This document shows, in pieces, positions 1-64,000 of a DNA stretch of 64,000 bases. The DNA comes from Bacteroidia bacterium (GTDB lineage Bacteria > Bacteroidota > Bacteroidia > B-17B0 > Aurantibacillaceae). The position numbers and the translations under genes were made by a program. How positions within the stretch are numbered: the stretch's first letter is position 1; each line of letters opens with the position of its first letter. The notes under the pieces were generated by a model, which saw only the letters and a list, made by a program, of their open reading frames with translations, was not told the origin of the DNA and made no database searches. The DNA lies in contig JAIOZA010000001.1 of the NCBI GenBank assembly GCA_021740825.1, positions 62,001 through 126,000 on the forward strand, read 5' to 3'.

Positions 1-513
1 AGCACAATTAAATTGCTAAGTCTTGATGATATTAATTTTCAAAATGAAATTGAAGAAACCTCAGCAACAATTGAAGGTAATGCATTATTAAAAGCGAATA
101 CAATATACAAAGAGACTGGAATAAATTGTTTTGCAGATGATAGTGGCTTATTAGTTGATGCAATGAATGGGGCGCCAGGTGTTTATTCGGCAAGATATGC
201 AGGTCCGCAAAAAAATAATGAGAATAACTTGCAAAAACTATTGTTTGACTTAAGAAATACAGAAAACCGCGATGCACATTTTAAAACAGTAATGGCGCTT
301 ATTATTGATGGAAAAGAATATTTATTTGAAGGCATTATAAACGGAAAAATAATTTCAGAAAAAATAGGAACGCATGGTTTTGGCTATGACCCCATTTTTG
401 TTCCAAACGGTTATACTGAAACATTTGCACAATTAAATTCTGAAATTAAAAATACTATATCGCACAGGGCAAGGGCTTTACAAAAAATGCTTGCTTTTAT
501 TAATACAATTTAG
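1..513 (+). CDS. rdgB: Non-canonical purine NTP pyrophosphatase (RdgB/HAM1 family), 5'-truncated by window edge
   Basis: Frame 1 is open from base 1 (STIKLLSLDDI...); motifs FADDSGLLVDAMNGAPGVYSARYAG and HGFGYDPIFVPNG are typical of the family. Confidence 0.93.
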   Translation, partial: STIKLLSLDDINFQNEIEETSATIEGNALLKANTIYKETGINCFADDSGLLVDAMNGAPGVYSARYAGPQKNNENNLQKLLFDLRNTENRDAHFKTVMALIIDGKEYLFEGIINGKIISEKIGTHGFGYDPIFVPNGYTETFAQLNSEIKNTISHRARALQKMLAFINTI

Positions 514-1703
514 TTCGTTACAATTTCATTTGTATTTTTTGAAGCCTTTTTAGAACCACTATACATTTCGTATTTCAACAATTTACATTCTAAAGACGCA
601 TTGAATAATGTCATTTTTTTACTTGGGTGTAAACCAATAGATTTAATCGCTTCCATATTGGATGAAATAATCCAACAGGTCCAACCTCCAAAATCCTTTT
701 TCAATTTATCGCCAATTTGCTTATAAAATGCATTCGTATCTTCCATTTTAATGCGCTCATCATAAGGGGGATTTAATAAAATAGTGCCGTGTGGTTTGGT
801 TGGCATTATATCAAAAAATGAAATATGTTCATACTGAATCACATCATCTACTTTTGCAACTCCACCATTACGCTTAGCCATTTCGAGAGGAATAATTTCA
901 ATATCACTCGAAATAATAGTTGGCATATCGTCTTTTATGCGATTAATACAACTATCATAGATTGTATCCCACAATTCTTTATCAAAATCATGCCATTTCA
1001 TAAAACCAAACTCTTCTCTGAATACACCAGGCGGAATATTATTAGCATATAAAGCTGCTTCAATACCCAAAGTTCCGCTACCGCACATGCCATCAATTAA
1101 TGGTAAATGTGGCTGCCAATTAGATAATAATACTATACCTGCAGCCAAAACTTCTTTCATTGGGGCAGTATCAATATCAACTCTATAGCCACGTTTAAAT
1201 AAAGAATCACCACTACTATCTAAACTAACATTAACCTGATTTCTAAAGATATGAACATAAATTCTTAAAGTTGGCCTTTCTAAATCTACATTAGGTCTCA
1301 CATTAAATTTTTCTACAAAACGATCACAAATAGCATCTTTTGTTTTTTGAGAGATATATAAACTATGGTCAAACTCATCCGAATTAACAGTAGCATTAAT
1401 TGCTAATGTATCATCGGTATTTAATAATTCTTCCCATTCATATTCCTTCATTTTATCGTAAAGCTCATGTTCATTTTCTGCTGTAAAAGAATAAATAGGA
1501 ACTAATACCTTAAGAGCGGTGCGCAAACATAAATTTGCTTTATACATAAAACCTTTGTCTCCAGTAAATGAAACGCCACGTTTAAATGAAACAATATCTC
1601 GGGCACCCAACTTCATTAACTCATTTACTAATACATCTTCTAAACCATGAAAAGTAGTAGCTTTCATTTCAAAATCATGGTCGGTGTTTTTTTTATCTTT
1701 CAA
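510..1703 (-). CDS. THUMP-domain class I SAM-dependent RNA methyltransferase (RlmL/YpsC-like)
   Basis: N-terminal THUMP-like region, LIDGMCGSGTLGIEAALYA SAM motif and LLNPPYDERI NPPY motif. Confidence 0.88.
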   Translation of the reverse strand: MKDKKNTDHDFEMKATTFHGLEDVLVNELMKLGARDIVSFKRGVSFTGDKGFMYKANLCLRTALKVLVPIYSFTAENEHELYDKMKEYEWEELLNTDDTLAINATVNSDEFDHSLYISQKTKDAICDRFVEKFNVRPNVDLERPTLRIYVHIFRNQVNVSLDSSGDSLFKRGYRVDIDTAPMKEVLAAGIVLLSNWQPHLPLIDGMCGSGTLGIEAALYANNIPPGVFREEFGFMKWHDFDKELWDTIYDSCINRIKDDMPTIISSDIEIIPLEMAKRNGGVAKVDDVIQYEHISFFDIMPTKPHGTILLNPPYDERIKMEDTNAFYKQIGDKLKKDFGGWTCWIISSNMEAIKSIGLHPSKKMTLFNASLECKLLKYEMYSGSKKASKNTNEIVTN

Positions 1704-1759
1704 GGGATTTATATTTTTATTACCACGATAAATTTATTTACAGTGATCTTGTTTTTGAA

Positions 1760-2521
1760 TTATCTATTCTTGACGGCATTAAACACTTCTTTCATAAAAC
1801 CAGAAGCAAATACAAAATCTACTAGCTCAGGATTTGTTGTTTTTAAAATATCTTGACTGTTACCTGTCCACCAATGTTTGCCTTTATAAATATATAGTAT
1901 CTTTTGGCCTATCTCCACAACCGAATTCATGTCGTGAGTAATAACAATTGTTGTGATATTAAATTCGTGTGTTAAGCTTTGAATTAAGTTATCAATCACA
2001 ATAGATGTTTTGGGATCTAAGCCAGAATTTGGTTCATCACAAAATAAATACTGTGGATTATTAGCAATCGCTCTTGCTAAAGCTGCTCGTTTTTTCATTC
2101 CTCCAGAAAGCTCACCTGGGTATAATTTATTTTTACCACTCAATTGAACCTTCTCCAGACAAAAATTAACTCTATCTGATTTTTCTGCCTTAGTCATGGT
2201 TGTAAACATATCCAAAGGGAACTGAATATTTTCTTCCAATGTTTGAGAATCGAATAAAGCACCTCCTTGAAACAGCATTCCAATTTTTTTTCTGATCTCT
2301 TGTTTTTCTTTAACATCAAGTGCAGGAAAATTTAAACCATCATACAAAACCTCTCCACTATCAACTTCATGCAAACCAACCATTAGTTTCATAATCGTTG
2401 TTTTACCACTTCCACTCTCCCCAATAATTAAATTAGTTTTGCCTTGCTCAAATACAAACGAAACATCATCAATAACTTTATTATTGCCGAAACTTTTAGA
2501 TATATTTTTAATTTCAATCAT
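1760..2521 (-). CDS. ABC transporter ATP-binding protein, MlaF-like
   Basis: Walker A GESGSGKTT, signature LSGGMKKRAALARA, Walker B YLFCDEPNSGLDP; overlaps the downstream-facing MlaE-like gene. Confidence 0.9.
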   Translation of the reverse strand: MIEIKNISKSFGNNKVIDDVSFVFEQGKTNLIIGESGSGKTTIMKLMVGLHEVDSGEVLYDGLNFPALDVKEKQEIRKKIGMLFQGGALFDSQTLEENIQFPLDMFTTMTKAEKSDRVNFCLEKVQLSGKNKLYPGELSGGMKKRAALARAIANNPQYLFCDEPNSGLDPKTSIVIDNLIQSLTHEFNITTIVITHDMNSVVEIGQKILYIYKGKHWWTGNSQDILKTTNPELVDFVFASGFMKEVFNAVKNR

Positions 2522-3258
2522 GTAAAAAACAATTGCGTTAACAAGAAATTAAAAATCAAAATCAGGATACTACTATAAACAACGGCTGACGTACTGCTTT
2601 TACCTACTTCTAAAGCACCACCATGAGTATAATAACCAAAATAAGAAGAGATAGAAGTAATTAAAAACGCAAACGTAATTACTTTAGTAAAAGAATACCA
2701 TAATTTCCAGGGTTCAAAAAAAGCCTGAATACCAAATATAAATTCGTATGAGGAGCAAGCTTCTGTGGCAATTCCCATCACATAACCCCCAAAAATTCCT
2801 AAAAACATACTAATTGCTATTAAAAAAGGAAGTATTAAAACACCGGCAGCAATTTTTGGTAGTATTAAAAAACCTGCTGAATTTATTCCCATAATTTCAA
2901 GAGCGTCAATTTGTTCTGTTATTCGCATGGATCCAATTTCAGAGGCAATGTTTGATCCCATTTTTCCTGCTAAAATTAAACAAACAATGGTAGGAGAAAA
3001 TTCAAGAAGCATAGACTCTCTTGTTGTAAATCCTAGAGCATATAAGGGAACTATAGGACTTGTAAATCCATAAGCTGCTTGAATTGTAATAACACCGCCC
3101 ATAAAAAATGAGATAATAGCAATAATTGGCAATGAACTAATACCGATATTATCTACTTCATGCACAATTTGTTTCATGTAAACAGATAACTTTTCTGGCT
3201 TACTAAACACGCGTTTAATAAGAATAAAATACCTACCTAAATGAAAAAATAAATTCAT
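2518..3258 (-). CDS. MlaE-family ABC transporter permease
   Basis: Hydrophobic, MlaE/YrbE motif region (FMGGVITIQAAYGF, EIGSMRITEQIDALEIMGINS). Confidence 0.9.
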   Translation of the reverse strand: MNLFFHLGRYFILIKRVFSKPEKLSVYMKQIVHEVDNIGISSLPIIAIISFFMGGVITIQAAYGFTSPIVPLYALGFTTRESMLLEFSPTIVCLILAGKMGSNIASEIGSMRITEQIDALEIMGINSAGFLILPKIAAGVLILPFLIAISMFLGIFGGYVMGIATEACSSYEFIFGIQAFFEPWKLWYSFTKVITFAFLITSISSYFGYYTHGGALEVGKSSTSAVVYSSILILIFNFLLTQLFFT

Positions 3259-3319
3259 AATTTTTGAATGGCTAATATACGACTAAGTGTTTAATTTTTT
3301 TAGAGATGATTTAAATAAA

Positions 3320-3351
3320 AAACGCTACCCACCAATTGGCGAATAGCGTTT
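3320..3351 (-). terminator. Stem-loop terminator downstream of the universal stress protein gene
   Basis: aaacgcta / tagcgttt inverted repeat with T-rich flank on the minus strand, 18 nt beyond the stop of the 3369..4196 CDS. Confidence 0.55.
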
Positions 3352-3368
3352 AATTTTTTTAAGCGAAC

Positions 3369-4196
3369 TTATAATCCTGTTCCAAAACTATTTAAACTAA
3401 CTTTTTTTGTAGGATTAATAGTCATCACTGGCAAATTACTAATATCAACAACCTTTTGCGCTTCAGTGCCACTAAAAAACTCCTTAATGCTTAATGTTGG
3501 TTTATTCATAATTACAATTAAATCAGATTCTATTTTATTTGCATAATCAACAATAGCATCTGCAGCACTTTCACTTGCTAATGATTTATTAGAACAAGAA
3601 ATTCCTTTTCCTTTAATATATTGCTTTACCTGATGAGCATACGCTAATAATTGATTTTCATAGGCTGCATCAGATAAACTAAATACACCTAAAATGCGAA
3701 TAGATGCTCCAAAATAATGAGCAAACTGAACAGCTACATCTACTTTTTCGCGAGATTCTCGAGATAAATCTAATGGCAATAAAATATTTTCACAACCATC
3801 TTTATGTTCTTTTCCTCTAATTGAAATTACAGGGCAAACACATTCTCTAATCATTTTTGAGGCGCTTGCACCAATAATATTTTTAGTACTCATGTGACTT
3901 TCAATACCAGCAATTACTAGAGTAGCATTTATTTCTTCTGCAACACGCGGTACTTCCTCGTAAATGTTTCCTTTAACATTCATAAATTCAGTAGGAACTC
4001 CACTTTCAGCTTCAGTTTGCTTTGTTAAAGTTTTTAATTCATCGTAATTTTCCTCTCCTACTTTTTCGTAAGCATGCAGTAAAACTATTTTGGAGTGAGT
4101 ATATTTTGCTAAATTATATGCCTGTGTAATTGCTAATAAGGATTGTTCAGTAAAATCAACAGGAATTAAAAGTGTGCCGCGTTCTTGTAACTTCAT
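3369..4196 (-). CDS. Universal stress protein, tandem UspA domains
   Basis: LIPVDFTEQSLLAITQAYNLAK and second domain ILLPLDLSRESREKVDVAVQFA. Confidence 0.88.
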   Translation of the reverse strand: MKLQERGTLLIPVDFTEQSLLAITQAYNLAKYTHSKIVLLHAYEKVGEENYDELKTLTKQTEAESGVPTEFMNVKGNIYEEVPRVAEEINATLVIAGIESHMSTKNIIGASASKMIRECVCPVISIRGKEHKDGCENILLPLDLSRESREKVDVAVQFAHYFGASIRILGVFSLSDAAYENQLLAYAHQVKQYIKGKGISCSNKSLASESAADAIVDYANKIESDLIVIMNKPTLSIKEFFSGTEAQKVVDISNLPVMTINPTKKVSLNSFGTGL

Positions 4197-4349
4197 GTAT
4201 AAAGGTTTTAGTTATTTAATTTACGCTAATAACATACAAAAGTAGTCAAATTAATGATATTTAGTGCTTTATAAAAATAATTTTCAAGAATAGCGTGTTA
4301 ATTAAATAAATTTACCGATATTTGCAGCCCAAACTTAAAAAATAATAAA

Positions 4350-4868
4350 ATGGCAGTAAAGATTAGACTACAAAGACACGGAAAGAAAGACGCAGCGTTT
4401 TTCCACGTGGTAGCAGCGGATGGTCGTGCACCAAGAGATGGAGCTTTTATAGAAAAATTAGGAACATACAATCCTAATACGAATCCGGCAACTATTGATT
4501 TAAATTTCGAAAATACCTTAAAATGGTTACAAAACGGTGCTGTACCAACAGATACTTGTAAAGCTATTTTATCTTATAAAGGTATTATGATGAAAAAACA
4601 CCTCTTAGATGGGGTTAAAAAAGGCGCTTTAACTGAAGCGCAGGTTGAAGAACGATTTGCTAAATGGTTAGATCAAAAAGCAAGCAAAATAAATTCTAAA
4701 AAAGATAATTTATCATCTGATGCTAAAAAAGCAATTGCTGATAAATTTAAAGCAGAAACAGCATCTAAAGAAGCAAGGTCGGCAAAAATTGCAGCTAAAA
4801 CTGCAGTAACGGAAGCTCCAGTTGAAGATACTACTGCTGAAACTCCAGCTGAAAACACAGAAGCTTAA
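4350..4868 (+). CDS. rpsP: 30S ribosomal protein S16 with long Ala/Glu/Lys-rich C-terminal extension
   Basis: [42 protein letters not shown]. Confidence 0.97.
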
Positions 4869-4885
4869 TTCTAAATTTAAGATAC

Positions 4886-4921
4886 AAAAAACCCGATATG
4901 TTAAATCATATCGGGTTTTTT
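4886..4921 (+). terminator. Rho-independent terminator after rpsP
   Basis: aaaaaacccgatatg-ttaaat-catatcgggtttttt, 15-bp stem with T tract. Confidence 0.9.
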
Positions 4922-4966
4922 ATTTACAATCGCTAATGTTCTAAATTATTGGTAATTCCTGCTAAT

Positions 4967-5842
4967 TTAATTTTGCAATACTTGCATCATAGCCTTTGCT
5001 TTTAGCATACATTCATCATATTCGGCTTCCGCATTGCACATCGCAGTTATGGCGCTACCTACCGTAAAACTCAAATACTTTTTTTCTTCATCATAAAAAA
5101 TACTTCTTATTAGCACACTTAAATCAAAGTCGCCCTTTTCATCAATGTATCCTAAAGCGCCAGAATACGGACCACGATTATATAACTCAAATTCGTCAAT
5201 TAACTGCATGGCTCTTATTTTTGGAGCTCCAGTCATGCTTGCCATAGGGAAAGTAGCATTTAAAATATCATTAAATGACATGTTTTCCTTTAATTCGCAA
5301 CTTACCGTACTTACCATTTGATGAACTTGCGTATAACTTTCGATATCAAATAGCTTATCAACCTTTACACTTCCTTTGGCTGCAATTCGCGATAAATCAT
5401 TTCTAGCAACATCCACAATCATAACATTTTCGTTGCGCTCCTTTAAGTTTGATTTCAATTCTACTTTAATGGTATCATCTTCTGCTTGTGTGACTCCTCT
5501 TTTAGCTGTGCCCTTGATGGGTTTTGTATATAAAGTACTTCCTGTTTTTGTTAAAAAAAGCTCCGGACTGGATGAAATAATATATTGTTTGTCAAATTTT
5601 GCTAAAGACGAGTAAGGGGCTTTACTTATTGCATTTAGTTTTTGATAAATGGATAGAGGATCAATGCAAACATCTTTTGCTTCAAAAGTTATGCAGTAAT
5701 TTATTTCATAAATATCTCCCTGTTGTATATGTTGTTTTAAAGCATTTACATGTTCAACGTAATTTTGTTTGCTTATAGTAGGATTTATTTTTATACTATT
5801 TTCTTCGCTGCTAGTATATTCGAAATCTAGCTCATTAAACAA
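4967..5842 (-). CDS. Chorismate-binding enzyme, aminodeoxychorismate synthase component I / anthranilate synthase component I family (reading frame stays open upstream to 6106)
   Basis: GDIYEINYCITFEA, KPIKGTAKRG, IVDVARNDLSRIA, FPMASMTGAPKIRAMQLIDEFE, RGPYSGALGYI. Confidence 0.9.
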   Translation of the reverse strand: MFNELDFEYTSSEENSIKINPTISKQNYVEHVNALKQHIQQGDIYEINYCITFEAKDVCIDPLSIYQKLNAISKAPYSSLAKFDKQYIISSSPELFLTKTGSTLYTKPIKGTAKRGVTQAEDDTIKVELKSNLKERNENVMIVDVARNDLSRIAAKGSVKVDKLFDIESYTQVHQMVSTVSCELKENMSFNDILNATFPMASMTGAPKIRAMQLIDEFELYNRGPYSGALGYIDEKGDFDLSVLIRSIFYDEEKKYLSFTVGSAITAMCNAEAEYDECMLKAKAMMQVLQN

Positions 5843-6157
5843 AATACATTGTTCAGCTTCAATAAATAGTTCCTTTTGAAAATTAAGTGGATTAGTATCC
5901 TTTAATTTAAAAAATTCAATATTTTGCTTAAAGTCATAGTTAATAAAGCATATGTGTTCCTTGTCATTCTCAAAATAATTTCGCGGCTCAATATTCGAAA
6001 TAAGGATTTTGTTCTTAAAACCAGATTTATTGTAATTGCAAAAATATAATGCAAAGTACTTATTATTGTCTAAATATGTTTTAATGGATTGAATGAAATT
6101 ATTTCCTTACTTAGTTATTCAATTGGACCTTGTCCCAAAATTAATTAATTTATTAAA

Positions 6158-7306
6158 TTATAATTTATCGTTAAAATCTATCAATAATTTACAAACTTCT
6201 AAATACTTAGTTAGTGGCAAAGTTTGTTCTAAATCATAAATATCGTGATAAACTTGGATGCCACCCATGGTATAAATAAAAAAACTAGGTACTCCTTTTT
6301 CGGTAAACCAATAATGGTCACTATTAGCAGCTTTACCACGTTGTTTAATTTGTTTTACATAATTTTTATTTAAGTTAATTTGATTTAATTTTTGAAACTG
6401 GTCTTTAAATACAGTAGCATTTACAACCATAATTCCATCGTCTCCCGTACCTAATAAATCTAAATTAGTTAAAAATTTTATTTTTGATAAAGGGAAAATA
6501 GGATGCTCCGAAAAATATTTTGATCCTAATAAACCAGCTTCTTCTCCGCTAAAAAATATAAATACTACAGAATATTTGGAAGGATTTTTTTGATAATACC
6601 GTGCTAAGTTTAATAACACACTCACTCCACTTGCATTATCATTAGCTCCTGGAAAATAGGTGTCTTTTCCCATTGCTCCTAAGTGATCGTAATGAGCAGT
6701 ATATACAATAAAACTATCGGGATGCTGAAAACCTTTTATGTATCCGATTAAATTTTGGGATTTAAAATGTTGAATAAATTTATTTTCAAAATTAACATTA
6801 ATAGTTTTTAAGTCGTTTGGAAAAGAATCTTTTAACAACTCAATTACCGTATTATTAGATAGATTGCTAGCAACTGAATAGGTTAATTTTTTCTTTAATT
6901 TTACAATTAGTGGGAACACTGTTTCGCCAACTTTAGCTTGATAAGTAATACTGTCGGTTTTAATCAATTGAAATTTCATCTTAAGAGATTTAGCACTAGG
7001 TTCTATTAAATAATGCCTACCTGCAACAATTGTTTTACCATCTAATAAAACAGACATATTTCCGGGAAATGTATTCACTGGAAATTCATAATTTTGTGCA
7101 TATGATTTTCCGAATTTACAAACCCCAATGGTTTTTAATTCTTTTGAAATAAAACTAGCCGCCTTATTTACTCCGTTATTTGCGTAACCACGTCCTAATA
7201 ACTCTTTAGAACACAATTTTTTAATTATAAGACGAGCGTATGTTGTATCCTGACCATAAAAAATATTGGACAGAATAAATAATAAAATTGTGTAAAAAAA
7301 TCGCAT
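6158..7306 (-). CDS. M28-family metallopeptidase, secreted
   Basis: N-terminal signal peptide; YTAHYDHLG, PGANDNASGVSVLLNLAR, FIFFSGEEAGLLGS, NSDHYWFTEKGVPSFF. Confidence 0.88.
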   Translation of the reverse strand: MRFFYTILLFILSNIFYGQDTTYARLIIKKLCSKELLGRGYANNGVNKAASFISKELKTIGVCKFGKSYAQNYEFPVNTFPGNMSVLLDGKTIVAGRHYLIEPSAKSLKMKFQLIKTDSITYQAKVGETVFPLIVKLKKKLTYSVASNLSNNTVIELLKDSFPNDLKTINVNFENKFIQHFKSQNLIGYIKGFQHPDSFIVYTAHYDHLGAMGKDTYFPGANDNASGVSVLLNLARYYQKNPSKYSVVFIFFSGEEAGLLGSKYFSEHPIFPLSKIKFLTNLDLLGTGDDGIMVVNATVFKDQFQKLNQINLNKNYVKQIKQRGKAANSDHYWFTEKGVPSFFIYTMGGIQVYHDIYDLEQTLPLTKYLEVCKLLIDFNDKL

Positions 7307-7356
7307 GCAATAGTTTTTATACTTAGATTAAGTTCAGAAAATTGACTCTATATAAT

Positions 7357-7971
7357 TTAAGCGAAGCGTTTTTTAGCCAATGAAAAAAATGTTTTCACTA
7401 CTTCATTATCATCATTCCAATTATAAATTGATTGTAATCCGTTCAAATAATTTTCCAAATCATTTTTTGACGTAACGGCATCTATCTGCTCAATAGCAAT
7501 ATTATATTCATTAGCATTGGCAGCAAATAATTCATTAATGACTCTAAACTTGTCGTTTAAATTAATAACTATTTTTGGAATTAATTTCCGCTCCACCTTA
7601 ACCTCTACGGCAATTTCTGATTTTTCAACATCAGGTTTTGCAGCAACTTCTTTTGAATTAACATCTTCGGTTACTTTTAGAGCAAAGTTAGTAACTTGAT
7701 TTACCTCAGCTTTTGAATCTAATACAACCATTTTTTCTTCGGCCTGTTGTTCATTCATTATCTTTAGATGTAAATTTAAATCAGGAGATACATCTTTATG
7801 CTCTTTCAATACCACGTAAGCCGAAACTAACTTATTAGTTTGTTGAATATACAAATGCAAATTCTCTGCATATTGCGTGCTTGGAGAAGGATGCTTTTCA
7901 AATTTTTCAATACTAATTTTTAATTCGGCTAATGACGATTGAAGTTGCTTAAGTAGAAGATCCGTTTGCAT
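7357..7971 (-). CDS. Hypothetical protein
   Basis: Intact 204-aa ORF with a plausible start and position; KIVINLNDKFRVINELFAANANEYNIAIEQI segment recalls a conserved Bacteroidota protein. Confidence 0.6.
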   Translation of the reverse strand: MQTDLLLKQLQSSLAELKISIEKFEKHPSPSTQYAENLHLYIQQTNKLVSAYVVLKEHKDVSPDLNLHLKIMNEQQAEEKMVVLDSKAEVNQVTNFALKVTEDVNSKEVAAKPDVEKSEIAVEVKVERKLIPKIVINLNDKFRVINELFAANANEYNIAIEQIDAVTSKNDLENYLNGLQSIYNWNDDNEVVKTFFSLAKKRFA

Positions 7972-8055
7972 AATGTGAATAATTAAAAATTAAAAATACT
8001 TCATTTTATCTTTACTTAGTTTATTTTTAAGTTTTGTTATTAATATATAATAAAC

Positions 8056-8637
8056 ATGTTTTTAGAGAACATTAAACATAGTACAGGCCGTAAAGGTTGG
8101 ATTGAGGTAGTTTGCGGCTCTATGTTTTCGGGCAAAACTGAAGAATTAATAAGGCGCTTAAGACGTGCGCAATTTGCAAAACAAAAAGTAGAGATTTTTA
8201 AACCTCAAATAGACACACGCTATCACGAAGAAAAAGTAATTTCTCATCAAGGAAACGAAATTCATAGCACACCTGTTCCATCAAGTTCCAATATTTTATT
8301 ATTGGCAAATGATGTTGATGTGGTTGGAATTGACGAAGCGCAGTTTTTTGATATGGAACTGGTGAACGTTTGTAATCAATTAGCAGATAGTGGCGTTAGG
8401 GTTATAATTGCTGGATTAGATATGGACTTTAAAGGGCAACCTTTTGGACCAATGCCTGCATTATTAGCTTGTGCAGAATATGTAACAAAAGTTCATGCAA
8501 TTTGCATGACTTGTGGAAGTTTAGCACATGTGTCTCACAGAAAAACGGCTGAAACTAGTTTGGTTTTATTGGGAGAAACCGATAGTTATGAACCACTATG
8601 CAGAGATTGTTTTAATGAAGCTAATAAAATGAAGTAG
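8056..8637 (+). CDS. tdk: Thymidine kinase
   Basis: [19 protein letters not shown]-loop, [10 protein letters not shown], zinc-binding CMTCG...CRDC. Confidence 0.95.
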
Positions 8638-8731
8638 TGCTTTTTTAAGATAAATTTAATACTAAACTATCACGATAAATTAGATCTGAGTAAAGAAGAT
8701 ACAAGTATTAGAACTTTGAAATAAGAAGCAA

Positions 8732-9193
8732 TTACATAGAAGCGTAATTGGTTGATTTTACTACACTTCCAGTCTCATCCCACTGTGTCCACGTACCAGT
8801 TTTTTCGCCGTCTTTATATTCCATTTTAAAAAGTTTTGTTCCTTTATCATCATATACAAACCAAGCTCCGTCTTTTTTATCATTTTTATAAGACGCTTCG
8901 GCAATTATAGTTCCATTTGTATTAAAACGGGTCCATAATCCAAACTTTAAATTACTTTCATAATTGCCAACTTCTCTTTTATTTCCATTTTCATAGTACT
9001 TTACAACTTCGCCATCCATTTTTCCATTTTTTATTGATAAAACTTCCTTTATAGCTCCAGTTTCAAAATAAGTAGTATAATTTCCAGTGTAAGCAACTTC
9101 ATTTTGAACATATAGTCCATTTTTTAGTATAATTTCTTGAGAAAACACTATTCTGCCTAAAAATAAGCAACCTAAAAGAAATAAATTTTTCAT
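8732..9193 (-). CDS. MORN/YwqK-repeat protein, secreted
   Basis: Signal peptide followed by repeats such as YENGNKREVGNYESNLKFGLWTRFNTNG. Confidence 0.75.
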   Translation of the reverse strand: MKNLFLLGCLFLGRIVFSQEIILKNGLYVQNEVAYTGNYTTYFETGAIKEVLSIKNGKMDGEVVKYYENGNKREVGNYESNLKFGLWTRFNTNGTIIAEASYKNDKKDGAWFVYDDKGTKLFKMEYKDGEKTGTWTQWDETGSVVKSTNYASM

Positions 9194-9315
9194 GATAACA
9201 GAGTACTAAAGATTAAAAAAAAACTTAATTTGAATTCAATACAAGTATACCACTAAAAACAGGAAATTGTTACAATAGTAACAAAAAATTAACATTAAAT
9301 TTACATTGGATTAAG

Positions 9316-9693
9316 CTATTCAGCTATTAAATCGACGTAAATACGATCTAAATTGACTTGTAAGTCTTTTAAATTAAGCATTTTGGACTCAAATCCAATT
9401 TGCGAAAATTCCAATGTTAAATTATCATCAGAATTAAATTCGAGATAAATAAAAAAGTTACCATCTAAATCAGAATAAACTGATTTTTGACAATTAGCAC
9501 AATTAATTTTAACACCTGCTAAAAACTCATTGTTTTTTTTATCGATTATCTTGCCTGTTAATATTAATGAATTAGTTTTTCTAAGCACTGGTTCTTCGAT
9601 AGAAAGAGCTAACTTAGAAACAAAAAAACTTAAAATAAAAATAAGCGCGATACCTTTTTTCATGGTGTAAATTAAATGAACATAGTTTAACAT
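9316..9693 (-). CDS. Carboxypeptidase-regulatory-like domain protein, secreted
   Basis: Signal peptide then LTGKIIDKKNNEFLAGVKINC...SVYSDLDGNFFIYL; start more likely at the internal Met (MKKGIALIF, about 9663). Confidence 0.7.
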   Translation of the reverse strand: MLNYVHLIYTMKKGIALIFILSFFVSKLALSIEEPVLRKTNSLILTGKIIDKKNNEFLAGVKINCANCQKSVYSDLDGNFFIYLEFNSDDNLTLEFSQIGFESKMLNLKDLQVNLDRIYVDLIAE

Positions 9694-9759
9694 AAGTTAA
9701 GTTTAATGTTACCGGAATGTTAATATTTAATTTTTACATTTATAACAATAAGCGATTGA

Positions 9760-10410
9760 ATGAAAACAGCCATAATTTTAGGAGCAACTGGATTAACAGG
9801 AACAGAATTAGTAAAACAACTGTTAAATGATGACTATTATAAAAAAGTAGTATTATTTTCTCGAAAAAGCACAAACATTAACCACTGTAAATTAACTGAA
9901 TACATAACTGATTTTGATCAACTTCATAAAATCAAGCATTTGATAATTGGTGATATTGTTTTTTGTTGCCTTGGAACAACCATAAAAGCTGCGGGATCAA
10001 AAACAGCGTTTAGAGAAGTTGATTTTAAATACATTTCTGATTTTGCGGAATTTGCAAAGCAAAATGGACTTAATCAGTTTTATTTACAAAGTTCTGTCGG
10101 TGCAGATAGCAAATCCAAGAATTTTTACCTGAAAACAAAAGGTGAAACGGAGAATGCCATTAGGAAATTAGATTTTGAGTCATTTACTATTTTCAGGCCA
10201 TCAATGCTTTTAGGTAATCGCATAGAATTTAGGTTCGGTGAAACGTTAGGGAAATTAGTGATGCAATTTTTTTCATTTTTATTTGTTGGAAGATTAAAAC
10301 TTTATAAAGCAATTGATGCAAAGCAAGTTGCTAAGGCCATGATTTATGAATCGAAATTAAATAAAGTGGGGAATTTTGTTTTTGAAAATGACAAATTATT
10401 AGACTATTAA
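9760..10410 (+). CDS. NAD(P)-binding Rossmann protein (HTATIP2-like oxidoreductase)
   Basis: MKTAIILGATGLTGTELVKQLL, FYLQSSVGAD, FTIFRPSMLLGNR. Confidence 0.83.
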   Translation: MKTAIILGATGLTGTELVKQLLNDDYYKKVVLFSRKSTNINHCKLTEYITDFDQLHKIKHLIIGDIVFCCLGTTIKAAGSKTAFREVDFKYISDFAEFAKQNGLNQFYLQSSVGADSKSKNFYLKTKGETENAIRKLDFESFTIFRPSMLLGNRIEFRFGETLGKLVMQFFSFLFVGRLKLYKAIDAKQVAKAMIYESKLNKVGNFVFENDKLLDY

Positions 10411-10514
10411 AAGTAAAAATAATGCTACATTCTAAATGCAGAAAATCTGATAGTAATAAAGCATTATTTAATAGTTTAAATAAAATGAAAGTCATAAATT
10501 AAGTTTTAAAAAAG

Positions 10515-10522
10515 TATCTTTG
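10515..10522 (+). promoter_or_regulatory. Bacteroidota -7 promoter element upstream of cdaA
   Basis: TATCTTTG matches TAnnTTTG; ends 5 nt before the GTG start. Confidence 0.6.
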
Positions 10523-10527
10523 CACTC

Positions 10528-11331
10528 GTGTTATATAATTTATTTATATTATTCCTTTCATTTGGTATTACCGATGCTATAGATATTTTTTTAGTGGCAA
10601 TAATGCTGTACCAATTATTTAAAATGGTAAAAGGCACAGCGGCTGTTAATGTATTTATTGGATTGGTATTCATATATGTTGTTTGGATTATAGTTCGCGC
10701 ATTGGAACTAAAATTATTAGGATCTATTTTAGGTAAATTTATTAATGTTGGAGTGATTGCTGTGATGGTTGTTTTTCAGCAGGAAATAAGAAAATTTTTA
10801 CTTTATATTGGCTCCAACGAATTTATTAAAAATAAAAACTGGAAATCGATTATATTATTTTCAAATCAATCTACTATTGCTTCTCGATTTGCATTAGATG
10901 CAGATGCTATTATTAACGCATGTTTTAGTATGAGCGACACAAATACAGGTGCTTTGATTATTATTTCGCGTAAATCAGACTTAAAATTTTATGTCAATAC
11001 CGGAGAAATAATTGATTCAGCGTTAACTGACAAAATGTTGGAAAATATTTTTTACAAAAATAGTCCTCTGCATGATGGGGCTGTCATCATTAAAGATAAT
11101 CGAATAATTGCCGCTCGCTGTGTACTACCCGTTACTGAAAAAGAGAATTTTCCTTCAAATTTTGGAATGAGACACAGAGCCGCCGTTGGTTTAACAGAAA
11201 CAACAGATGCTTTAGCTATTACTGTTTCCGAGCAAACCGGAAGCGTTTCCATAACCATTAATGGCGAAATTAACTCCAATTTAAATAGAGATAAGTTGAG
11301 ATACTTAATCGAAAAAAATCTTAAAAATTAA
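10528..11331 (+). CDS. cdaA: Diadenylate cyclase (c-di-AMP synthase), CdaA type
   Basis: Three N-terminal TMs; DAC motifs LHDGAVII and GMRHRAAVGLTE. Confidence 0.93.
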   Translation: MLYNLFILFLSFGITDAIDIFLVAIMLYQLFKMVKGTAAVNVFIGLVFIYVVWIIVRALELKLLGSILGKFINVGVIAVMVVFQQEIRKFLLYIGSNEFIKNKNWKSIILFSNQSTIASRFALDADAIINACFSMSDTNTGALIIISRKSDLKFYVNTGEIIDSALTDKMLENIFYKNSPLHDGAVIIKDNRIIAARCVLPVTEKENFPSNFGMRHRAAVGLTETTDALAITVSEQTGSVSITINGEINSNLNRDKLRYLIEKNLKN

Positions 11332-11332
11332 A

Positions 11333-11440
11333 ATGACCATTAACCAGATATTTGAATTAGAGATTGATATGCTTCTAAAACTAACTCTTGAAAATTCACT
11401 ATTCATAGTAACACACAATAAATATCCTATAATTAAATAA
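11333..11440 (+). CDS. Candidate 35-aa small ORF filling the cdaA to ABC-F gap
   Basis: ATG at 11333 translates MTINQIFELEIDMLLKLTLENSLFIVTHNKYPIIK*, stop directly abuts the ATG at 11441; not in the supplied track because of size. Confidence 0.35.
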   Translation: MTINQIFELEIDMLLKLTLENSLFIVTHNKYPIIK

Positions 11441-13360
11441 ATGAATCTTCTTTCAGTAAATCAATTAAGTAAAAGTTTTGGCGATAAAATTCTTTTTAAA
11501 AACATCAATTTCGGAATTAATTACGGGGATAAAGTAGCATTAATTGCTAAAAATGGATCTGGTAAATCTACTTTGTTTAAAATACTTCAAGGAATTGAAA
11601 TTCCTGATAGTGGTGATATTGCTTTCAGAAAAGAATTACGTATTTCCTTTTTAAATCAAGAACCTACTTTAAATGAAAACCATACGATCGAAGAAGCTAT
11701 ATACGATGGTGATAGTGAAATGGTAAAAACTGCTATTGATTATACACATTTAGTTGAATCTCATTATGCAAATCCTACCGAAAAAACAGAAAACCAATTA
11801 GATATCTTAACTAACAAGATGAATGATTTGGAAGCATGGAATGTAGAAACTCAAATTATGTTAGTTTGCGTAAACTTGGGTTTAAATGATTTAACACAAA
11901 AAGTTAGTACACTCAGTGGAGGACAAAAAAAGCGCTTAGCATTAGCTCAGATAATATTAAATGAGCCTGATTTATTAATAATGGATGAGCCTACAAATCA
12001 CTTGGACGTTACCGTTATTGAATGGTTAGAGGAATATTTACGTAGCTATAAAAAAAGTATTTTATTAGTAACTCATGATCGTTATTTTTTAGATGAAGTA
12101 TGCGATAGAATCATAGAAATTGATGAACACTCTTTATATGAATATAGAGGTAAGTTTGATTATTACATGGAGAAGAAGGCGGAACGACAAATGATGCAAG
12201 CTTCTGAATTAGAGAAAGCAAAAAATTTATACCGTCGCGAATTAGAGTGGGTTCGTAAACAACCACGCGCGCGAACTACAAAATCTAAATCACGTGTAGA
12301 TGCCTTTTATGATGTTGAAGCAAAAGCCCGTAAAAAAAGTGTAGATAAAAAAATTGAGTTGAGTGTAAAAGTTGAACGTATTGGTAGTAAAATTATTGAA
12401 GTGCATAATTTGAAAAAAGCGTTTGGCGATAAAAAAATATTAGAGCCTTTTTCGTACACATTTATTAAAGGTGAAAAAATTGGTATTGTTGGTCCTAACG
12501 GAATTGGCAAAAGTACCTTTATTAATATGTTGCAAGGCATTGAGCCGCCTGATAGCGGTAAAGTAACCGTTGGCGACACCATTGTTTTTGGATATTATTC
12601 TCAAAAGGGAATTCAAGTAGCAGATGATAAAAGAGTAATTGAAGTAGTAAAAGATATTGCTGAATTTATTCCTTTAGCAAATGGCACTACTTTAAGTGCC
12701 TCTGGTTTATTAACGAGATTTAATTTTGCTCCAGAAGTGCAATACGGACATGTTAGTAAATTAAGCGGTGGCGAAAAGCGTCGTTTGTATCTTTTAACGG
12801 TATTGGTAAGAAACCCAAATTTCTTAATTCTGGATGAGCCGACAAATGATTTGGATATAATTACATTACAAACTCTTGAACAATTTTTACTAGATTTTCA
12901 AGGTTGCGTTTTAATTGTTTCTCACGATCGTTACTTCTTGGATAGATTAGTTGACCACGTTTTTGCTTTTGAAGGAAACGGAATTATAAAAGATTTTCCA
13001 GGAAATTATAGCGAGTACCGCCAATGGAAATATGATTCAGAAGATGAAGCGGAGGAATTAGCAAAAGATTTAAAGAATAAAGAGCAATTAACCGCAGTCA
13101 TTTCTGCTGAGCCTCTTCAACAAATTATTGAAAATCCTGCAAAAAGCGAGATTAGGAAATTATCATTTAAAGAACAAAAAGAACTAGAAACTTTAGAACT
13201 AGATTTAGCCCAATTAGAAACACGAAAAACTGAAATAGAAGTGCTGTTAGCTGGCGGACTAACAAATGCTGATGAAATACAAAAAACATCGTTAGAGTTT
13301 AACACAATAGTTAGTAGTATTGATGAAAAAACAACACGCTGGCTAGAATTGCAATGCTAG
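11441..13360 (+). CDS. ABC-F family ATPase (Uup/EttA-like)
   Basis: Two ABC domains (GKNGSGKST-like Walker A, LSGGQKKRLALAQ, LSGGEKRRLYLL), interdomain linker, C-terminal coiled coil. Confidence 0.93.
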   Translation: MNLLSVNQLSKSFGDKILFKNINFGINYGDKVALIAKNGSGKSTLFKILQGIEIPDSGDIAFRKELRISFLNQEPTLNENHTIEEAIYDGDSEMVKTAIDYTHLVESHYANPTEKTENQLDILTNKMNDLEAWNVETQIMLVCVNLGLNDLTQKVSTLSGGQKKRLALAQIILNEPDLLIMDEPTNHLDVTVIEWLEEYLRSYKKSILLVTHDRYFLDEVCDRIIEIDEHSLYEYRGKFDYYMEKKAERQMMQASELEKAKNLYRRELEWVRKQPRARTTKSKSRVDAFYDVEAKARKKSVDKKIELSVKVERIGSKIIEVHNLKKAFGDKKILEPFSYTFIKGEKIGIVGPNGIGKSTFINMLQGIEPPDSGKVTVGDTIVFGYYSQKGIQVADDKRVIEVVKDIAEFIPLANGTTLSASGLLTRFNFAPEVQYGHVSKLSGGEKRRLYLLTVLVRNPNFLILDEPTNDLDIITLQTLEQFLLDFQGCVLIVSHDRYFLDRLVDHVFAFEGNGIIKDFPGNYSEYRQWKYDSEDEAEELAKDLKNKEQLTAVISAEPLQQIIENPAKSEIRKLSFKEQKELETLELDLAQLETRKTEIEVLLAGGLTNADEIQKTSLEFNTIVSSIDEKTTRWLELQC

Positions 13361-13435
13361 AATTCTAATAATTAAAAAAGTTCTTACCCTAATTTACTAG
13401 TTTAATATTATTCAAGAAAAACACGGATTTAAAAA

Positions 13436-14710
13436 TTAATCAACAAATAAAGGATATTTACTCATCATCGTGTTAATTTTCGCTTTCAATTTTGCTAATT
13501 CTTTAGGATTATCTTTATTTTTTAAAGCAGCATCAATAAATTCAACCACCTTTAAACAATCTTTTTCTTTTAATCCTCTGCTTGTAATGGCAGGCGTTCC
13601 AATACGAATACCAGAAGTAACAAATGGAGATTTATCATCAAACGGCACCATATTTTTATTGACTGTAATATCTGCTTCTCCTAAGGTTTTTTCGGCTTCT
13701 TTACCAGTTAATTTTTTACTGCGCAAGTCAATTAACATACAGTGATTATCAGTACCACCCGAAATAATTTTATATCCTTTTTCAATTAAGGCTTTTGCCA
13801 TGGTTTGTGCATTTTTAATAACCTGCACACAATACATCATATAACCATCACTTAAACATTCTCCATATGCAACAGCCTTAGCTGCAATTACGTGCTCTAA
13901 AGGTCCACCTTGTGTTCCTGGAAACACACCCATGTCTAAACAAGCACTCATCATTTTTAATTCTCCTTTAAGTGTTTTCTCGCCCATTGGATTTTCAAAA
14001 TCTTTACCCATCATAATCATTCCGCCTCTTGGTCCACGTAATGTTTTGTGAGTTGTAGTTGTTACAATATGACAGTGAGGTAATGGGTCATTTAAAATAC
14101 CTTTTGCAATTAATCCTGATGGATGAGAAATATCTGCTAATAATAAAGCACCAACGCTATCTGCAATTTTACGTAAACGAACATAATCCCAATCGCGAGA
14201 ATAGGCAGATGCACCGCAAATTAACATTTTTGGTTTTTCTTTTTTTGCAGTTGCTTCTACTTTATCATAATTTACTAAACCTGTTTTTTCATCAACACCA
14301 TAAAATGTTGCGCGATATAATTTACCTGAAAAATTTACTGGAGAGCCATGAGTTAAATGGCCTCCATGAGATAAATCAAAACCTAAAATTGTATCTCCAG
14401 GTTTTAAGCAAGCTAACATCACTGCAGCATTTGCCTGTGCTCCTGAGTGTGGCTGAACATTTACCCAAACAGCACCAAATAATTCTTTAGCTCTATCAAT
14501 AGCCAATTGTTCTACTTTATCAACTACTTCGCAACCACCATAGTATCGTTTACTGGGAAGACCTTCCGCATACTTATTAGTTAATACGCTACCCATTGCC
14601 TTCATTACCTGATCGCTCACATAATTTTCGCTTGCAATTAATTCTATACCGCGGGTTTGACGATCTTTTTCTTCTTTAATTAATTTAAAAATAGCAGTGT
14701 CTTTTTTCAT
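13436..14710 (-). CDS. glyA: Serine hydroxymethyltransferase
   Basis: [49 protein letters not shown]. Confidence 0.97.
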
Positions 14711-14721
14711 GTTAAATAATA

Positions 14722-15198
14722 TTATTGTTGAGTTTGAAACTTATTGTATAGCTTGCTTGACGCAATAATGAAAAAGCAAACCAAAGGTGATTGTGCAATG
14801 CCCATTAACCAGCGGCTAAATGTGTATTCGTCGCCTCCTAGTTGATTATTAATAAGAAAATTATAGCCCATTGATAAAGTAGACAAAGCTAATAATAATA
14901 GATAGATATAAGTAACCCAGAGGGTGTTTTTTTTATGCATACAGATGCACTTCACTGCAAAATAAGTTGTGAAAAAATATGCAAAAAAATAAATAACTGT
15001 TAAAAGATACTTGAAGTAGTAAAGTGTTTGGTAATCAAAATCACTTAATATCGTTATGATGCTTGGCAGCACGTAATCCGTATTTTTATAAAATAATGCA
15101 AAAAGTTGAGCATTGATATTGACAAATAAAAACTCTCTGCTAAAACCTATTACTGCAAAGATTAAAATAAAACCAAAATATTTAAAACTATGCTTCAA
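14722..15198 (-). CDS. Exosortase F system-associated membrane protein
   Basis: Multi-[15 protein letters not shown]-terminal motif; immediately downstream of the exosortase gene. Confidence 0.75.
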
Positions 15199-15201
15199 TT
15201 T

Positions 15202-15723
15202 CTAATTGTCGGAAAATTTATTGACCCATAACATCCACAGAACAAATACCGCGCTGTAAGCTAAAAATGTAAACGTATAAGTATGATTAAAATCTAAATA
15301 ATTTGGGTTATAATAAGCAATAAGTGCTAAAGCTATAATTCTTAAAATATTAATAATATGTACAATTAAAATTCCAGTTGGTATGTACCATAGTTTATTT
15401 TTATTATTTCCTGGGTAAGCAATAACAAAAATTGCAAATAAAAACATTAACGTAATACCATTGCATGGTCCACCAATCCAAACGCCATTTGATCCATCTA
15501 TTCCAAATACCTGAAAATCATTTACCTCCTTACTGGCAAATGTTTTATATCCAAGTAAATCAAAAATCCCCTGACACAAGTTAATTATCTCTCTGATAAA
15601 TAATTGATCACCTCTTGTATTTCGCTTTATTATAAATTCATATAAAAAATAACAAGTACCATATAATAATGATGATTTTATTATGAAAATATGAAATTTA
15701 TTTAATTTTAGATTACTAAACAT
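15202..15723 (-). CDS. xrtF: Exosortase/archaeosortase family protein, XrtF-like
   Basis: Multi-TM with Cys/Arg/His pattern GPCNGITLMFLFAIFVIAYPG, HIINILRIIALALIAY, FNHTYTFTFLAYSAVFVLWMLWV. Confidence 0.85.
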   Translation of the reverse strand: MFSNLKLNKFHIFIIKSSLLYGTCYFLYEFIIKRNTRGDQLFIREIINLCQGIFDLLGYKTFASKEVNDFQVFGIDGSNGVWIGGPCNGITLMFLFAIFVIAYPGNNKNKLWYIPTGILIVHIINILRIIALALIAYYNPNYLDFNHTYTFTFLAYSAVFVLWMLWVNKFSDN

Positions 15724-15730
15724 AATTAAA

Positions 15731-15751
15731 AACCCTCCATAATGGAGGGTT
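15731..15751 (-). terminator. Hairpin terminator/attenuator between the PID-tail gene and xrtF
   Basis: aaccctcca-taa-tggagggtt, 9-bp perfect stem followed on the minus strand by a T run, ending 8 nt before the xrtF ATG. Confidence 0.7.
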
Positions 15752-15759
15752 AAATGAAA

Positions 15760-15969
15760 TTAAAGTGCTTTTTTTTCTTTTCTTTTAAAGTATAGCTTTT
15801 TACCACCATAAATTGCTCCAGCAGCAACCAATAATGATATTCCTCCATCAATTGGAATGCAGGGAGGTGGCCAACAAACTGGTGATCCACCTGTTCCAGC
15901 CGGTGGAGCTTTACATATTAATGGTACCGAGACAATAAAAATAATTAAAGCAAATAATTTAGATTTCAT
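15760..15969 (-). CDS. Small secreted protein with C-terminal PIDGG-TM-basic sorting tail (PID-CTERM-like), candidate exosortase substrate
   Basis: MKSKLFALIIFIVSVPLICKAPPAGTGGSPVCWPPPCIPIDGGISLLVAAGAIYGGKKLYFKRKEKKAL: signal peptide, ~20 aa Cys/Pro core, PIDGG, TM, basic end. Confidence 0.75.
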   Translation of the reverse strand: MKSKLFALIIFIVSVPLICKAPPAGTGGSPVCWPPPCIPIDGGISLLVAAGAIYGGKKLYFKRKEKKAL

Positions 15970-16055
15970 TCGTATCCTACATTTAAAATGTAAATGTAAA
16001 TATAAATTATTTGTAAAAGCAATAGATAGTAAAAAATCACACCAAATTATTATAT

Positions 16056-18437
16056 TTGTCTGATAATAGTTTTAAATCTGTGGAACAAAAAAAAAGTACT
16101 GCGCCTTTACAAATAAATGATTTTAAGATTATTTGGAGAATCATTTCTAAAAATTGGTACATTCCACTTTTAATAACCCCAATTTTTTATGTAGTTGGTT
16201 ATTTTTACGTCTATAAATTAGCAAGTATTTATCAAGCATCAGTAGAGTTATTAAAATCTAATGATGCATACATGAAAGAGAGTCTGATAACAGATAATCA
16301 AGGTTTTTACAGTTCTTCAAGTTATGTTGATAATTCTAATGAAATACGGATTATTACCTCTTTTGATATTATGAAAGAGGCAGTTGAGAAATTAAAAGAT
16401 AAATTACAAGTCTCATATTATTTAGTTGGAAGAGTGCGAACAACCGAACAATTTAGTGGTACACCGTTTAATGTAATGGTCAAAAACATTAATCCGGCAT
16501 TAATTGAAAGTACTATTTCTTTTAAAATAATTGATTTTGAGCATTATGAAATTAAGTATCTTCTCAATGGCTTGGAAATAAAAAATTCCGGTAAGTTTAA
16601 TGAAGATTTTATAAATGAAGATTTTAGCATTATTGTTAAACGAGAAAACCAGTTTGTTAGAAATACTGCAGACGGTTTGTCCTTGATAAATTATCAAATA
16701 GTTATTCACGATTTAAATAATTTAGTTTATGCATTTCAACAAAATTTAAAAGTTGTAAATCCAGATTATACAAATGTATTGGTATTAACTTTAGATGACA
16801 TTTTGCCAGAAAGAGCTATTTTGGTTCTAGATACTTTATCTAAAATATATATAGGCAAGTCCACTAAGTCTAAATTCGAAATTAATGAAAGAACAATTTC
16901 GTTTATCGACAAACAATTAGAAGAGGTGAGTTCTTCTTTAAAAGAAGTTGAGGACACCATGCAAAATTTTAAAAAACAAAAAGGGATTTTGGATTTAGAT
17001 TGGGAAAAAAATGATTTTTTTACTAAACTAGCTTCTTTTGATGGGCAAAAATCTAAATTAAAGTTAAAAATAGATGCAATTAACGATTTGGAAAAATATA
17101 TTATTGAAGACAAGGATCCGGAATTTTTGCCTCCAAATGTCTTTTTAGTTGACGATGATCGGTTTTTAACTAGCTCCGTTACTGAGCTTTATAACTTGCA
17201 AATTCAATTAAGCACTCAATTAGGTTTTTCAAAAGAGGTTAACCCAAATGTTATTGAAATTAGACAAAAAACTAAAAAGTTAAAACAAAATATATTACTT
17301 TACATAAATAATACTAGAAATGCTACAATTAAAATTATTGACAATATTAATGGTGAAGTTGAAAAATATATAGCTGAATTTAAAACAATTCAGCCAAAAC
17401 AAAGAGAAGTATCAAATATTCAACGCAAAGTATCGGTTAATGAGGGCTTATATACTTTTTTGTTACAGCAGCGCGCTAACAAGAAAATTGCAAAAGCTTC
17501 TATTGTTCCCGAAATAAAAATAATTGACAGCCCACGGAATTTGGGAGCTGTGAGTCCAGATAAGGAAAAAATTATTTCTGCTTTTTTTGCTGTTGGTTTA
17601 GCAATTTCGTTCTTTATCATCATCATTAGAATTTTATTTTTTACAACTATTCAAACAGTAGAAGAACTTAAAGAAAAAACATTTTTACCTATTATTGGTG
17701 ATTTACCCTTTCAAAAAAATATTCTAAATGTAGGAATTGCAATTGACGAAAATCCATCGTCATTTATCGCAGAAGCTTTTAGAACTTTGCGAACCAATCT
17801 GCAGTACGTAATTTTAAATTCAAATAAAAAAACAATATTAGTTTCATCAAATTCTCCGGGTGAAGGAAAAACCTTCACTACCATTAACATTGGCGCTATT
17901 TTAGCAAAGGGTGGAAAAAAAGTAGTATTGCTAGAATTAGATTTACATAAACCTCGTATACAAAAGGCATTAGAAATGAATGCAGACATTGGCATTAGTA
18001 CTTTTATGGTAGGTCAAAGTACATTAGAGGAAATTGTTAAACCCACAGTAATTAAAAATTTAAATGTCATTTTATCAGGGCCAATTCCTCCTAACCCCTC
18101 TGATTTAGTTCTTTCCGAAAAACTAAAAGAGTTAATTGAATACGTTAAAGCCAACTTTGATTATGTTTTAATTGATACACCTCCAATGGGCATGTTAGCG
18201 GATGCTAGTTATTTAATGCAGTATTCTGATATTAATTTATTTGTATTAAATACAAAATTTGCAAATAAGGCAGTTTTAAGTTTATTTCATAAATTAGTGC
18301 AGGACAATTCAATTAAGGACGTTTATTTAGTTTTAAATGGAATTAAACGTAAACGTAACAAATACTACTATTCTAAGTACGGCTATGGTTACGGCTATGG
18401 ATACGGCTATGGATATGGCTATAAAAAAAATACTTAA
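16056..18437 (+). CDS. wzc: Polysaccharide co-polymerase / BY-kinase (Wzc-like); start more likely GTG at 16080
   Basis: Wzz domain, two TMs, Walker A SSNSPGEGKTFTTINIG, A' VVLLELDLHKPRI, Tyr-rich tail YYYSKYGYGYGYGYGYGYGY. Confidence 0.93.
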   Translation: MSDNSFKSVEQKKSTAPLQINDFKIIWRIISKNWYIPLLITPIFYVVGYFYVYKLASIYQASVELLKSNDAYMKESLITDNQGFYSSSSYVDNSNEIRIITSFDIMKEAVEKLKDKLQVSYYLVGRVRTTEQFSGTPFNVMVKNINPALIESTISFKIIDFEHYEIKYLLNGLEIKNSGKFNEDFINEDFSIIVKRENQFVRNTADGLSLINYQIVIHDLNNLVYAFQQNLKVVNPDYTNVLVLTLDDILPERAILVLDTLSKIYIGKSTKSKFEINERTISFIDKQLEEVSSSLKEVEDTMQNFKKQKGILDLDWEKNDFFTKLASFDGQKSKLKLKIDAINDLEKYIIEDKDPEFLPPNVFLVDDDRFLTSSVTELYNLQIQLSTQLGFSKEVNPNVIEIRQKTKKLKQNILLYINNTRNATIKIIDNINGEVEKYIAEFKTIQPKQREVSNIQRKVSVNEGLYTFLLQQRANKKIAKASIVPEIKIIDSPRNLGAVSPDKEKIISAFFAVGLAISFFIIIIRILFFTTIQTVEELKEKTFLPIIGDLPFQKNILNVGIAIDENPSSFIAEAFRTLRTNLQYVILNSNKKTILVSSNSPGEGKTFTTINIGAILAKGGKKVVLLELDLHKPRIQKALEMNADIGISTFMVGQSTLEEIVKPTVIKNLNVILSGPIPPNPSDLVLSEKLKELIEYVKANFDYVLIDTPPMGMLADASYLMQYSDINLFVLNTKFANKAVLSLFHKLVQDNSIKDVYLVLNGIKRKRNKYYYSKYGYGYGYGYGYGYGYKKNT

Positions 18438-18463
18438 TTTACAATAAAAGCTCATCTGCAAAA

Positions 18464-18973
18464 ATGTTGAATTGGTATGCTGTATATGTAAATGTGAAAC
18501 ACGAAAAAAAAGTGGTTCAAAAGTTATGCGATAAAGCAATCGAAGCCTATTCTCCAATTATTAAAAAAATGCAGCAGTGGAGCGACCGAAAAAAATTAGT
18601 AGAATTTCCAATGCTAAGCGGTTATGTATTTGTAAAAATAGATTTATCAAAGAAAGAGGAAGTTTTAAATTGTGCAGGAGTTTTTGCATTTATAAAGTTT
18701 AATGGCGTTGAGGCAAAAATTAAAGAATCTGATATCACTATATTAAAATCAATCGAATCAAGCGGCTATGATGTGTCAGTTGAGCCTGCAAGCTTGCAAG
18801 TAAGTGATGAGGTGGAGGTTATACAAGGTCCTTTGAAAGGACTAAAAGGAACAGTTTTCCGTTTTCAAAATAATGAGTTTGTTCAAATTGAATTAGAGAG
18901 TATTAAGCAAAATATTATAGTACAACTTCCAAAGCATAGTTTAAAAATAATTACACCAAAAATTTCTATATAA
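18464..18973 (+). CDS. NusG-family specialised transcription antiterminator (UpxY/RfaH-like)
   Basis: WYAVYVNVKHEKKVVQKL, FPMLSGYVFVKID, C-terminal KOW VIQGPLKGLKGTVFRF. Confidence 0.9.
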   Translation: MLNWYAVYVNVKHEKKVVQKLCDKAIEAYSPIIKKMQQWSDRKKLVEFPMLSGYVFVKIDLSKKEEVLNCAGVFAFIKFNGVEAKIKESDITILKSIESSGYDVSVEPASLQVSDEVEVIQGPLKGLKGTVFRFQNNEFVQIELESIKQNIIVQLPKHSLKIITPKISI

Positions 18974-19959
18974 TGTCAACAATGGTTCCAAACATAGATG
19001 CTATAAGAGGCAAGCAATTTTTAGTAACAGGCGGGGCAGGCTTTATCGGATCTAATATTGTATCATTTTTATTGAAGAATGAGGCCAAAGAAGTAAGGGT
19101 ATTAGACAATTTGTCAACAGGAAGTAGAGATAATATCATAGAATTTTTTAATAACCCAGCATTTAGTTTTATTGTAGGAGATATTACTGATTATGATACA
19201 TGTTTTAGTGCTTGTAAAGAAATTGATGGCATCTTTCATAATGCGGCATTAGGCTCGGTGTCGAGAAGTATGCAAGACCCTATGGCAACTAATCAAGCAA
19301 ATGTGTCTGGATTTGTAAATATATTGTTTGCTGCAAAAAATCAACAAGTAAAAAGAGTGATATACGCGTCTTCATCATCTGTTTATGGAGATGATGAAAG
19401 TATAGAAAAGCAAGAGCATATCACAGGTAACCTACTATCACCCTATGCTGTATCAAAAAAAACAGATGAATTATATGCTGATGTATTTTCAAGGTCTTTT
19501 AATATGGAAATTATTGGATTGCGATATTTTAATGTATTTGGACCTAAACAAAATCCAAATGGTCAGTATGCAGCGGTAATACCAATTTTCATTGGTAATC
19601 TATTAAAAGAAATAAAGCCTTGCATTTTTGGAGATGGCAGTACAAGCAGAGATTTTACATACATTGATAATGTTGTTTATGCAAACGCACTAGCTTTTTC
19701 TTCAGAAAACACGAAATCTATTAATCAAATTTATAACGTGGCTTTTGGATCGTCTACAAGTTTAAACCAATTATATAATTTAATAGCAGTTACTTTAGGA
19801 AGTAATATAATTCCTGAATACAAAGCTGAACGAAAAGGCGATATTAAAAATAGCTTAGCAAATATTAATAAAGCTAAACAATTATTAGGTTATCATCCTT
19901 TAGTCAGTTTAGAAGTTGGAATGAGTTACACCATCGATTGGTATAAAAAACATCTATAA
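18973..19959 (+). CDS. NAD-dependent epimerase/dehydratase (UDP-GlcNAc 4-epimerase-like SDR)
   Basis: FLVTGGAGFIGSNIV, YASSSSVYGD, SPYAVSKKTDELYA. Confidence 0.9.
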   Translation: MSTMVPNIDAIRGKQFLVTGGAGFIGSNIVSFLLKNEAKEVRVLDNLSTGSRDNIIEFFNNPAFSFIVGDITDYDTCFSACKEIDGIFHNAALGSVSRSMQDPMATNQANVSGFVNILFAAKNQQVKRVIYASSSSVYGDDESIEKQEHITGNLLSPYAVSKKTDELYADVFSRSFNMEIIGLRYFNVFGPKQNPNGQYAAVIPIFIGNLLKEIKPCIFGDGSTSRDFTYIDNVVYANALAFSSENTKSINQIYNVAFGSSTSLNQLYNLIAVTLGSNIIPEYKAERKGDIKNSLANINKAKQLLGYHPLVSLEVGMSYTIDWYKKHL

Positions 19960-20088
19960 TTCTTTCCATTAAATTAATTTTAAAGAATTTTATTTTAACA
20001 ATTATAAGTTATCTACAAACTTATTTTCATTTGTGATAATGTTCAAAACCAGTGTTAAGTGTTAAATTTGTTGAAATATTTTAATTAA

Positions 20089-20643
20089 TTGAGTAAATTT
20101 GTTACTCAATTAATGATTCAGACACTCATATCATCAAAAACTAGAATAAAATTACTACTTAAATTTTTTTTAAATAGTAATACAACCGCCTATTTACGTG
20201 GGTTAGAAGAGGAATTTGGCGAATCTACTAACTCAATACGTTTAGAGTTAAATCGCTTCGAAAACGCTGGTTTTTTAGAATCTTATAGCGAATCCAATAA
20301 AAAAGTGTTTAAAGTAAATGTAAAACACCCTTTGTTTAAAGATATTAATAGCATTGTTTTAAAATTGGTAGGTTTAAATTACGTAATTGACTACGTTTTG
20401 AAACATATGGGAGATTTAAAGCTCGTTTATTTAGTGGGAAATTTATCTAAAGGAAAAGATTCAGATGTTATTGATTTAGTTTTAGTGGGAGATATTAACG
20501 AACCTTTTTTAATACAATTAATTGTTAAGACGGAAAAGAAAATAAATAAAAGAATAAATTACATTCATTATAAAGAAATTGATTTTAATTTAAAAAACAT
20601 AACAATTGTGGGAGTTAGCCCACTTTTATTATGGAGTAAATAA
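20089..20643 (+). CDS. Winged-helix regulator with degenerate nucleotidyltransferase-like domain
   Basis: N-term ArsR-like HTH (STNSIRLELNRFENAGFLESYSE), C-term YLVGNLSKGKDSDVIDLVLVGD. Confidence 0.75.
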   Translation: MSKFVTQLMIQTLISSKTRIKLLLKFFLNSNTTAYLRGLEEEFGESTNSIRLELNRFENAGFLESYSESNKKVFKVNVKHPLFKDINSIVLKLVGLNYVIDYVLKHMGDLKLVYLVGNLSKGKDSDVIDLVLVGDINEPFLIQLIVKTEKKINKRINYIHYKEIDFNLKNITIVGVSPLLLWSK

Positions 20644-20651
20644 ATTGATAA

Positions 20652-20791
20652 TTATTCTTTGAATTTGTTGAAACATACAATTTCAATATTAGAGTCCACT
20701 TAGTAGATTGTGACTATGGTGGCGAAGCTATAAGTAAACAAAAAAATTGGATTATACAGTCATTAAAAAAAAATTACAGTTCAATAAATTA
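20652..20791 (+). pseudogene. Possible 3' remnant of a lost gene
   Basis: Stop-to-stop frame without a start codon but protein-like: LFFEFVETYNFNIRVHLVDCDYGGEAISKQKNWIIQSLKKNYSSIN*. Confidence 0.35.
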
Positions 20792-20799
20792 ATTAAACT

Positions 20800-21411
20800 A
20801 TGATTGTTATTGTTGATTATGGCCTAGGGAATCTTGCTTCAGTTTTAAATATGTTTAAAAAGATTGGCGTAAAGGATGTTTTGATCTCTGGAGACATAGA
20901 TGTAATTGCAAAGGCTTCAAAGTTAATATTACCTGGCGTGGGGGCTTTTGATGCTGGAATGACTTATTTAGAAGAATCTCAACTTATAACTATATTAAAT
21001 CAAAAAGCAATAATAGAAAAAGTGCCAGTACTTGGGATTTGTTTGGGAATGCAGCTATTAACGAAGCGAAGTGATGAAGGTACAAAAATTGGCTTAGGGT
21101 GGATTGATGCGGAAACCATTAAATTCAATATGGAACCCGAGTTAAAATTAAAAGTCCCTCATATGGGTTGGAATTACATTAAAGTACTAAAGAAAAACCC
21201 ACTAATTGATATGGAAAGTAATAATAGGTTTTATTTTGTTCATTCGTTTTATGTAAAGTGTTTTGATGAAAGTCAATCGATCGCAACGAGTAATTTTGGT
21301 ATAGATTTTACTTGTATGGTTAATAAAGGAAATATTTACGGGGCACAGTTTCATCCAGAAAAAAGTTTAAAATTTGGTATGAAAGTTTTAGAAAACTTTG
21401 CTAAATTATAA
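20800..21411 (+). CDS. hisH: HisH-type glutamine amidotransferase subunit of the sugar-amidine pathway (HisH2/WbpG partner)
   Basis: VDYGLGNLASVLNMFKKIG, VLGICLGMQLL, FHPEKS. Confidence 0.9.
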   Translation: MIVIVDYGLGNLASVLNMFKKIGVKDVLISGDIDVIAKASKLILPGVGAFDAGMTYLEESQLITILNQKAIIEKVPVLGICLGMQLLTKRSDEGTKIGLGWIDAETIKFNMEPELKLKVPHMGWNYIKVLKKNPLIDMESNNRFYFVHSFYVKCFDESQSIATSNFGIDFTCMVNKGNIYGAQFHPEKSLKFGMKVLENFAKL

Positions 21412-22166
21412 TGGCTCTTAAACGTATTATACCTTTTTTATTATATGATGGAAGCGGTTTAGTTAAAACCGTAAAGTTTAAAAATCCATCCTATATTGGC
21501 GATCCAATTAATGCCATTAAAATTTATAATGATAAAGAAGTAGACGAACTTATTTTGATTGATATAAATGCAAGTAAGCAAAAGCGTAAACCACATTTCG
21601 ACAAGATAGCTGACATGGCAAGCGAAGCTTTTATGCCTTTTGCTTATGGTGGTGGAGTAAAAACATTTGAAGATTTCGCGAAGCTTTATAAGATTGGGGT
21701 AGAAAAAGTAATTGTAAATTCACTAATACAAGAAAATCCTGAAGTAATTAAAAAAGTAATTTCCCAATATGGTTCTCAAGCCGTTGTTGCTTGTGTAGAT
21801 TTTAAGAAACCGTTATTTGGTCCAAAAAATGTATTCTCATATATCGGCCGTAAAATTAAATTTAACTTGAATGAATATATTTCCTATTTAGCTAATGACA
21901 TTGGGGTTGGTGAATTGATGTTGTATAGTGTCGATAAGGATGGTACATGGGAAGGTTATGATGTTGATATTATTGAAGAATTAATAAATATTGTGGATAT
22001 TCCTGTAATTGCCTGTGGCGGCTGTGGAAGCATTACTGACTTGAAACATATCTTATATAAATCCAATGTAAATGCGGCAGCTATTGGAAGCATGGCCGTG
22101 TATAGCAAAAAAGGAATGGGGGTGTTAATTAATTTTCCAAAACGAGAAACTATAATTATTGAATAG
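21411..22166 (+). CDS. HisF-type cyclase paralogue (HisF2, sugar-amidine pathway)
   Basis: LKRIIPFLLYDGSGLVKTVKFKNPSYIGDPINAIKIYN; Asp normally in the CLDV motif is replaced (PFLLY). Confidence 0.9.
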   Translation: MALKRIIPFLLYDGSGLVKTVKFKNPSYIGDPINAIKIYNDKEVDELILIDINASKQKRKPHFDKIADMASEAFMPFAYGGGVKTFEDFAKLYKIGVEKVIVNSLIQENPEVIKKVISQYGSQAVVACVDFKKPLFGPKNVFSYIGRKIKFNLNEYISYLANDIGVGELMLYSVDKDGTWEGYDVDIIEELINIVDIPVIACGGCGSITDLKHILYKSNVNAAAIGSMAVYSKKGMGVLINFPKRETIIIE

Positions 22167-23016
22167 GATGCAAAAGAAAGAACATTGGGATTTAACAATT
22201 AAGCCACATTCTAAGTGGTATGATTTAAGATTGGGAGAGATTTTTCGGTATAAGGATTTATTGTTTCTATTTGTTCGAAGAGATTTTGTTTCAGTATATA
22301 AGCAAACCATTTTGGGGCCTATTTGGTTTTTTATACAACCTATTATTACGACTATTACTTTTTCTGTTATTTTTGGAAACTTAGCGCATATATCAACAGA
22401 TGGTTTACCTCCTGTTTTATTTTATATGTGTGGCATTACTTTGTGGAGTTATTTTTCTGATACCCTTTCTAAAACTTCAGACACATTTACTACCAATTCA
22501 GGCATTTTTGGTAAAGTTTATTTCCCTCGAATGATAGTGCCATTATCAGTAGTAGTTTCTAACTTAATTAAATTGGTAATTCAGTTTGTTTTGTTTTTGA
22601 CAATATGGCTTTATTTTTTTGTTAAAACAAATCAGGTGCATCCAAATGGAACTATCGTTTTAATTCCCTTTTTAATCTTGTTAATTGGTTTCATGGGGTT
22701 AAGTTTTGGTATCATTATATCATCATTAACAACTAAATACAGGGACTTAAAATTTTTAGTGACTTTCGGAATTCAATTAATGATGTACGCTTCACCCATT
22801 GTTTATCCTTTGTCTATTGTGTCCGAAAAATATAAGTGGATTATTTTAGCCAATCCTGTAACCAGTATTATCGAAACATTTAAATATGCGATGCTAGGTG
22901 TTGGGGAATTTAATTGGATGTATTTAGGCTATAGCATTGCATTTACAACTGTATTGTTTTTTATTGGATTAATTATTTTTCACAAAGTAGAAAAGTCTTT
23001 TATGGACACTGTTTAA
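22159..23016 (+). CDS. wzm: O-antigen/polysaccharide ABC transporter permease (Wzm-like)
   Basis: RRDFVSVYKQTILGPIWFFIQPI, ASPIVYPLSIV, NPVTSIIETFKYAMLG. Confidence 0.92.
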   Translation: MNRMQKKEHWDLTIKPHSKWYDLRLGEIFRYKDLLFLFVRRDFVSVYKQTILGPIWFFIQPIITTITFSVIFGNLAHISTDGLPPVLFYMCGITLWSYFSDTLSKTSDTFTTNSGIFGKVYFPRMIVPLSVVVSNLIKLVIQFVLFLTIWLYFFVKTNQVHPNGTIVLIPFLILLIGFMGLSFGIIISSLTTKYRDLKFLVTFGIQLMMYASPIVYPLSIVSEKYKWIILANPVTSIIETFKYAMLGVGEFNWMYLGYSIAFTTVLFFIGLIIFHKVEKSFMDTV

Positions 23017-23019
23017 CGA

Positions 23020-24297
23020 ATGAGTAATGTAGTATTAAAAGCAGAAAACATTGCAAAACAATACCGCTTAGGTCAACTAGGAACTGGTACAATCTCTCAT
23101 GACTTAAACAGATTGGTAGCAAAACTAAGAGGCAAAGAAGATCCCTATTTGAAAATTGGTGAAGCTAATGATAGAAGTCAATTTGGCGGTAGCGATTATG
23201 TGTGGTCGTTAAAAGACATAAATTTTGAAGTAAAGCAGGGAGAGGTATTAGGAATTATTGGGAAGAATGGCGCAGGAAAATCTACCTTATTAAAAATATT
23301 ATCGCAAGTAACAACGCCAACAACCGGGCAAGTTAAAGTAAAAGGACGTATTGCCGCTTTACTGGAAGTTGGTACCGGCTTTCATCCTGATTTAAGTGGG
23401 CGGGAGAATATTTTTTTAAATGGCGCTATTTTAGGAATGACTAAAGTTGAAATAAAAAGTAAACTTGATGAAATTGTTGATTTTAGTGGTGTTGCAAAAT
23501 ATTTGGATACGCCTGTAAAACGTTACTCGTCAGGTATGATGGTGCGATTGGGCTTTGCCGTGGCAGCCCACTTGGAGCCTGAGATTTTAATTGTGGATGA
23601 AGTATTGGCTGTAGGTGATGCTGAGTTTCAGGAAAAATGTTTAGGGAAAATGAAGAACGTGAGCGGTCAGGGCAGAACAGTTTTGTTTGTAAGTCACAAT
23701 ATGGCCGCTATTAAATCTCTTTGTAAACGCACTATTGTTTTAAAAAATGGAGAAACTTATTTTGACGGAAATGTTGTTGATGGTATTACAAAATATTTAG
23801 AAGCATTAAATCCTTCAATAAATAAAGGTGCAATTGAAAAACATCACCGTACAGTGAACACCGGTTTTGTTTTTATTAAAAGCGTTAGTTTGGAAAATGA
23901 AGAGTTCGCAAACGGAAATAGTATTTATTTTAATAACGAAATTGGCATAAGTTGCCAGGTTGAGTTTTTGAAAGATATATCAAATGTATTGTTTGACATA
24001 AGAATAATGAGTGCTGATGGTATTGAAATATTACATTCAATGAACATATATGAAAATAATTTTGTGGATGTGAAAAAAGGAATGGTAAATACAAATGTTA
24101 TTTTGGAAAACAGATTGCAACCCGGTAAATATTTTATTACTATTGGAGTGCATTTAAGTGATGGTCTTACTTTAGATTATCTAGAAAATATTTTAGAAAT
24201 AAATGTATTAAATGTGGCGAAAAATAATCAAAAGGGCTTGATTTATGATTTTAAATTAGGTTATGTAAGGCCTCATGCCACTTGGAAAATAAATTAA
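23020..24297 (+). CDS. wzt: O-antigen/polysaccharide ABC transporter ATPase with C-terminal sugar-binding domain (Wzt-like)
   Basis: GIIGKNGAGKSTLLKILSQ, YSSGMMVRLGFAVAAHLEPEILIVDEVLAVGD, extra ~170 aa C-terminal beta-rich domain. Confidence 0.92.
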   Translation: MSNVVLKAENIAKQYRLGQLGTGTISHDLNRLVAKLRGKEDPYLKIGEANDRSQFGGSDYVWSLKDINFEVKQGEVLGIIGKNGAGKSTLLKILSQVTTPTTGQVKVKGRIAALLEVGTGFHPDLSGRENIFLNGAILGMTKVEIKSKLDEIVDFSGVAKYLDTPVKRYSSGMMVRLGFAVAAHLEPEILIVDEVLAVGDAEFQEKCLGKMKNVSGQGRTVLFVSHNMAAIKSLCKRTIVLKNGETYFDGNVVDGITKYLEALNPSINKGAIEKHHRTVNTGFVFIKSVSLENEEFANGNSIYFNNEIGISCQVEFLKDISNVLFDIRIMSADGIEILHSMNIYENNFVDVKKGMVNTNVILENRLQPGKYFITIGVHLSDGLTLDYLENILEINVLNVAKNNQKGLIYDFKLGYVRPHATWKIN

Positions 24298-24298
24298 T

Positions 24299-25408
24299 AT
24301 GAACCAGTTTATACCTCTAGCTAAACCAAATATTTTGGAAAAAGACATAGCCTTAGTTATTGATGTTTTAAGAAGCGGAATGTTAGTGCAAGGCAAATAT
24401 GTTGATGAGCTGGAGAAGAGTTTTGTGCATAATACCGGAGCAAGTTATGCAAGTGCATTAAGTAACGGTACAGCTACTTTACATTTGGCATTAATAGCTT
24501 TAGGAATAAAAGCAGGTGATGAAGTTATAGTGCCGGCATTTTCATATATAGCAACAGCAAATGTTGTTGAATTGGTGGGTGCAAAACCTGTTTTTGTTGA
24601 CATAGATTTAGCAACCTTTAATATTGATGTTACTAAAATTGAAGCCGTAATTTCTTCAAAAACAAAAGCAATTATTCCAGTGCATGAATTTGGTTTGGCT
24701 TGCGATATTGAGGCAGTAATGGTTATTGCTAAAAAACATAATCTATTTGTAATTGAAGATTCAGCCTGTGCCTTAGGCGCTTTGTATAAAAACAAACACG
24801 TTGGTAGCTTCGGTAATTTTGGCTCATTTTCTTTGCATCCGCGTAAAGCTATTAGTTGTGGTGAAGGCGGTATGCTAATTACAAATAATTTGGATTTGGA
24901 TAAAAAAATTAAAATTTTGCGAAATCATGGTACCGAAATAATTGACGGTAAAATGGATTTTACAGAGTTTGGGTTTAATTACCGAATGACTGATTTTCAG
25001 GCAGCATTAGTAGTATCGCAATTAGACCGGTTGCAAAATAGTATTAATTATAAAAATGAATTAGCTGATATTTATTTTTCTGAGATTAAATCCGATAAAA
25101 TTCAATTGCCTTTTGTGCCCAATTACACGTCACATACATGGCAAACATTTCATGTTGTTTTAGATGAAAGTGTAAACAGAGATGAAATCATTATAAAATT
25201 AAAAGAAAATAATATTGGCGCCAATTATGGAGCTCAATGTATGCCTTATATGAAATCATTTAAGGAAAAATACAAGTATAATTGCGAAACACTTTTTCCG
25301 AATGCTTTAAAAGCTTATAAACAAGGACTTGCCTTACCTATTTATGATTTAGTAAATAAGGAACAAATAAATTATATATCTAAAACAATAAAGAATTTAA
25401 TACCATGA
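24299..25408 (+). CDS. DegT/DnrJ/EryC1/StrS aminotransferase
   Basis: [57 protein letters not shown]. Confidence 0.93.
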
Positions 25409-26355
25409 TAACAAACAAAACTATTTTTATTACAGGTGGTGCTGGCTTTATAGCAAACACACTTATTAAACATTATATAAACGACAATAAAATTGTAGTA
25501 TATGATAATTTTCATCGAGATACATTAAGCAATAGTGATGTAGCCAAACACACTAATTTAACCATTGTAAAAGGAGATGTGTTGGATTTAGTAGCCTTAA
25601 CAAATGCTATGAAAGGGGCTGATATAGTTATTCATGCTGCCGGCATTGCCGGCATTGATACAGTAATCAAAAATCCTGTGCGCACCATGCAAGTAAATAT
25701 GATTGGGACAGCTAATGCTTTAGAAGCTGCACATGTAAATAATATTACTGAGAGGTTTATTGATTTTTCAACTTCAGAAGTCTTTGGATCTATGGCCTTT
25801 AAATCATCTGAAACAGATCAAACAGTTTCTGGCAGTGCAGGTGAAGCACGTTGGACTTATGCCGTTAGTAAATTAGCCGGTGAACATTTGGCACATGCTT
25901 ACTTTAAACAATACCAATTGCCTGTTGTAACCGTAAGACCATTTAACGTATATGGACCGGGACAAACCGGAGAAGGAGCTATTCAAATTTTTATTAAAAA
26001 AGCATTGAAGAATGAAGATATTCATATTGATGGAGACGGCTCTCAAATTAGAGCCTGGTGCTTTGTTGATGATTTTGTAGATTGTTTAATTCGTTGCGTT
26101 GAAAATCCAAAAGCTATTGGCGAAAGTTTTAATATCGGAAATTCGAGAGCCGTAATCACTATTTTAGGTTTAGCGCAATTGGTGTGCCGCGTATTAAAAT
26201 CAGATTCTAAAATTTTGTTTGATCCGCCTTTGTCTGCCGATATTGCTATACGCATACCGAGTGTAGAAAAAACAAAAGAGGTTTTAGATTTTAAGGCCAA
26301 AGTAGATTTGGAAGAAGGCGTTTTAAGAACATCAGAATACATGAAAACTTTGTAA
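25405..26355 (+). CDS. NAD-dependent epimerase/dehydratase
   Basis: [44 protein letters not shown]. Confidence 0.9.
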
Positions 26356-26356
26356 G

Positions 26357-27157
26357 ATGCGGATAGTTTTTTTTGGTGCTTCTGAATTGGGTTTTGATTG
26401 TTGCAAACATCTTGTTGAACTAGGCTATCAAGTGGTTGGAATATGTACAATACCTTCTACTTTTAGCATTAAATATAAAGCTGATAGTGAAAGGCGAAAT
26501 GTACAAAATGTTTTATATAAAGATTTTTCTTATTTTAATAACAAATTTGGTATCCCTGTTTGCGTGGTGGAAACAAAAATGTCAGACTATATAGAAATTA
26601 TTGAGTTGTGGAAGCCTGACTTTATTTTAGTTATTGGCTGGTATTACATGATTCCAGAAAGAATTATGAGATTGCCAATCAAAGGAGTAGCTGGCATACA
26701 CGCATCTTTATTGCCAAAATATAGAGGTAATGCGCCACTAGTATGGGCAATGATAAATGGAGAAGAAGAAACAGGCGTTTCACTTTTTTATATTGAAGGC
26801 AATGGAGTTGATGAAGGCGATATTATTCAGCAGGATAAATTTAAAATCGAAAATTCTGATACCATTAAAGAGGTACTAGAAAAAGCAAAAATAGCATCTC
26901 TAAAAATATTGACTACATCTCTCCCTTTAATTACTGATGAAATTGCTCCACGTCTAAAACAAAATAATAGTGAAGCTACTTATTTCCCAAAAAGAAGTCC
27001 AGAAGATGGATTAATTGATTGGACGTGGGATAAACAGCGTATTAAAAATTTTGTTCGTGCGCAAACAAAACCATACCCAGGCGCTTTTACATTTATAAAT
27101 GACAAAAAAATTATAATTTGGGATGGTGATATTGAAATTATTAATAATAAAGACTGA
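26357..27157 (+). CDS. Formyltransferase-family protein (probable sugar N-formyltransferase)
   Basis: GIHASLLPKYRGNAPLVWAMINGEEETGVSLFYIEGNGVDEGDII (Fmt/ArnA-N-like catalytic region). Confidence 0.87.
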   Translation: MRIVFFGASELGFDCCKHLVELGYQVVGICTIPSTFSIKYKADSERRNVQNVLYKDFSYFNNKFGIPVCVVETKMSDYIEIIELWKPDFILVIGWYYMIPERIMRLPIKGVAGIHASLLPKYRGNAPLVWAMINGEEETGVSLFYIEGNGVDEGDIIQQDKFKIENSDTIKEVLEKAKIASLKILTTSLPLITDEIAPRLKQNNSEATYFPKRSPEDGLIDWTWDKQRIKNFVRAQTKPYPGAFTFINDKKIIIWDGDIEIINNKD

Positions 27158-28302
27158 TGCAAAACTGTAAACGCTGTATATATAATTCATCCATTCCTAA
27201 AATTTCATTTAACACAGATGGTATTTGTAATTATTGTGAGCAATACAATTCAATGAATTTACAATACCAAACAGGTGATGCAGGTGAAAAAATGATTGAA
27301 GAGTATGTTGCTCAAATGAAAAAAGATGGTAAGGGTAAACCTTATGATGTGGTAATAGGTGTTAGTGGTGGTTGTGATTCATCATATATGTTGCATTTAG
27401 CAAAAAATGTTTATGGTTTGAGAGTTCTAGCTGCTCATTTTGATAATACCTATAACTCAAAGATTGCCGTTGAAAATATAAAAATTGTATTAGATAAATT
27501 AAATATCGATTTATATACCTACGTTGTAGATAATAAAGAATTTGAGAACATTCAAAAGTCTTTATTATTAGCGTCAGTTCCAGAATTTGAAGCGGCCACA
27601 GATTTATCATTAGCAACTACACATTATATGGCATGTGCAAAATATGGCATAAAACATATATGGGAAGGACACTCATTCCGAACTGAAGGAGTATCTCCTC
27701 CAGGGTGGTTTTATATGGATGCTAAATACATTAAATCCATACATAAGCAATTCGGAGATGGTATTATTACATCAACGCCATTACTATGGTTGAGTAAATG
27801 GATAAAATGGATGGTAGTGGATAAAATAAAAAAATTCAGACCATTATATTATCTGGATTATAACAAAGAAGAAGTTAAAACTTTTTTGGCAAAAGAATAC
27901 GCTTGGCAATGGTACGGTGGACATCATATGGAAAACAGGACTGCTTATTTTATTAATAATTATTATTTGCCTGTAAAATTTGGTATTGACTTGCGCTGGT
28001 GCGAATATTCAGCTTTGGTGAGAAGTGGATATTTAACCAGATATGAAGCACTATTTAAAATTAAAGAACCGAAGCCATTTGAAAATGATTTATTAATGGA
28101 AATAAAATCACGTTTAAAATTATCGGATGTTGATTGGGAAGCAATAATGAATGCTCCTAATAAACATTATACCGATTATCCTACTTACAAAAAAACATTT
28201 GAGCGCATGCGACCATTCTTTTTTATTTTATTAAAATCAGGTTATGTTACCCAAAGTTTTTATGATAAATTTTGTGTTTTGAAAGAAGAGAAATTATTAT
28301 AA
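27157..28302 (+). CDS. N-acetyl sugar amidotransferase (WbpG-like)
   Basis: CxxC pairs CKRCIYNSS...GICNYCEQY and PP-loop GVSGGCDSSYMLHLA. Confidence 0.92.
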   Translation: MQNCKRCIYNSSIPKISFNTDGICNYCEQYNSMNLQYQTGDAGEKMIEEYVAQMKKDGKGKPYDVVIGVSGGCDSSYMLHLAKNVYGLRVLAAHFDNTYNSKIAVENIKIVLDKLNIDLYTYVVDNKEFENIQKSLLLASVPEFEAATDLSLATTHYMACAKYGIKHIWEGHSFRTEGVSPPGWFYMDAKYIKSIHKQFGDGIITSTPLLWLSKWIKWMVVDKIKKFRPLYYLDYNKEEVKTFLAKEYAWQWYGGHHMENRTAYFINNYYLPVKFGIDLRWCEYSALVRSGYLTRYEALFKIKEPKPFENDLLMEIKSRLKLSDVDWEAIMNAPNKHYTDYPTYKKTFERMRPFFFILLKSGYVTQSFYDKFCVLKEEKLL

Positions 28303-28308
28303 TTATAA

Positions 28309-29556
28309 ATGAGAATACTTATTGGCACTGTAGAAATTTGTGGGTGGATAAAAACGTTAAAAGATGAACTTGAAAAACAAGGGCATTCTGTCACCACAAT
28401 TTCTGAACCATATCATTATGCCCCAAATTATAAATACGATATATCTCATCAAAATTTTGTAAAGGATTATATTTCATATAGAATTGGTGTTAATTCTTTT
28501 TTTAATTCGATAACAATAAAATCTTATTCTTTTTTAGAAAAAATTGCTAATAAATTCTTCCCCAAAAAATTAAATAATTATGTCCTTAATAAAGCAAATA
28601 ATTATTTCTTTAAAAACACTGATGTGTTTATTTATTTTTGGAATGGTTTAACCACTAATGAAAATGACATTCTACAATTTAAAAAAAATGGTGTTAAAAT
28701 AATAACTTGGTTTGTTGGAGATGATGTTCGTTATTATCCAGCTATGCAAGAGGAATTTGAAATTAAGAATAAATTTTATGAAGGGTATTTTCAAAAAAAT
28801 TTTAATGACTTGTTAAGAAAATTACGAATACATGAGAAATATTCAGATATAATTTTTTCAGTTCCTGATCAAGCATCTTTAGCACTTAGGCCATATTACC
28901 ATCTTCAAATTCCAGTAAAAATAGAAAGGTTTCAATTTAAACAGTCAAACAATACTGTACCAATTGTTGTACATATTCCCAGTAGTCAACAAATTAAAGG
29001 AACTGCAATAATTAGAACGGTCATAAACGAACTTAAAAACGAAGGACTTAATTTTATTTATAGGGAATTAATAAATATACCAAATAGCCAGGTGTTAAAT
29101 GAACTTTCAAATGCTGATATTCTTGTTGATGAACTGTTTTTACATGGCCCCGGTGTTTTGTCATTCGAGGCAATGTGCAGTGGTTGCGCTGTTGCAACAA
29201 GGTATCTCGAAAATTCACCAATAGTTTTTCGTCCACCGGTGGTTTCAATAACAGAGGAAAACATTAAAGAAAAATTACGATTACTAATTACTAATAATGA
29301 ATTAAGAAATGATGTAATTCAAAAAGGAAAGTTATATGTTGAGGATAATAACAAGGTGGAATCAATTGTGAAAAATATGCTATCGAAACTTTCTGTAGAT
29401 ACAAAAGCAGATTACTATCCTAATTACTTCCGTGAAAATTTTGAACCACAAAATGATTTAATTGAATATGTAAATAGCATGACTGAATTTGTAAAAGATG
29501 AGACGTGGTATAAGAAGAATATTTTACCTGGTGTGAGAAACGAATTAAAATTTTAG
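28309..29556 (+). CDS. Glycosyltransferase
   Basis: GT-B style C-terminal part LSNADILVDELFLHGPGVLSFEAMCSGCAVATR. Confidence 0.65.
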   Translation: MRILIGTVEICGWIKTLKDELEKQGHSVTTISEPYHYAPNYKYDISHQNFVKDYISYRIGVNSFFNSITIKSYSFLEKIANKFFPKKLNNYVLNKANNYFFKNTDVFIYFWNGLTTNENDILQFKKNGVKIITWFVGDDVRYYPAMQEEFEIKNKFYEGYFQKNFNDLLRKLRIHEKYSDIIFSVPDQASLALRPYYHLQIPVKIERFQFKQSNNTVPIVVHIPSSQQIKGTAIIRTVINELKNEGLNFIYRELINIPNSQVLNELSNADILVDELFLHGPGVLSFEAMCSGCAVATRYLENSPIVFRPPVVSITEENIKEKLRLLITNNELRNDVIQKGKLYVEDNNKVESIVKNMLSKLSVDTKADYYPNYFRENFEPQNDLIEYVNSMTEFVKDETWYKKNILPGVRNELKF

Positions 29557-29568
29557 AAAAGGTTTTGC

Positions 29569-31317
29569 ATGTGCGGAATAGCAGGAATAATACATTTTAA
29601 TAATAAACCGGTTTTAACTGAACAGTTAAAACAAATGACTGATGTTATTGCTCACCGTGGGCCTGATGGCGAAGGATATTGGGTTAATGCAAAAAGCAAT
29701 GTTGGCTTTGGTCACAGGCGCTTATCCATTATTGATTTATCAAGTAACGGAAAACAACCTATGCATTATGCTAATAACCGGTATACGGTCACATTTAATG
29801 GCGAAATATATAATTACATTGAATTAAGAGAACAACTTATATCAAAAGGATACCTGTTTCATTCAAATAGCGATACAGAAGTTTTACTGGCTTTATATGA
29901 TTTAAAAAAAGAAAAATGTTTAGCCGACTTAGATGGCATGTTCGCATTTGCTATTTGGGACGAAAAAGAACAGGAACTATTTTGTGCAAGAGATCGTTTT
30001 GGAGAAAAGCCATTTTACTATAGCTATGAAAAAGGGCAGTATTTTTATTTTGCTTCAGAAATGAAAGAACTTTGGGCAATAGGAATATCAAAACAAAATG
30101 ACAGTGATGTATTGAATAATTTTTTGAAAACAGAAAAAGTAGTTTATTCAACTGATACAACCAAAACTTTTTATAAAAATGTAAAACAATTGGATTCATC
30201 TCACTATCTAATTATTAAAAAGAATGCAGATGTTAAAATTGAGCGTTATTATGATTTGGATAACATTCAGATAAATAGAAATATAAGTTTAAGCGAAGCG
30301 GTTGAAAAATTCACACAATTGTTTACGGAAAGTGTTCGGTTAAGACTTAGATCGGATGTCGCCGTTGGCTCTAGTTTATCGGGAGGTTTAGATTCATCGA
30401 GTATTGTAATGATGATGGACAAATTAAAAGGAGAAGCCACACAACAAAAAACGTTTTCTGCAAGGTTTAAGAGCTTTGATAAAGACGAAGGAGTTCATAT
30501 TCATAAAGTGGTTGATGCCTGTAAAAATGTTGTATGCTACGAAGTATGGCCCAAACAGGAAGAATTGCAGAAAATACTACCTGAACTTATTTTTCACCAG
30601 GAAGAACCTTTTGCATCATCCAGCGTGTTTGCCCAATGGAAAGTAATGGAATTGGCAAAACAAAATGGAACGGTTGTATTGCTTGATGGGCAAGGAGCTG
30701 ATGAATATTTAGCTGGCTATCTTCCGCTATATGGATTGTATTTGAAACAATTGTTTTTTACAGATAAGGGTAAATACAATCATGAACAGAGTATATATTT
30801 AAAATTACGAGGTAGTTTAGGCTGTACGTTAGAAGAAGATGAAACGATCAGAATGAAAATAGGTAGATTAAAGAAAAAAATTTTCAAACAGGCAATGCCA
30901 TATAATAATGAGAGTTTAACCCGTGAATTAAAAAAGCAAATGTTATCCATAGGATTAAAAGAGCTTTTAAGATATGCTGATAGAAATTCGATGGCACATT
31001 CTCGCGAAGTGCGTTTACCATTTTTGAGTCATAAATTAATTGATTTTGTTTTTTCTTTACCCGATGAATTTAAATTATTTGAAGGGTGGACAAAATATAT
31101 TTTGCGTTTATCGATGAATGATTTATTACCAAAAGATATAGCATGGAGAGTAGATAAAATAGGATATGTAACTCCTCAAAATAATTGGATGGAAAATAAT
31201 TATTGGAAAAATCAAATAGAAGAAGGGAAGAATAAATTTTCGGAATTAACTTCAACTAAAAATGGAAAAATGGAAAGTTGGAATTATATTATGTTGAATA
31301 ATTTTTTTTATAGATAA
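29569..31317 (+). CDS. asnB: Asparagine synthase (glutamine-hydrolysing)-like amidotransferase
   Basis: MCGIAGIIHF N-terminal Cys, HRGPDGEGYW, SSLSGGLDSSSIVMMM. Confidence 0.92.
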   Translation: MCGIAGIIHFNNKPVLTEQLKQMTDVIAHRGPDGEGYWVNAKSNVGFGHRRLSIIDLSSNGKQPMHYANNRYTVTFNGEIYNYIELREQLISKGYLFHSNSDTEVLLALYDLKKEKCLADLDGMFAFAIWDEKEQELFCARDRFGEKPFYYSYEKGQYFYFASEMKELWAIGISKQNDSDVLNNFLKTEKVVYSTDTTKTFYKNVKQLDSSHYLIIKKNADVKIERYYDLDNIQINRNISLSEAVEKFTQLFTESVRLRLRSDVAVGSSLSGGLDSSSIVMMMDKLKGEATQQKTFSARFKSFDKDEGVHIHKVVDACKNVVCYEVWPKQEELQKILPELIFHQEEPFASSSVFAQWKVMELAKQNGTVVLLDGQGADEYLAGYLPLYGLYLKQLFFTDKGKYNHEQSIYLKLRGSLGCTLEEDETIRMKIGRLKKKIFKQAMPYNNESLTRELKKQMLSIGLKELLRYADRNSMAHSREVRLPFLSHKLIDFVFSLPDEFKLFEGWTKYILRLSMNDLLPKDIAWRVDKIGYVTPQNNWMENNYWKNQIEEGKNKFSELTSTKNGKMESWNYIMLNNFFYR

Positions 31318-31333
31318 CAGTGCTTGTTTTTAA

Positions 31334-32584
31334 ATGAAGAATAACACACTTTTCATTTCGTTTTATTTCCCACCTTTTGCCAGAGTGGGAGGAAGACGAT
31401 GGGCAAAGCATATTAAGTACTTCCAGCGTTTCGGTGAAAAATTTAAAGTATTGGCTGGTGATTTTGAGGGAAAATCACCATGGGATGATGATGTTAAATC
31501 CTATGAATCTAAAATAACACGCCTACCAATTACTATTTATTATCCATATTATAAAAGAGTGTTGCCCAAAAATGTTTTTCAAAAAATAAAATGGAAAATT
31601 AGTTTGAAGTATAATAACTTTTTGGAAAAAAAATATCCTGGAAATTTTTGGGATGACTCGCGAGCCTACGAAAATAAATTTTATTTGAAAGCACTTGACA
31701 TTATAAAAAGAGAAAAGATTTCACATATTTGTTTATCCGTTGGTCCATTTGCATACGCTAGTATTCTGCCTAAATTAAAAAAAGAAATCACCGAATTAAA
31801 AATTACACTTGATTACAGAGATTACTGGCATGATTGTTTTGATTCTCTATCAAAAGGTAAAAGATTGGAAGAAATTCAAAAGCAGAAAAGTGTATTAAAT
31901 GTTGTTGATTTAGTTTTAGCTCCTAATAAGGAAATGTGCCACTATTTTGAAAAAGAATTTAATATAAACACCTATTTATTACCGCATTGTATTGATGAAG
32001 ATTTTTTAAGTATAACAGAAACGAAATTTGTTCAATTTGACAAAAAGCGCTATGTTATTTTATATGGAGGTAATTTATATGATAATATGGAACCTTATAT
32101 CTTAAAATTGATTAATTTAATTAAAGAGTTAAAGAAATCAGGAACAGAGGTAGAATTCAAATTATTAACGATGCAGCCATCCTATGTTGATTTGTTTAGA
32201 AAGAATAATATAAATATTGAGGTCAATTCATTATTACCGATTCCAGCATTTATTGAGTTAGCTACAAAATCGGATTTGATATTATTGATGAGGCCCGATT
32301 GGAGTCCTAATGCTTTTTCGACAAAGTTTTTTGAATCTGTTGCATTGCGTAAACCTATATTATATATTGGACCTAATGGAGAAGTGAACGAATTTATAAA
32401 AAATAATCGTTTAGGATTTATTCTAGCAGAAAATTCAGAAAAGGAAATGGCAAGTATTCTATTAAATAATGCTTTAAGTCATGATATTCCGGATACAAGA
32501 TTTTCCTTAGATAATAATACGTTTGATTTACAAACCCTTGAACTTATCAAATATTGGAATAAATATTATGGTTTTGAAAATTAA
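31334..32584 (+). CDS. Glycosyltransferase (GT4-like)
   Basis: FISFYFPPFARVGGRRWAKHIKYF, VILYGGNLYDNMEPYIL; paralogous to 43003..44238. Confidence 0.8.
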   Translation: MKNNTLFISFYFPPFARVGGRRWAKHIKYFQRFGEKFKVLAGDFEGKSPWDDDVKSYESKITRLPITIYYPYYKRVLPKNVFQKIKWKISLKYNNFLEKKYPGNFWDDSRAYENKFYLKALDIIKREKISHICLSVGPFAYASILPKLKKEITELKITLDYRDYWHDCFDSLSKGKRLEEIQKQKSVLNVVDLVLAPNKEMCHYFEKEFNINTYLLPHCIDEDFLSITETKFVQFDKKRYVILYGGNLYDNMEPYILKLINLIKELKKSGTEVEFKLLTMQPSYVDLFRKNNINIEVNSLLPIPAFIELATKSDLILLMRPDWSPNAFSTKFFESVALRKPILYIGPNGEVNEFIKNNRLGFILAENSEKEMASILLNNALSHDIPDTRFSLDNNTFDLQTLELIKYWNKYYGFEN

Positions 32585-33680
32585 ATTTTTCATTACTCCA
32601 ATGTATCCTTATGGTAATGATCATTATTACCATGAGATGATTGCTTTAGCAGAAGGATTTAATGCATTAGGACATAGCGTTATTGGTAATTGTAACTATT
32701 GGTGGCAACCAGAAACAAATTCGTATTTAATTACTGATGCAAATGAGGATACTAATTTTGATATTGCCATTTATGATTACAGATATGTAACTTCGTTTGC
32801 TCACTTGTTATTTAGAAAGGGATTTCCAAATTTTGACAGAACAAAGAAACATATTTTAGTAGATCGAAATGATTGGCTTCAGCCAATATGGTGGAAAAAT
32901 AAAGACTATGCTATTTTCGACTTTATTTTTGCCGGTAATATTTATTCTAATATAACATATGCAGATAATATTAAACCATGGGCAATTGGTTTAACAAATA
33001 GAATAATCAATAGTATTGACAAATTTTATGATGTTGATTTGAAAAGAGAAAATGTCGCTGTATGTAACTTCAGGGTAGACCATAATATGCGTGGCTATCT
33101 TTTAAATCAACTCAAAGGAAGTTTGAAAAAATATCCCGTGGTGGAAAAATTCACGACACCTAATTTTAATAATGAAATAGATACTCTTTATTATAAAACT
33201 AGTATTAAGCGCCATAATCCCGAATTTTATAAATCATTATGCGAAGTTAAATTTTTTATGGCTTTTGGTGGTTATTATGAATTTAAACCAACCAAGTATT
33301 TGCCTTATAAATTATTAGATAAAATATTACGAAAACCGGCATACTGGAATTATAGAAGATTAAAGAAAAAAAATCACGACTTTTCTAATGAGATTTTTAT
33401 TTTTCAGCAAGATAATTTTCGTTTTTGGGAAGTTTTATATAGCGGTTCAATCGCTATCAATTTAAATTTAGAGTATTGGAATTTTAAATTGCCGGTAATG
33501 CCGGTTTCTGGCGAGCACTATTTTGGAATTGGGAAATTAAAAGATAATCAGTTAGAAAATGTTCTAGCAAATTTAAGTGACGACGAGATAACGCAGATTT
33601 CACTTAACGCACGTCATTGGGTTTTTGAGCATTATTCTCCACAAGCACAGGCACAGCGGATATTGTCTTTCTTAAAATGA
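32568..33680 (+). CDS. Putative glycosyltransferase
   Basis: MVLKIKFFITPMYPYGNDHYYHEMIALAEGFNALGHSV; track start 32523 overlaps the upstream gene, ATG at 32568 is more plausible. Confidence 0.55.
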   Translation: MVLKIKFFITPMYPYGNDHYYHEMIALAEGFNALGHSVIGNCNYWWQPETNSYLITDANEDTNFDIAIYDYRYVTSFAHLLFRKGFPNFDRTKKHILVDRNDWLQPIWWKNKDYAIFDFIFAGNIYSNITYADNIKPWAIGLTNRIINSIDKFYDVDLKRENVAVCNFRVDHNMRGYLLNQLKGSLKKYPVVEKFTTPNFNNEIDTLYYKTSIKRHNPEFYKSLCEVKFFMAFGGYYEFKPTKYLPYKLLDKILRKPAYWNYRRLKKKNHDFSNEIFIFQQDNFRFWEVLYSGSIAINLNLEYWNFKLPVMPVSGEHYFGIGKLKDNQLENVLANLSDDEITQISLNARHWVFEHYSPQAQAQRILSFLK

Positions 33681-34636
33681 GTGCGTCAAAAAAACACCTA
33701 ATAGTTAAAGGTTGTGCCGGTTTGGGAAACAGATTAGTAACTATTTTATCAGCTATTAAGTATTGTGAAAAAAATGGTAGAATATTGGTTGTAGATTGGA
33801 GCGATGGTCAGTTTGATAAAAAAGGAATTGATGCTTTTGAAAAGTGTTTTGATGTACAAAATGCTAGCTTCGATAAAATAGATGCAATTAAAAATTGGGA
33901 TATGTCATTACATAGTTCTTCTTTATTTAAAAACAATAAAACAGAAGGTATATATGATTTATATGTTGACAAACAGTCTTCTTTTTGGCAAAAAGTACCG
34001 GGTAAATTAGTTGTAGGTTCTGCATTAAAAAAACTAAGGAGACGTTGGCAACCCATTAGCAATGGAAATTATTTTAACTCACTAGTTTACGGCAGTGATT
34101 TGCCAAATAATAAACACGAATCAATTTTATATTTTCTTGATTTTATACCTTATATTAACTATAGTACACTGCCAAACTACATTCAACTAAAACCTTTTTT
34201 AAATAATAAATTAGAGTCATATATAAAACAAAGTAATATTTCACATTCTGTTGGGATTCATATTAGAGATACTGATAAAAGACCGACAGCAGAAGTTAGA
34301 AAAATAATTAATCATATAAAATTGAATTATAAAAATTCCCCGATTTTTTTATCTACAGATTCAACAGAAATTGAAAACTTATTTTTAAAGGAAATCTCCT
34401 CTTTAATTTTATTTCCTAAAAATAAACCACAACTAAAAGGTGAAGGTTTACATCAATGGGCGTTATATAATAATGAAGAGGAATTGAAATACATATTATT
34501 TGAAGAAAGTATAATGGAAATGTTTCTATTAAGTCGCTGTAAATATTTATTTTTTCAAGGCAATTCCACTTTTTCTAATGTTTCAAAAGTTTATCATCAA
34601 AATAAAAATAATTGTTATGATTGGCTCAAATTATAA
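33677..34636 (+). CDS. Putative fucosyltransferase/NodZ-like glycosyltransferase
   Basis: GCAGLGNRLVTILSAIKYCEKNGRILVVDW, VGIHIRDTDKRP, PIFLSTDSTEIENLF. Confidence 0.6.
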   Translation: MSASKKHLIVKGCAGLGNRLVTILSAIKYCEKNGRILVVDWSDGQFDKKGIDAFEKCFDVQNASFDKIDAIKNWDMSLHSSSLFKNNKTEGIYDLYVDKQSSFWQKVPGKLVVGSALKKLRRRWQPISNGNYFNSLVYGSDLPNNKHESILYFLDFIPYINYSTLPNYIQLKPFLNNKLESYIKQSNISHSVGIHIRDTDKRPTAEVRKIINHIKLNYKNSPIFLSTDSTEIENLFLKEISSLILFPKNKPQLKGEGLHQWALYNNEEELKYILFEESIMEMFLLSRCKYLFFQGNSTFSNVSKVYHQNKNNCYDWLKL

Positions 34637-34654
34637 AATTTTAATATAAAATTT

Positions 34655-36646
34655 ATGCTTACCGAAACAATTTTAATAGTTCTATATATATTAATTTATA
34701 TTTTTATTTCCAATACTTGCATGAATGTATTGTTGAAATTATTAAAATTAAACAAATTAGGAGAGAATACTTTTTTGTCAATTTTTTATAATACGCTATT
34801 ATTTTCCTTATTACTAGTAACTCTTACTTCCATAATTGCCTCCAAAGAAAAAACAATATTTATATTTAATTTGCCCCTTTTATTTCTATTTTATTATTTT
34901 ACTAAAAAAGAAAGTCCTGTACTAATTTATAATCAAGAACCTCAATCAAAAAGGTCACTAGTTATAGCATCAATTATTGCATTTTCTGTTTTTTCTTTAA
35001 TTATTTCATATTATTTTTCTATAAAATTTTCGATGCGTAACGATGTCGCTTACTATACAAAAATAAGTGAGTGTTTAATTCCGCAAGGTACTGAGAATCT
35101 CTTCCATTATTATAATAATGATAACAGACTATTTAACGGTATTTCTCCTTATCATTATTTTGAAATGTGGTTTAGCGCCATTTTTTTTAAAATAAATGAA
35201 CTTTTTGGCATAAAAATATTTAGCAATTATTTATTATATATTTATTTTGTTTCTAATCTTTTCAGAACGATTGCGCTAATTGGAATTTTCGGATTAATCT
35301 CTAAATATAGCAAGATTAACGTTTTATCTTTTATAATAGTTCTTCCACTCTTAGTAATTGATATTTCAGCATTTTGTAATTGGGGAAGCGATTCATATTT
35401 ACCAGAGAGTAATTTTTTTGAAAGGCCAAATTTCATCTATTATTATTTATTTTTGATTCCCATATTCCATTCTTTATTAAATAAAAATAGTACTACTTTA
35501 ATAATTTGGTCCTTATTTTTTATTTTGGCCACGATAACTGCTTTGCCTGCTATTTCAGCTAGTCTTTTACTTATACTTGCATATATTTGGTTTGGCAATA
35601 ACAAGGAAAGAAAAGGTGTGGTAAAACTATTTTTTTATTTTTTTATTTTTTTATTATCCTTGGCCTTATTTTATAAATTATTTGGAGTTTCCAAGGAAGC
35701 CTTGCCCATCGAATCAATGACATTTATTCAACTGGTATGTAAGTCTATTTCATTATGGAAACCATGTGTGTTTATGTTTGCTATGATTTTATTAAAAATG
35801 ATTCCTTTTTTAATTTTGATTTTTTGTTTAATTAATGATAAATTTTCAAAAGAAATCAAATTGCAAAATGCATTTAAACAGTTACTCATTTATGTTTTTT
35901 TATTGTGCTTGACTGGAATAGGAGTGTTTCAATTAGTTCCGTATTTAGATAATATGTATCAGTTTGCATTTATTGGTTATTGTTCTGTTCTTTTGTTTTT
36001 AATTATTGTTTTGGTTATAAAAATCAATAATTTATCAGGATTAATAAAGTATGTGGTGCTCGTATTTATGCTAATAGTTGATTTATTTGGTTATAAGCGA
36101 AATTTGTTGTTTGACCATATTATTTTAACTGAAGTTAATTGGAAACAGAATCTTAAATCAAATTTTCTATTGCAGTATGGTTTGTCGCAAAAATATATCA
36201 ACGAACTAGCAAGTAATGCTACAATTTTAGAATCAAAAAATGGCGCATCAATAATTGATGAAAAGGATGCTTTGAGTGAATTCGTTGGCCTCAGACATAG
36301 TTTAACCTTTCAGTTGGGTAATTATTTCATGGTTTTTAATAATAATGTCAATTTGCCACTATTAAGTGATCCAAGTAAATTATATCCGGACACTGATACG
36401 CTAGCAAAAGATTATTACAAGGCTAAAAAATTTAATTCCAAAACCTTGTTTTTTCGTAACTATAATAATAGTATACCTTATTTAGATAATCTTAATAAAT
36501 ATATTTTATCTAACAATGTACAATATATTTTTGCTAGCAAAAGTTTTAATCCCGCAATTTATATCGACTCCTCATCAATTATTAAAGTTATAAATGACAG
36601 TATAAAAGGACACAAACTAATTATGATTAAGAGTGCGGAAAATTAG
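34655..36646 (+). CDS. Large polytopic membrane protein, possible membrane glycosyltransferase
   Basis: About 10 or more hydrophobic segments, 663 aa, inside the polysaccharide locus. Confidence 0.55.
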   Translation: MLTETILIVLYILIYIFISNTCMNVLLKLLKLNKLGENTFLSIFYNTLLFSLLLVTLTSIIASKEKTIFIFNLPLLFLFYYFTKKESPVLIYNQEPQSKRSLVIASIIAFSVFSLIISYYFSIKFSMRNDVAYYTKISECLIPQGTENLFHYYNNDNRLFNGISPYHYFEMWFSAIFFKINELFGIKIFSNYLLYIYFVSNLFRTIALIGIFGLISKYSKINVLSFIIVLPLLVIDISAFCNWGSDSYLPESNFFERPNFIYYYLFLIPIFHSLLNKNSTTLIIWSLFFILATITALPAISASLLLILAYIWFGNNKERKGVVKLFFYFFIFLLSLALFYKLFGVSKEALPIESMTFIQLVCKSISLWKPCVFMFAMILLKMIPFLILIFCLINDKFSKEIKLQNAFKQLLIYVFLLCLTGIGVFQLVPYLDNMYQFAFIGYCSVLLFLIIVLVIKINNLSGLIKYVVLVFMLIVDLFGYKRNLLFDHIILTEVNWKQNLKSNFLLQYGLSQKYINELASNATILESKNGASIIDEKDALSEFVGLRHSLTFQLGNYFMVFNNNVNLPLLSDPSKLYPDTDTLAKDYYKAKKFNSKTLFFRNYNNSIPYLDNLNKYILSNNVQYIFASKSFNPAIYIDSSSIIKVINDSIKGHKLIMIKSAEN

Positions 36647-37772
36647 TAACCTATATTTTCCTAATTTGGATGGGATTCGATTTTGTGCTGCATTTATGGT
36701 GTTAATTCATCACATCGAGCAATTGAGAAATACCTTTGGTTTAGATAATAATTGGGATAATAATATTGTACAAAGGATAGGGAAGTTGGGGGTTATTCTT
36801 TTTTTTGTGTTAAGTGGTTTTTTGATTTCCTATTTGCTTTTTAAAGAAGAGGCAGAAACTAATAGTATTAACATCAAAGGATTTTATATGAGGCGGATTT
36901 TTAGAATTTGGCCTTTGTATTTTTTAATCATTGTATTAGCACTTTTTGTTTTTCCATGCATTGAAATTTTAAAATACCCCAATGCAGTTGAATTGAGTAT
37001 GAGTTTAAAACTATTTAAGGCTCTACCAATGTATATTTTCTTTTTGCCAAACTTGGTGTTAGTTGCAATAGCAGTTATTCCGTTTTGTAGCCAGACATGG
37101 TCAATTGGAGCGGAAGAGCAGTTTTATATGATTTGGCCGGTATTAAATAAGTTTATTAAAAATAAATTGATGGTGATATTTGGAGTAATCGTTGTTTATT
37201 TACTGATTAAATTGTTCCTAGGTAGTCATAAAGAAAGTTTATTATTCAGATTTTGGGATACTATGCCTATTCACTATATGGCCATTGGAGGATTTTTCGG
37301 ATATATTTCTTTTTTTGAAAGTAGCCTAACAAGATTTTTAAAAACTATCATATATACCAGAATCATGCAATTTGTTTCAATTTCTTTTATTTTTATACTT
37401 TTGTATTTTAAAATTAGTATAGGGTATTTTAATTTAGAATTATATGCTCTGTTATTTGGTGTTATAATTTTAAATGCAGCTACTGGAACAAAAAATATTT
37501 TTTGTTTTAATTTTTCTTTTATTAAGTACATGGGTAAAATATCGTACGGAATTTATATGTATCATTTAATTGGTATAATTATGACTCTTCAAATCTTAAT
37601 TAAACTTGACTATTCTTTAAATAATTTCGTAATTTATTTTATGTCTTTTGTAATAACGATTACTATTTCAAGTATTTCGTATTATACTTTTGAAAAGTTT
37701 TTTATGAATTTTAAGAAAAAATATTCTGTCGTACCAACGGCTGATAATAAGCAGACTGAAAAAAAAACTTAA
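36633..37772 (+). CDS. Acyltransferase family 3 (OafA/YrhL-like)
   Basis: YFPNLDGIRFCAAFMVLIHHIEQ, LGVILFFVLSGFLISYLL, SWSIGAEEQFYMIWP-like motif. Confidence 0.92.
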   Translation: MRKISNLYFPNLDGIRFCAAFMVLIHHIEQLRNTFGLDNNWDNNIVQRIGKLGVILFFVLSGFLISYLLFKEEAETNSINIKGFYMRRIFRIWPLYFLIIVLALFVFPCIEILKYPNAVELSMSLKLFKALPMYIFFLPNLVLVAIAVIPFCSQTWSIGAEEQFYMIWPVLNKFIKNKLMVIFGVIVVYLLIKLFLGSHKESLLFRFWDTMPIHYMAIGGFFGYISFFESSLTRFLKTIIYTRIMQFVSISFIFILLYFKISIGYFNLELYALLFGVIILNAATGTKNIFCFNFSFIKYMGKISYGIYMYHLIGIIMTLQILIKLDYSLNNFVIYFMSFVITITISSISYYTFEKFFMNFKKKYSVVPTADNKQTEKKT

Positions 37773-37780
37773 AATAAATA

Positions 37781-38710
37781 ATGATAAAACCATTTATATC
37801 GATAGTTTCGCCAATATATAGAGCTGAAAATACAATTGAGGAACTTGTTGGTCAAATTCATAAGGAAGTGTCTCTTCTTACAACGAATTATGAAATTATA
37901 TTAGTTGAGGATTGCGGGCCAGATAATAGTTGGGAAAAAATCACGCAATTTTGTGAAAAGGATAATAAAATTATAGGTCTGAAATTAAGTCGTAATTTTG
38001 GGCAACATTATGCTATCACTGCTGGTTTAGATCAATCGCAAGGAGAATGGATTGTTGTATTGGATTGTGATTTGCAGGATAGGCCCGATCAGATTTCTAA
38101 AATGTACAACAAAGCATTAGAAGGCTATGATGTAGTTCAGGGAAGGCGCGAGAATAGAAAAGATAGTTTTTTTAAAAAAACATTTTCACTCCTTTTTTAC
38201 AAAGTTTTAGCCTACTTATCGGGTTACGCTCAGGATAGCACTATTGCAAATTTTGGAATATATCATAAAAAAGTTATCAGTTCAATAACCTCCATGCGCG
38301 AGTCCATTCGTTTTTTTCCTACAATGGTTGCATGGGTTGGTTTTCGCAAAACATCGATTGAAATTGAACATTCCGAGCGATACGAAGGTAAATCCTCCTA
38401 CACCATTAGCAAGTTATTTAATTTAGCATTGGATATTATTTTGGCCTATTCTGATAAACCACTCCGATTAATTATTAAGTTAGGATTGGTTACTTCAATG
38501 GGATCTTTTATCTTTTTGATGTATAACACATACAAATATTTGTCAGGCGAAATACTTGTTTTAGGATACATGAGTTTAATCATTTCCATTTGGTTTTTAT
38601 CGGGCTTAATCATGTTAATGCTCGGGGTTGTGGGATTATATATAGGTAAAACTTTTGAGAGTACTAAAAACAGGCCGATATATATAATTGACGAAAAAAT
38701 TAATGGATAA
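37781..38710 (+). CDS. Glycosyltransferase family 2, DPM1/GtrB-like with C-terminal TMs
   Basis: SIVSPIYRAENTIEELV, LVEDCGPDNSW, LDCDLQDRPDQI, two C-terminal TMs. Confidence 0.9.
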   Translation: MIKPFISIVSPIYRAENTIEELVGQIHKEVSLLTTNYEIILVEDCGPDNSWEKITQFCEKDNKIIGLKLSRNFGQHYAITAGLDQSQGEWIVVLDCDLQDRPDQISKMYNKALEGYDVVQGRRENRKDSFFKKTFSLLFYKVLAYLSGYAQDSTIANFGIYHKKVISSITSMRESIRFFPTMVAWVGFRKTSIEIEHSERYEGKSSYTISKLFNLALDIILAYSDKPLRLIIKLGLVTSMGSFIFLMYNTYKYLSGEILVLGYMSLIISIWFLSGLIMLMLGVVGLYIGKTFESTKNRPIYIIDEKING

Positions 38711-39401
38711 GCAAGAGTTTCTAAGTTTAATTTGGGATAGTGAATTTTTTAACAAAAAAATTTCGAGATTTAATATAAATAAAGCAACTGAAATTGAAAA
38801 TTTTTATTCGTCAATTTCTAGATTTAATGGAGATTTAGTCTATCTTTTTTCAAAAGAAAAATTAGCTATACAATTAAATGCCCACTTCTTTTTGGCTGAT
38901 AAAAAAGTTGTATTTCGAAAAAAAATAGTGTCTGAGCAAGAATTATTTAATGACAATCATGTTGAATCCTCAACTACTTTAACTAAAGAATTATTGGAAT
39001 TAGCATTTTTAAGCGGGCATCATTCGCGATTTAAGTTAGATAATTCATTGAATTCTAAATTTAATGAATTGTATAGAATTTGGCTTGAAAAGTCAATAAA
39101 TAGAGAGTTGGCATCTGAAGTTTTTGTGTATAAAATAGAGCAGAAAGAAATTGCTTTTGTGACCATTAAAAAAAATGGCGATTCTGCCAGTATTGGTCTT
39201 CTTGCCGTCAATTCATCATATCATGGAAAAAATATTGGTTCATTATTGATTAGTGCTATTGAAAATTGGTGCTTTAAAAATAATATTAGTACGCTTGATG
39301 TCGCCACCCAATTAGATAATATTCAAGCCTGTAATTTTTATAAAAAAAACGGATTTGATATAAAAGAAGTAGACTACATATATCATTATTATAGAAAGTA
39401 A
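38703..39401 (+). CDS. GNAT acetyltransferase (WecD-like)
   Basis: IGLLAVNSSYHGKNIGSLLISAIENWC, ATQLDNIQACNFYKKNGFDIKEVDYIYHYY. Confidence 0.83.
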   Translation: MDKQEFLSLIWDSEFFNKKISRFNINKATEIENFYSSISRFNGDLVYLFSKEKLAIQLNAHFFLADKKVVFRKKIVSEQELFNDNHVESSTTLTKELLELAFLSGHHSRFKLDNSLNSKFNELYRIWLEKSINRELASEVFVYKIEQKEIAFVTIKKNGDSASIGLLAVNSSYHGKNIGSLLISAIENWCFKNNISTLDVATQLDNIQACNFYKKNGFDIKEVDYIYHYYRK

Positions 39402-39413
39402 AAGAACAGTTTT

Positions 39414-40541
39414 ATGAAATATACACCATTCAACAAACCTTACCTTAGTGGTAACGAAACAGATTATATTAAAAATGCAGTTCTTAGCGGCAAGATATCT
39501 GGAGATGGAATTTTTACAAAAAAATGCCACGAGTTTTTTGAAAAAAAGTACGGATTTAAAAAAGTATTGCTTACTACGAGCTGTACCGACGCTTTAGAAA
39601 TGGCCGCAATTTTATTGGACATTAAAGAAGGCGATGAGGTGATTGCGCCCTCTTATACTTTTGTTTCAACCGTAAATGCTTTTGTATTGCGCGGTGCTAA
39701 AATCATTTTTATTGATAGTGGATCAGATAATCCAAATATGGATGTTGATAAAATTGAGACTTTAATAAGTGAAAAAACAAAAGTTATTTTGCCTGTTCAC
39801 TACGCAGGAATTTCTTGTGATATGGATAAGTTAATGGAATTAGCAAAAAAATATAATGTGTTTGTAGTTGAAGATGCTGCTCAAGCTATTGATTCTTTTT
39901 ATAAGGGGAAACCTCTTGGCTCACTTGGACATTTAGCGGCTTTTTCTTTTCACGAAACCAAAAATATTATTTCTGGCGAAGGTGGCATGTTAGTAATAAA
40001 TGATGACCAATTTGCAAATAGAGCGGAAATTATCAGAGAAAAAGGAACTAACCGGTCCTCCTTTTTTAGAGGGGAAGTTGATAAATATGGCTGGGTGGAT
40101 ATCGGGTCTTCCTTTTTACCATCTGATATTATTGCTGCTTTTTTGTATGCACAACTTGAAAATATTGATAATATCCAAAGTAGAAGAAAAGAGATTTGGA
40201 ATATTTATAACAATAAATTAGAAAGTCTTAAAGCGAAGGGTGTTAAATTACCTTATATTAACAAAGATGCCACAAATAACGCACATATGTTTTACTTGGT
40301 TTGCCGCAATTTAACAGAGAGAACGGAATTAATTAACTATCTAAAAGAAAAAAATATTTATTCAGTGTTTCATTATTTATCACTTCATAAAAGTCCGTTT
40401 TATAAAGATAAGCATGATGGCAGCACGTTAATAAATTCAGATTATTATTCGGATTGCTTATTGCGCCTGCCAATGTATTACGAATTAACAAATGATCAAG
40501 TTGAGACTATTTCGTCTTTTATTCTTAATTTTTATAAATAA
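39414..40541 (+). CDS. DegT/ArnB/WecE-like aminotransferase
   Basis: LLTTSCTDALEMAAILLDIKEGDEVIAPSYTFVSTVNAF, SFHETKNIISGEGGML. Confidence 0.93.
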   Translation: MKYTPFNKPYLSGNETDYIKNAVLSGKISGDGIFTKKCHEFFEKKYGFKKVLLTTSCTDALEMAAILLDIKEGDEVIAPSYTFVSTVNAFVLRGAKIIFIDSGSDNPNMDVDKIETLISEKTKVILPVHYAGISCDMDKLMELAKKYNVFVVEDAAQAIDSFYKGKPLGSLGHLAAFSFHETKNIISGEGGMLVINDDQFANRAEIIREKGTNRSSFFRGEVDKYGWVDIGSSFLPSDIIAAFLYAQLENIDNIQSRRKEIWNIYNNKLESLKAKGVKLPYINKDATNNAHMFYLVCRNLTERTELINYLKEKNIYSVFHYLSLHKSPFYKDKHDGSTLINSDYYSDCLLRLPMYYELTNDQVETISSFILNFYK

Positions 40542-40662
40542 AATTTAATACGAATTGGCCATAAAATTATTAGATTACTCCATAGTAAATATGCAGCCAA
40601 AAAAACAGTGTGCTACTTTAAGTTACAAGCTGTCAATGTGCAAATTCAATATGCAATTTTAA

Positions 40663-42999
40663 ATGAAAATTAAAAAAAATATTTTCCTATTTGCCAGTCA
40701 ATCCAAATCTTCATTTATTTATAATGAAATTATACAACTTTCTAAGGAATTTGAAAAAGTTAATATTGTACTGCAAACTAGTGATGAGAATGATTTTTTT
40801 TATCCTGATAATGTAAGCGTTCATTTGGTAAATTATGATCACTACAAAACATCTCTCATATTAAAAAAATATTTGCTACAATACTTAAGAATTTTATTTA
40901 TTGATATTATTAAATCGCGTAAGCATATTTTAAAATTAAATATACATAAATTAAATGCCAGCAGGTTGCTTCGCATTTTTTATATTTCTGATTGTATTAA
41001 TGACTTAACATCGATAAGAAAAAACGACCTATTTTATACTTTTTGGTTTGATGACTGGGCAAGTTCCTTAGCGCTTTTAAAAAAACAAAATAAAATAAAT
41101 AATTTTTTTAGCTTGGCACATGGATTTGATTTATATGAAGAAAGAACGGCAGTGACAAATAGAATTGCATTTAGGTGGTTTCAATTAAAACATGCACAAG
41201 CAGTATATTCTGTTTCAAAAACAGGCGCTACTTATCTAAAATTAAAATATCCTAATTATGCTGAAAAAATCAAAATTTCCTATCTTCAAACGTCTTTTTC
41301 AGGAAAAAACATAGCCATCCAAAACCCTATTCATCTTTTAACATGTGCGAATTTCAGCAAGGTAAAACGAATTGAGTTAATTCTAGAAATATTACAAAAA
41401 TTTACACAGCCTGTCGTTTGGTATTACATTGGAAATTATAATGCTAACAGCAATTACTGGAAAAGTTTTTTAAGTAAAATCCAGGACATTAAAAATCAGA
41501 ATAAATTAGTTGAAATTAAAATTATCGGTGAGCTCACAAATGAACAGGTGTTTAATTTTTATACAAAAACACCACTATCTGCATTAATAAGTGTTTCTGA
41601 GTCAGAAGGACTGCCAGTGAGCATGATGGAAGCATTAAGTTTTGGCGTACCAATTATCGCTACCGCTGTTGGCGGATGTCCTGAAATAGTTAATTCCAAA
41701 ACAGGAATGCTTATTCCAAAGAATTTTAATGCTAAAAATGTGGCTACTGAAATTGTTGAATTTATATTGTCTAAGAAAAATATAATTGAATACAGGCAAG
41801 GGGTATTTGAATTTTGGAAACAAAATTTCTCTCAAGATAGAACAAAATTTTTATCAAAATTCAATTTGCCAGAATCTTCATTAAAACCAAGACAAATTTG
41901 CTGCAATTGTATAATGGATAATGAAAATGATAATTCAATTACATTTAATGAACAAGGTATATGCAATTATTGCGAAAGCTACAACCATAAAATTAATGAT
42001 TTAGGAACAGACGAACAGAAAAATAATTTCATCACAAAAAAACTAATTGAAATAAAAAGCAAAAGAAAAAACAACGCTTATGATTGCATACTTGGAGTAA
42101 GTGGTGGGGTTGACAGCACTTATTTAGCATTTTGGTGCAAGCAAAATTCATTAAATCCATTGGTTGTGCATTTTGATAATGGCTATAATAGTGAACTAGC
42201 TTCTAAAAATATTGAAAATATTTGCACAATTTTAGGATTCGAACTAAATACATTTGTTATCAACTGGAATGAGTTTAAGGAGTTACAATTAGCTTATTTA
42301 AAAGCGGGAGTAATTGATATTGAAGTATTAACTGATCACGCCATTTACGCTACCTTAGTTACCTGCGCAAAGAAATATAAAATTAACTATATTTTAAGTG
42401 GATTTAATTTAGTGACTGAAGGTATTATGCCAAAAGAATGGGTATATGATAAATTAGATTGGAAAAACATAAAAGATATTTACAAAAATTTTGGCAAAAA
42501 TTATAAAATTAAAACTTTTCCCCATTTAACTTTTTTACAAAAATTATATAATCATTGGTTTTTAAAATTTGAAAGTATTCAAGTATTAAATTATATAAAT
42601 TATAATAAGAAGGAAGCCAAAAGCTTAATTGCAAAAGAATTAAATTGGTTAGATTACGGCGGAAAACACTACGAATCTGTTTTTACAAAATTTCATCAGT
42701 CCTATATTCTACCTGTTAAATTTAAAGTTGATAAACGAAAAGCACATTTATCTACATTAATTTGCTCAGGTCAAATTACCAAAGACGAAGCAATTGAGGA
42801 AATGAATAAACCTCCATTCGATAGTAATTCAATTAATAATGAAAAAGAGTATATAGTAAAAAAACTTGGACTTACCCTAGCTGAATTTGATGAAATAATT
42901 TTTCGGGAACCTAGGCAGCATCCAGATTTTAAAAATGAAACTAAACTATGGGAAAGGTATTTTAAAATCATAAAATTTATCAAATTTTGGAAAAATTAA
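40663..42999 (+). CDS. Bifunctional fusion: GT4-type glycosyltransferase (N-term) + WbpG-like N-acetyl sugar amidotransferase (C-term)
   Basis: SVSESEGLPVSMMEALSFGVPIIATAVGGCPEIV (GT4) then ICCNCIMDNENDNSITFNEQGICNYCESY and GVSGGVDSTYLAF (PP-loop amidotransferase), one uninterrupted frame. Confidence 0.9.
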   Translation: MKIKKNIFLFASQSKSSFIYNEIIQLSKEFEKVNIVLQTSDENDFFYPDNVSVHLVNYDHYKTSLILKKYLLQYLRILFIDIIKSRKHILKLNIHKLNASRLLRIFYISDCINDLTSIRKNDLFYTFWFDDWASSLALLKKQNKINNFFSLAHGFDLYEERTAVTNRIAFRWFQLKHAQAVYSVSKTGATYLKLKYPNYAEKIKISYLQTSFSGKNIAIQNPIHLLTCANFSKVKRIELILEILQKFTQPVVWYYIGNYNANSNYWKSFLSKIQDIKNQNKLVEIKIIGELTNEQVFNFYTKTPLSALISVSESEGLPVSMMEALSFGVPIIATAVGGCPEIVNSKTGMLIPKNFNAKNVATEIVEFILSKKNIIEYRQGVFEFWKQNFSQDRTKFLSKFNLPESSLKPRQICCNCIMDNENDNSITFNEQGICNYCESYNHKINDLGTDEQKNNFITKKLIEIKSKRKNNAYDCILGVSGGVDSTYLAFWCKQNSLNPLVVHFDNGYNSELASKNIENICTILGFELNTFVINWNEFKELQLAYLKAGVIDIEVLTDHAIYATLVTCAKKYKINYILSGFNLVTEGIMPKEWVYDKLDWKNIKDIYKNFGKNYKIKTFPHLTFLQKLYNHWFLKFESIQVLNYINYNKKEAKSLIAKELNWLDYGGKHYESVFTKFHQSYILPVKFKVDKRKAHLSTLICSGQITKDEAIEEMNKPPFDSNSINNEKEYIVKKLGLTLAEFDEIIFREPRQHPDFKNETKLWERYFKIIKFIKFWKN

Positions 43000-43002
43000 T
43001 TT

Positions 43003-44238
43003 TTGGACAATTCTAAACAAATATTATTAATTTCATACACCTTTCCACCAAGTGCAGGTATTGGTGGCAGAAGATGGGCTAAATTTGCAAAATACCTCAG
43101 CAGACTAGGATATTATGTACATGTAATTTATGCGCCAATTAATACAGCAGATAAATCGTTGTGGATAGATGATATTATTGATAATGAGAATATTAAACTA
43201 TACCCTGTTAAAAGTTCTTACCCATCTATTTTACTATTAAAGCCAGAAACTATATTTCAAAAAATTAATTACCGAATAAGTTTATCTTTAATAAAGTTAA
43301 CTTCTAAAGGTACGCCATATGATAGGGCATGGCTTTGGAATAAATCAATGTTGCGAAAAGCTGAGTATATTATAGATTTTTACAAAATAAAAAATGTTGC
43401 GGTAAGTTGTGCTCCATTTAGTTGCGCATATTATTCATTAGAATTAAAAAAAAAATATAACGATTTAAATTTACTTGTCGACTTTAGAGATCCTTGGACA
43501 TGGGGTCAGGGATATGGATTTAATAATTTATCTGCTAAAAGATTAAATTATGAAAAGATGATGGAAGGTGCAGTCGTTAAATTTTCAGATAAATTTTTTG
43601 TTCCCTCTATCGAAATGAAAAAGCACTTAGTTGTAAATTATCCAGCTTTTGAAGATAAAATATTTCAATTGCCACATGGTTTTGATGAAGATGAAATAAT
43701 TCCGCAGCAAAAGAATTATTCTAAAAAATTAAGATTAGTACTGTATGGTACTTTATATAATAATTTAGGCCCTATTTTTGAAAATCTTGCAAATTTTATA
43801 AATAATACTAATCATAAAATTTCATTAGATATATATTCTACAACGTTTACTTACAAAAATACTTTTAAAGCAAATCAACTTTTAGGGAATGATGTAAATT
43901 ATTATAAACCAATTTCACCAAAATTACTTTTTAAAAAATTTAATGAATATGATTATGCTCTAATTATTCAACCTGATTTCGCAAAAGACTTTATTACGAC
44001 AAAAATTTATGAAATCATTTATTCAGCTACCCCTATTCTATTAATTGCTAATGAAGGCGAGTTATCAAAATTTATTTGCAATAATAATTTAGGACTATTT
44101 TATACTCCAAATAACCTTTCAAAAAATTTGAATAGCATTTTTAAATATGATGCAAGCGCATTTAAATTAAATCAATTTAAATGGGAAAAATTCTCTTTTA
44201 AATTAATTTGCTCAATTATCATTAAGCTTTTGAAATGA
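43003..44238 (+). CDS. Glycosyltransferase (GT4-like)
   Basis: LLISYTFPPSAGIGGRRWAKFAKYLSRLG, LVLYGTLYNNLGPIF; TTG start. Confidence 0.8.
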   Translation: MDNSKQILLISYTFPPSAGIGGRRWAKFAKYLSRLGYYVHVIYAPINTADKSLWIDDIIDNENIKLYPVKSSYPSILLLKPETIFQKINYRISLSLIKLTSKGTPYDRAWLWNKSMLRKAEYIIDFYKIKNVAVSCAPFSCAYYSLELKKKYNDLNLLVDFRDPWTWGQGYGFNNLSAKRLNYEKMMEGAVVKFSDKFFVPSIEMKKHLVVNYPAFEDKIFQLPHGFDEDEIIPQQKNYSKKLRLVLYGTLYNNLGPIFENLANFINNTNHKISLDIYSTTFTYKNTFKANQLLGNDVNYYKPISPKLLFKKFNEYDYALIIQPDFAKDFITTKIYEIIYSATPILLIANEGELSKFICNNNLGLFYTPNNLSKNLNSIFKYDASAFKLNQFKWEKFSFKLICSIIIKLLK

Positions 44239-45326
44239 AAAAAATACTAATTATTATAGGAACAAGGCCTAATTTCATTAAGGTAACTCAATTCAAAAAA
44301 GCTGCAGATTTGTACACTAATATTGAGATTAAAATAGTTCATACAGGTCAACACTATGATGAAAAAATGGCTGATGTTTTTTTTAAGCAATTTAACCTTC
44401 GGCCCGATTTTCACTTAAATATTCCGCAAGTAAGTCCAAACTCGCAAATGGCAGAAATAATGTTACGTTTAGAAAAATTAATAAAAAATGAATATTATCC
44501 CGATTTAGTAATTGTTGTTGGAGACGTTAATTCTACCTTGGCAGCAGCTCTAACTGCTAATAAGCTACATATAAAATTAGCTCATTTAGAAAGCGGTTTA
44601 AGAAGCTTTGACCGGACAATGCCGGAGGAAATTAACCGTATAATAACTGATGAAATTTCAGATTATTTTTTTGTTACCGAACAGAGTGGTGTGACTAATT
44701 TACTTGACGAAGGTAAATTGCAAGAACAAATATTTTTTGTTGGAAACACTATGATTGATACATTAGTGGCTTTTCAAGCAGAAATTAAACAATCTGATAT
44801 CCTTGCAAAGTTAAATTTATTGCCAAAGCAGTTTGTATTAATGACTATGCATCGACCAGCTACAGTTGACATGGAAGCCGGTTTATTAATATTGGTTGAC
44901 TTATTAAATGAAGTTACAAAAAAATATAAGGTAGTATTTCCAATACACCCTCGTACAATAAAAAAATTAGATGATTTTAAAATAAAACATTTAATAACAG
45001 AAAATCCAAATATTATTTTAACAGATCCATTAGATTATTTTGCTTTTCAAAATTTAATTCAAAACAGTAAATTTATTTTAACAGATAGTGGTGGCATTCA
45101 AGAAGAATCTACTTATGTTCAAGTGCCTAGTTTAACTTTACGTCCTAATACCGAAAGGCCTGTTACTGTTGATGAAGGCACCAATACGTTGGTGCCATTT
45201 GACATAGATTTGATATTAAGCCATATAAAACAAATTGAAAATTTAACTTATAAAAAAGGAATTATACCCAAATTATGGGATGGAAAAGCAACAAAAAGAA
45301 TACTTGAAATTATTTCAAAAAATTAA
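44235..45326 (+). CDS. wecB: UDP-N-acetylglucosamine 2-epimerase (non-hydrolysing)
   Basis: IIGTRPNFIKVTQF, HTGQHYDEKMADVFF, HLESGLRSFDRTMPEEINRIITD. Confidence 0.95.
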   Translation: MKKILIIIGTRPNFIKVTQFKKAADLYTNIEIKIVHTGQHYDEKMADVFFKQFNLRPDFHLNIPQVSPNSQMAEIMLRLEKLIKNEYYPDLVIVVGDVNSTLAAALTANKLHIKLAHLESGLRSFDRTMPEEINRIITDEISDYFFVTEQSGVTNLLDEGKLQEQIFFVGNTMIDTLVAFQAEIKQSDILAKLNLLPKQFVLMTMHRPATVDMEAGLLILVDLLNEVTKKYKVVFPIHPRTIKKLDDFKIKHLITENPNIILTDPLDYFAFQNLIQNSKFILTDSGGIQEESTYVQVPSLTLRPNTERPVTVDEGTNTLVPFDIDLILSHIKQIENLTYKKGIIPKLWDGKATKRILEIISKN

Positions 45327-46441
45327 TGAATTTCTATATTACATATAATGATGCGCCATCAGGTATTTTTTCTTCACAAGTAATAGATGTAGTTAAATTT
45401 CTTAACATAGAAGTTAAACAAAAAGTTAAACTAATTTCTTTTATATCGATAAGAGGATTTTTAAATAATCGAAAAAAAATAAAAAAACAAATACCTGATG
45501 CTATCATATTACCAATGTATCCCAAAATGATTAATTGGGAAAAGAACTTATTTTTATTAAATTTACTATGTACTCTTTATAAACCTAAAATTTTAATTGG
45601 TCGTTCAGTAATTGCAACTAAATTATCCTTATTAATTAGAGACAAAAAGAAAAACTGTAAAAAGGTAGTTTATGATGGAAGAGGCGCAATAGCAGCTGAA
45701 TGGAAAGAATATAATGTGGTAACTGACCAAAGGTTAGTTGAAAAAATAGATGCCTTTGAAAAAGAAGTTATTTTAAACTCAGATTATAGAATTGCTGTGT
45801 CTGCAAAACTAATTGAGTTTTGGAAAAAAATGTTTCAATATGTTTCGGATAAGCATATTGTTATACCATGTAACATTAATTCCATCTTTGAAAATATTGA
45901 AATTTCAAAAAATAGCATTTCACAAATTAGAAATGAACTATATTTTAACTCAGATGATTTTGTATTTGTTTATTCAGGCTCGTTGGCAGGTTGGCAATCT
46001 TTCGATTTATTAAAAGAATTCTTAAGACCAATTTTAGCAAAAAATGATAAATGTAAGGTGCTTTTTTTGTCTGAATTTGACAAAAATATTGAAAATTTAA
46101 AAAAGGAGTTTTCCAATCAAGTTTTCTCTAAACATGTATCTCCTTATAAAGTACCATATTATTTAGTAGCATGTGATTATGGTTTGTTGATTAGAGAGCA
46201 GTCTATTACAAATAAAGTAGCATCCCCCGTTAAATTTGCTGAGTATTTATGCTGTGGCCTAGGGATTGTGATTTCAGATAATTTAGGTGATTATACTAAT
46301 TTTGTAAAACAGTATAAATGCGGCTCTTTATACTCAGAATTTAATTTTAACAGGTTAGATAAAGTCAATTTAAAAAAATTAAGCTTAACTTATTTCACAA
46401 AAAAAGCCCATTTGCATTTGTATAAAAAATTATTTTGCTAA
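45326..46441 (+). CDS. Glycosyltransferase (GT4-like)
   Basis: VYDGRGAIAAEWKEY, FVFVYSGSLAGWQSFDLL, SPVKFAEYLCCGLGIVIS. Confidence 0.8.
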   Translation: MNFYITYNDAPSGIFSSQVIDVVKFLNIEVKQKVKLISFISIRGFLNNRKKIKKQIPDAIILPMYPKMINWEKNLFLLNLLCTLYKPKILIGRSVIATKLSLLIRDKKKNCKKVVYDGRGAIAAEWKEYNVVTDQRLVEKIDAFEKEVILNSDYRIAVSAKLIEFWKKMFQYVSDKHIVIPCNINSIFENIEISKNSISQIRNELYFNSDDFVFVYSGSLAGWQSFDLLKEFLRPILAKNDKCKVLFLSEFDKNIENLKKEFSNQVFSKHVSPYKVPYYLVACDYGLLIREQSITNKVASPVKFAEYLCCGLGIVISDNLGDYTNFVKQYKCGSLYSEFNFNRLDKVNLKKLSLTYFTKKAHLHLYKKLFC

Positions 46442-46665
46442 ATGAGTGCGAAAATAAATTTCTATAATTTTCATTTTATGTCCGTCCGATTAACTTAATG
46501 ACAGCAGTATTAATAAATATCCTTTAAGTGCAACATTCAATTCAAATAATAAGGGTAATTTTATAGGATTTCTTTAACGGCTATATATTGAAGGATTGGT
46601 AAATATGTAAAATAGCACAAGTATAAAAACAACTTGAAGAAATTAGATTTCATAAAGCTTAGAAT

Positions 46666-47952
46666 ATGACTGAAGTATATATTCCATATTTAGAGCGCGA
46701 TCGAAAAAATTTTTGGATTGTTTTAGCAATCTACTTATCCATCTTTATTAATTCTTATGTTTTTTTTAAAGAACCTTTTGAATTTTATATTGGCTATATA
46801 ATTTACATTTTATTGCTACCTGGTTTCATAATTCGCTTTGGTTTTAATAGAGAACTATTTTTTATTTTTCTTGTTCTATTATTAAGCGGTATCGCTAGTG
46901 TTTTATTAGGAAATAATACTTCAAGCCAATTTTACAAAGTATTTATAGGATTATTTTTATCCTATTTTTTTTATTACTATGTAATATTAGAATTAGAATC
47001 TAATGTAGAACAATTATTTAAATGGTACTTATATGGATGTTATTTAGCTTCAATACTTGGTTTTTTTCAATTAGTGTCATTCCAAATTGGGTTTGAGCAA
47101 GGCTATAAGTTTTTTCGTATTTTCAATAAATGGGGCTTTGCGCCAGGAGGTACATTTGGCATACGCATTAATTCGATTTTCCCCGAGCCAACACATTTGG
47201 GGACTGCATTGTCAGCAGCTTTTTTTGTTGCAGTTTATAATTTAATTAGCAATAAACCTTTTTATTTAACTCGCTTTCAAGGTTTAGTAATTATTAGTAT
47301 TTACCTACTATCTTTTTCAGGTTTAGGGCAATTGGGTATCTTTTTAACTATATTATTTTTAGCAATAAATTTTGGGCTCATTCGATACATCATTGTGTTA
47401 ATACCATTAAGTATTTTATTGTTTAATTTTTTATACAAGAACGTAATAGAATTTAGAGAAAGGTTTGAAGGATTAATCTCAATGTTTTCCGGTGAAAAAT
47501 TCATACTGGGTAAAACACACGGGTCATCATTTATATTATACAATAATTATACCGTAGCACTTAAAAATTTTAAGTCCAATTTTTTATTTGGCGGCGGACT
47601 TGGATCTCATTTTGTTGCGTTTCAAAAATACTCACTAGCACGTGATTTTAAAGTTAAGGGAATTAACTCAAATGGAGCTGATGCTAATTCAATGCTATTG
47701 CGATTAATTTCTGAAACAGGTGTTTTTGGAGTAAGTATTTTCTTATTCATTGTAATTAAATATTATGTTGGAAGAAATACTAACTATCTAACGCATCATT
47801 GGTTAATTAGTAATGGAATTTTAGTAATGATTTTATTAAACTTATTTAGACAAGGCCACTATTTTTTATTAGGCTTTCCTTTTTTTGTTTTGCTTTATTA
47901 TTTTAATTGGGTTTCCTATAAAAATTATGTTGCTCAGAATAAACTATTATAA
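46666..47952 (+). CDS. O-antigen polymerase/ligase-like membrane protein (Wzy-like)
   Basis: Polytopic; SIFPEPTHLGTALSAAFFVA and large periplasmic loop typical of Wzy/WaaL-like proteins. Confidence 0.75.
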   Translation: MTEVYIPYLERDRKNFWIVLAIYLSIFINSYVFFKEPFEFYIGYIIYILLLPGFIIRFGFNRELFFIFLVLLLSGIASVLLGNNTSSQFYKVFIGLFLSYFFYYYVILELESNVEQLFKWYLYGCYLASILGFFQLVSFQIGFEQGYKFFRIFNKWGFAPGGTFGIRINSIFPEPTHLGTALSAAFFVAVYNLISNKPFYLTRFQGLVIISIYLLSFSGLGQLGIFLTILFLAINFGLIRYIIVLIPLSILLFNFLYKNVIEFRERFEGLISMFSGEKFILGKTHGSSFILYNNYTVALKNFKSNFLFGGGLGSHFVAFQKYSLARDFKVKGINSNGADANSMLLRLISETGVFGVSIFLFIVIKYYVGRNTNYLTHHWLISNGILVMILLNLFRQGHYFLLGFPFFVLLYYFNWVSYKNYVAQNKLL

Positions 47953-47953
47953 T

Positions 47954-47973
47954 ATATTGCAGATCAGCAATAT
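47954..47973. terminator. Candidate terminator hairpin in the convergent gap
   Basis: atattgc-agatca-gcaatat between stop codons of convergent genes, T-rich on the + side. Confidence 0.5.
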
Positions 47974-47976
47974 TTC

Positions 47977-48249
47977 CTATTTTTTTACCTCAAAGGTTTC
48001 AAAATTTCGGACTTCCCCCTCTTCTGCAATTACTTCGGTAACTTTTGATAATGGAGAGCCAACATAGCACCAATCAATGAGTTTATTGATATCATCTTCT
48101 AAACCTTCGGCTTCAATTAATACATCGCCACTGTGTAGGTTTCTTACATAACCAGTTAGATTGCATTTAATAGCTTGTGCATGTGTGCAAAAACGATAGG
48201 ATACTCGCTGTACTTTTCCCTTTACGGTTATGTTGTAATGACGGATCAA
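47977..48249 (-). CDS. Acylphosphatase
   Basis: YNITVKGKVQRVSYRFCTHAQA, GYVRNLHSGDVLIEAEG. Confidence 0.92.
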   Translation of the reverse strand: MIRHYNITVKGKVQRVSYRFCTHAQAIKCNLTGYVRNLHSGDVLIEAEGLEDDINKLIDWCYVGSPLSKVTEVIAEEGEVRNFETFEVKK

Positions 48250-48251
48250 AA

Positions 48252-49241
48252 CTATTTATTTAACGTTTCCAAATTACGGTGTTCCGTTTTATTTAATTCT
48301 TCTTTTGAAAGTGATTTAAAATAGTCGTAAGTAATTTTCAACCCTTCAGCTCTGTTTACTTTTGGATTCCAACCCAATATTTGTTGCGCTTTGGTAATAT
48401 CCGGTTTGCGTTGTTTTGGATCGTCTTTTGGCAATGCTAACGAAATTAATTTTTGGTTTGAACCAGTTAATTTTAAAATTTCATCAGCAAAATCTTTAAT
48501 GCTAATTTCATCAGGATTTCCAATATTAACAGGCATATGGTAATCACTCATTAATAGACGGTAAATACCTTCTACTAAATCATCTACAAAACAAAAACTA
48601 CGAGTTTGGCTACCATCACCAAACATCGTTAAATCTTCTCCTCTTAAAGCTTGACCAATAAATGCTGGTAAAACACGTCCATCATTTAGTCTCATTTTAG
48701 GTCCGTAAGTATTAAAAATACGAATGATACGAGTTTCTAAACCATGTGTTTCGTGATACGCCATAGTTAAAGCTTCCATAAAACGTTTAGCCTCGTCGTA
48801 GCAACCACGTGGACCAACAGGATTGACATTTCCCCAATACTCTTCTGTTTGAGGATGTACTTCAGGATCACCGTATACTTCGCTTGTAGAAGCAACTAAT
48901 ACTCGTGCTTTTTTAACACGCGCAAATCCTAAAACGTTATGAGTTCCTAATGAAGAAACTTTTAAGGTTTGAATAGGAATTTTTAAATAATCAATCGGGC
49001 TTGCAGGAGATGCGAAATGTAAAATGTAATCAATATTTCCAGCAACGTGAATGAATTTACTGACATCATGATGGTAAAATTCAAACTGAGGTAACTTAAA
49101 TAAATGTTCAATGTTTTTTAAATCGCCTGTAATTAAATTATCCATGGCAACAACGGCAATACCTTCTTTAATAAAACGGTCGCATAAATGCGAGCCTAAA
49201 AATCCTGCTGCTCCTGTTATTAAAATTCTTTTTTGTGCCAT
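48252..49241 (-). CDS. NAD-dependent epimerase/decarboxylase, UDP-glucuronate decarboxylase (UXS)-like
   Basis: [64 protein letters not shown]. Confidence 0.93.
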
Positions 49242-49242
49242 A

Positions 49243-49770
49243 TTATTTTTTTGATTTTGAAGGAAGTTTATATCCTATTTTAGTTCTTGTTTCTTTTTTT
49301 TCTTTTTGTTTTTCAGGTGGATCTGTCAACAGAAATTCTATAACCTCATTAATATTATCAATTTTCTTATTGAATTTTGATTCTAATTCTTGTATTCTGT
49401 GTTGAAGTGTTTTTATGTCAGAATTGTATTGTTTTAAAAAAATGAAAGCCCTAACTACTGCAATATTTACATTTATAGCAGTTTCACTTTTTAATATGCT
49501 AGATAGCATTGTAATGCCATGTTCTGTAAAGGCATTTGGAATATAACGGCTACCACCCCAACTTGAGGTTTCAATTTGCAACCTCAAGTCTTGGAGTTCT
49601 TCTTTAGATAATTGAAACATAAAGTCACTTGGGAAGCGCTTTATATTTCTTTTTACCGCTAAATTTATTGATTTAGTTGGTACCCCATACATTTCAGCGA
49701 GATGTTTATCAAGCATCACTCTCTGTCCTCGGATTATAAATAACTTTTTTTGTATGAGTTGAATATCCAC
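49243..49770 (-). CDS. ORF6N-domain DNA-binding protein
   Basis: [49 protein letters not shown]...[17 protein letters not shown]. Confidence 0.92.
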
Positions 49771-49784
49771 TTTGAATTCTATTT

Positions 49785-49819
49785 TAATCTTGAGGTTTCA
49801 ATTTGAAACCTCAAGATTA
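49785..49819. repeat. Perfect palindrome (17-bp arms, 1-nt centre) upstream of ORF6N gene
   Basis: taatcttgaggtttcaa-t-ttgaaacctcaagatta; core 27 nt recurs with one mismatch at 49562..49588 inside the CDS. Confidence 0.92.
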
Positions 49820-50005
49820 TCATTTTAATGTTGTTTTGTTTATTACTCTCTGAAATCCTGGCCTATGTCCATTTAAAAAATATTTAATATAGTGTTCTCT
49901 TAAAACTTCAAGTGCATTTAATCTTTCAGAATAGCTTTTAGTTAATCAAAAATCCAAATCAGTTGATTCTTCATTTAACCTTAATTTTTTAACTACTTTT
50001 TCCAT
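49820..50005 (-). pseudogene. Small conserved-looking protein interrupted by one in-frame TGA
   Basis: Translates MEKVVKKLRLNEESTDLDF*LTKSYSERLNALEVLREHYIKYFLNGHRPGFQRVINKTTLK*; TGA at 49946..49948 where Trp (TGG) is plausible. Confidence 0.7.
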
Positions 50006-50011
50006 TTCAAG

Positions 50012-51358
50012 TTAATTAGTTTTAATTCCAATACAGTAATAGCTGTAACCTATTTTTTTCATGTCTTGAGGATCAAAAATATTTCTTCCGTCAAATAACG
50101 TTTTTTGTTTTAGGCGTTTGCTGATTTCATCAAAATCAGGCACTCTAAATTCTGGCCACTCTGTTACAATTAACAAGGCGTCCGCTCCATCTAACGTATC
50201 ATACATATCTAATGAATAGCCAATCGTATCTTTCAAAGTGTGCTGCGCTTCTTTCATCGCTACCGGATCATAAGCAACCACACTTGCACCTGCTTTCAAT
50301 AATTTTTCGATAATAACTAATGATGGTGCTTCTCGCATATCATCTGTTTTTGGTTTAAATGATAAGCCCCATAAAGCAAATTTCTTTCCTTTTAAGTCGT
50401 CGTTAAAATGGTTTTTTACTTTTGTAAATAACACTTCTTTTTGATTTTCATTTACTTCTTCAACAGCATTTAAAATACGCATGTTATATTTATTTTCTTT
50501 AGCTGTTTTAATTAAAGCTTTCACATCTTTAGGAAAACAACTTCCACCATACCCAACACCTGGGTAAATAAATTTTGTTCCAATACGTGTATCGCTACCA
50601 ATACCTTTACGAACCATGTTCACATCAGCACCCATAATTTCACATAGGTTAGCTACATCATTCATAAAACTAATTTTTGTAGCTAGCATTGCGTTTGCTG
50701 CATACTTTGTCATTTCAGCCGAAGGAATATCCATAAAATAAATTGGATGTCCGTTCATTAAAAATGGCTTGTATAATTTACGCATTAATTCTTCTGCTTC
50801 TGGTCTATCCACACCAACCACAATTCTATCTGGTTTCATGAAATCTTCAATGGCTGCCCCTTCTTTTAAGAATTCAGGATTTGAAGCCACGTAAATATTT
50901 AAATTAGATGCACGTTTTTCTAATTGAATTTTTAAAGCACCTCTTACTTTTTCGGCAGTACCAACTGGCACAGTACTTTTTGTAACAACTACTAAATTAT
51001 TGTTTGCGTGCTCACCAATACTTGAAGCAACTGCTAATACATATTTTAAATCAGCAGATCCATCTTCATCTGGTGGGGTACCAACGGCAATAAAAACTAC
51101 TTCAGCTCCTTGAATACTATCTTTTAAAGAGGTTGAGAAATGTAAGCGTTTTTTATCAACATTACGTTTTACCATTTCGTCTAAACCTGGCTCGTAAATT
51201 GGTAATATTCCATTATTTAAATTATCAATTTTTTTTTGATCGATATCAATACAGGTCACATCCATGCCAACTTCAGCAAAACATGTACCTGTTACTAATC
51301 CTACATATCCGGTTCCTACTATTGCTACTTTCATTATATTAATTAGTTGATGAGACAA
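50012..51358 (-). CDS. ugd: UDP-glucose 6-dehydrogenase (start likely at MKVAIVGTGYVGL)
   Basis: MKVAIVGTGYVGLVTGTCFAEVGMDVTCIDID, GVGYGGSCFPKDVKAL. Confidence 0.95.
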   Translation of the reverse strand: MSHQLINIMKVAIVGTGYVGLVTGTCFAEVGMDVTCIDIDQKKIDNLNNGILPIYEPGLDEMVKRNVDKKRLHFSTSLKDSIQGAEVVFIAVGTPPDEDGSADLKYVLAVASSIGEHANNNLVVVTKSTVPVGTAEKVRGALKIQLEKRASNLNIYVASNPEFLKEGAAIEDFMKPDRIVVGVDRPEAEELMRKLYKPFLMNGHPIYFMDIPSAEMTKYAANAMLATKISFMNDVANLCEIMGADVNMVRKGIGSDTRIGTKFIYPGVGYGGSCFPKDVKALIKTAKENKYNMRILNAVEEVNENQKEVLFTKVKNHFNDDLKGKKFALWGLSFKPKTDDMREAPSLVIIEKLLKAGASVVAYDPVAMKEAQHTLKDTIGYSLDMYDTLDGADALLIVTEWPEFRVPDFDEISKRLKQKTLFDGRNIFDPQDMKKIGYSYYCIGIKTN

Positions 51359-51467
51359 TTAGTTAATGAGATAATGCTCACTACACTGAAATTGCTGTTT
51401 TATTTTTTAAATTATTTTTAGTTGATGCGATTATTTTTAAATAAATATTTTAGTATTGTAAAATTGA

Positions 51468-52607
51468 CTAATTAACTAATTCTAAGAGGTTAGTACATAT
51501 GTATTTCAATGTTTCTTCATCCATTTCTGTATGCATAGGTAAAGACAAAACTGTGGCACATAATTTTTCTGTTACCGGAAAATCACCTTTTTTAAATCGT
51601 TCACTTTTATAAGCATTTTGTTCATGCAACGGAATAGGGTAGTATATCATTGCTGGTATTCCTCTTTCAGATAACTGTTCTCTTAATTTTGTTCTATCAA
51701 CATCATTTAATTGTAAAGTATATTGATGAAACACATGTGTTGAATTTTTTGCTCTTACAGGTGTTTTAAATTTTGGATGATTGGCTAATGCTTTGTCATA
51801 GTAGTCAGCAGCTTTATTTCTAGCAGCAGCATATTCATCTAAGTGTTTTAGTTTTGCTTTTAATACAACCGCTTGTATGGTATCTAACCGAGAGTTAACT
51901 CCCAACACATCATGCACGTATTGCACACTTTGGCCGTGATGTGCCACCATGCGCAATTTTTTTGCTAAAGCGTCGTCATTAGTGTAAATCGCTCCGCCAT
52001 CTCCATAACAACCTAAATTTTTACTTGGGAAGAAAGATGTACAACCAATAGTTCCAATGGTTCCAGCTTTCGCTTTTTTACCATCGCTATATGTATAATC
52101 TGCACCAATTGCTTGAGCTACATCTTCAATTACAAATAAATTATGTTTTTTTGCAAGCGCCATAATACGTTCCATGTCGGCACATTGTCCAAATAAATGC
52201 ACTGGCACAATAGCTTTTGTTTTAGGTGTTATAGCTTTTTCAATTGCTTCAATATTAATATCAAAGGTGTCAGGATAAACATCCACTAAAACAGGCGTTA
52301 AACCTAAAAGTCCAATTACTTCTGCCGTTGCTACATAAGTAAAACTAGCAGTAATGACTTCATCACCTGGTTTTAAATCCAAAGCCATCATAGCAATTTG
52401 CAAAGCATCCGTTCCATTAGCGCATGGAATTACATGCTTTACATTTAAATATTTTTCTAAATCTGCTTGAAATTCTTTTACCGCTGGACCATTAATAAAA
52501 GCCGCAGTATTAATCACTTCTTGAATACCAGCATCAACTTCTGCTTTTATTTTTTCGTATTGACCTTTTAGATCAACCATTTGAATTTTTTTGGTAAGAG
52601 TTGCCAT
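51468..52607 (-). CDS. DegT/DnrJ/EryC1/StrS aminotransferase
   Basis: VIPCANGTDALQIAMMALDLKPGDEVITASFTYVATAEVIGL, FFPSKNLGCYGDGGAI. Confidence 0.94.
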   Translation of the reverse strand: MATLTKKIQMVDLKGQYEKIKAEVDAGIQEVINTAAFINGPAVKEFQADLEKYLNVKHVIPCANGTDALQIAMMALDLKPGDEVITASFTYVATAEVIGLLGLTPVLVDVYPDTFDINIEAIEKAITPKTKAIVPVHLFGQCADMERIMALAKKHNLFVIEDVAQAIGADYTYSDGKKAKAGTIGTIGCTSFFPSKNLGCYGDGGAIYTNDDALAKKLRMVAHHGQSVQYVHDVLGVNSRLDTIQAVVLKAKLKHLDEYAAARNKAADYYDKALANHPKFKTPVRAKNSTHVFHQYTLQLNDVDRTKLREQLSERGIPAMIYYPIPLHEQNAYKSERFKKGDFPVTEKLCATVLSLPMHTEMDEETLKYICTNLLELVN

Positions 52608-52850
52608 TCTAAACTACAATTTTTATCATGCGAATATAACGATTTTGACCTTACTAAAATGGCATTTTATAGAAATTATTTGGAGCCTTTTCTCGCTTTT
52701 TGCTTTATTTTTTTGGCTTAAAGAAAAGTTAAAAAGGATGTCGCTGCAATCGGGGCTAGACTGTTAAATTTGTATGAATTTAAATCTTAATAACTTTTAA
52801 TAGAGTTTATTTTTACGTTTATTGCAAAAAACACAAACATTATTTTAGAG

Positions 52851-54278
52851 TTAAATCTCAAAAAAATCATCTGAAAAATTCATTAGATAAATTTTTTCAC
52901 TTGCTCTTGTAAATGCGGTATAAAGCCACCGGATATATTCTACATTCAACATTTCTTTTGTTAAATATCCCTGATCTATAAATACGCAAGGCCATTGCCC
53001 ACCTTGTGCTTTATGGCAAGTTACTGCGTAGTTAAATTTTACTTGTAACGCATTAAAATAGGGGTTATTTTTAAGGTAAGCCATTCGCAAGCCTTTTATC
53101 GGCTGATCGGCGACATCTTCCATTACCGCTTCAAATAATAATTGTTGCTGATCTTTAGTCAAGGCTGAAGTATCTGTAGGAATTGCGTCTAGTAATAAAT
53201 TTAAAGTTATTTCAGGAGAATTTGAATAGTCACATAATTCAACAATACATTCGGCAAAATTAAATCCGTAAATTTCCTTACGACCTACTATTTTTTTAAT
53301 GTGTAAACTATCACCGTTCGCTATAAAACCAGCTTCTGATTTTTCATCCAACCAAAAATAATTATTTTTTACAACCATCATTAAATCACCACCGCACAAA
53401 TCATCATCCATGTATCTAATTCGGGTTCTAACAGCTTGATTAAATAAATTAGCACGCTTGTTACTCCGGGTTACAATAAGCACATCATTAAAACCATAGT
53501 TGCTGTATGCATTATTTAAGGCGTCTTCCAACTCATCACCATTCAATCTCACCACATCCGGAAAAGTTTGAAGCTTAGGAAATTCATCTTCAAAATTTAA
53601 AATACATTCTCTTAAATGCGTTGCGTTTAATAAAATACCGCTTGCGTCTTGTTGTCGTGCAACCTGCCTTAATTCAATATGTTTTATATTTAAATGATAC
53701 GCTGCTTTTAAAAAATCAATATTTAATGCAGGACTATCATTACTTCCAACTGGGGGTAATTGGGCGGTGTCACCCACTAAAATCAATTTACAATTATCTC
53801 CTGAATACACATATTCAAATAAACTCTCTAATAAACTAGCATAAACAGATTCAGAATTTGGATTGTCTAATCCAATCATTGATGCCTCATCTACAATAAA
53901 AAATGTGTTGCGATGCAAATTTTCGCCTACAGTAAATTGAACACCGCCATCATGAGTAGGAGTTTTTCGAAATATTTTTTTATGAATTGTTTGTGCAGGT
54001 TTTTGAGAATAGGTTGATAAGACCTTAGCTGCTCTGCCTGTTGGAGCCAATAAAACGCTTCTCCATTTAAAGGATGGTAATGTTTTTGATAATGCTGCCA
54101 CCATATTTGTTTTACCAGTACCTGCATAACCTTTTATTACCATAATTTCTCTTTCATTAGTATTAGAAATGAACTCCGATAATAAATTAATTAATTCTGA
54201 TTGATCAGTTGTTGGTGTAAAATTTAAATAACTAAGAAAAGTAGCTGTGAAAGAACTTTTGTTAAAATAATTATTCAA
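52851..54278 (-). CDS. RecD-like ATP-dependent DNA helicase
   Basis: VIKGYAGTGKTNMVAAL, FIVDEASMIG, LVGDTAQLPPVG, C-terminal VTCHKAQGGQWPCVFID. Confidence 0.92.
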   Translation of the reverse strand: MNNYFNKSSFTATFLSYLNFTPTTDQSELINLLSEFISNTNEREIMVIKGYAGTGKTNMVAALSKTLPSFKWRSVLLAPTGRAAKVLSTYSQKPAQTIHKKIFRKTPTHDGGVQFTVGENLHRNTFFIVDEASMIGLDNPNSESVYASLLESLFEYVYSGDNCKLILVGDTAQLPPVGSNDSPALNIDFLKAAYHLNIKHIELRQVARQQDASGILLNATHLRECILNFEDEFPKLQTFPDVVRLNGDELEDALNNAYSNYGFNDVLIVTRSNKRANLFNQAVRTRIRYMDDDLCGGDLMMVVKNNYFWLDEKSEAGFIANGDSLHIKKIVGRKEIYGFNFAECIVELCDYSNSPEITLNLLLDAIPTDTSALTKDQQQLLFEAVMEDVADQPIKGLRMAYLKNNPYFNALQVKFNYAVTCHKAQGGQWPCVFIDQGYLTKEMLNVEYIRWLYTAFTRASEKIYLMNFSDDFFEI

Positions 54279-54290
54279 AGCAGTAATAAA

Positions 54291-55250
54291 TTAAAAATCA
54301 AAACTAGGGCATCGGGCTACATTAAACCTCTCATTTTCATTCCCAAAAAGTGTTATTAGCGGCGTTAACCCTAACATAAATTCTACTGTTCGTGGCGCCA
54401 CAGCATTCAATTTATTTATACTATAATCATATGAAAATCCAGCAGTAATATTTTTTAATATTCTAATTTGAAAAATACCAGATATAAAATCTTTATTTCT
54501 TACACTTACCCCTACTCCAACTCGCTTAAAATAATATGCCATCACATTTAATTCTACACTTGGTATATTTGTTAGCGACGAGTGTACATTAACAGCAGGG
54601 ACTAATACCAATTCATTATTTAAATTAAATTTTTTTCCAAAGGAAATATAAATCTGTGGAACTAGTTTTGATTTATTTCCAATTTGCTTATTCCCTTGCA
54701 CTTGCCTGTTTTTATAAAGTTGCTGCACAGATATGTCAAAAAAAGCTTTTTTGCTGTATATTCTCATACCTGGTATAAAATCAGGATATGCGAAAAAATA
54801 CTTTGTGTATGTTAAATCATATATTGGATCTAAAGTTGAAATGACATTTCGATCTATAGCTAAGTTTCTTACTCCACCAAAAACACCAAACGACATATTA
54901 ATTTTTTTTGAAACTGGAAGATGCAATGTATAGGATAAATAATACGCCTCGTTACGAAAAATCCCCACTTTTTCTTTCGATATATAAAGTCCCACATTAT
55001 GCCATCTTTTATAACTTCTTTCAGGTTTAATTGTATAATTTAAACTTAAAAAATTAGAAGTTGGTGCATTTTTAAATCCTACCCATTGCTGCCTAGTTCC
55101 AATAATTGTTTCAATATTGGAGTTTATATTTGTGCCCGCAGCTGCAGGATTATAGCCATACTTATTGAAAGTAAATTGTGAGTATTGACCTGTTTGTTGG
55201 CCATACATTTTCATGCTACAAAATATTACTATGTAATATAAATACTTCAT
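54291..55250 (-). CDS. PorP/SprF family type IX secretion membrane protein
   Basis: SQFTFNKYGYNPAAAGTN, IIGTRQQWVGFKNAPTSNFLSLNY. Confidence 0.9.
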   Translation of the reverse strand: MKYLYYIVIFCSMKMYGQQTGQYSQFTFNKYGYNPAAAGTNINSNIETIIGTRQQWVGFKNAPTSNFLSLNYTIKPERSYKRWHNVGLYISKEKVGIFRNEAYYLSYTLHLPVSKKINMSFGVFGGVRNLAIDRNVISTLDPIYDLTYTKYFFAYPDFIPGMRIYSKKAFFDISVQQLYKNRQVQGNKQIGNKSKLVPQIYISFGKKFNLNNELVLVPAVNVHSSLTNIPSVELNVMAYYFKRVGVGVSVRNKDFISGIFQIRILKNITAGFSYDYSINKLNAVAPRTVEFMLGLTPLITLFGNENERFNVARCPSFDF

Positions 55251-55798
55251 TATTTAATTATGCTAACAGCACCTTTAATAAATTTTTTTTTATCCGATTT
55301 TGATAAAAATACGACATAATAATAAGTTGCATCAGGCAGTAGCAATCCTAAACTCTTACCATCCCATGATTTAAATTCATTTTCCTGATGATGCACTAAT
55401 TGTCCCCAACGATTGTAAACAAATAATTCAAAATCCGGGAATTTTTCTATCCTGCCAATGTCCCATGTGTCGTTAAAATCGTCGCCGTTTGGAGTAAAAT
55501 GAGTTTCTGGAATTGGTTCACAAAGTATATTTTCAATTGTGAAATTCATAGTAGTATCGTTATTTTGACTATTTGTTACATTTACTGTATAAGAACCTGG
55601 TGCTAGTTCATTTATACTATTAGCAATTGATCCATTGCTCCAATTTACAGAATAGGAAGTAGAACTAGTTACCGAAACGTTAGCTTGAGCTAATTCACAT
55701 TCTCTTTCCACTTTAGTTAATGTAACACTAAAATTTTGCGCCTTGAAAGTTGTACAACTTACAATAAATAATATAACTGCGTAGAAATACTTTATCAT
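55250..55798 (-). CDS. Small secreted protein with T9SS type B (gliding-motility) C-terminal sorting domain
   Basis: HFTPNGDDFNDTWDIGRIEKFPDFELFVYNRWGQLVHHQ...WDGKSLGLLLPDATYYYVV. Confidence 0.92.
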   Translation of the reverse strand: MIKYFYAVILFIVSCTTFKAQNFSVTLTKVERECELAQANVSVTSSTSYSVNWSNGSIANSINELAPGSYTVNVTNSQNNDTTMNFTIENILCEPIPETHFTPNGDDFNDTWDIGRIEKFPDFELFVYNRWGQLVHHQENEFKSWDGKSLGLLLPDATYYYVVFLSKSDKKKFIKGAVSIIK

Positions 55799-56499
55799 TT
55801 ACAAAATTGTTCCATTAGTTCGTTGGCTGCTTCAATTCCTTTATTTTTGGCCGAATTAAGCGTTTCGCAAGCATTAATATTATCTCCACTTTTAGAATAA
55901 GAGTATGCTAGGGCAAAATAAGCTTCTGCAAATTGTTTATCAATTTCTAAAGCTTTTTTATAATCAGAAATAGCAAGAGCATATTTTTCAGTTACCTCAT
56001 ACCAATAGCCTCTGTTATAATATGCCATGACATAATTAGGATTTAGTGTAATGCATTTATCCAAATCTTTTATTGCACTCTTATAGTCTTCTAGTAATCC
56101 TTTGGATAAAGCTCTATTATAGAGAGCCTTTTCATGATTAGGATTAACATCTATTACCTTATTGAAGTTTGAAATTGCATCTGGATAATTTTCTTTTTTA
56201 GCAAAAATTAAGCCTCGCAAAAAATACAACTCATAATAATTGGGATTTAATTGCTGTAACTGAGAAATAGAATTTGCAGCATCTTTTAATTGATTTAATT
56301 TAATTTGAGAATACGCTTTTATATAAAGCATAGTGTCAAAATGTATCTCTGATGAATTCATTGAATTGATTTCATCAATAGTTAACTGATAATTTTTTGA
56401 TTGAAATGTTTCCTTTACTTTTTGCCCACTAGTTTGGCTAGTAGCTGTAAAAAAAACACTTACAAAAGAAATTATTATAAAATGTAAATTTATTTTCAC
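55795..56499 (-). CDS. Secreted tetratricopeptide-repeat protein
   Basis: NHEKALYNRALSKGLLEDYKSAIKDLDKCITLNPNYVMAYYNRGYWYEV TPR units; signal peptide. Confidence 0.9.
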   Translation of the reverse strand: MKINLHFIIISFVSVFFTATSQTSGQKVKETFQSKNYQLTIDEINSMNSSEIHFDTMLYIKAYSQIKLNQLKDAANSISQLQQLNPNYYELYFLRGLIFAKKENYPDAISNFNKVIDVNPNHEKALYNRALSKGLLEDYKSAIKDLDKCITLNPNYVMAYYNRGYWYEVTEKYALAISDYKKALEIDKQFAEAYFALAYSYSKSGDNINACETLNSAKNKGIEAANELMEQFCK

Positions 56500-56561
56500 C
56501 TAATATTTTAATCCAAAACTCACTTATCCTCAAAAAAACGAACTTATTACTTGTAATGATA

Positions 56562-58520
56562 CTAATTTTTTTCCACCCAATCTCCATGCTCCTTAATCAG
56601 AACTATCAGTTCATCAACAGCGTTATCACTTGGCACGTTTTTCTTAACAACTTCTTTCCCTTTATACAAAGATATTTTCCCAACACCCACACCCACATAT
56701 CCATAATCTGCGTCTGCCATTTCTCCTGGTCCATTTACAATACATCCCATAATACCAATTTTTATTCCTTTTAAATGATCAGTGCGCTCGCGAATTTTTT
56801 GTGTTGTTTCTTGCAAATCAAATAATGTTCTTCCACAACTAGGACAAGAAATGTATTCTGTTTTACTGATACGTGTTCTGGTAGCTTGCAAAATACCAAA
56901 AGCTGTTGAATTGGTTACTTGAGGCGATGTACAATTTTGTTGTTTTAACCATACTCCATCTCCCAATCCATCAAGCAATAATGCGCCTACCTCTGCCGAT
57001 GAACCTAATTGAAATTCTTGTTCTGTTATGTCTTTGTAATTTCTTTTAATAATAACAGGAAGTTGAATAGTGTTTTCAGCTAAAGAAATAAATAATCTTC
57101 TTAACTCAGGCATCGCATGAGGATTGAAAGTATCTACTATTAAAACAATATTTTTAGTATTTTTTATTTTTGAAACAAATTCTGGAGTTAACACATCTTT
57201 TGTAACAGCAACAAAGTTTAATTCAGGATGTGTTTTATTGCTTGCAAAAAATTCTTCACCACAAAATAAAGGGTATTGTCTTACAGGATGTTCAATCTCT
57301 TTCCATGTTTCCGAATTATATATAATCCCCAGCGTTCCTGGTGTTTCAAAATCAACAAAATTATTTCCTACATAAATATAATCACAAGCTAAATCACTAA
57401 TATTCCATTTATCTAATGGTACCGAATAGTTGTAGCCTACCGGAAATAAGGTGGCTTGACTAATTGAATCTCTGTTACTAAAGTCAGCTATAATTCGCGG
57501 AACATTATGACCGCCAATATTATTTATTGAAATAGTTTCACGTCTTTGATAATCGTATGGATTGTATGATAAACTTATTTTGCCGTTTTCTGTTTTTAGA
57601 GGTTCAATGGTTTGGTATTTACTTAATTTTTCAGAACTGTACCTATCAACTAATGCTTTGGCAACCGGAATTTCAAATTCCGGATCCTCTGTTAACGAAA
57701 CCCTCACCGTATCGCCTAATCCATCTTCCAACAAAGCCCCAATTCCAACAGCAGATTTTATTCTACCATCTTCACCATCTCCTGCCTCAGTAACGCCTAA
57801 GTGTAAAGGATAATTACGATTGGTTTCAATCATTTTTTGTACTAACAATCTGTAAGCTTGCACCATCACTTGAGTGTTACTTGCCTTCATCGAAATTACA
57901 ATATTGTGGTAATTTAAATCTTCACAAATGCGCAAAAATTCAAAAGCGGATTCTACCATTCCTAATGGCGTATCGCCATAACGGCTTAATATACGATCGC
58001 TCAACGAACCATGGTTGGTTCCAATTCGCATAGCAGTGCCGTATTCTTTACAAATCTTTACTAACGGTGTAAATCGAACCCTTATTCTTTCTAATTCTTG
58101 CTCATAAGCAGCATCTGTATATTCTATTTCTTCAAATTTTTTCTTATCAGCATAGTTTCCTGGATTTACCCTTACTTTTTCAATAATACGAGCGGCAAAT
58201 TCAGCAGCGTTGGGTGTAAAATGAATATCCGCAACAAGAGGAGTTTTATATCCTGCGGCTACTAATTCTTTTTTTATGACTTCTAAATTTTTCGCTTCAT
58301 TTATACTTGGTGCTGTAATTCTTACTAACTCACAACCAGCTTCAATCATTCTGATACTTTGAGCAACAGTTGCTTTTGTATCCATGGTATCAGTGGTTGT
58401 CATACTTTGTAATCGAATAGGGTTGTTGCCGCCAATTCCAACATCGCCACATTTTACCTCACGAGTTAAAAAACGTTTATATTCAGTTAGGCTATTGCTA
58501 TATGATAGGTACAATTTCAT
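56562..58520 (-). CDS. ispG: (E)-4-hydroxy-3-methylbut-2-enyl-diphosphate synthase, long form with inserted domain
   Basis: VGGNNPIRLQSMTTTDT, VADIHFTPNAAEFAAR, C-terminal SCPSCGRTLFDLQ and GIMGCIVNGPGEMADADYGYVG. Confidence 0.96.
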   Translation of the reverse strand: MKLYLSYSNSLTEYKRFLTREVKCGDVGIGGNNPIRLQSMTTTDTMDTKATVAQSIRMIEAGCELVRITAPSINEAKNLEVIKKELVAAGYKTPLVADIHFTPNAAEFAARIIEKVRVNPGNYADKKKFEEIEYTDAAYEQELERIRVRFTPLVKICKEYGTAMRIGTNHGSLSDRILSRYGDTPLGMVESAFEFLRICEDLNYHNIVISMKASNTQVMVQAYRLLVQKMIETNRNYPLHLGVTEAGDGEDGRIKSAVGIGALLEDGLGDTVRVSLTEDPEFEIPVAKALVDRYSSEKLSKYQTIEPLKTENGKISLSYNPYDYQRRETISINNIGGHNVPRIIADFSNRDSISQATLFPVGYNYSVPLDKWNISDLACDYIYVGNNFVDFETPGTLGIIYNSETWKEIEHPVRQYPLFCGEEFFASNKTHPELNFVAVTKDVLTPEFVSKIKNTKNIVLIVDTFNPHAMPELRRLFISLAENTIQLPVIIKRNYKDITEQEFQLGSSAEVGALLLDGLGDGVWLKQQNCTSPQVTNSTAFGILQATRTRISKTEYISCPSCGRTLFDLQETTQKIRERTDHLKGIKIGIMGCIVNGPGEMADADYGYVGVGVGKISLYKGKEVVKKNVPSDNAVDELIVLIKEHGDWVEKN

Positions 58521-58533
58521 GTCTTTTAAATTC

Positions 58534-58630
58534 TCCCGCAGATGTCGCGGATTTTGCAGTTTTTTTTAATGTTTATATAACTTTTTTCTATTTCACAAGA
58601 TCTCTGCGTTTATCTGTGAAATCTGCGGGA
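58534..58630. repeat. REP-like CGCAGAT-rich imperfect inverted repeat element
   Basis: Outer ends tcccgcagat...atctgcggga are exact inverted repeats; interior repeats gcggattttgcag / ctgcgtttatctgtgaaatctgcgg. Confidence 0.7.
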
Positions 58631-58639
58631 AATTATTGT

Positions 58640-59389
58640 TTAAAATATCTTATACAAAATAGGTTTACTAGGACTCGCATCATTTTCAAAACTAGCAATT
58701 TGTAAATTTAAAATATAAGTGCCATCATCTATTTCATTTGGTACATAAATAAATTCGGTAATTGTTTTCTGAAATTGTGTGTTGTTTGGATATTGCCAAA
58801 AAGCATGATGAGCTAATAACTTTCCTTCATCATTTTCCTTATCAATAGATGGTAAATCAATTAACAAATGTTGAACACCAATTTCGTTCAAATATTCGAT
58901 CGCTTCTTTTAAAATATAAGGAGGATTTGTATTAGAATACTGCATTGTTAACTTATTTAATCCATTTGATAATGTTCTTATGATAACAGCTTCTGGCTTC
59001 AAATTATTTAAAGCAAGTTCAAATTGTTTTTTTGTAAATACAAAGTCACCATTCTCCAATTCAATTGGCAATAGCGTTATCACTTCGGCCAAAAACATAA
59101 ATTGCTTTAAGCAGTGATTAATAGTTACAAACTCTTTACTAATATGTCCCACGCATTCTGTGTGAGTGCCATTTCCATGTGGATTAAAAATTATGTTCCT
59201 GAAATTAACAGAACCTCCTTTACTTACATCCCCTATCCACGAGCCATTTATAACTGGTTCCAACTTCATCGGTTCAACATACCAAGCACTTGTGCAATTT
59301 TTATGATTACTTAAGGGAATTGAAATATCTATTGGTTGAAATAAATCTATTTTATAATCTTTTCCCTTATGAAAAATAGTAGCAATCAT
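58640..59389 (-). CDS. Cyclase family protein (kynurenine formamidase-like)
   Basis: HGNGTHTECVGHI motif, LLIDLPSIDKENDEGKLLAHHAFW. Confidence 0.82.
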   Translation of the reverse strand: MIATIFHKGKDYKIDLFQPIDISIPLSNHKNCTSAWYVEPMKLEPVINGSWIGDVSKGGSVNFRNIIFNPHGNGTHTECVGHISKEFVTINHCLKQFMFLAEVITLLPIELENGDFVFTKKQFELALNNLKPEAVIIRTLSNGLNKLTMQYSNTNPPYILKEAIEYLNEIGVQHLLIDLPSIDKENDEGKLLAHHAFWQYPNNTQFQKTITEFIYVPNEIDDGTYILNLQIASFENDASPSKPILYKIF

Positions 59390-59671
59390 TTTTAAATTTA
59401 TTTCAGCAATATAAAAGTACTAACTTTTATGTTTTTGTTTTTCAGATTTAAAAATACTTTTAACATTAAAATTGTTTAAACTTTTACCAAACGATTTTTA
59501 TTTTACGTTAAAACCCTAATCATCACTTATAATAAATTTGTATATTTTTTGTAGAAATATGCTTTTTAACAAAAAAACCTTGAAAAAGTTTGATTTTTAA
59601 TAATTATCCTCTAACTTGGTCCCCTAGGTATTTATAAGAATACTTAACAAAACTAAAAAATTTGAATTGAT

Positions 59672-60634
59672 ATGAAGAAAATTTTTAGAACTTTAACACT
59701 TGGTTTAGCTGCATTAGCTAGCGTTTCATTCGCTCAACAAGACCCCCAATTCACTCAGTTTATGCATAGTAAATTGATTTATAATCCTGGTTATGCAGGT
59801 ACAAGCGAAGCCATTTGTACTAATGTTTTATATCGTCAGCAATGGGTAAATTTTCCTGGAGCACCAAGGACTGGTTTAATTAGTTTTGATATGCCAATTG
59901 GACAATTGCCAATTGCCATCGGATTAAATGTAATGAATGATCAAATTGGTTTTGATAAAACATTATTTGCTCGTTTAGCATTAGCTTATAATCGTCATAT
60001 TGGTGCTGGTGTGTTAGGGGTTGGAATTGATGGAGGTATTTTGCAAAAACAGTTCAATGGTAATTGGATTGCTCCCGATGGTAATACAGTTGCAGATGCT
60101 TCTATCCCTGCCTATACTGGTGGCACTGTTACTACCTCCGGTTTAAATAAATTAAGTTATGATGTAGGTTTTGGTGCATTTTATTCCATTGCTAACAAAA
60201 TGTACGTTGGTATATCTTCGACGCATTTAGCTGCGCAGGATATTAAATCTAGTGGCAATGTTAAATTTGCATTAGCTCGTCACTACTATATAGTAGGCGG
60301 TTATACTTTTAATTTTGGTGAAGGTGGAATGCATGGAATTAATCCTAATGTTAAAATAAAATCAGATGCAGCGTCAACGCAGGTAGATATTAATGTGACA
60401 TATATATACAATCAAAAAATTTGGGCAGGTATTTCATATCGTATGCAGGATGCTATTGCACCTATGTTAGGATATAAATGGAAAGGCGCTAAAATTGGAT
60501 ATTCTTATGATTTAACCACCTCTAAAATTAAAGGTTATAGTGCTGGTACTCATGAAATTATGTTAGGATATTGCTTTAATGTAAAGAAACCTAAAAAAGT
60601 ATCTAGTTACCAAAATGCAAGATTTTTAGATTAA
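59672..60634 (+). CDS. PorP/SprF family T9SS membrane protein at head of gld operon
   Basis: QQDPQFTQFMHSKLIYNPGYAGTSEAICTNVLYRQQWVNFPGAPRTG. Confidence 0.92.
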   Translation: MKKIFRTLTLGLAALASVSFAQQDPQFTQFMHSKLIYNPGYAGTSEAICTNVLYRQQWVNFPGAPRTGLISFDMPIGQLPIAIGLNVMNDQIGFDKTLFARLALAYNRHIGAGVLGVGIDGGILQKQFNGNWIAPDGNTVADASIPAYTGGTVTTSGLNKLSYDVGFGAFYSIANKMYVGISSTHLAAQDIKSSGNVKFALARHYYIVGGYTFNFGEGGMHGINPNVKIKSDAASTQVDINVTYIYNQKIWAGISYRMQDAIAPMLGYKWKGAKIGYSYDLTTSKIKGYSAGTHEIMLGYCFNVKKPKKVSSYQNARFLD

Positions 60635-60802
60635 TTGTAACCTTTTTAAAAAAAGAAAGTTTAAACCCCTTACAAACTTTAATTGTTAATAACCTGTTAA
60701 TAAAACATATTGTAACTAAATTAAGGGATTAGGATTATAAACAACAAGAATGCAAAATGAATTAAATTGTTTCATTTAGCAAAAAAACTAAACAAACGCA
60801 CT

Positions 60803-62353
60803 ATGAAAAAACTGATTGTATTAGCTTCGTTTATTGCTGTTGTTACTGGTTGTAACAAAAGTGCAGGAGAGTTAGTCGGAGCGCAAGGTAGAGAGCAATG
60901 GTTTCAGCCGGATCCATACGGGACCTTGTACATTCCGATGGGAAGTTATCATATGGGACCAAGTGATGAGGAAATCACGATGGCTCATACAGCCAAATCT
61001 AAAATGGTTTCGGTGCAAGCATTTTATATTGATGATTCCGAAATTTCAAATAATGAGTATCGCCAATTTGTAAATTGGGTACGTGATTCTATTGCTCGTA
61101 AATTACTAGCAAATGGTTCAGGGCCAGATGCTGAAGCATTTCAAATTTCACAAGAAGATTTCTTAGGAATGTGGCCAGTTTATAAAACAGATGTAAATTT
61201 GCAAGATCCTTATATTAATTGGGACGAAAAAATAAAATGGGATAGCGATGATGAAGATTACCGTACCGATTTACAACCACTTTATATGCCAGAAGGTGAG
61301 CGTTTTTATAACCGTAAAGAAATTGATGCGCGTAAGTTAAATTTTGAATATTACAGAATAGATATTCGTTTAGCAGCTTCAAAATCAAATCGGTTTGTTC
61401 CTCAAAAATCATTAGATGTTCAAGACGCTGCTCATGAATACAAAAAAGCTGAATATATTAATGGTATTCATTTAAATGATGGACAAAATGGTGTGCCAGG
61501 ACAAGCTTCAACTGCAGTTGGAGATCCTGCTAAAGACCCTAAAACATTAGGGACATACAACGTTGAAGACCAAGTATCTGTTGGCCAAGGAAATTATGTG
61601 CCACGTGAAAGGAAAGGTGTTGATCGATCTGTCTTTATCTTGAAAGATGTTATTAATGTATATCCAGACACATTAGCTTGGGTGCATGATTTCACTTATG
61701 CATTTAATGAGCCAATGACTAATATGTATTTTTGGCATCCTGCTTATGATGATTATCCGGTTGTTGGGGTTACTTGGAAACAAGCACGTGCATTTAGTAT
61801 TTGGCGTTCTAATTTATTAAACAATTACTTAATTGGAAATGGAATGAGCATTGTAAATGACTTCCGTTTACCAACTGAATCTGAATGGGAATATGCAGCG
61901 CGTGGTGGTAACGATTTGTCTCCGTATCCATGGGGCGGCCCTTATATTCGTAATGCAAGAGGGTGCTTCTTAGGAAACTTTAAACCTATGCGTGGTTCTT
62001 ATATTGATGATGGTGGATTCCACTCAGTTTATATTTACTCTTATAATCCAAATGATTATGGTTTATATTGTATGGCAGGAAACGTTTCGGAATGGACAAG
62101 TAATGCATTTGATGAATCAGCTTACGATTTTGCTCATGACTTAAATCCAGACTACGTTTATGAAGCGCAAGATAAAGATGCAAATGTTTTAAAACGTAAA
62201 GTTATCCGTGGTGGTTCATGGAAAGATGTAGGTTATTACCTTCAAGTTAGTGCCAGAACATACGAATATCAAGATACTGCCAAGTGTTACATTGGTTTCC
62301 GAAATGTAATGACTTATTTAGGTCGTTCAAAAGGCGATGATATTGGCAGCTAA
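60803..62353 (+). CDS. gldK: T9SS/gliding lipoprotein GldK (PorK), SUMF1/FGE-like
   Basis: Lipoprotein signal MKKLIVLASFIAVVTGC; FRLPTESEWEYAARGG, VIRGGSWKD; track start 60767 (TTG) is upstream of the lipoprotein signal. Confidence 0.95.
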   Translation: MKKLIVLASFIAVVTGCNKSAGELVGAQGREQWFQPDPYGTLYIPMGSYHMGPSDEEITMAHTAKSKMVSVQAFYIDDSEISNNEYRQFVNWVRDSIARKLLANGSGPDAEAFQISQEDFLGMWPVYKTDVNLQDPYINWDEKIKWDSDDEDYRTDLQPLYMPEGERFYNRKEIDARKLNFEYYRIDIRLAASKSNRFVPQKSLDVQDAAHEYKKAEYINGIHLNDGQNGVPGQASTAVGDPAKDPKTLGTYNVEDQVSVGQGNYVPRERKGVDRSVFILKDVINVYPDTLAWVHDFTYAFNEPMTNMYFWHPAYDDYPVVGVTWKQARAFSIWRSNLLNNYLIGNGMSIVNDFRLPTESEWEYAARGGNDLSPYPWGGPYIRNARGCFLGNFKPMRGSYIDDGGFHSVYIYSYNPNDYGLYCMAGNVSEWTSNAFDESAYDFAHDLNPDYVYEAQDKDANVLKRKVIRGGSWKDVGYYLQVSARTYEYQDTAKCYIGFRNVMTYLGRSKGDDIGS

Positions 62354-62432
62354 TCGCACAAATAAATTAAATACACAAACAACTTAAACACACAAACACA
62401 ACTAAATAACAAACTAAACAAACACAACTATT

Positions 62433-63233
62433 ATGAGCAAACTTCCTAAAGTAACCGGTTTTAAAAAGTATTTACACTTAGCATCATGTTTTGGTGCATC
62501 TATCGTAATTGTCGGAGCCCTATTTAAAATTCAGCATTGGCCAGGATCTGATATTGCCATTATTGCAGGGTTAGGTACTGAAGCCGTTTTATTTATTTTA
62601 TTTGGTGTAGATATTCCTCATGAAGAATATGATTGGACCTTAGCTTATCCTGAGTTAGGTGGCATGGGCGGTCATGAAGAGGAAGAATTAAATAAAATTG
62701 AAAGTGGTTCACCAATCTCAGCTCAATTAGATGCCATGTTAGCTGATGCTAAAATTGGTCCAGAATTAATTGAAAGTTTAGGTACTGGAATGCGCTCATT
62801 AAGCGATAGCGCTAATAAAATGGGTGATATTAGCAACGCAACACTTGCTACTAACGAATATGTTGACAGTGTTAAAAGTGCATCAAAAAATGTTGGGCAT
62901 TTAGCTGACACATACATTAAAGCAGCTGATGCTATGGCTAATTTAGCAGAATCTAATGATGCGGGTGCTTCTATCGGCACTTCATTAAATAGTGTTTCCA
63001 AGAATTTATCTGCATTAAATGCTACTTATGAATTGCAATTACAAGGTTCACGCACTCAATTAGAGGCAACTGAAAAATTCTACGGCGGTTTAAATGAATT
63101 GATGAAAAACTTGAACGATTCAGTGGAGGATACGAAAAAATATCGTCAAGAAATGTCTCAATTATCTACTAATTTAACAGCGCTAAATACTATTTATGGT
63201 AATATGTTAGGTGCTATGAATTTTAATAAATAA
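62433..63233 (+). CDS. gldL: T9SS motor protein GldL (PorL)
   Basis: GFKKYLHLASCFGASIVIVGALFKIQHWPGSDIAIIAGLGTEAVLFILFG. Confidence 0.96.
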   Translation: MSKLPKVTGFKKYLHLASCFGASIVIVGALFKIQHWPGSDIAIIAGLGTEAVLFILFGVDIPHEEYDWTLAYPELGGMGGHEEEELNKIESGSPISAQLDAMLADAKIGPELIESLGTGMRSLSDSANKMGDISNATLATNEYVDSVKSASKNVGHLADTYIKAADAMANLAESNDAGASIGTSLNSVSKNLSALNATYELQLQGSRTQLEATEKFYGGLNELMKNLNDSVEDTKKYRQEMSQLSTNLTALNTIYGNMLGAMNFNK

Positions 63234-63245
63234 AAGAAATATTAG

Positions 63246-63280
63246 GTACAATCAATAAAGTTTCGCTTTAATGATTGTAC
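63246..63280 (+). other. Intergenic hairpin between gldL and gldM
   Basis: gtacaatca-a-taaag-tttcg-cttta-a-tgattgtac, 9+5 bp stem, no T tract on + strand. Confidence 0.75.
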
Positions 63281-63321
63281 TAAAAAAATAATTAAGAACT
63301 TAAAAAAAATAGTATAGCATT

Positions 63322-64000
63322 ATGGGAGGCGGTAAAGAAACACCAAGGCAAAAAATGATAGGTATGATGTACCTAGTACTCACGGCGCTTTTGGCAATGA
63401 ATATATCAAAACAAGTACTTAAAGGATACATCGCTGTAAATGAGAGTATGGAGGCATCCAAGGAAAATTTAAAAGAAAACAACAACCGTATACTTGAAGC
63501 TTTTAAAGCTTCGATAGATGGCAATGCTGGAGCTAAACCCTATTACGATCAAGTATTAATTACTCGAAAGAGTATTCAGGAAACTTTTGACTATGTTGAT
63601 AATTTAAAAGCGGAAGTTGCAAAGGTAACAGAGGGTTATAAGGATGTAAAAGGAGATACCTTGAATTTGAAGCATATGGAAAAAATGTCCGATTATGATT
63701 TGGCTACTAATATATTAGTAGGTAGTGATGCTGCAAAACCAAGAGATAAAAGCGAAAAATGGTCTGCCGCTGAATTAAGAGATAAATTAAATAAGTTGAG
63801 CGACAAACTAATTGCTCAGATAGATAACATGCAAAAAACGGATGGAGTGCATCTTGTAAAGGAAGATTACGAAACTATTAAGAAAAAGTTTTTGTCATTT
63901 AAACCTGTTGATCCAAAGGAACAAGAAGAAGGGATAAAATTGTCTTGGGAAACAGCAAATTTTTATCATTTGCCTGAAGCGGCAATTATTACTACTTTAA
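63322..64000 (+). CDS. gldM: T9SS protein GldM (PorM), 3'-truncated by window edge
   Basis: MGGGKETPRQKMIGMMYLVLTALLAMNISKQVLKGYIAVNESME, open frame to window end. Confidence 0.95.
   Translation, partial: MGGGKETPRQKMIGMMYLVLTALLAMNISKQVLKGYIAVNESMEASKENLKENNNRILEAFKASIDGNAGAKPYYDQVLITRKSIQETFDYVDNLKAEVAKVTEGYKDVKGDTLNLKHMEKMSDYDLATNILVGSDAAKPRDKSEKWSAAELRDKLNKLSDKLIAQIDNMQKTDGVHLVKEDYETIKKKFLSFKPVDPKEQEEGIKLSWETANFYHLPEAAIITTL

Follow-up and report, generated by a model that had tools for sequence, protein, structure and literature searches.

A PID-CTERM mini-protein beside an XrtX exosortase in a Bacteroidia bacterium, and the pairing of such mini-genes with T9SS cargo genes

The exosortase locus and its neighbors

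The window analyzed here, a stretch of 64,000 nucleotides from contig JAIOZA010000001.1 of a Bacteroidia bacterium, carries three adjacent minus-strand open reading frames of 69, 173, and 158 residues, which the first-pass annotation had described as a minimal exosortase module with one tiny dedicated substrate. The frames are present as described and encode a PID-CTERM mini-protein (15760..15969), an exosortase (15202..15723) and a small membrane protein (14722..15198). Serine hydroxymethyltransferase (13436..14710, minus strand, PF00464), a conserved downstream neighbor by synteny, follows on the same strand, and a gene for a wzc-like polysaccharide tyrosine autokinase/chain-length protein diverges from the trio (16056..18437, plus strand; TIGR01007 at 154 bits, cut-off 108; start codon uncertain). 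This order, mini-gene, exosortase, partner and hydroxymethyltransferase on one strand with wzc divergent, is that of the window's family. The hydroxymethyltransferase gene lies same-strand downstream of the exosortase operon in many families for no obvious functional reason, and its product probably stands outside the mechanism discussed below.

The layout of the 69-residue protein, as read from its sequence, is an N-terminal signal peptide, a Pro/Gly-rich linker, the motif CWPPPC, PIDGG, a hydrophobic segment and a basic tail. The short core, with the two cysteines and proline cluster to which the first-pass annotation had drawn attention, spans approximately residues 20–38 and includes the motif (residues 32–37, codons at 15859..15876, minus strand), so placed that C32-W-P-P-P-C37 abuts I38-P39-I40-D41-G-G. 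Residues 39–69 (15763..15855, minus strand), comprising PIDGG, the hydrophobic segment and the basic end, are presumed to be the exosortase recognition tail. A search with the PID_CTERM model (NF046080), proposed earlier as a check, gave 43.0 bits against a cut-off of 26, and the signal peptide and tripartite tail of the protein are likewise those of an exosortase target. The model has 25 positions and matches the window protein from about residue 38 to 60, leaving CWPPPC outside it. The possibility that the signal peptide is that of a lipoprotein was rejected, as by eye no lipobox precedes Cys19, and a search for a solved structure of a relative found none. The genome (87.6% complete) contains exactly one PID_CTERM match and one exosortase match, in agreement with the single dedicated substrate proposed earlier, and no further PID-tail protein was found in it.

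The 173-residue exosortase scores 180.9 bits with the XrtX model (NF046081, cut-off 170). Its Cys/Arg/His pattern corresponds to a putative active-site triad, Cys87/Arg128/His147, in which Cys and Arg are retained in all 162 aligned homologs and His in 160. The affiliation with XrtF suggested in the first-pass annotation stood only in part: the enzyme narrowly clears the XrtF model TIGR04128 (91.7 bits, cut-off 90), but its score with XrtX, the best-fitting family, is twice as high, and XrtF was rejected as a label. The XrtF-associated model TIGR04127 found no match in the 158-residue partner and matched only two of 29 homologs, weakly. The partner also fails the cut-off of the XrtX-associated model NF046082 (22.3 vs. 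75 bits); since that model recognizes 25 of the 29 proteins encoded at the equivalent place in homologous operons, with E-values ≤ 0.01 and as low as 1e-19, the protein is likely a divergent member of this family.

The trio itself is already known, as XrtX, PID-CTERM and the partner are curated NCBI families. The window resembles the NCBIfam system (NF046081, NF046080, NF046082) in the adjacency of its three genes and in an enzyme and a tail that score above the curated cut-offs, but differs in its sub-threshold partner and in a CWPPPC core that lies outside the model. A further difference, seen in relatives and described below, is the pairing with T9SS cargo. The XrtF system of Flavobacteriia (Fjoh_1448/1449) likewise combines a small Bacteroidota exosortase with a small membrane partner, although Flavobacterium johnsoniae carries XrtF, which is related to but different from the window's XrtX, and no PID_CTERM match over the cut-off was found in the two XrtF-type genomes examined (G303 and G267). 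Deletion of xrtF or of its partner gene in F. johnsoniae abolished zorbs and strongly reduced biofilm, as did deletions of porU and porZ, and the authors of that study left the exosortase substrates for future work (PMC10936215).

Beyond wzc lies a surface-polysaccharide cluster (18464..47952, plus strand) that includes NusG-like, epimerase, ABC exporter and glycosyltransferase genes together with sugar-amidation genes of the HisH/HisF2/WbuX type. The amidation genes (20800-31317, plus strand) encode HisH, an HisF2/AglZ-like protein (309.3 bits, just under 310), a WbuX-type amidotransferase over its cut-off and asparagine synthase, which suggests an amidino or amide sugar in the polysaccharide.

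Conservation of the mini-protein and of CWPPPC

Conservation of the small frame among relatives had been named beforehand as a point on which the first-pass annotation could fail. Of 100 related genomes, 65 contain a PID_CTERM match above the cut-off, almost all of them a single one, in frames of 63–117 residues. Given this conservation, and the position of most of these matches beside XrtX and wzc, we conclude that the mini-gene is not a chance open reading frame. CWPPPC or a close variant directly precedes [IV]PID in 62 of 70 loci picked by the tail model alone, and the exact motif is present in 142 of 148 distinct proteins, a set chosen in part by the motif itself. Across 56 distinct genes with the exact motif the amino acids are invariant while the Cys and Pro codons exchange freely at synonymous positions, and the amino acids are therefore under selection. 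A codon scan of GTDB representatives for CWPPPC[IV]P[IV]D returned at least 119 stretches, with 80 of 80 among the matches listed belonging to Bacteroidota, and the motif is kept across many uncultured families of this phylum. After a rough signal-peptide rule, the median core length of CWPPPC-type proteins is 18 residues. The synteny of the trio with wzc, another proposed check, was also borne out: of the 123 CWPPPC loci with a flank of 1 kb or more, 82 have a divergent wzc no more than 400 bp away, and of the 53 whose flank is long enough, 44 have one within 4.5 kb.

In a sample of 300 genomes from the phylum, 40 had both PID_CTERM (over the cut-off) and XrtX (at least 150 bits), eight had PID_CTERM alone and one had XrtX alone, counts that ignore phylogeny. 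Almost every PID_CTERM match over the cut-off in this sample (143/144) falls in a frame of at most 183 residues, the median being 78.5; the sole large protein with such a match has 995 residues (locus L209 of genome G263, 2118-5102). Several PID genes per genome, without CWPPPC, occur in a second class of the phylum (family f58 and neighbors) and in family f45. Their cores are about 10–25 residues long by eye (e.g., AQ/PGLPSAPSQA/PIDGG), and most of the genes sit far from XrtX. As the motif is absent from these multi-copy lineages, whatever role CWPPPC has cannot be general.

These distributions bear on two other readings of the mini-protein. If the mini-protein were not a substrate but a small subunit of the exosortase in the membrane, or its regulator, the position of the gene beside XrtX and a product that is mostly signal peptide and tail would be accounted for, but the tail has the tripartite layout of a target and the multi-copy genes, several per genome and mostly distant from XrtX, are distributed as expected of targets; we regard this explanation as very unlikely. 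A secreted signal or antimicrobial, to which the small size, two cysteines, proline richness and signal peptide might point, appears more improbable still, given a core that is nearly unchanged over many families instead of diversifying, and an operon with no evident immunity or receptor gene.

Gene pairing with T9SS cargo

The first-pass annotation had missed that PID mini-genes come after T9SS cargo genes, both in the multi-copy lineages and in nine families with CWPPPC other than the window's own. In the multi-copy lineages, the first four of the large genes directly upstream of PID genes to be scanned encode the T9SS sorting domain PF18962 at their end, as do 10 of 10 further upstream proteins from families f58, f36, f41, f45, and f85. 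With a T9SS tail model built from those 14 PF18962 tails, cargo was found directly upstream of 43 of 50 PID genes, mostly at −10 to +90 bp, in a count that covers PID genes with a same-strand upstream ORF, includes the seed loci and contains a few overlapping loci. The same order was observed in four of five additional loci. In one genome assembled as a single contig with 97 T9SS tails (G292), all six PID genes follow cargo, for which the probability by chance is about 5e-10. The paired cargo types include Ice_binding, lamin-tail, FG-GAP, and laminin-G proteins.

One genome, G167, joins this arrangement to that of the window: a single PID gene lies next to XrtX and further ones follow T9SS cargo genes, with one of these cargo proteins a weak homolog of the cargo found in the CWPPPC clade. 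In G211 cargo, PID and exosortase genes form a single run. Within the CWPPPC clade, a T9SS-tailed protein of up to about 1700 residues is encoded directly upstream of the mini-gene in at least 20 loci, with wzc farther out where it is seen. Eight of nine such upstream proteins scanned clear the T9SS type A cut-off, and these cargo proteins are mostly homologous to one another. The order T9SS cargo, PID gene, XrtX extends over nine other families of the window's class, with the cargo tail over the cut-off in f6, f7, f8, f20, f24, f25, and f31 and below it in f30 and f34. Large upstream frames in several high-GC loci (e.g., L103, L108, L111, L129) resemble spurious antisense ORFs and were left out of the cargo count.

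Three further lines of argument were considered and set aside. SprA is encoded in all PID-positive genomes of the phylum sample, a co-occurrence too general, and too confounded by phylogeny, to prove a link to the T9SS. Within genomes, peptide and cargo co-vary weakly (p 0.018), and linked duplication confounds the signal. The notion that PID mini-genes are cargo ends that were split off was rejected because the mini-proteins carry signal peptides themselves and the cargo proteins still end in T9SS tails of their own.

In the window itself, the place directly upstream of the PID gene is taken by the divergent wzc, not by a T9SS cargo gene. In two genomes of the window's genus (G004 and G012), a cargo homolog with a T9SS tail over the cut-off is encoded on the same strand 25–32 kb upstream of the PID gene, with the polysaccharide cluster between this cargo and the PID operon. 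The matching cluster end in the window (gene 46666-47952) leads into other genes, and no homolog of the relatives' cargo was found in the window genome, at 87.6% completeness; on the proposal set out below, the peptide would have to serve other cargo or one encoded in the unassembled part. The genome does have a T9SS, with a full-length SprA and, at E ≤ 0.001, 112 type A tails. Among sugar genes close to the end of the cluster at which sister genomes carry the cargo gene lies an ORF6N-domain gene (49243-49770, minus strand). The ORF6N domain is known from mobile elements, and this gene may be a trace of the event by which the cargo gene was removed.

It is against this gene order that a tie of the peptide to the polysaccharide has to be weighed. 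The first-pass annotation had proposed a peptide anchor or cap for the surface polysaccharide encoded next door, and its interpretation as a whole is partly supported. If the peptide were an anchor, primer or cap for the neighboring polysaccharide only, with no functional tie to the T9SS, the divergent wzc of most CWPPPC loci and the evident production of a surface polysaccharide by the window's cluster would be readily explained, but not the multi-copy PID genes, which follow T9SS cargo and mostly have no polysaccharide genes seen beside them, nor the nine other families in which cargo stands between the PID gene and wzc, where wzc is seen. We consider this reading rather unlikely, and the polysaccharide to be, at most, a further partner of the peptide.

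Gene pairing is not proof of physical partnership, as co-regulation would yield operons too. Adhesin, PID, exosortase and polysaccharide genes might simply be co-expressed biofilm genes and the peptide have a separate role in the envelope, an explanation that operon structure alone fits equally well and with which the weak, confounded co-variation noted above agrees. Co-regulation of one pathway does not, however, predict separate PID copies each behind a different cargo gene, as in the six-of-six case of G292, and we judge it unlikely to be the whole explanation.

Proposed role of the peptide and its significance

At the level of gene order and model scores, XrtX is thus paired with a tiny target, and the target with T9SS cargo genes. 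The occurrence of PID genes after T9SS cargo in multi-copy lineages and in nine CWPPPC families suggests that the peptide works with T9SS surface proteins. The reading we prefer, with moderate confidence, is that XrtX processes one dedicated mini-peptide that serves T9SS surface proteins, maybe as an anchor or docking partner. The mini-protein would be exported by Sec and lose its signal peptide, after which XrtX, through Cys87/Arg128/His147, would cut at the PID tail. By analogy with other sorting enzymes, the resulting Pro-rich peptide of ~10–20 residues would then be attached to a lipid or glycan that bears an amine. In this form it may act as a small anchor or docking partner and help to hold a T9SS adhesin, and possibly the neighboring polysaccharide, at the cell surface.

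The processing and transfer steps have parallels in the GlyGly-CTERM/rhombosortase and archaeosortase A systems, which share the tripartite C-terminal tail, although rhombosortase has an unrelated fold, archaeosortase is a distant homolog, and both act on targets of ordinary size, not on mini-proteins. Single-target rhombosortase systems, with target and enzyme encoded side by side, have been termed dedicated systems (PMC3237569). A lipid-linked ethanolamine has been proposed as the acceptor for archaeosortase A (PMC7157517), and the rhombosortase product, as cited in PMC7468200, carries a glycerophosphoethanolamine-containing moiety.

For the step of surface retention, the closest comparison is type B T9SS cargo, whose localization is set by a PorP/SprF partner encoded downstream (PMC12618676; PMC9143113). 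The two arrangements share a partner gene placed after the cargo gene, with a product that determines, or in our proposal would determine, localization; they differ in that the PID gene product is a mini-protein with an exosortase tail, the cargo paired with it carries a type A signal, and its role as a partner is a proposal. The window holds such a type B pair (54291-55798, minus strand), a CHU_C-tailed protein of 182 residues followed by a PorP/SprF-like partner, with which the proposed cargo-partner logic can be compared in the same stretch of DNA.

Twin-cysteine motifs of SprF and PorG form disulfides to GldK (PMC12635249), and by analogy a disulfide role for CWPPPC is conceivable. One extension of our proposal, which we regard as doubtful, is a relay in which a lipid- or glycan-linked peptide made by XrtX at the inner membrane would act as the acceptor, or as a CWPPPC disulfide clamp, that fixes T9SS type A adhesins, an alternative to direct transfer by PorU onto A-LPS.

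To our knowledge, it is not settled how type A T9SS proteins are retained other than by A-LPS systems of the Porphyromonas type. No papers on PID-CTERM or XrtX, and none tying exosortase mini-targets to T9SS cargo, were found in the largely open-access literature searched, and it is the pairing of mini-targets with T9SS cargo that would be new. Exosortase substrates that are nearly exclusively mini-proteins, encoded beside genes for T9SS surface proteins, would connect two cell-surface sorting systems. The pairing of cargo and PID genes makes both the question of exosortase substrates and that of type A retention testable in a genetically tractable T9SS host, and the invariant CWPPPC peptide offers a defined chemical target.
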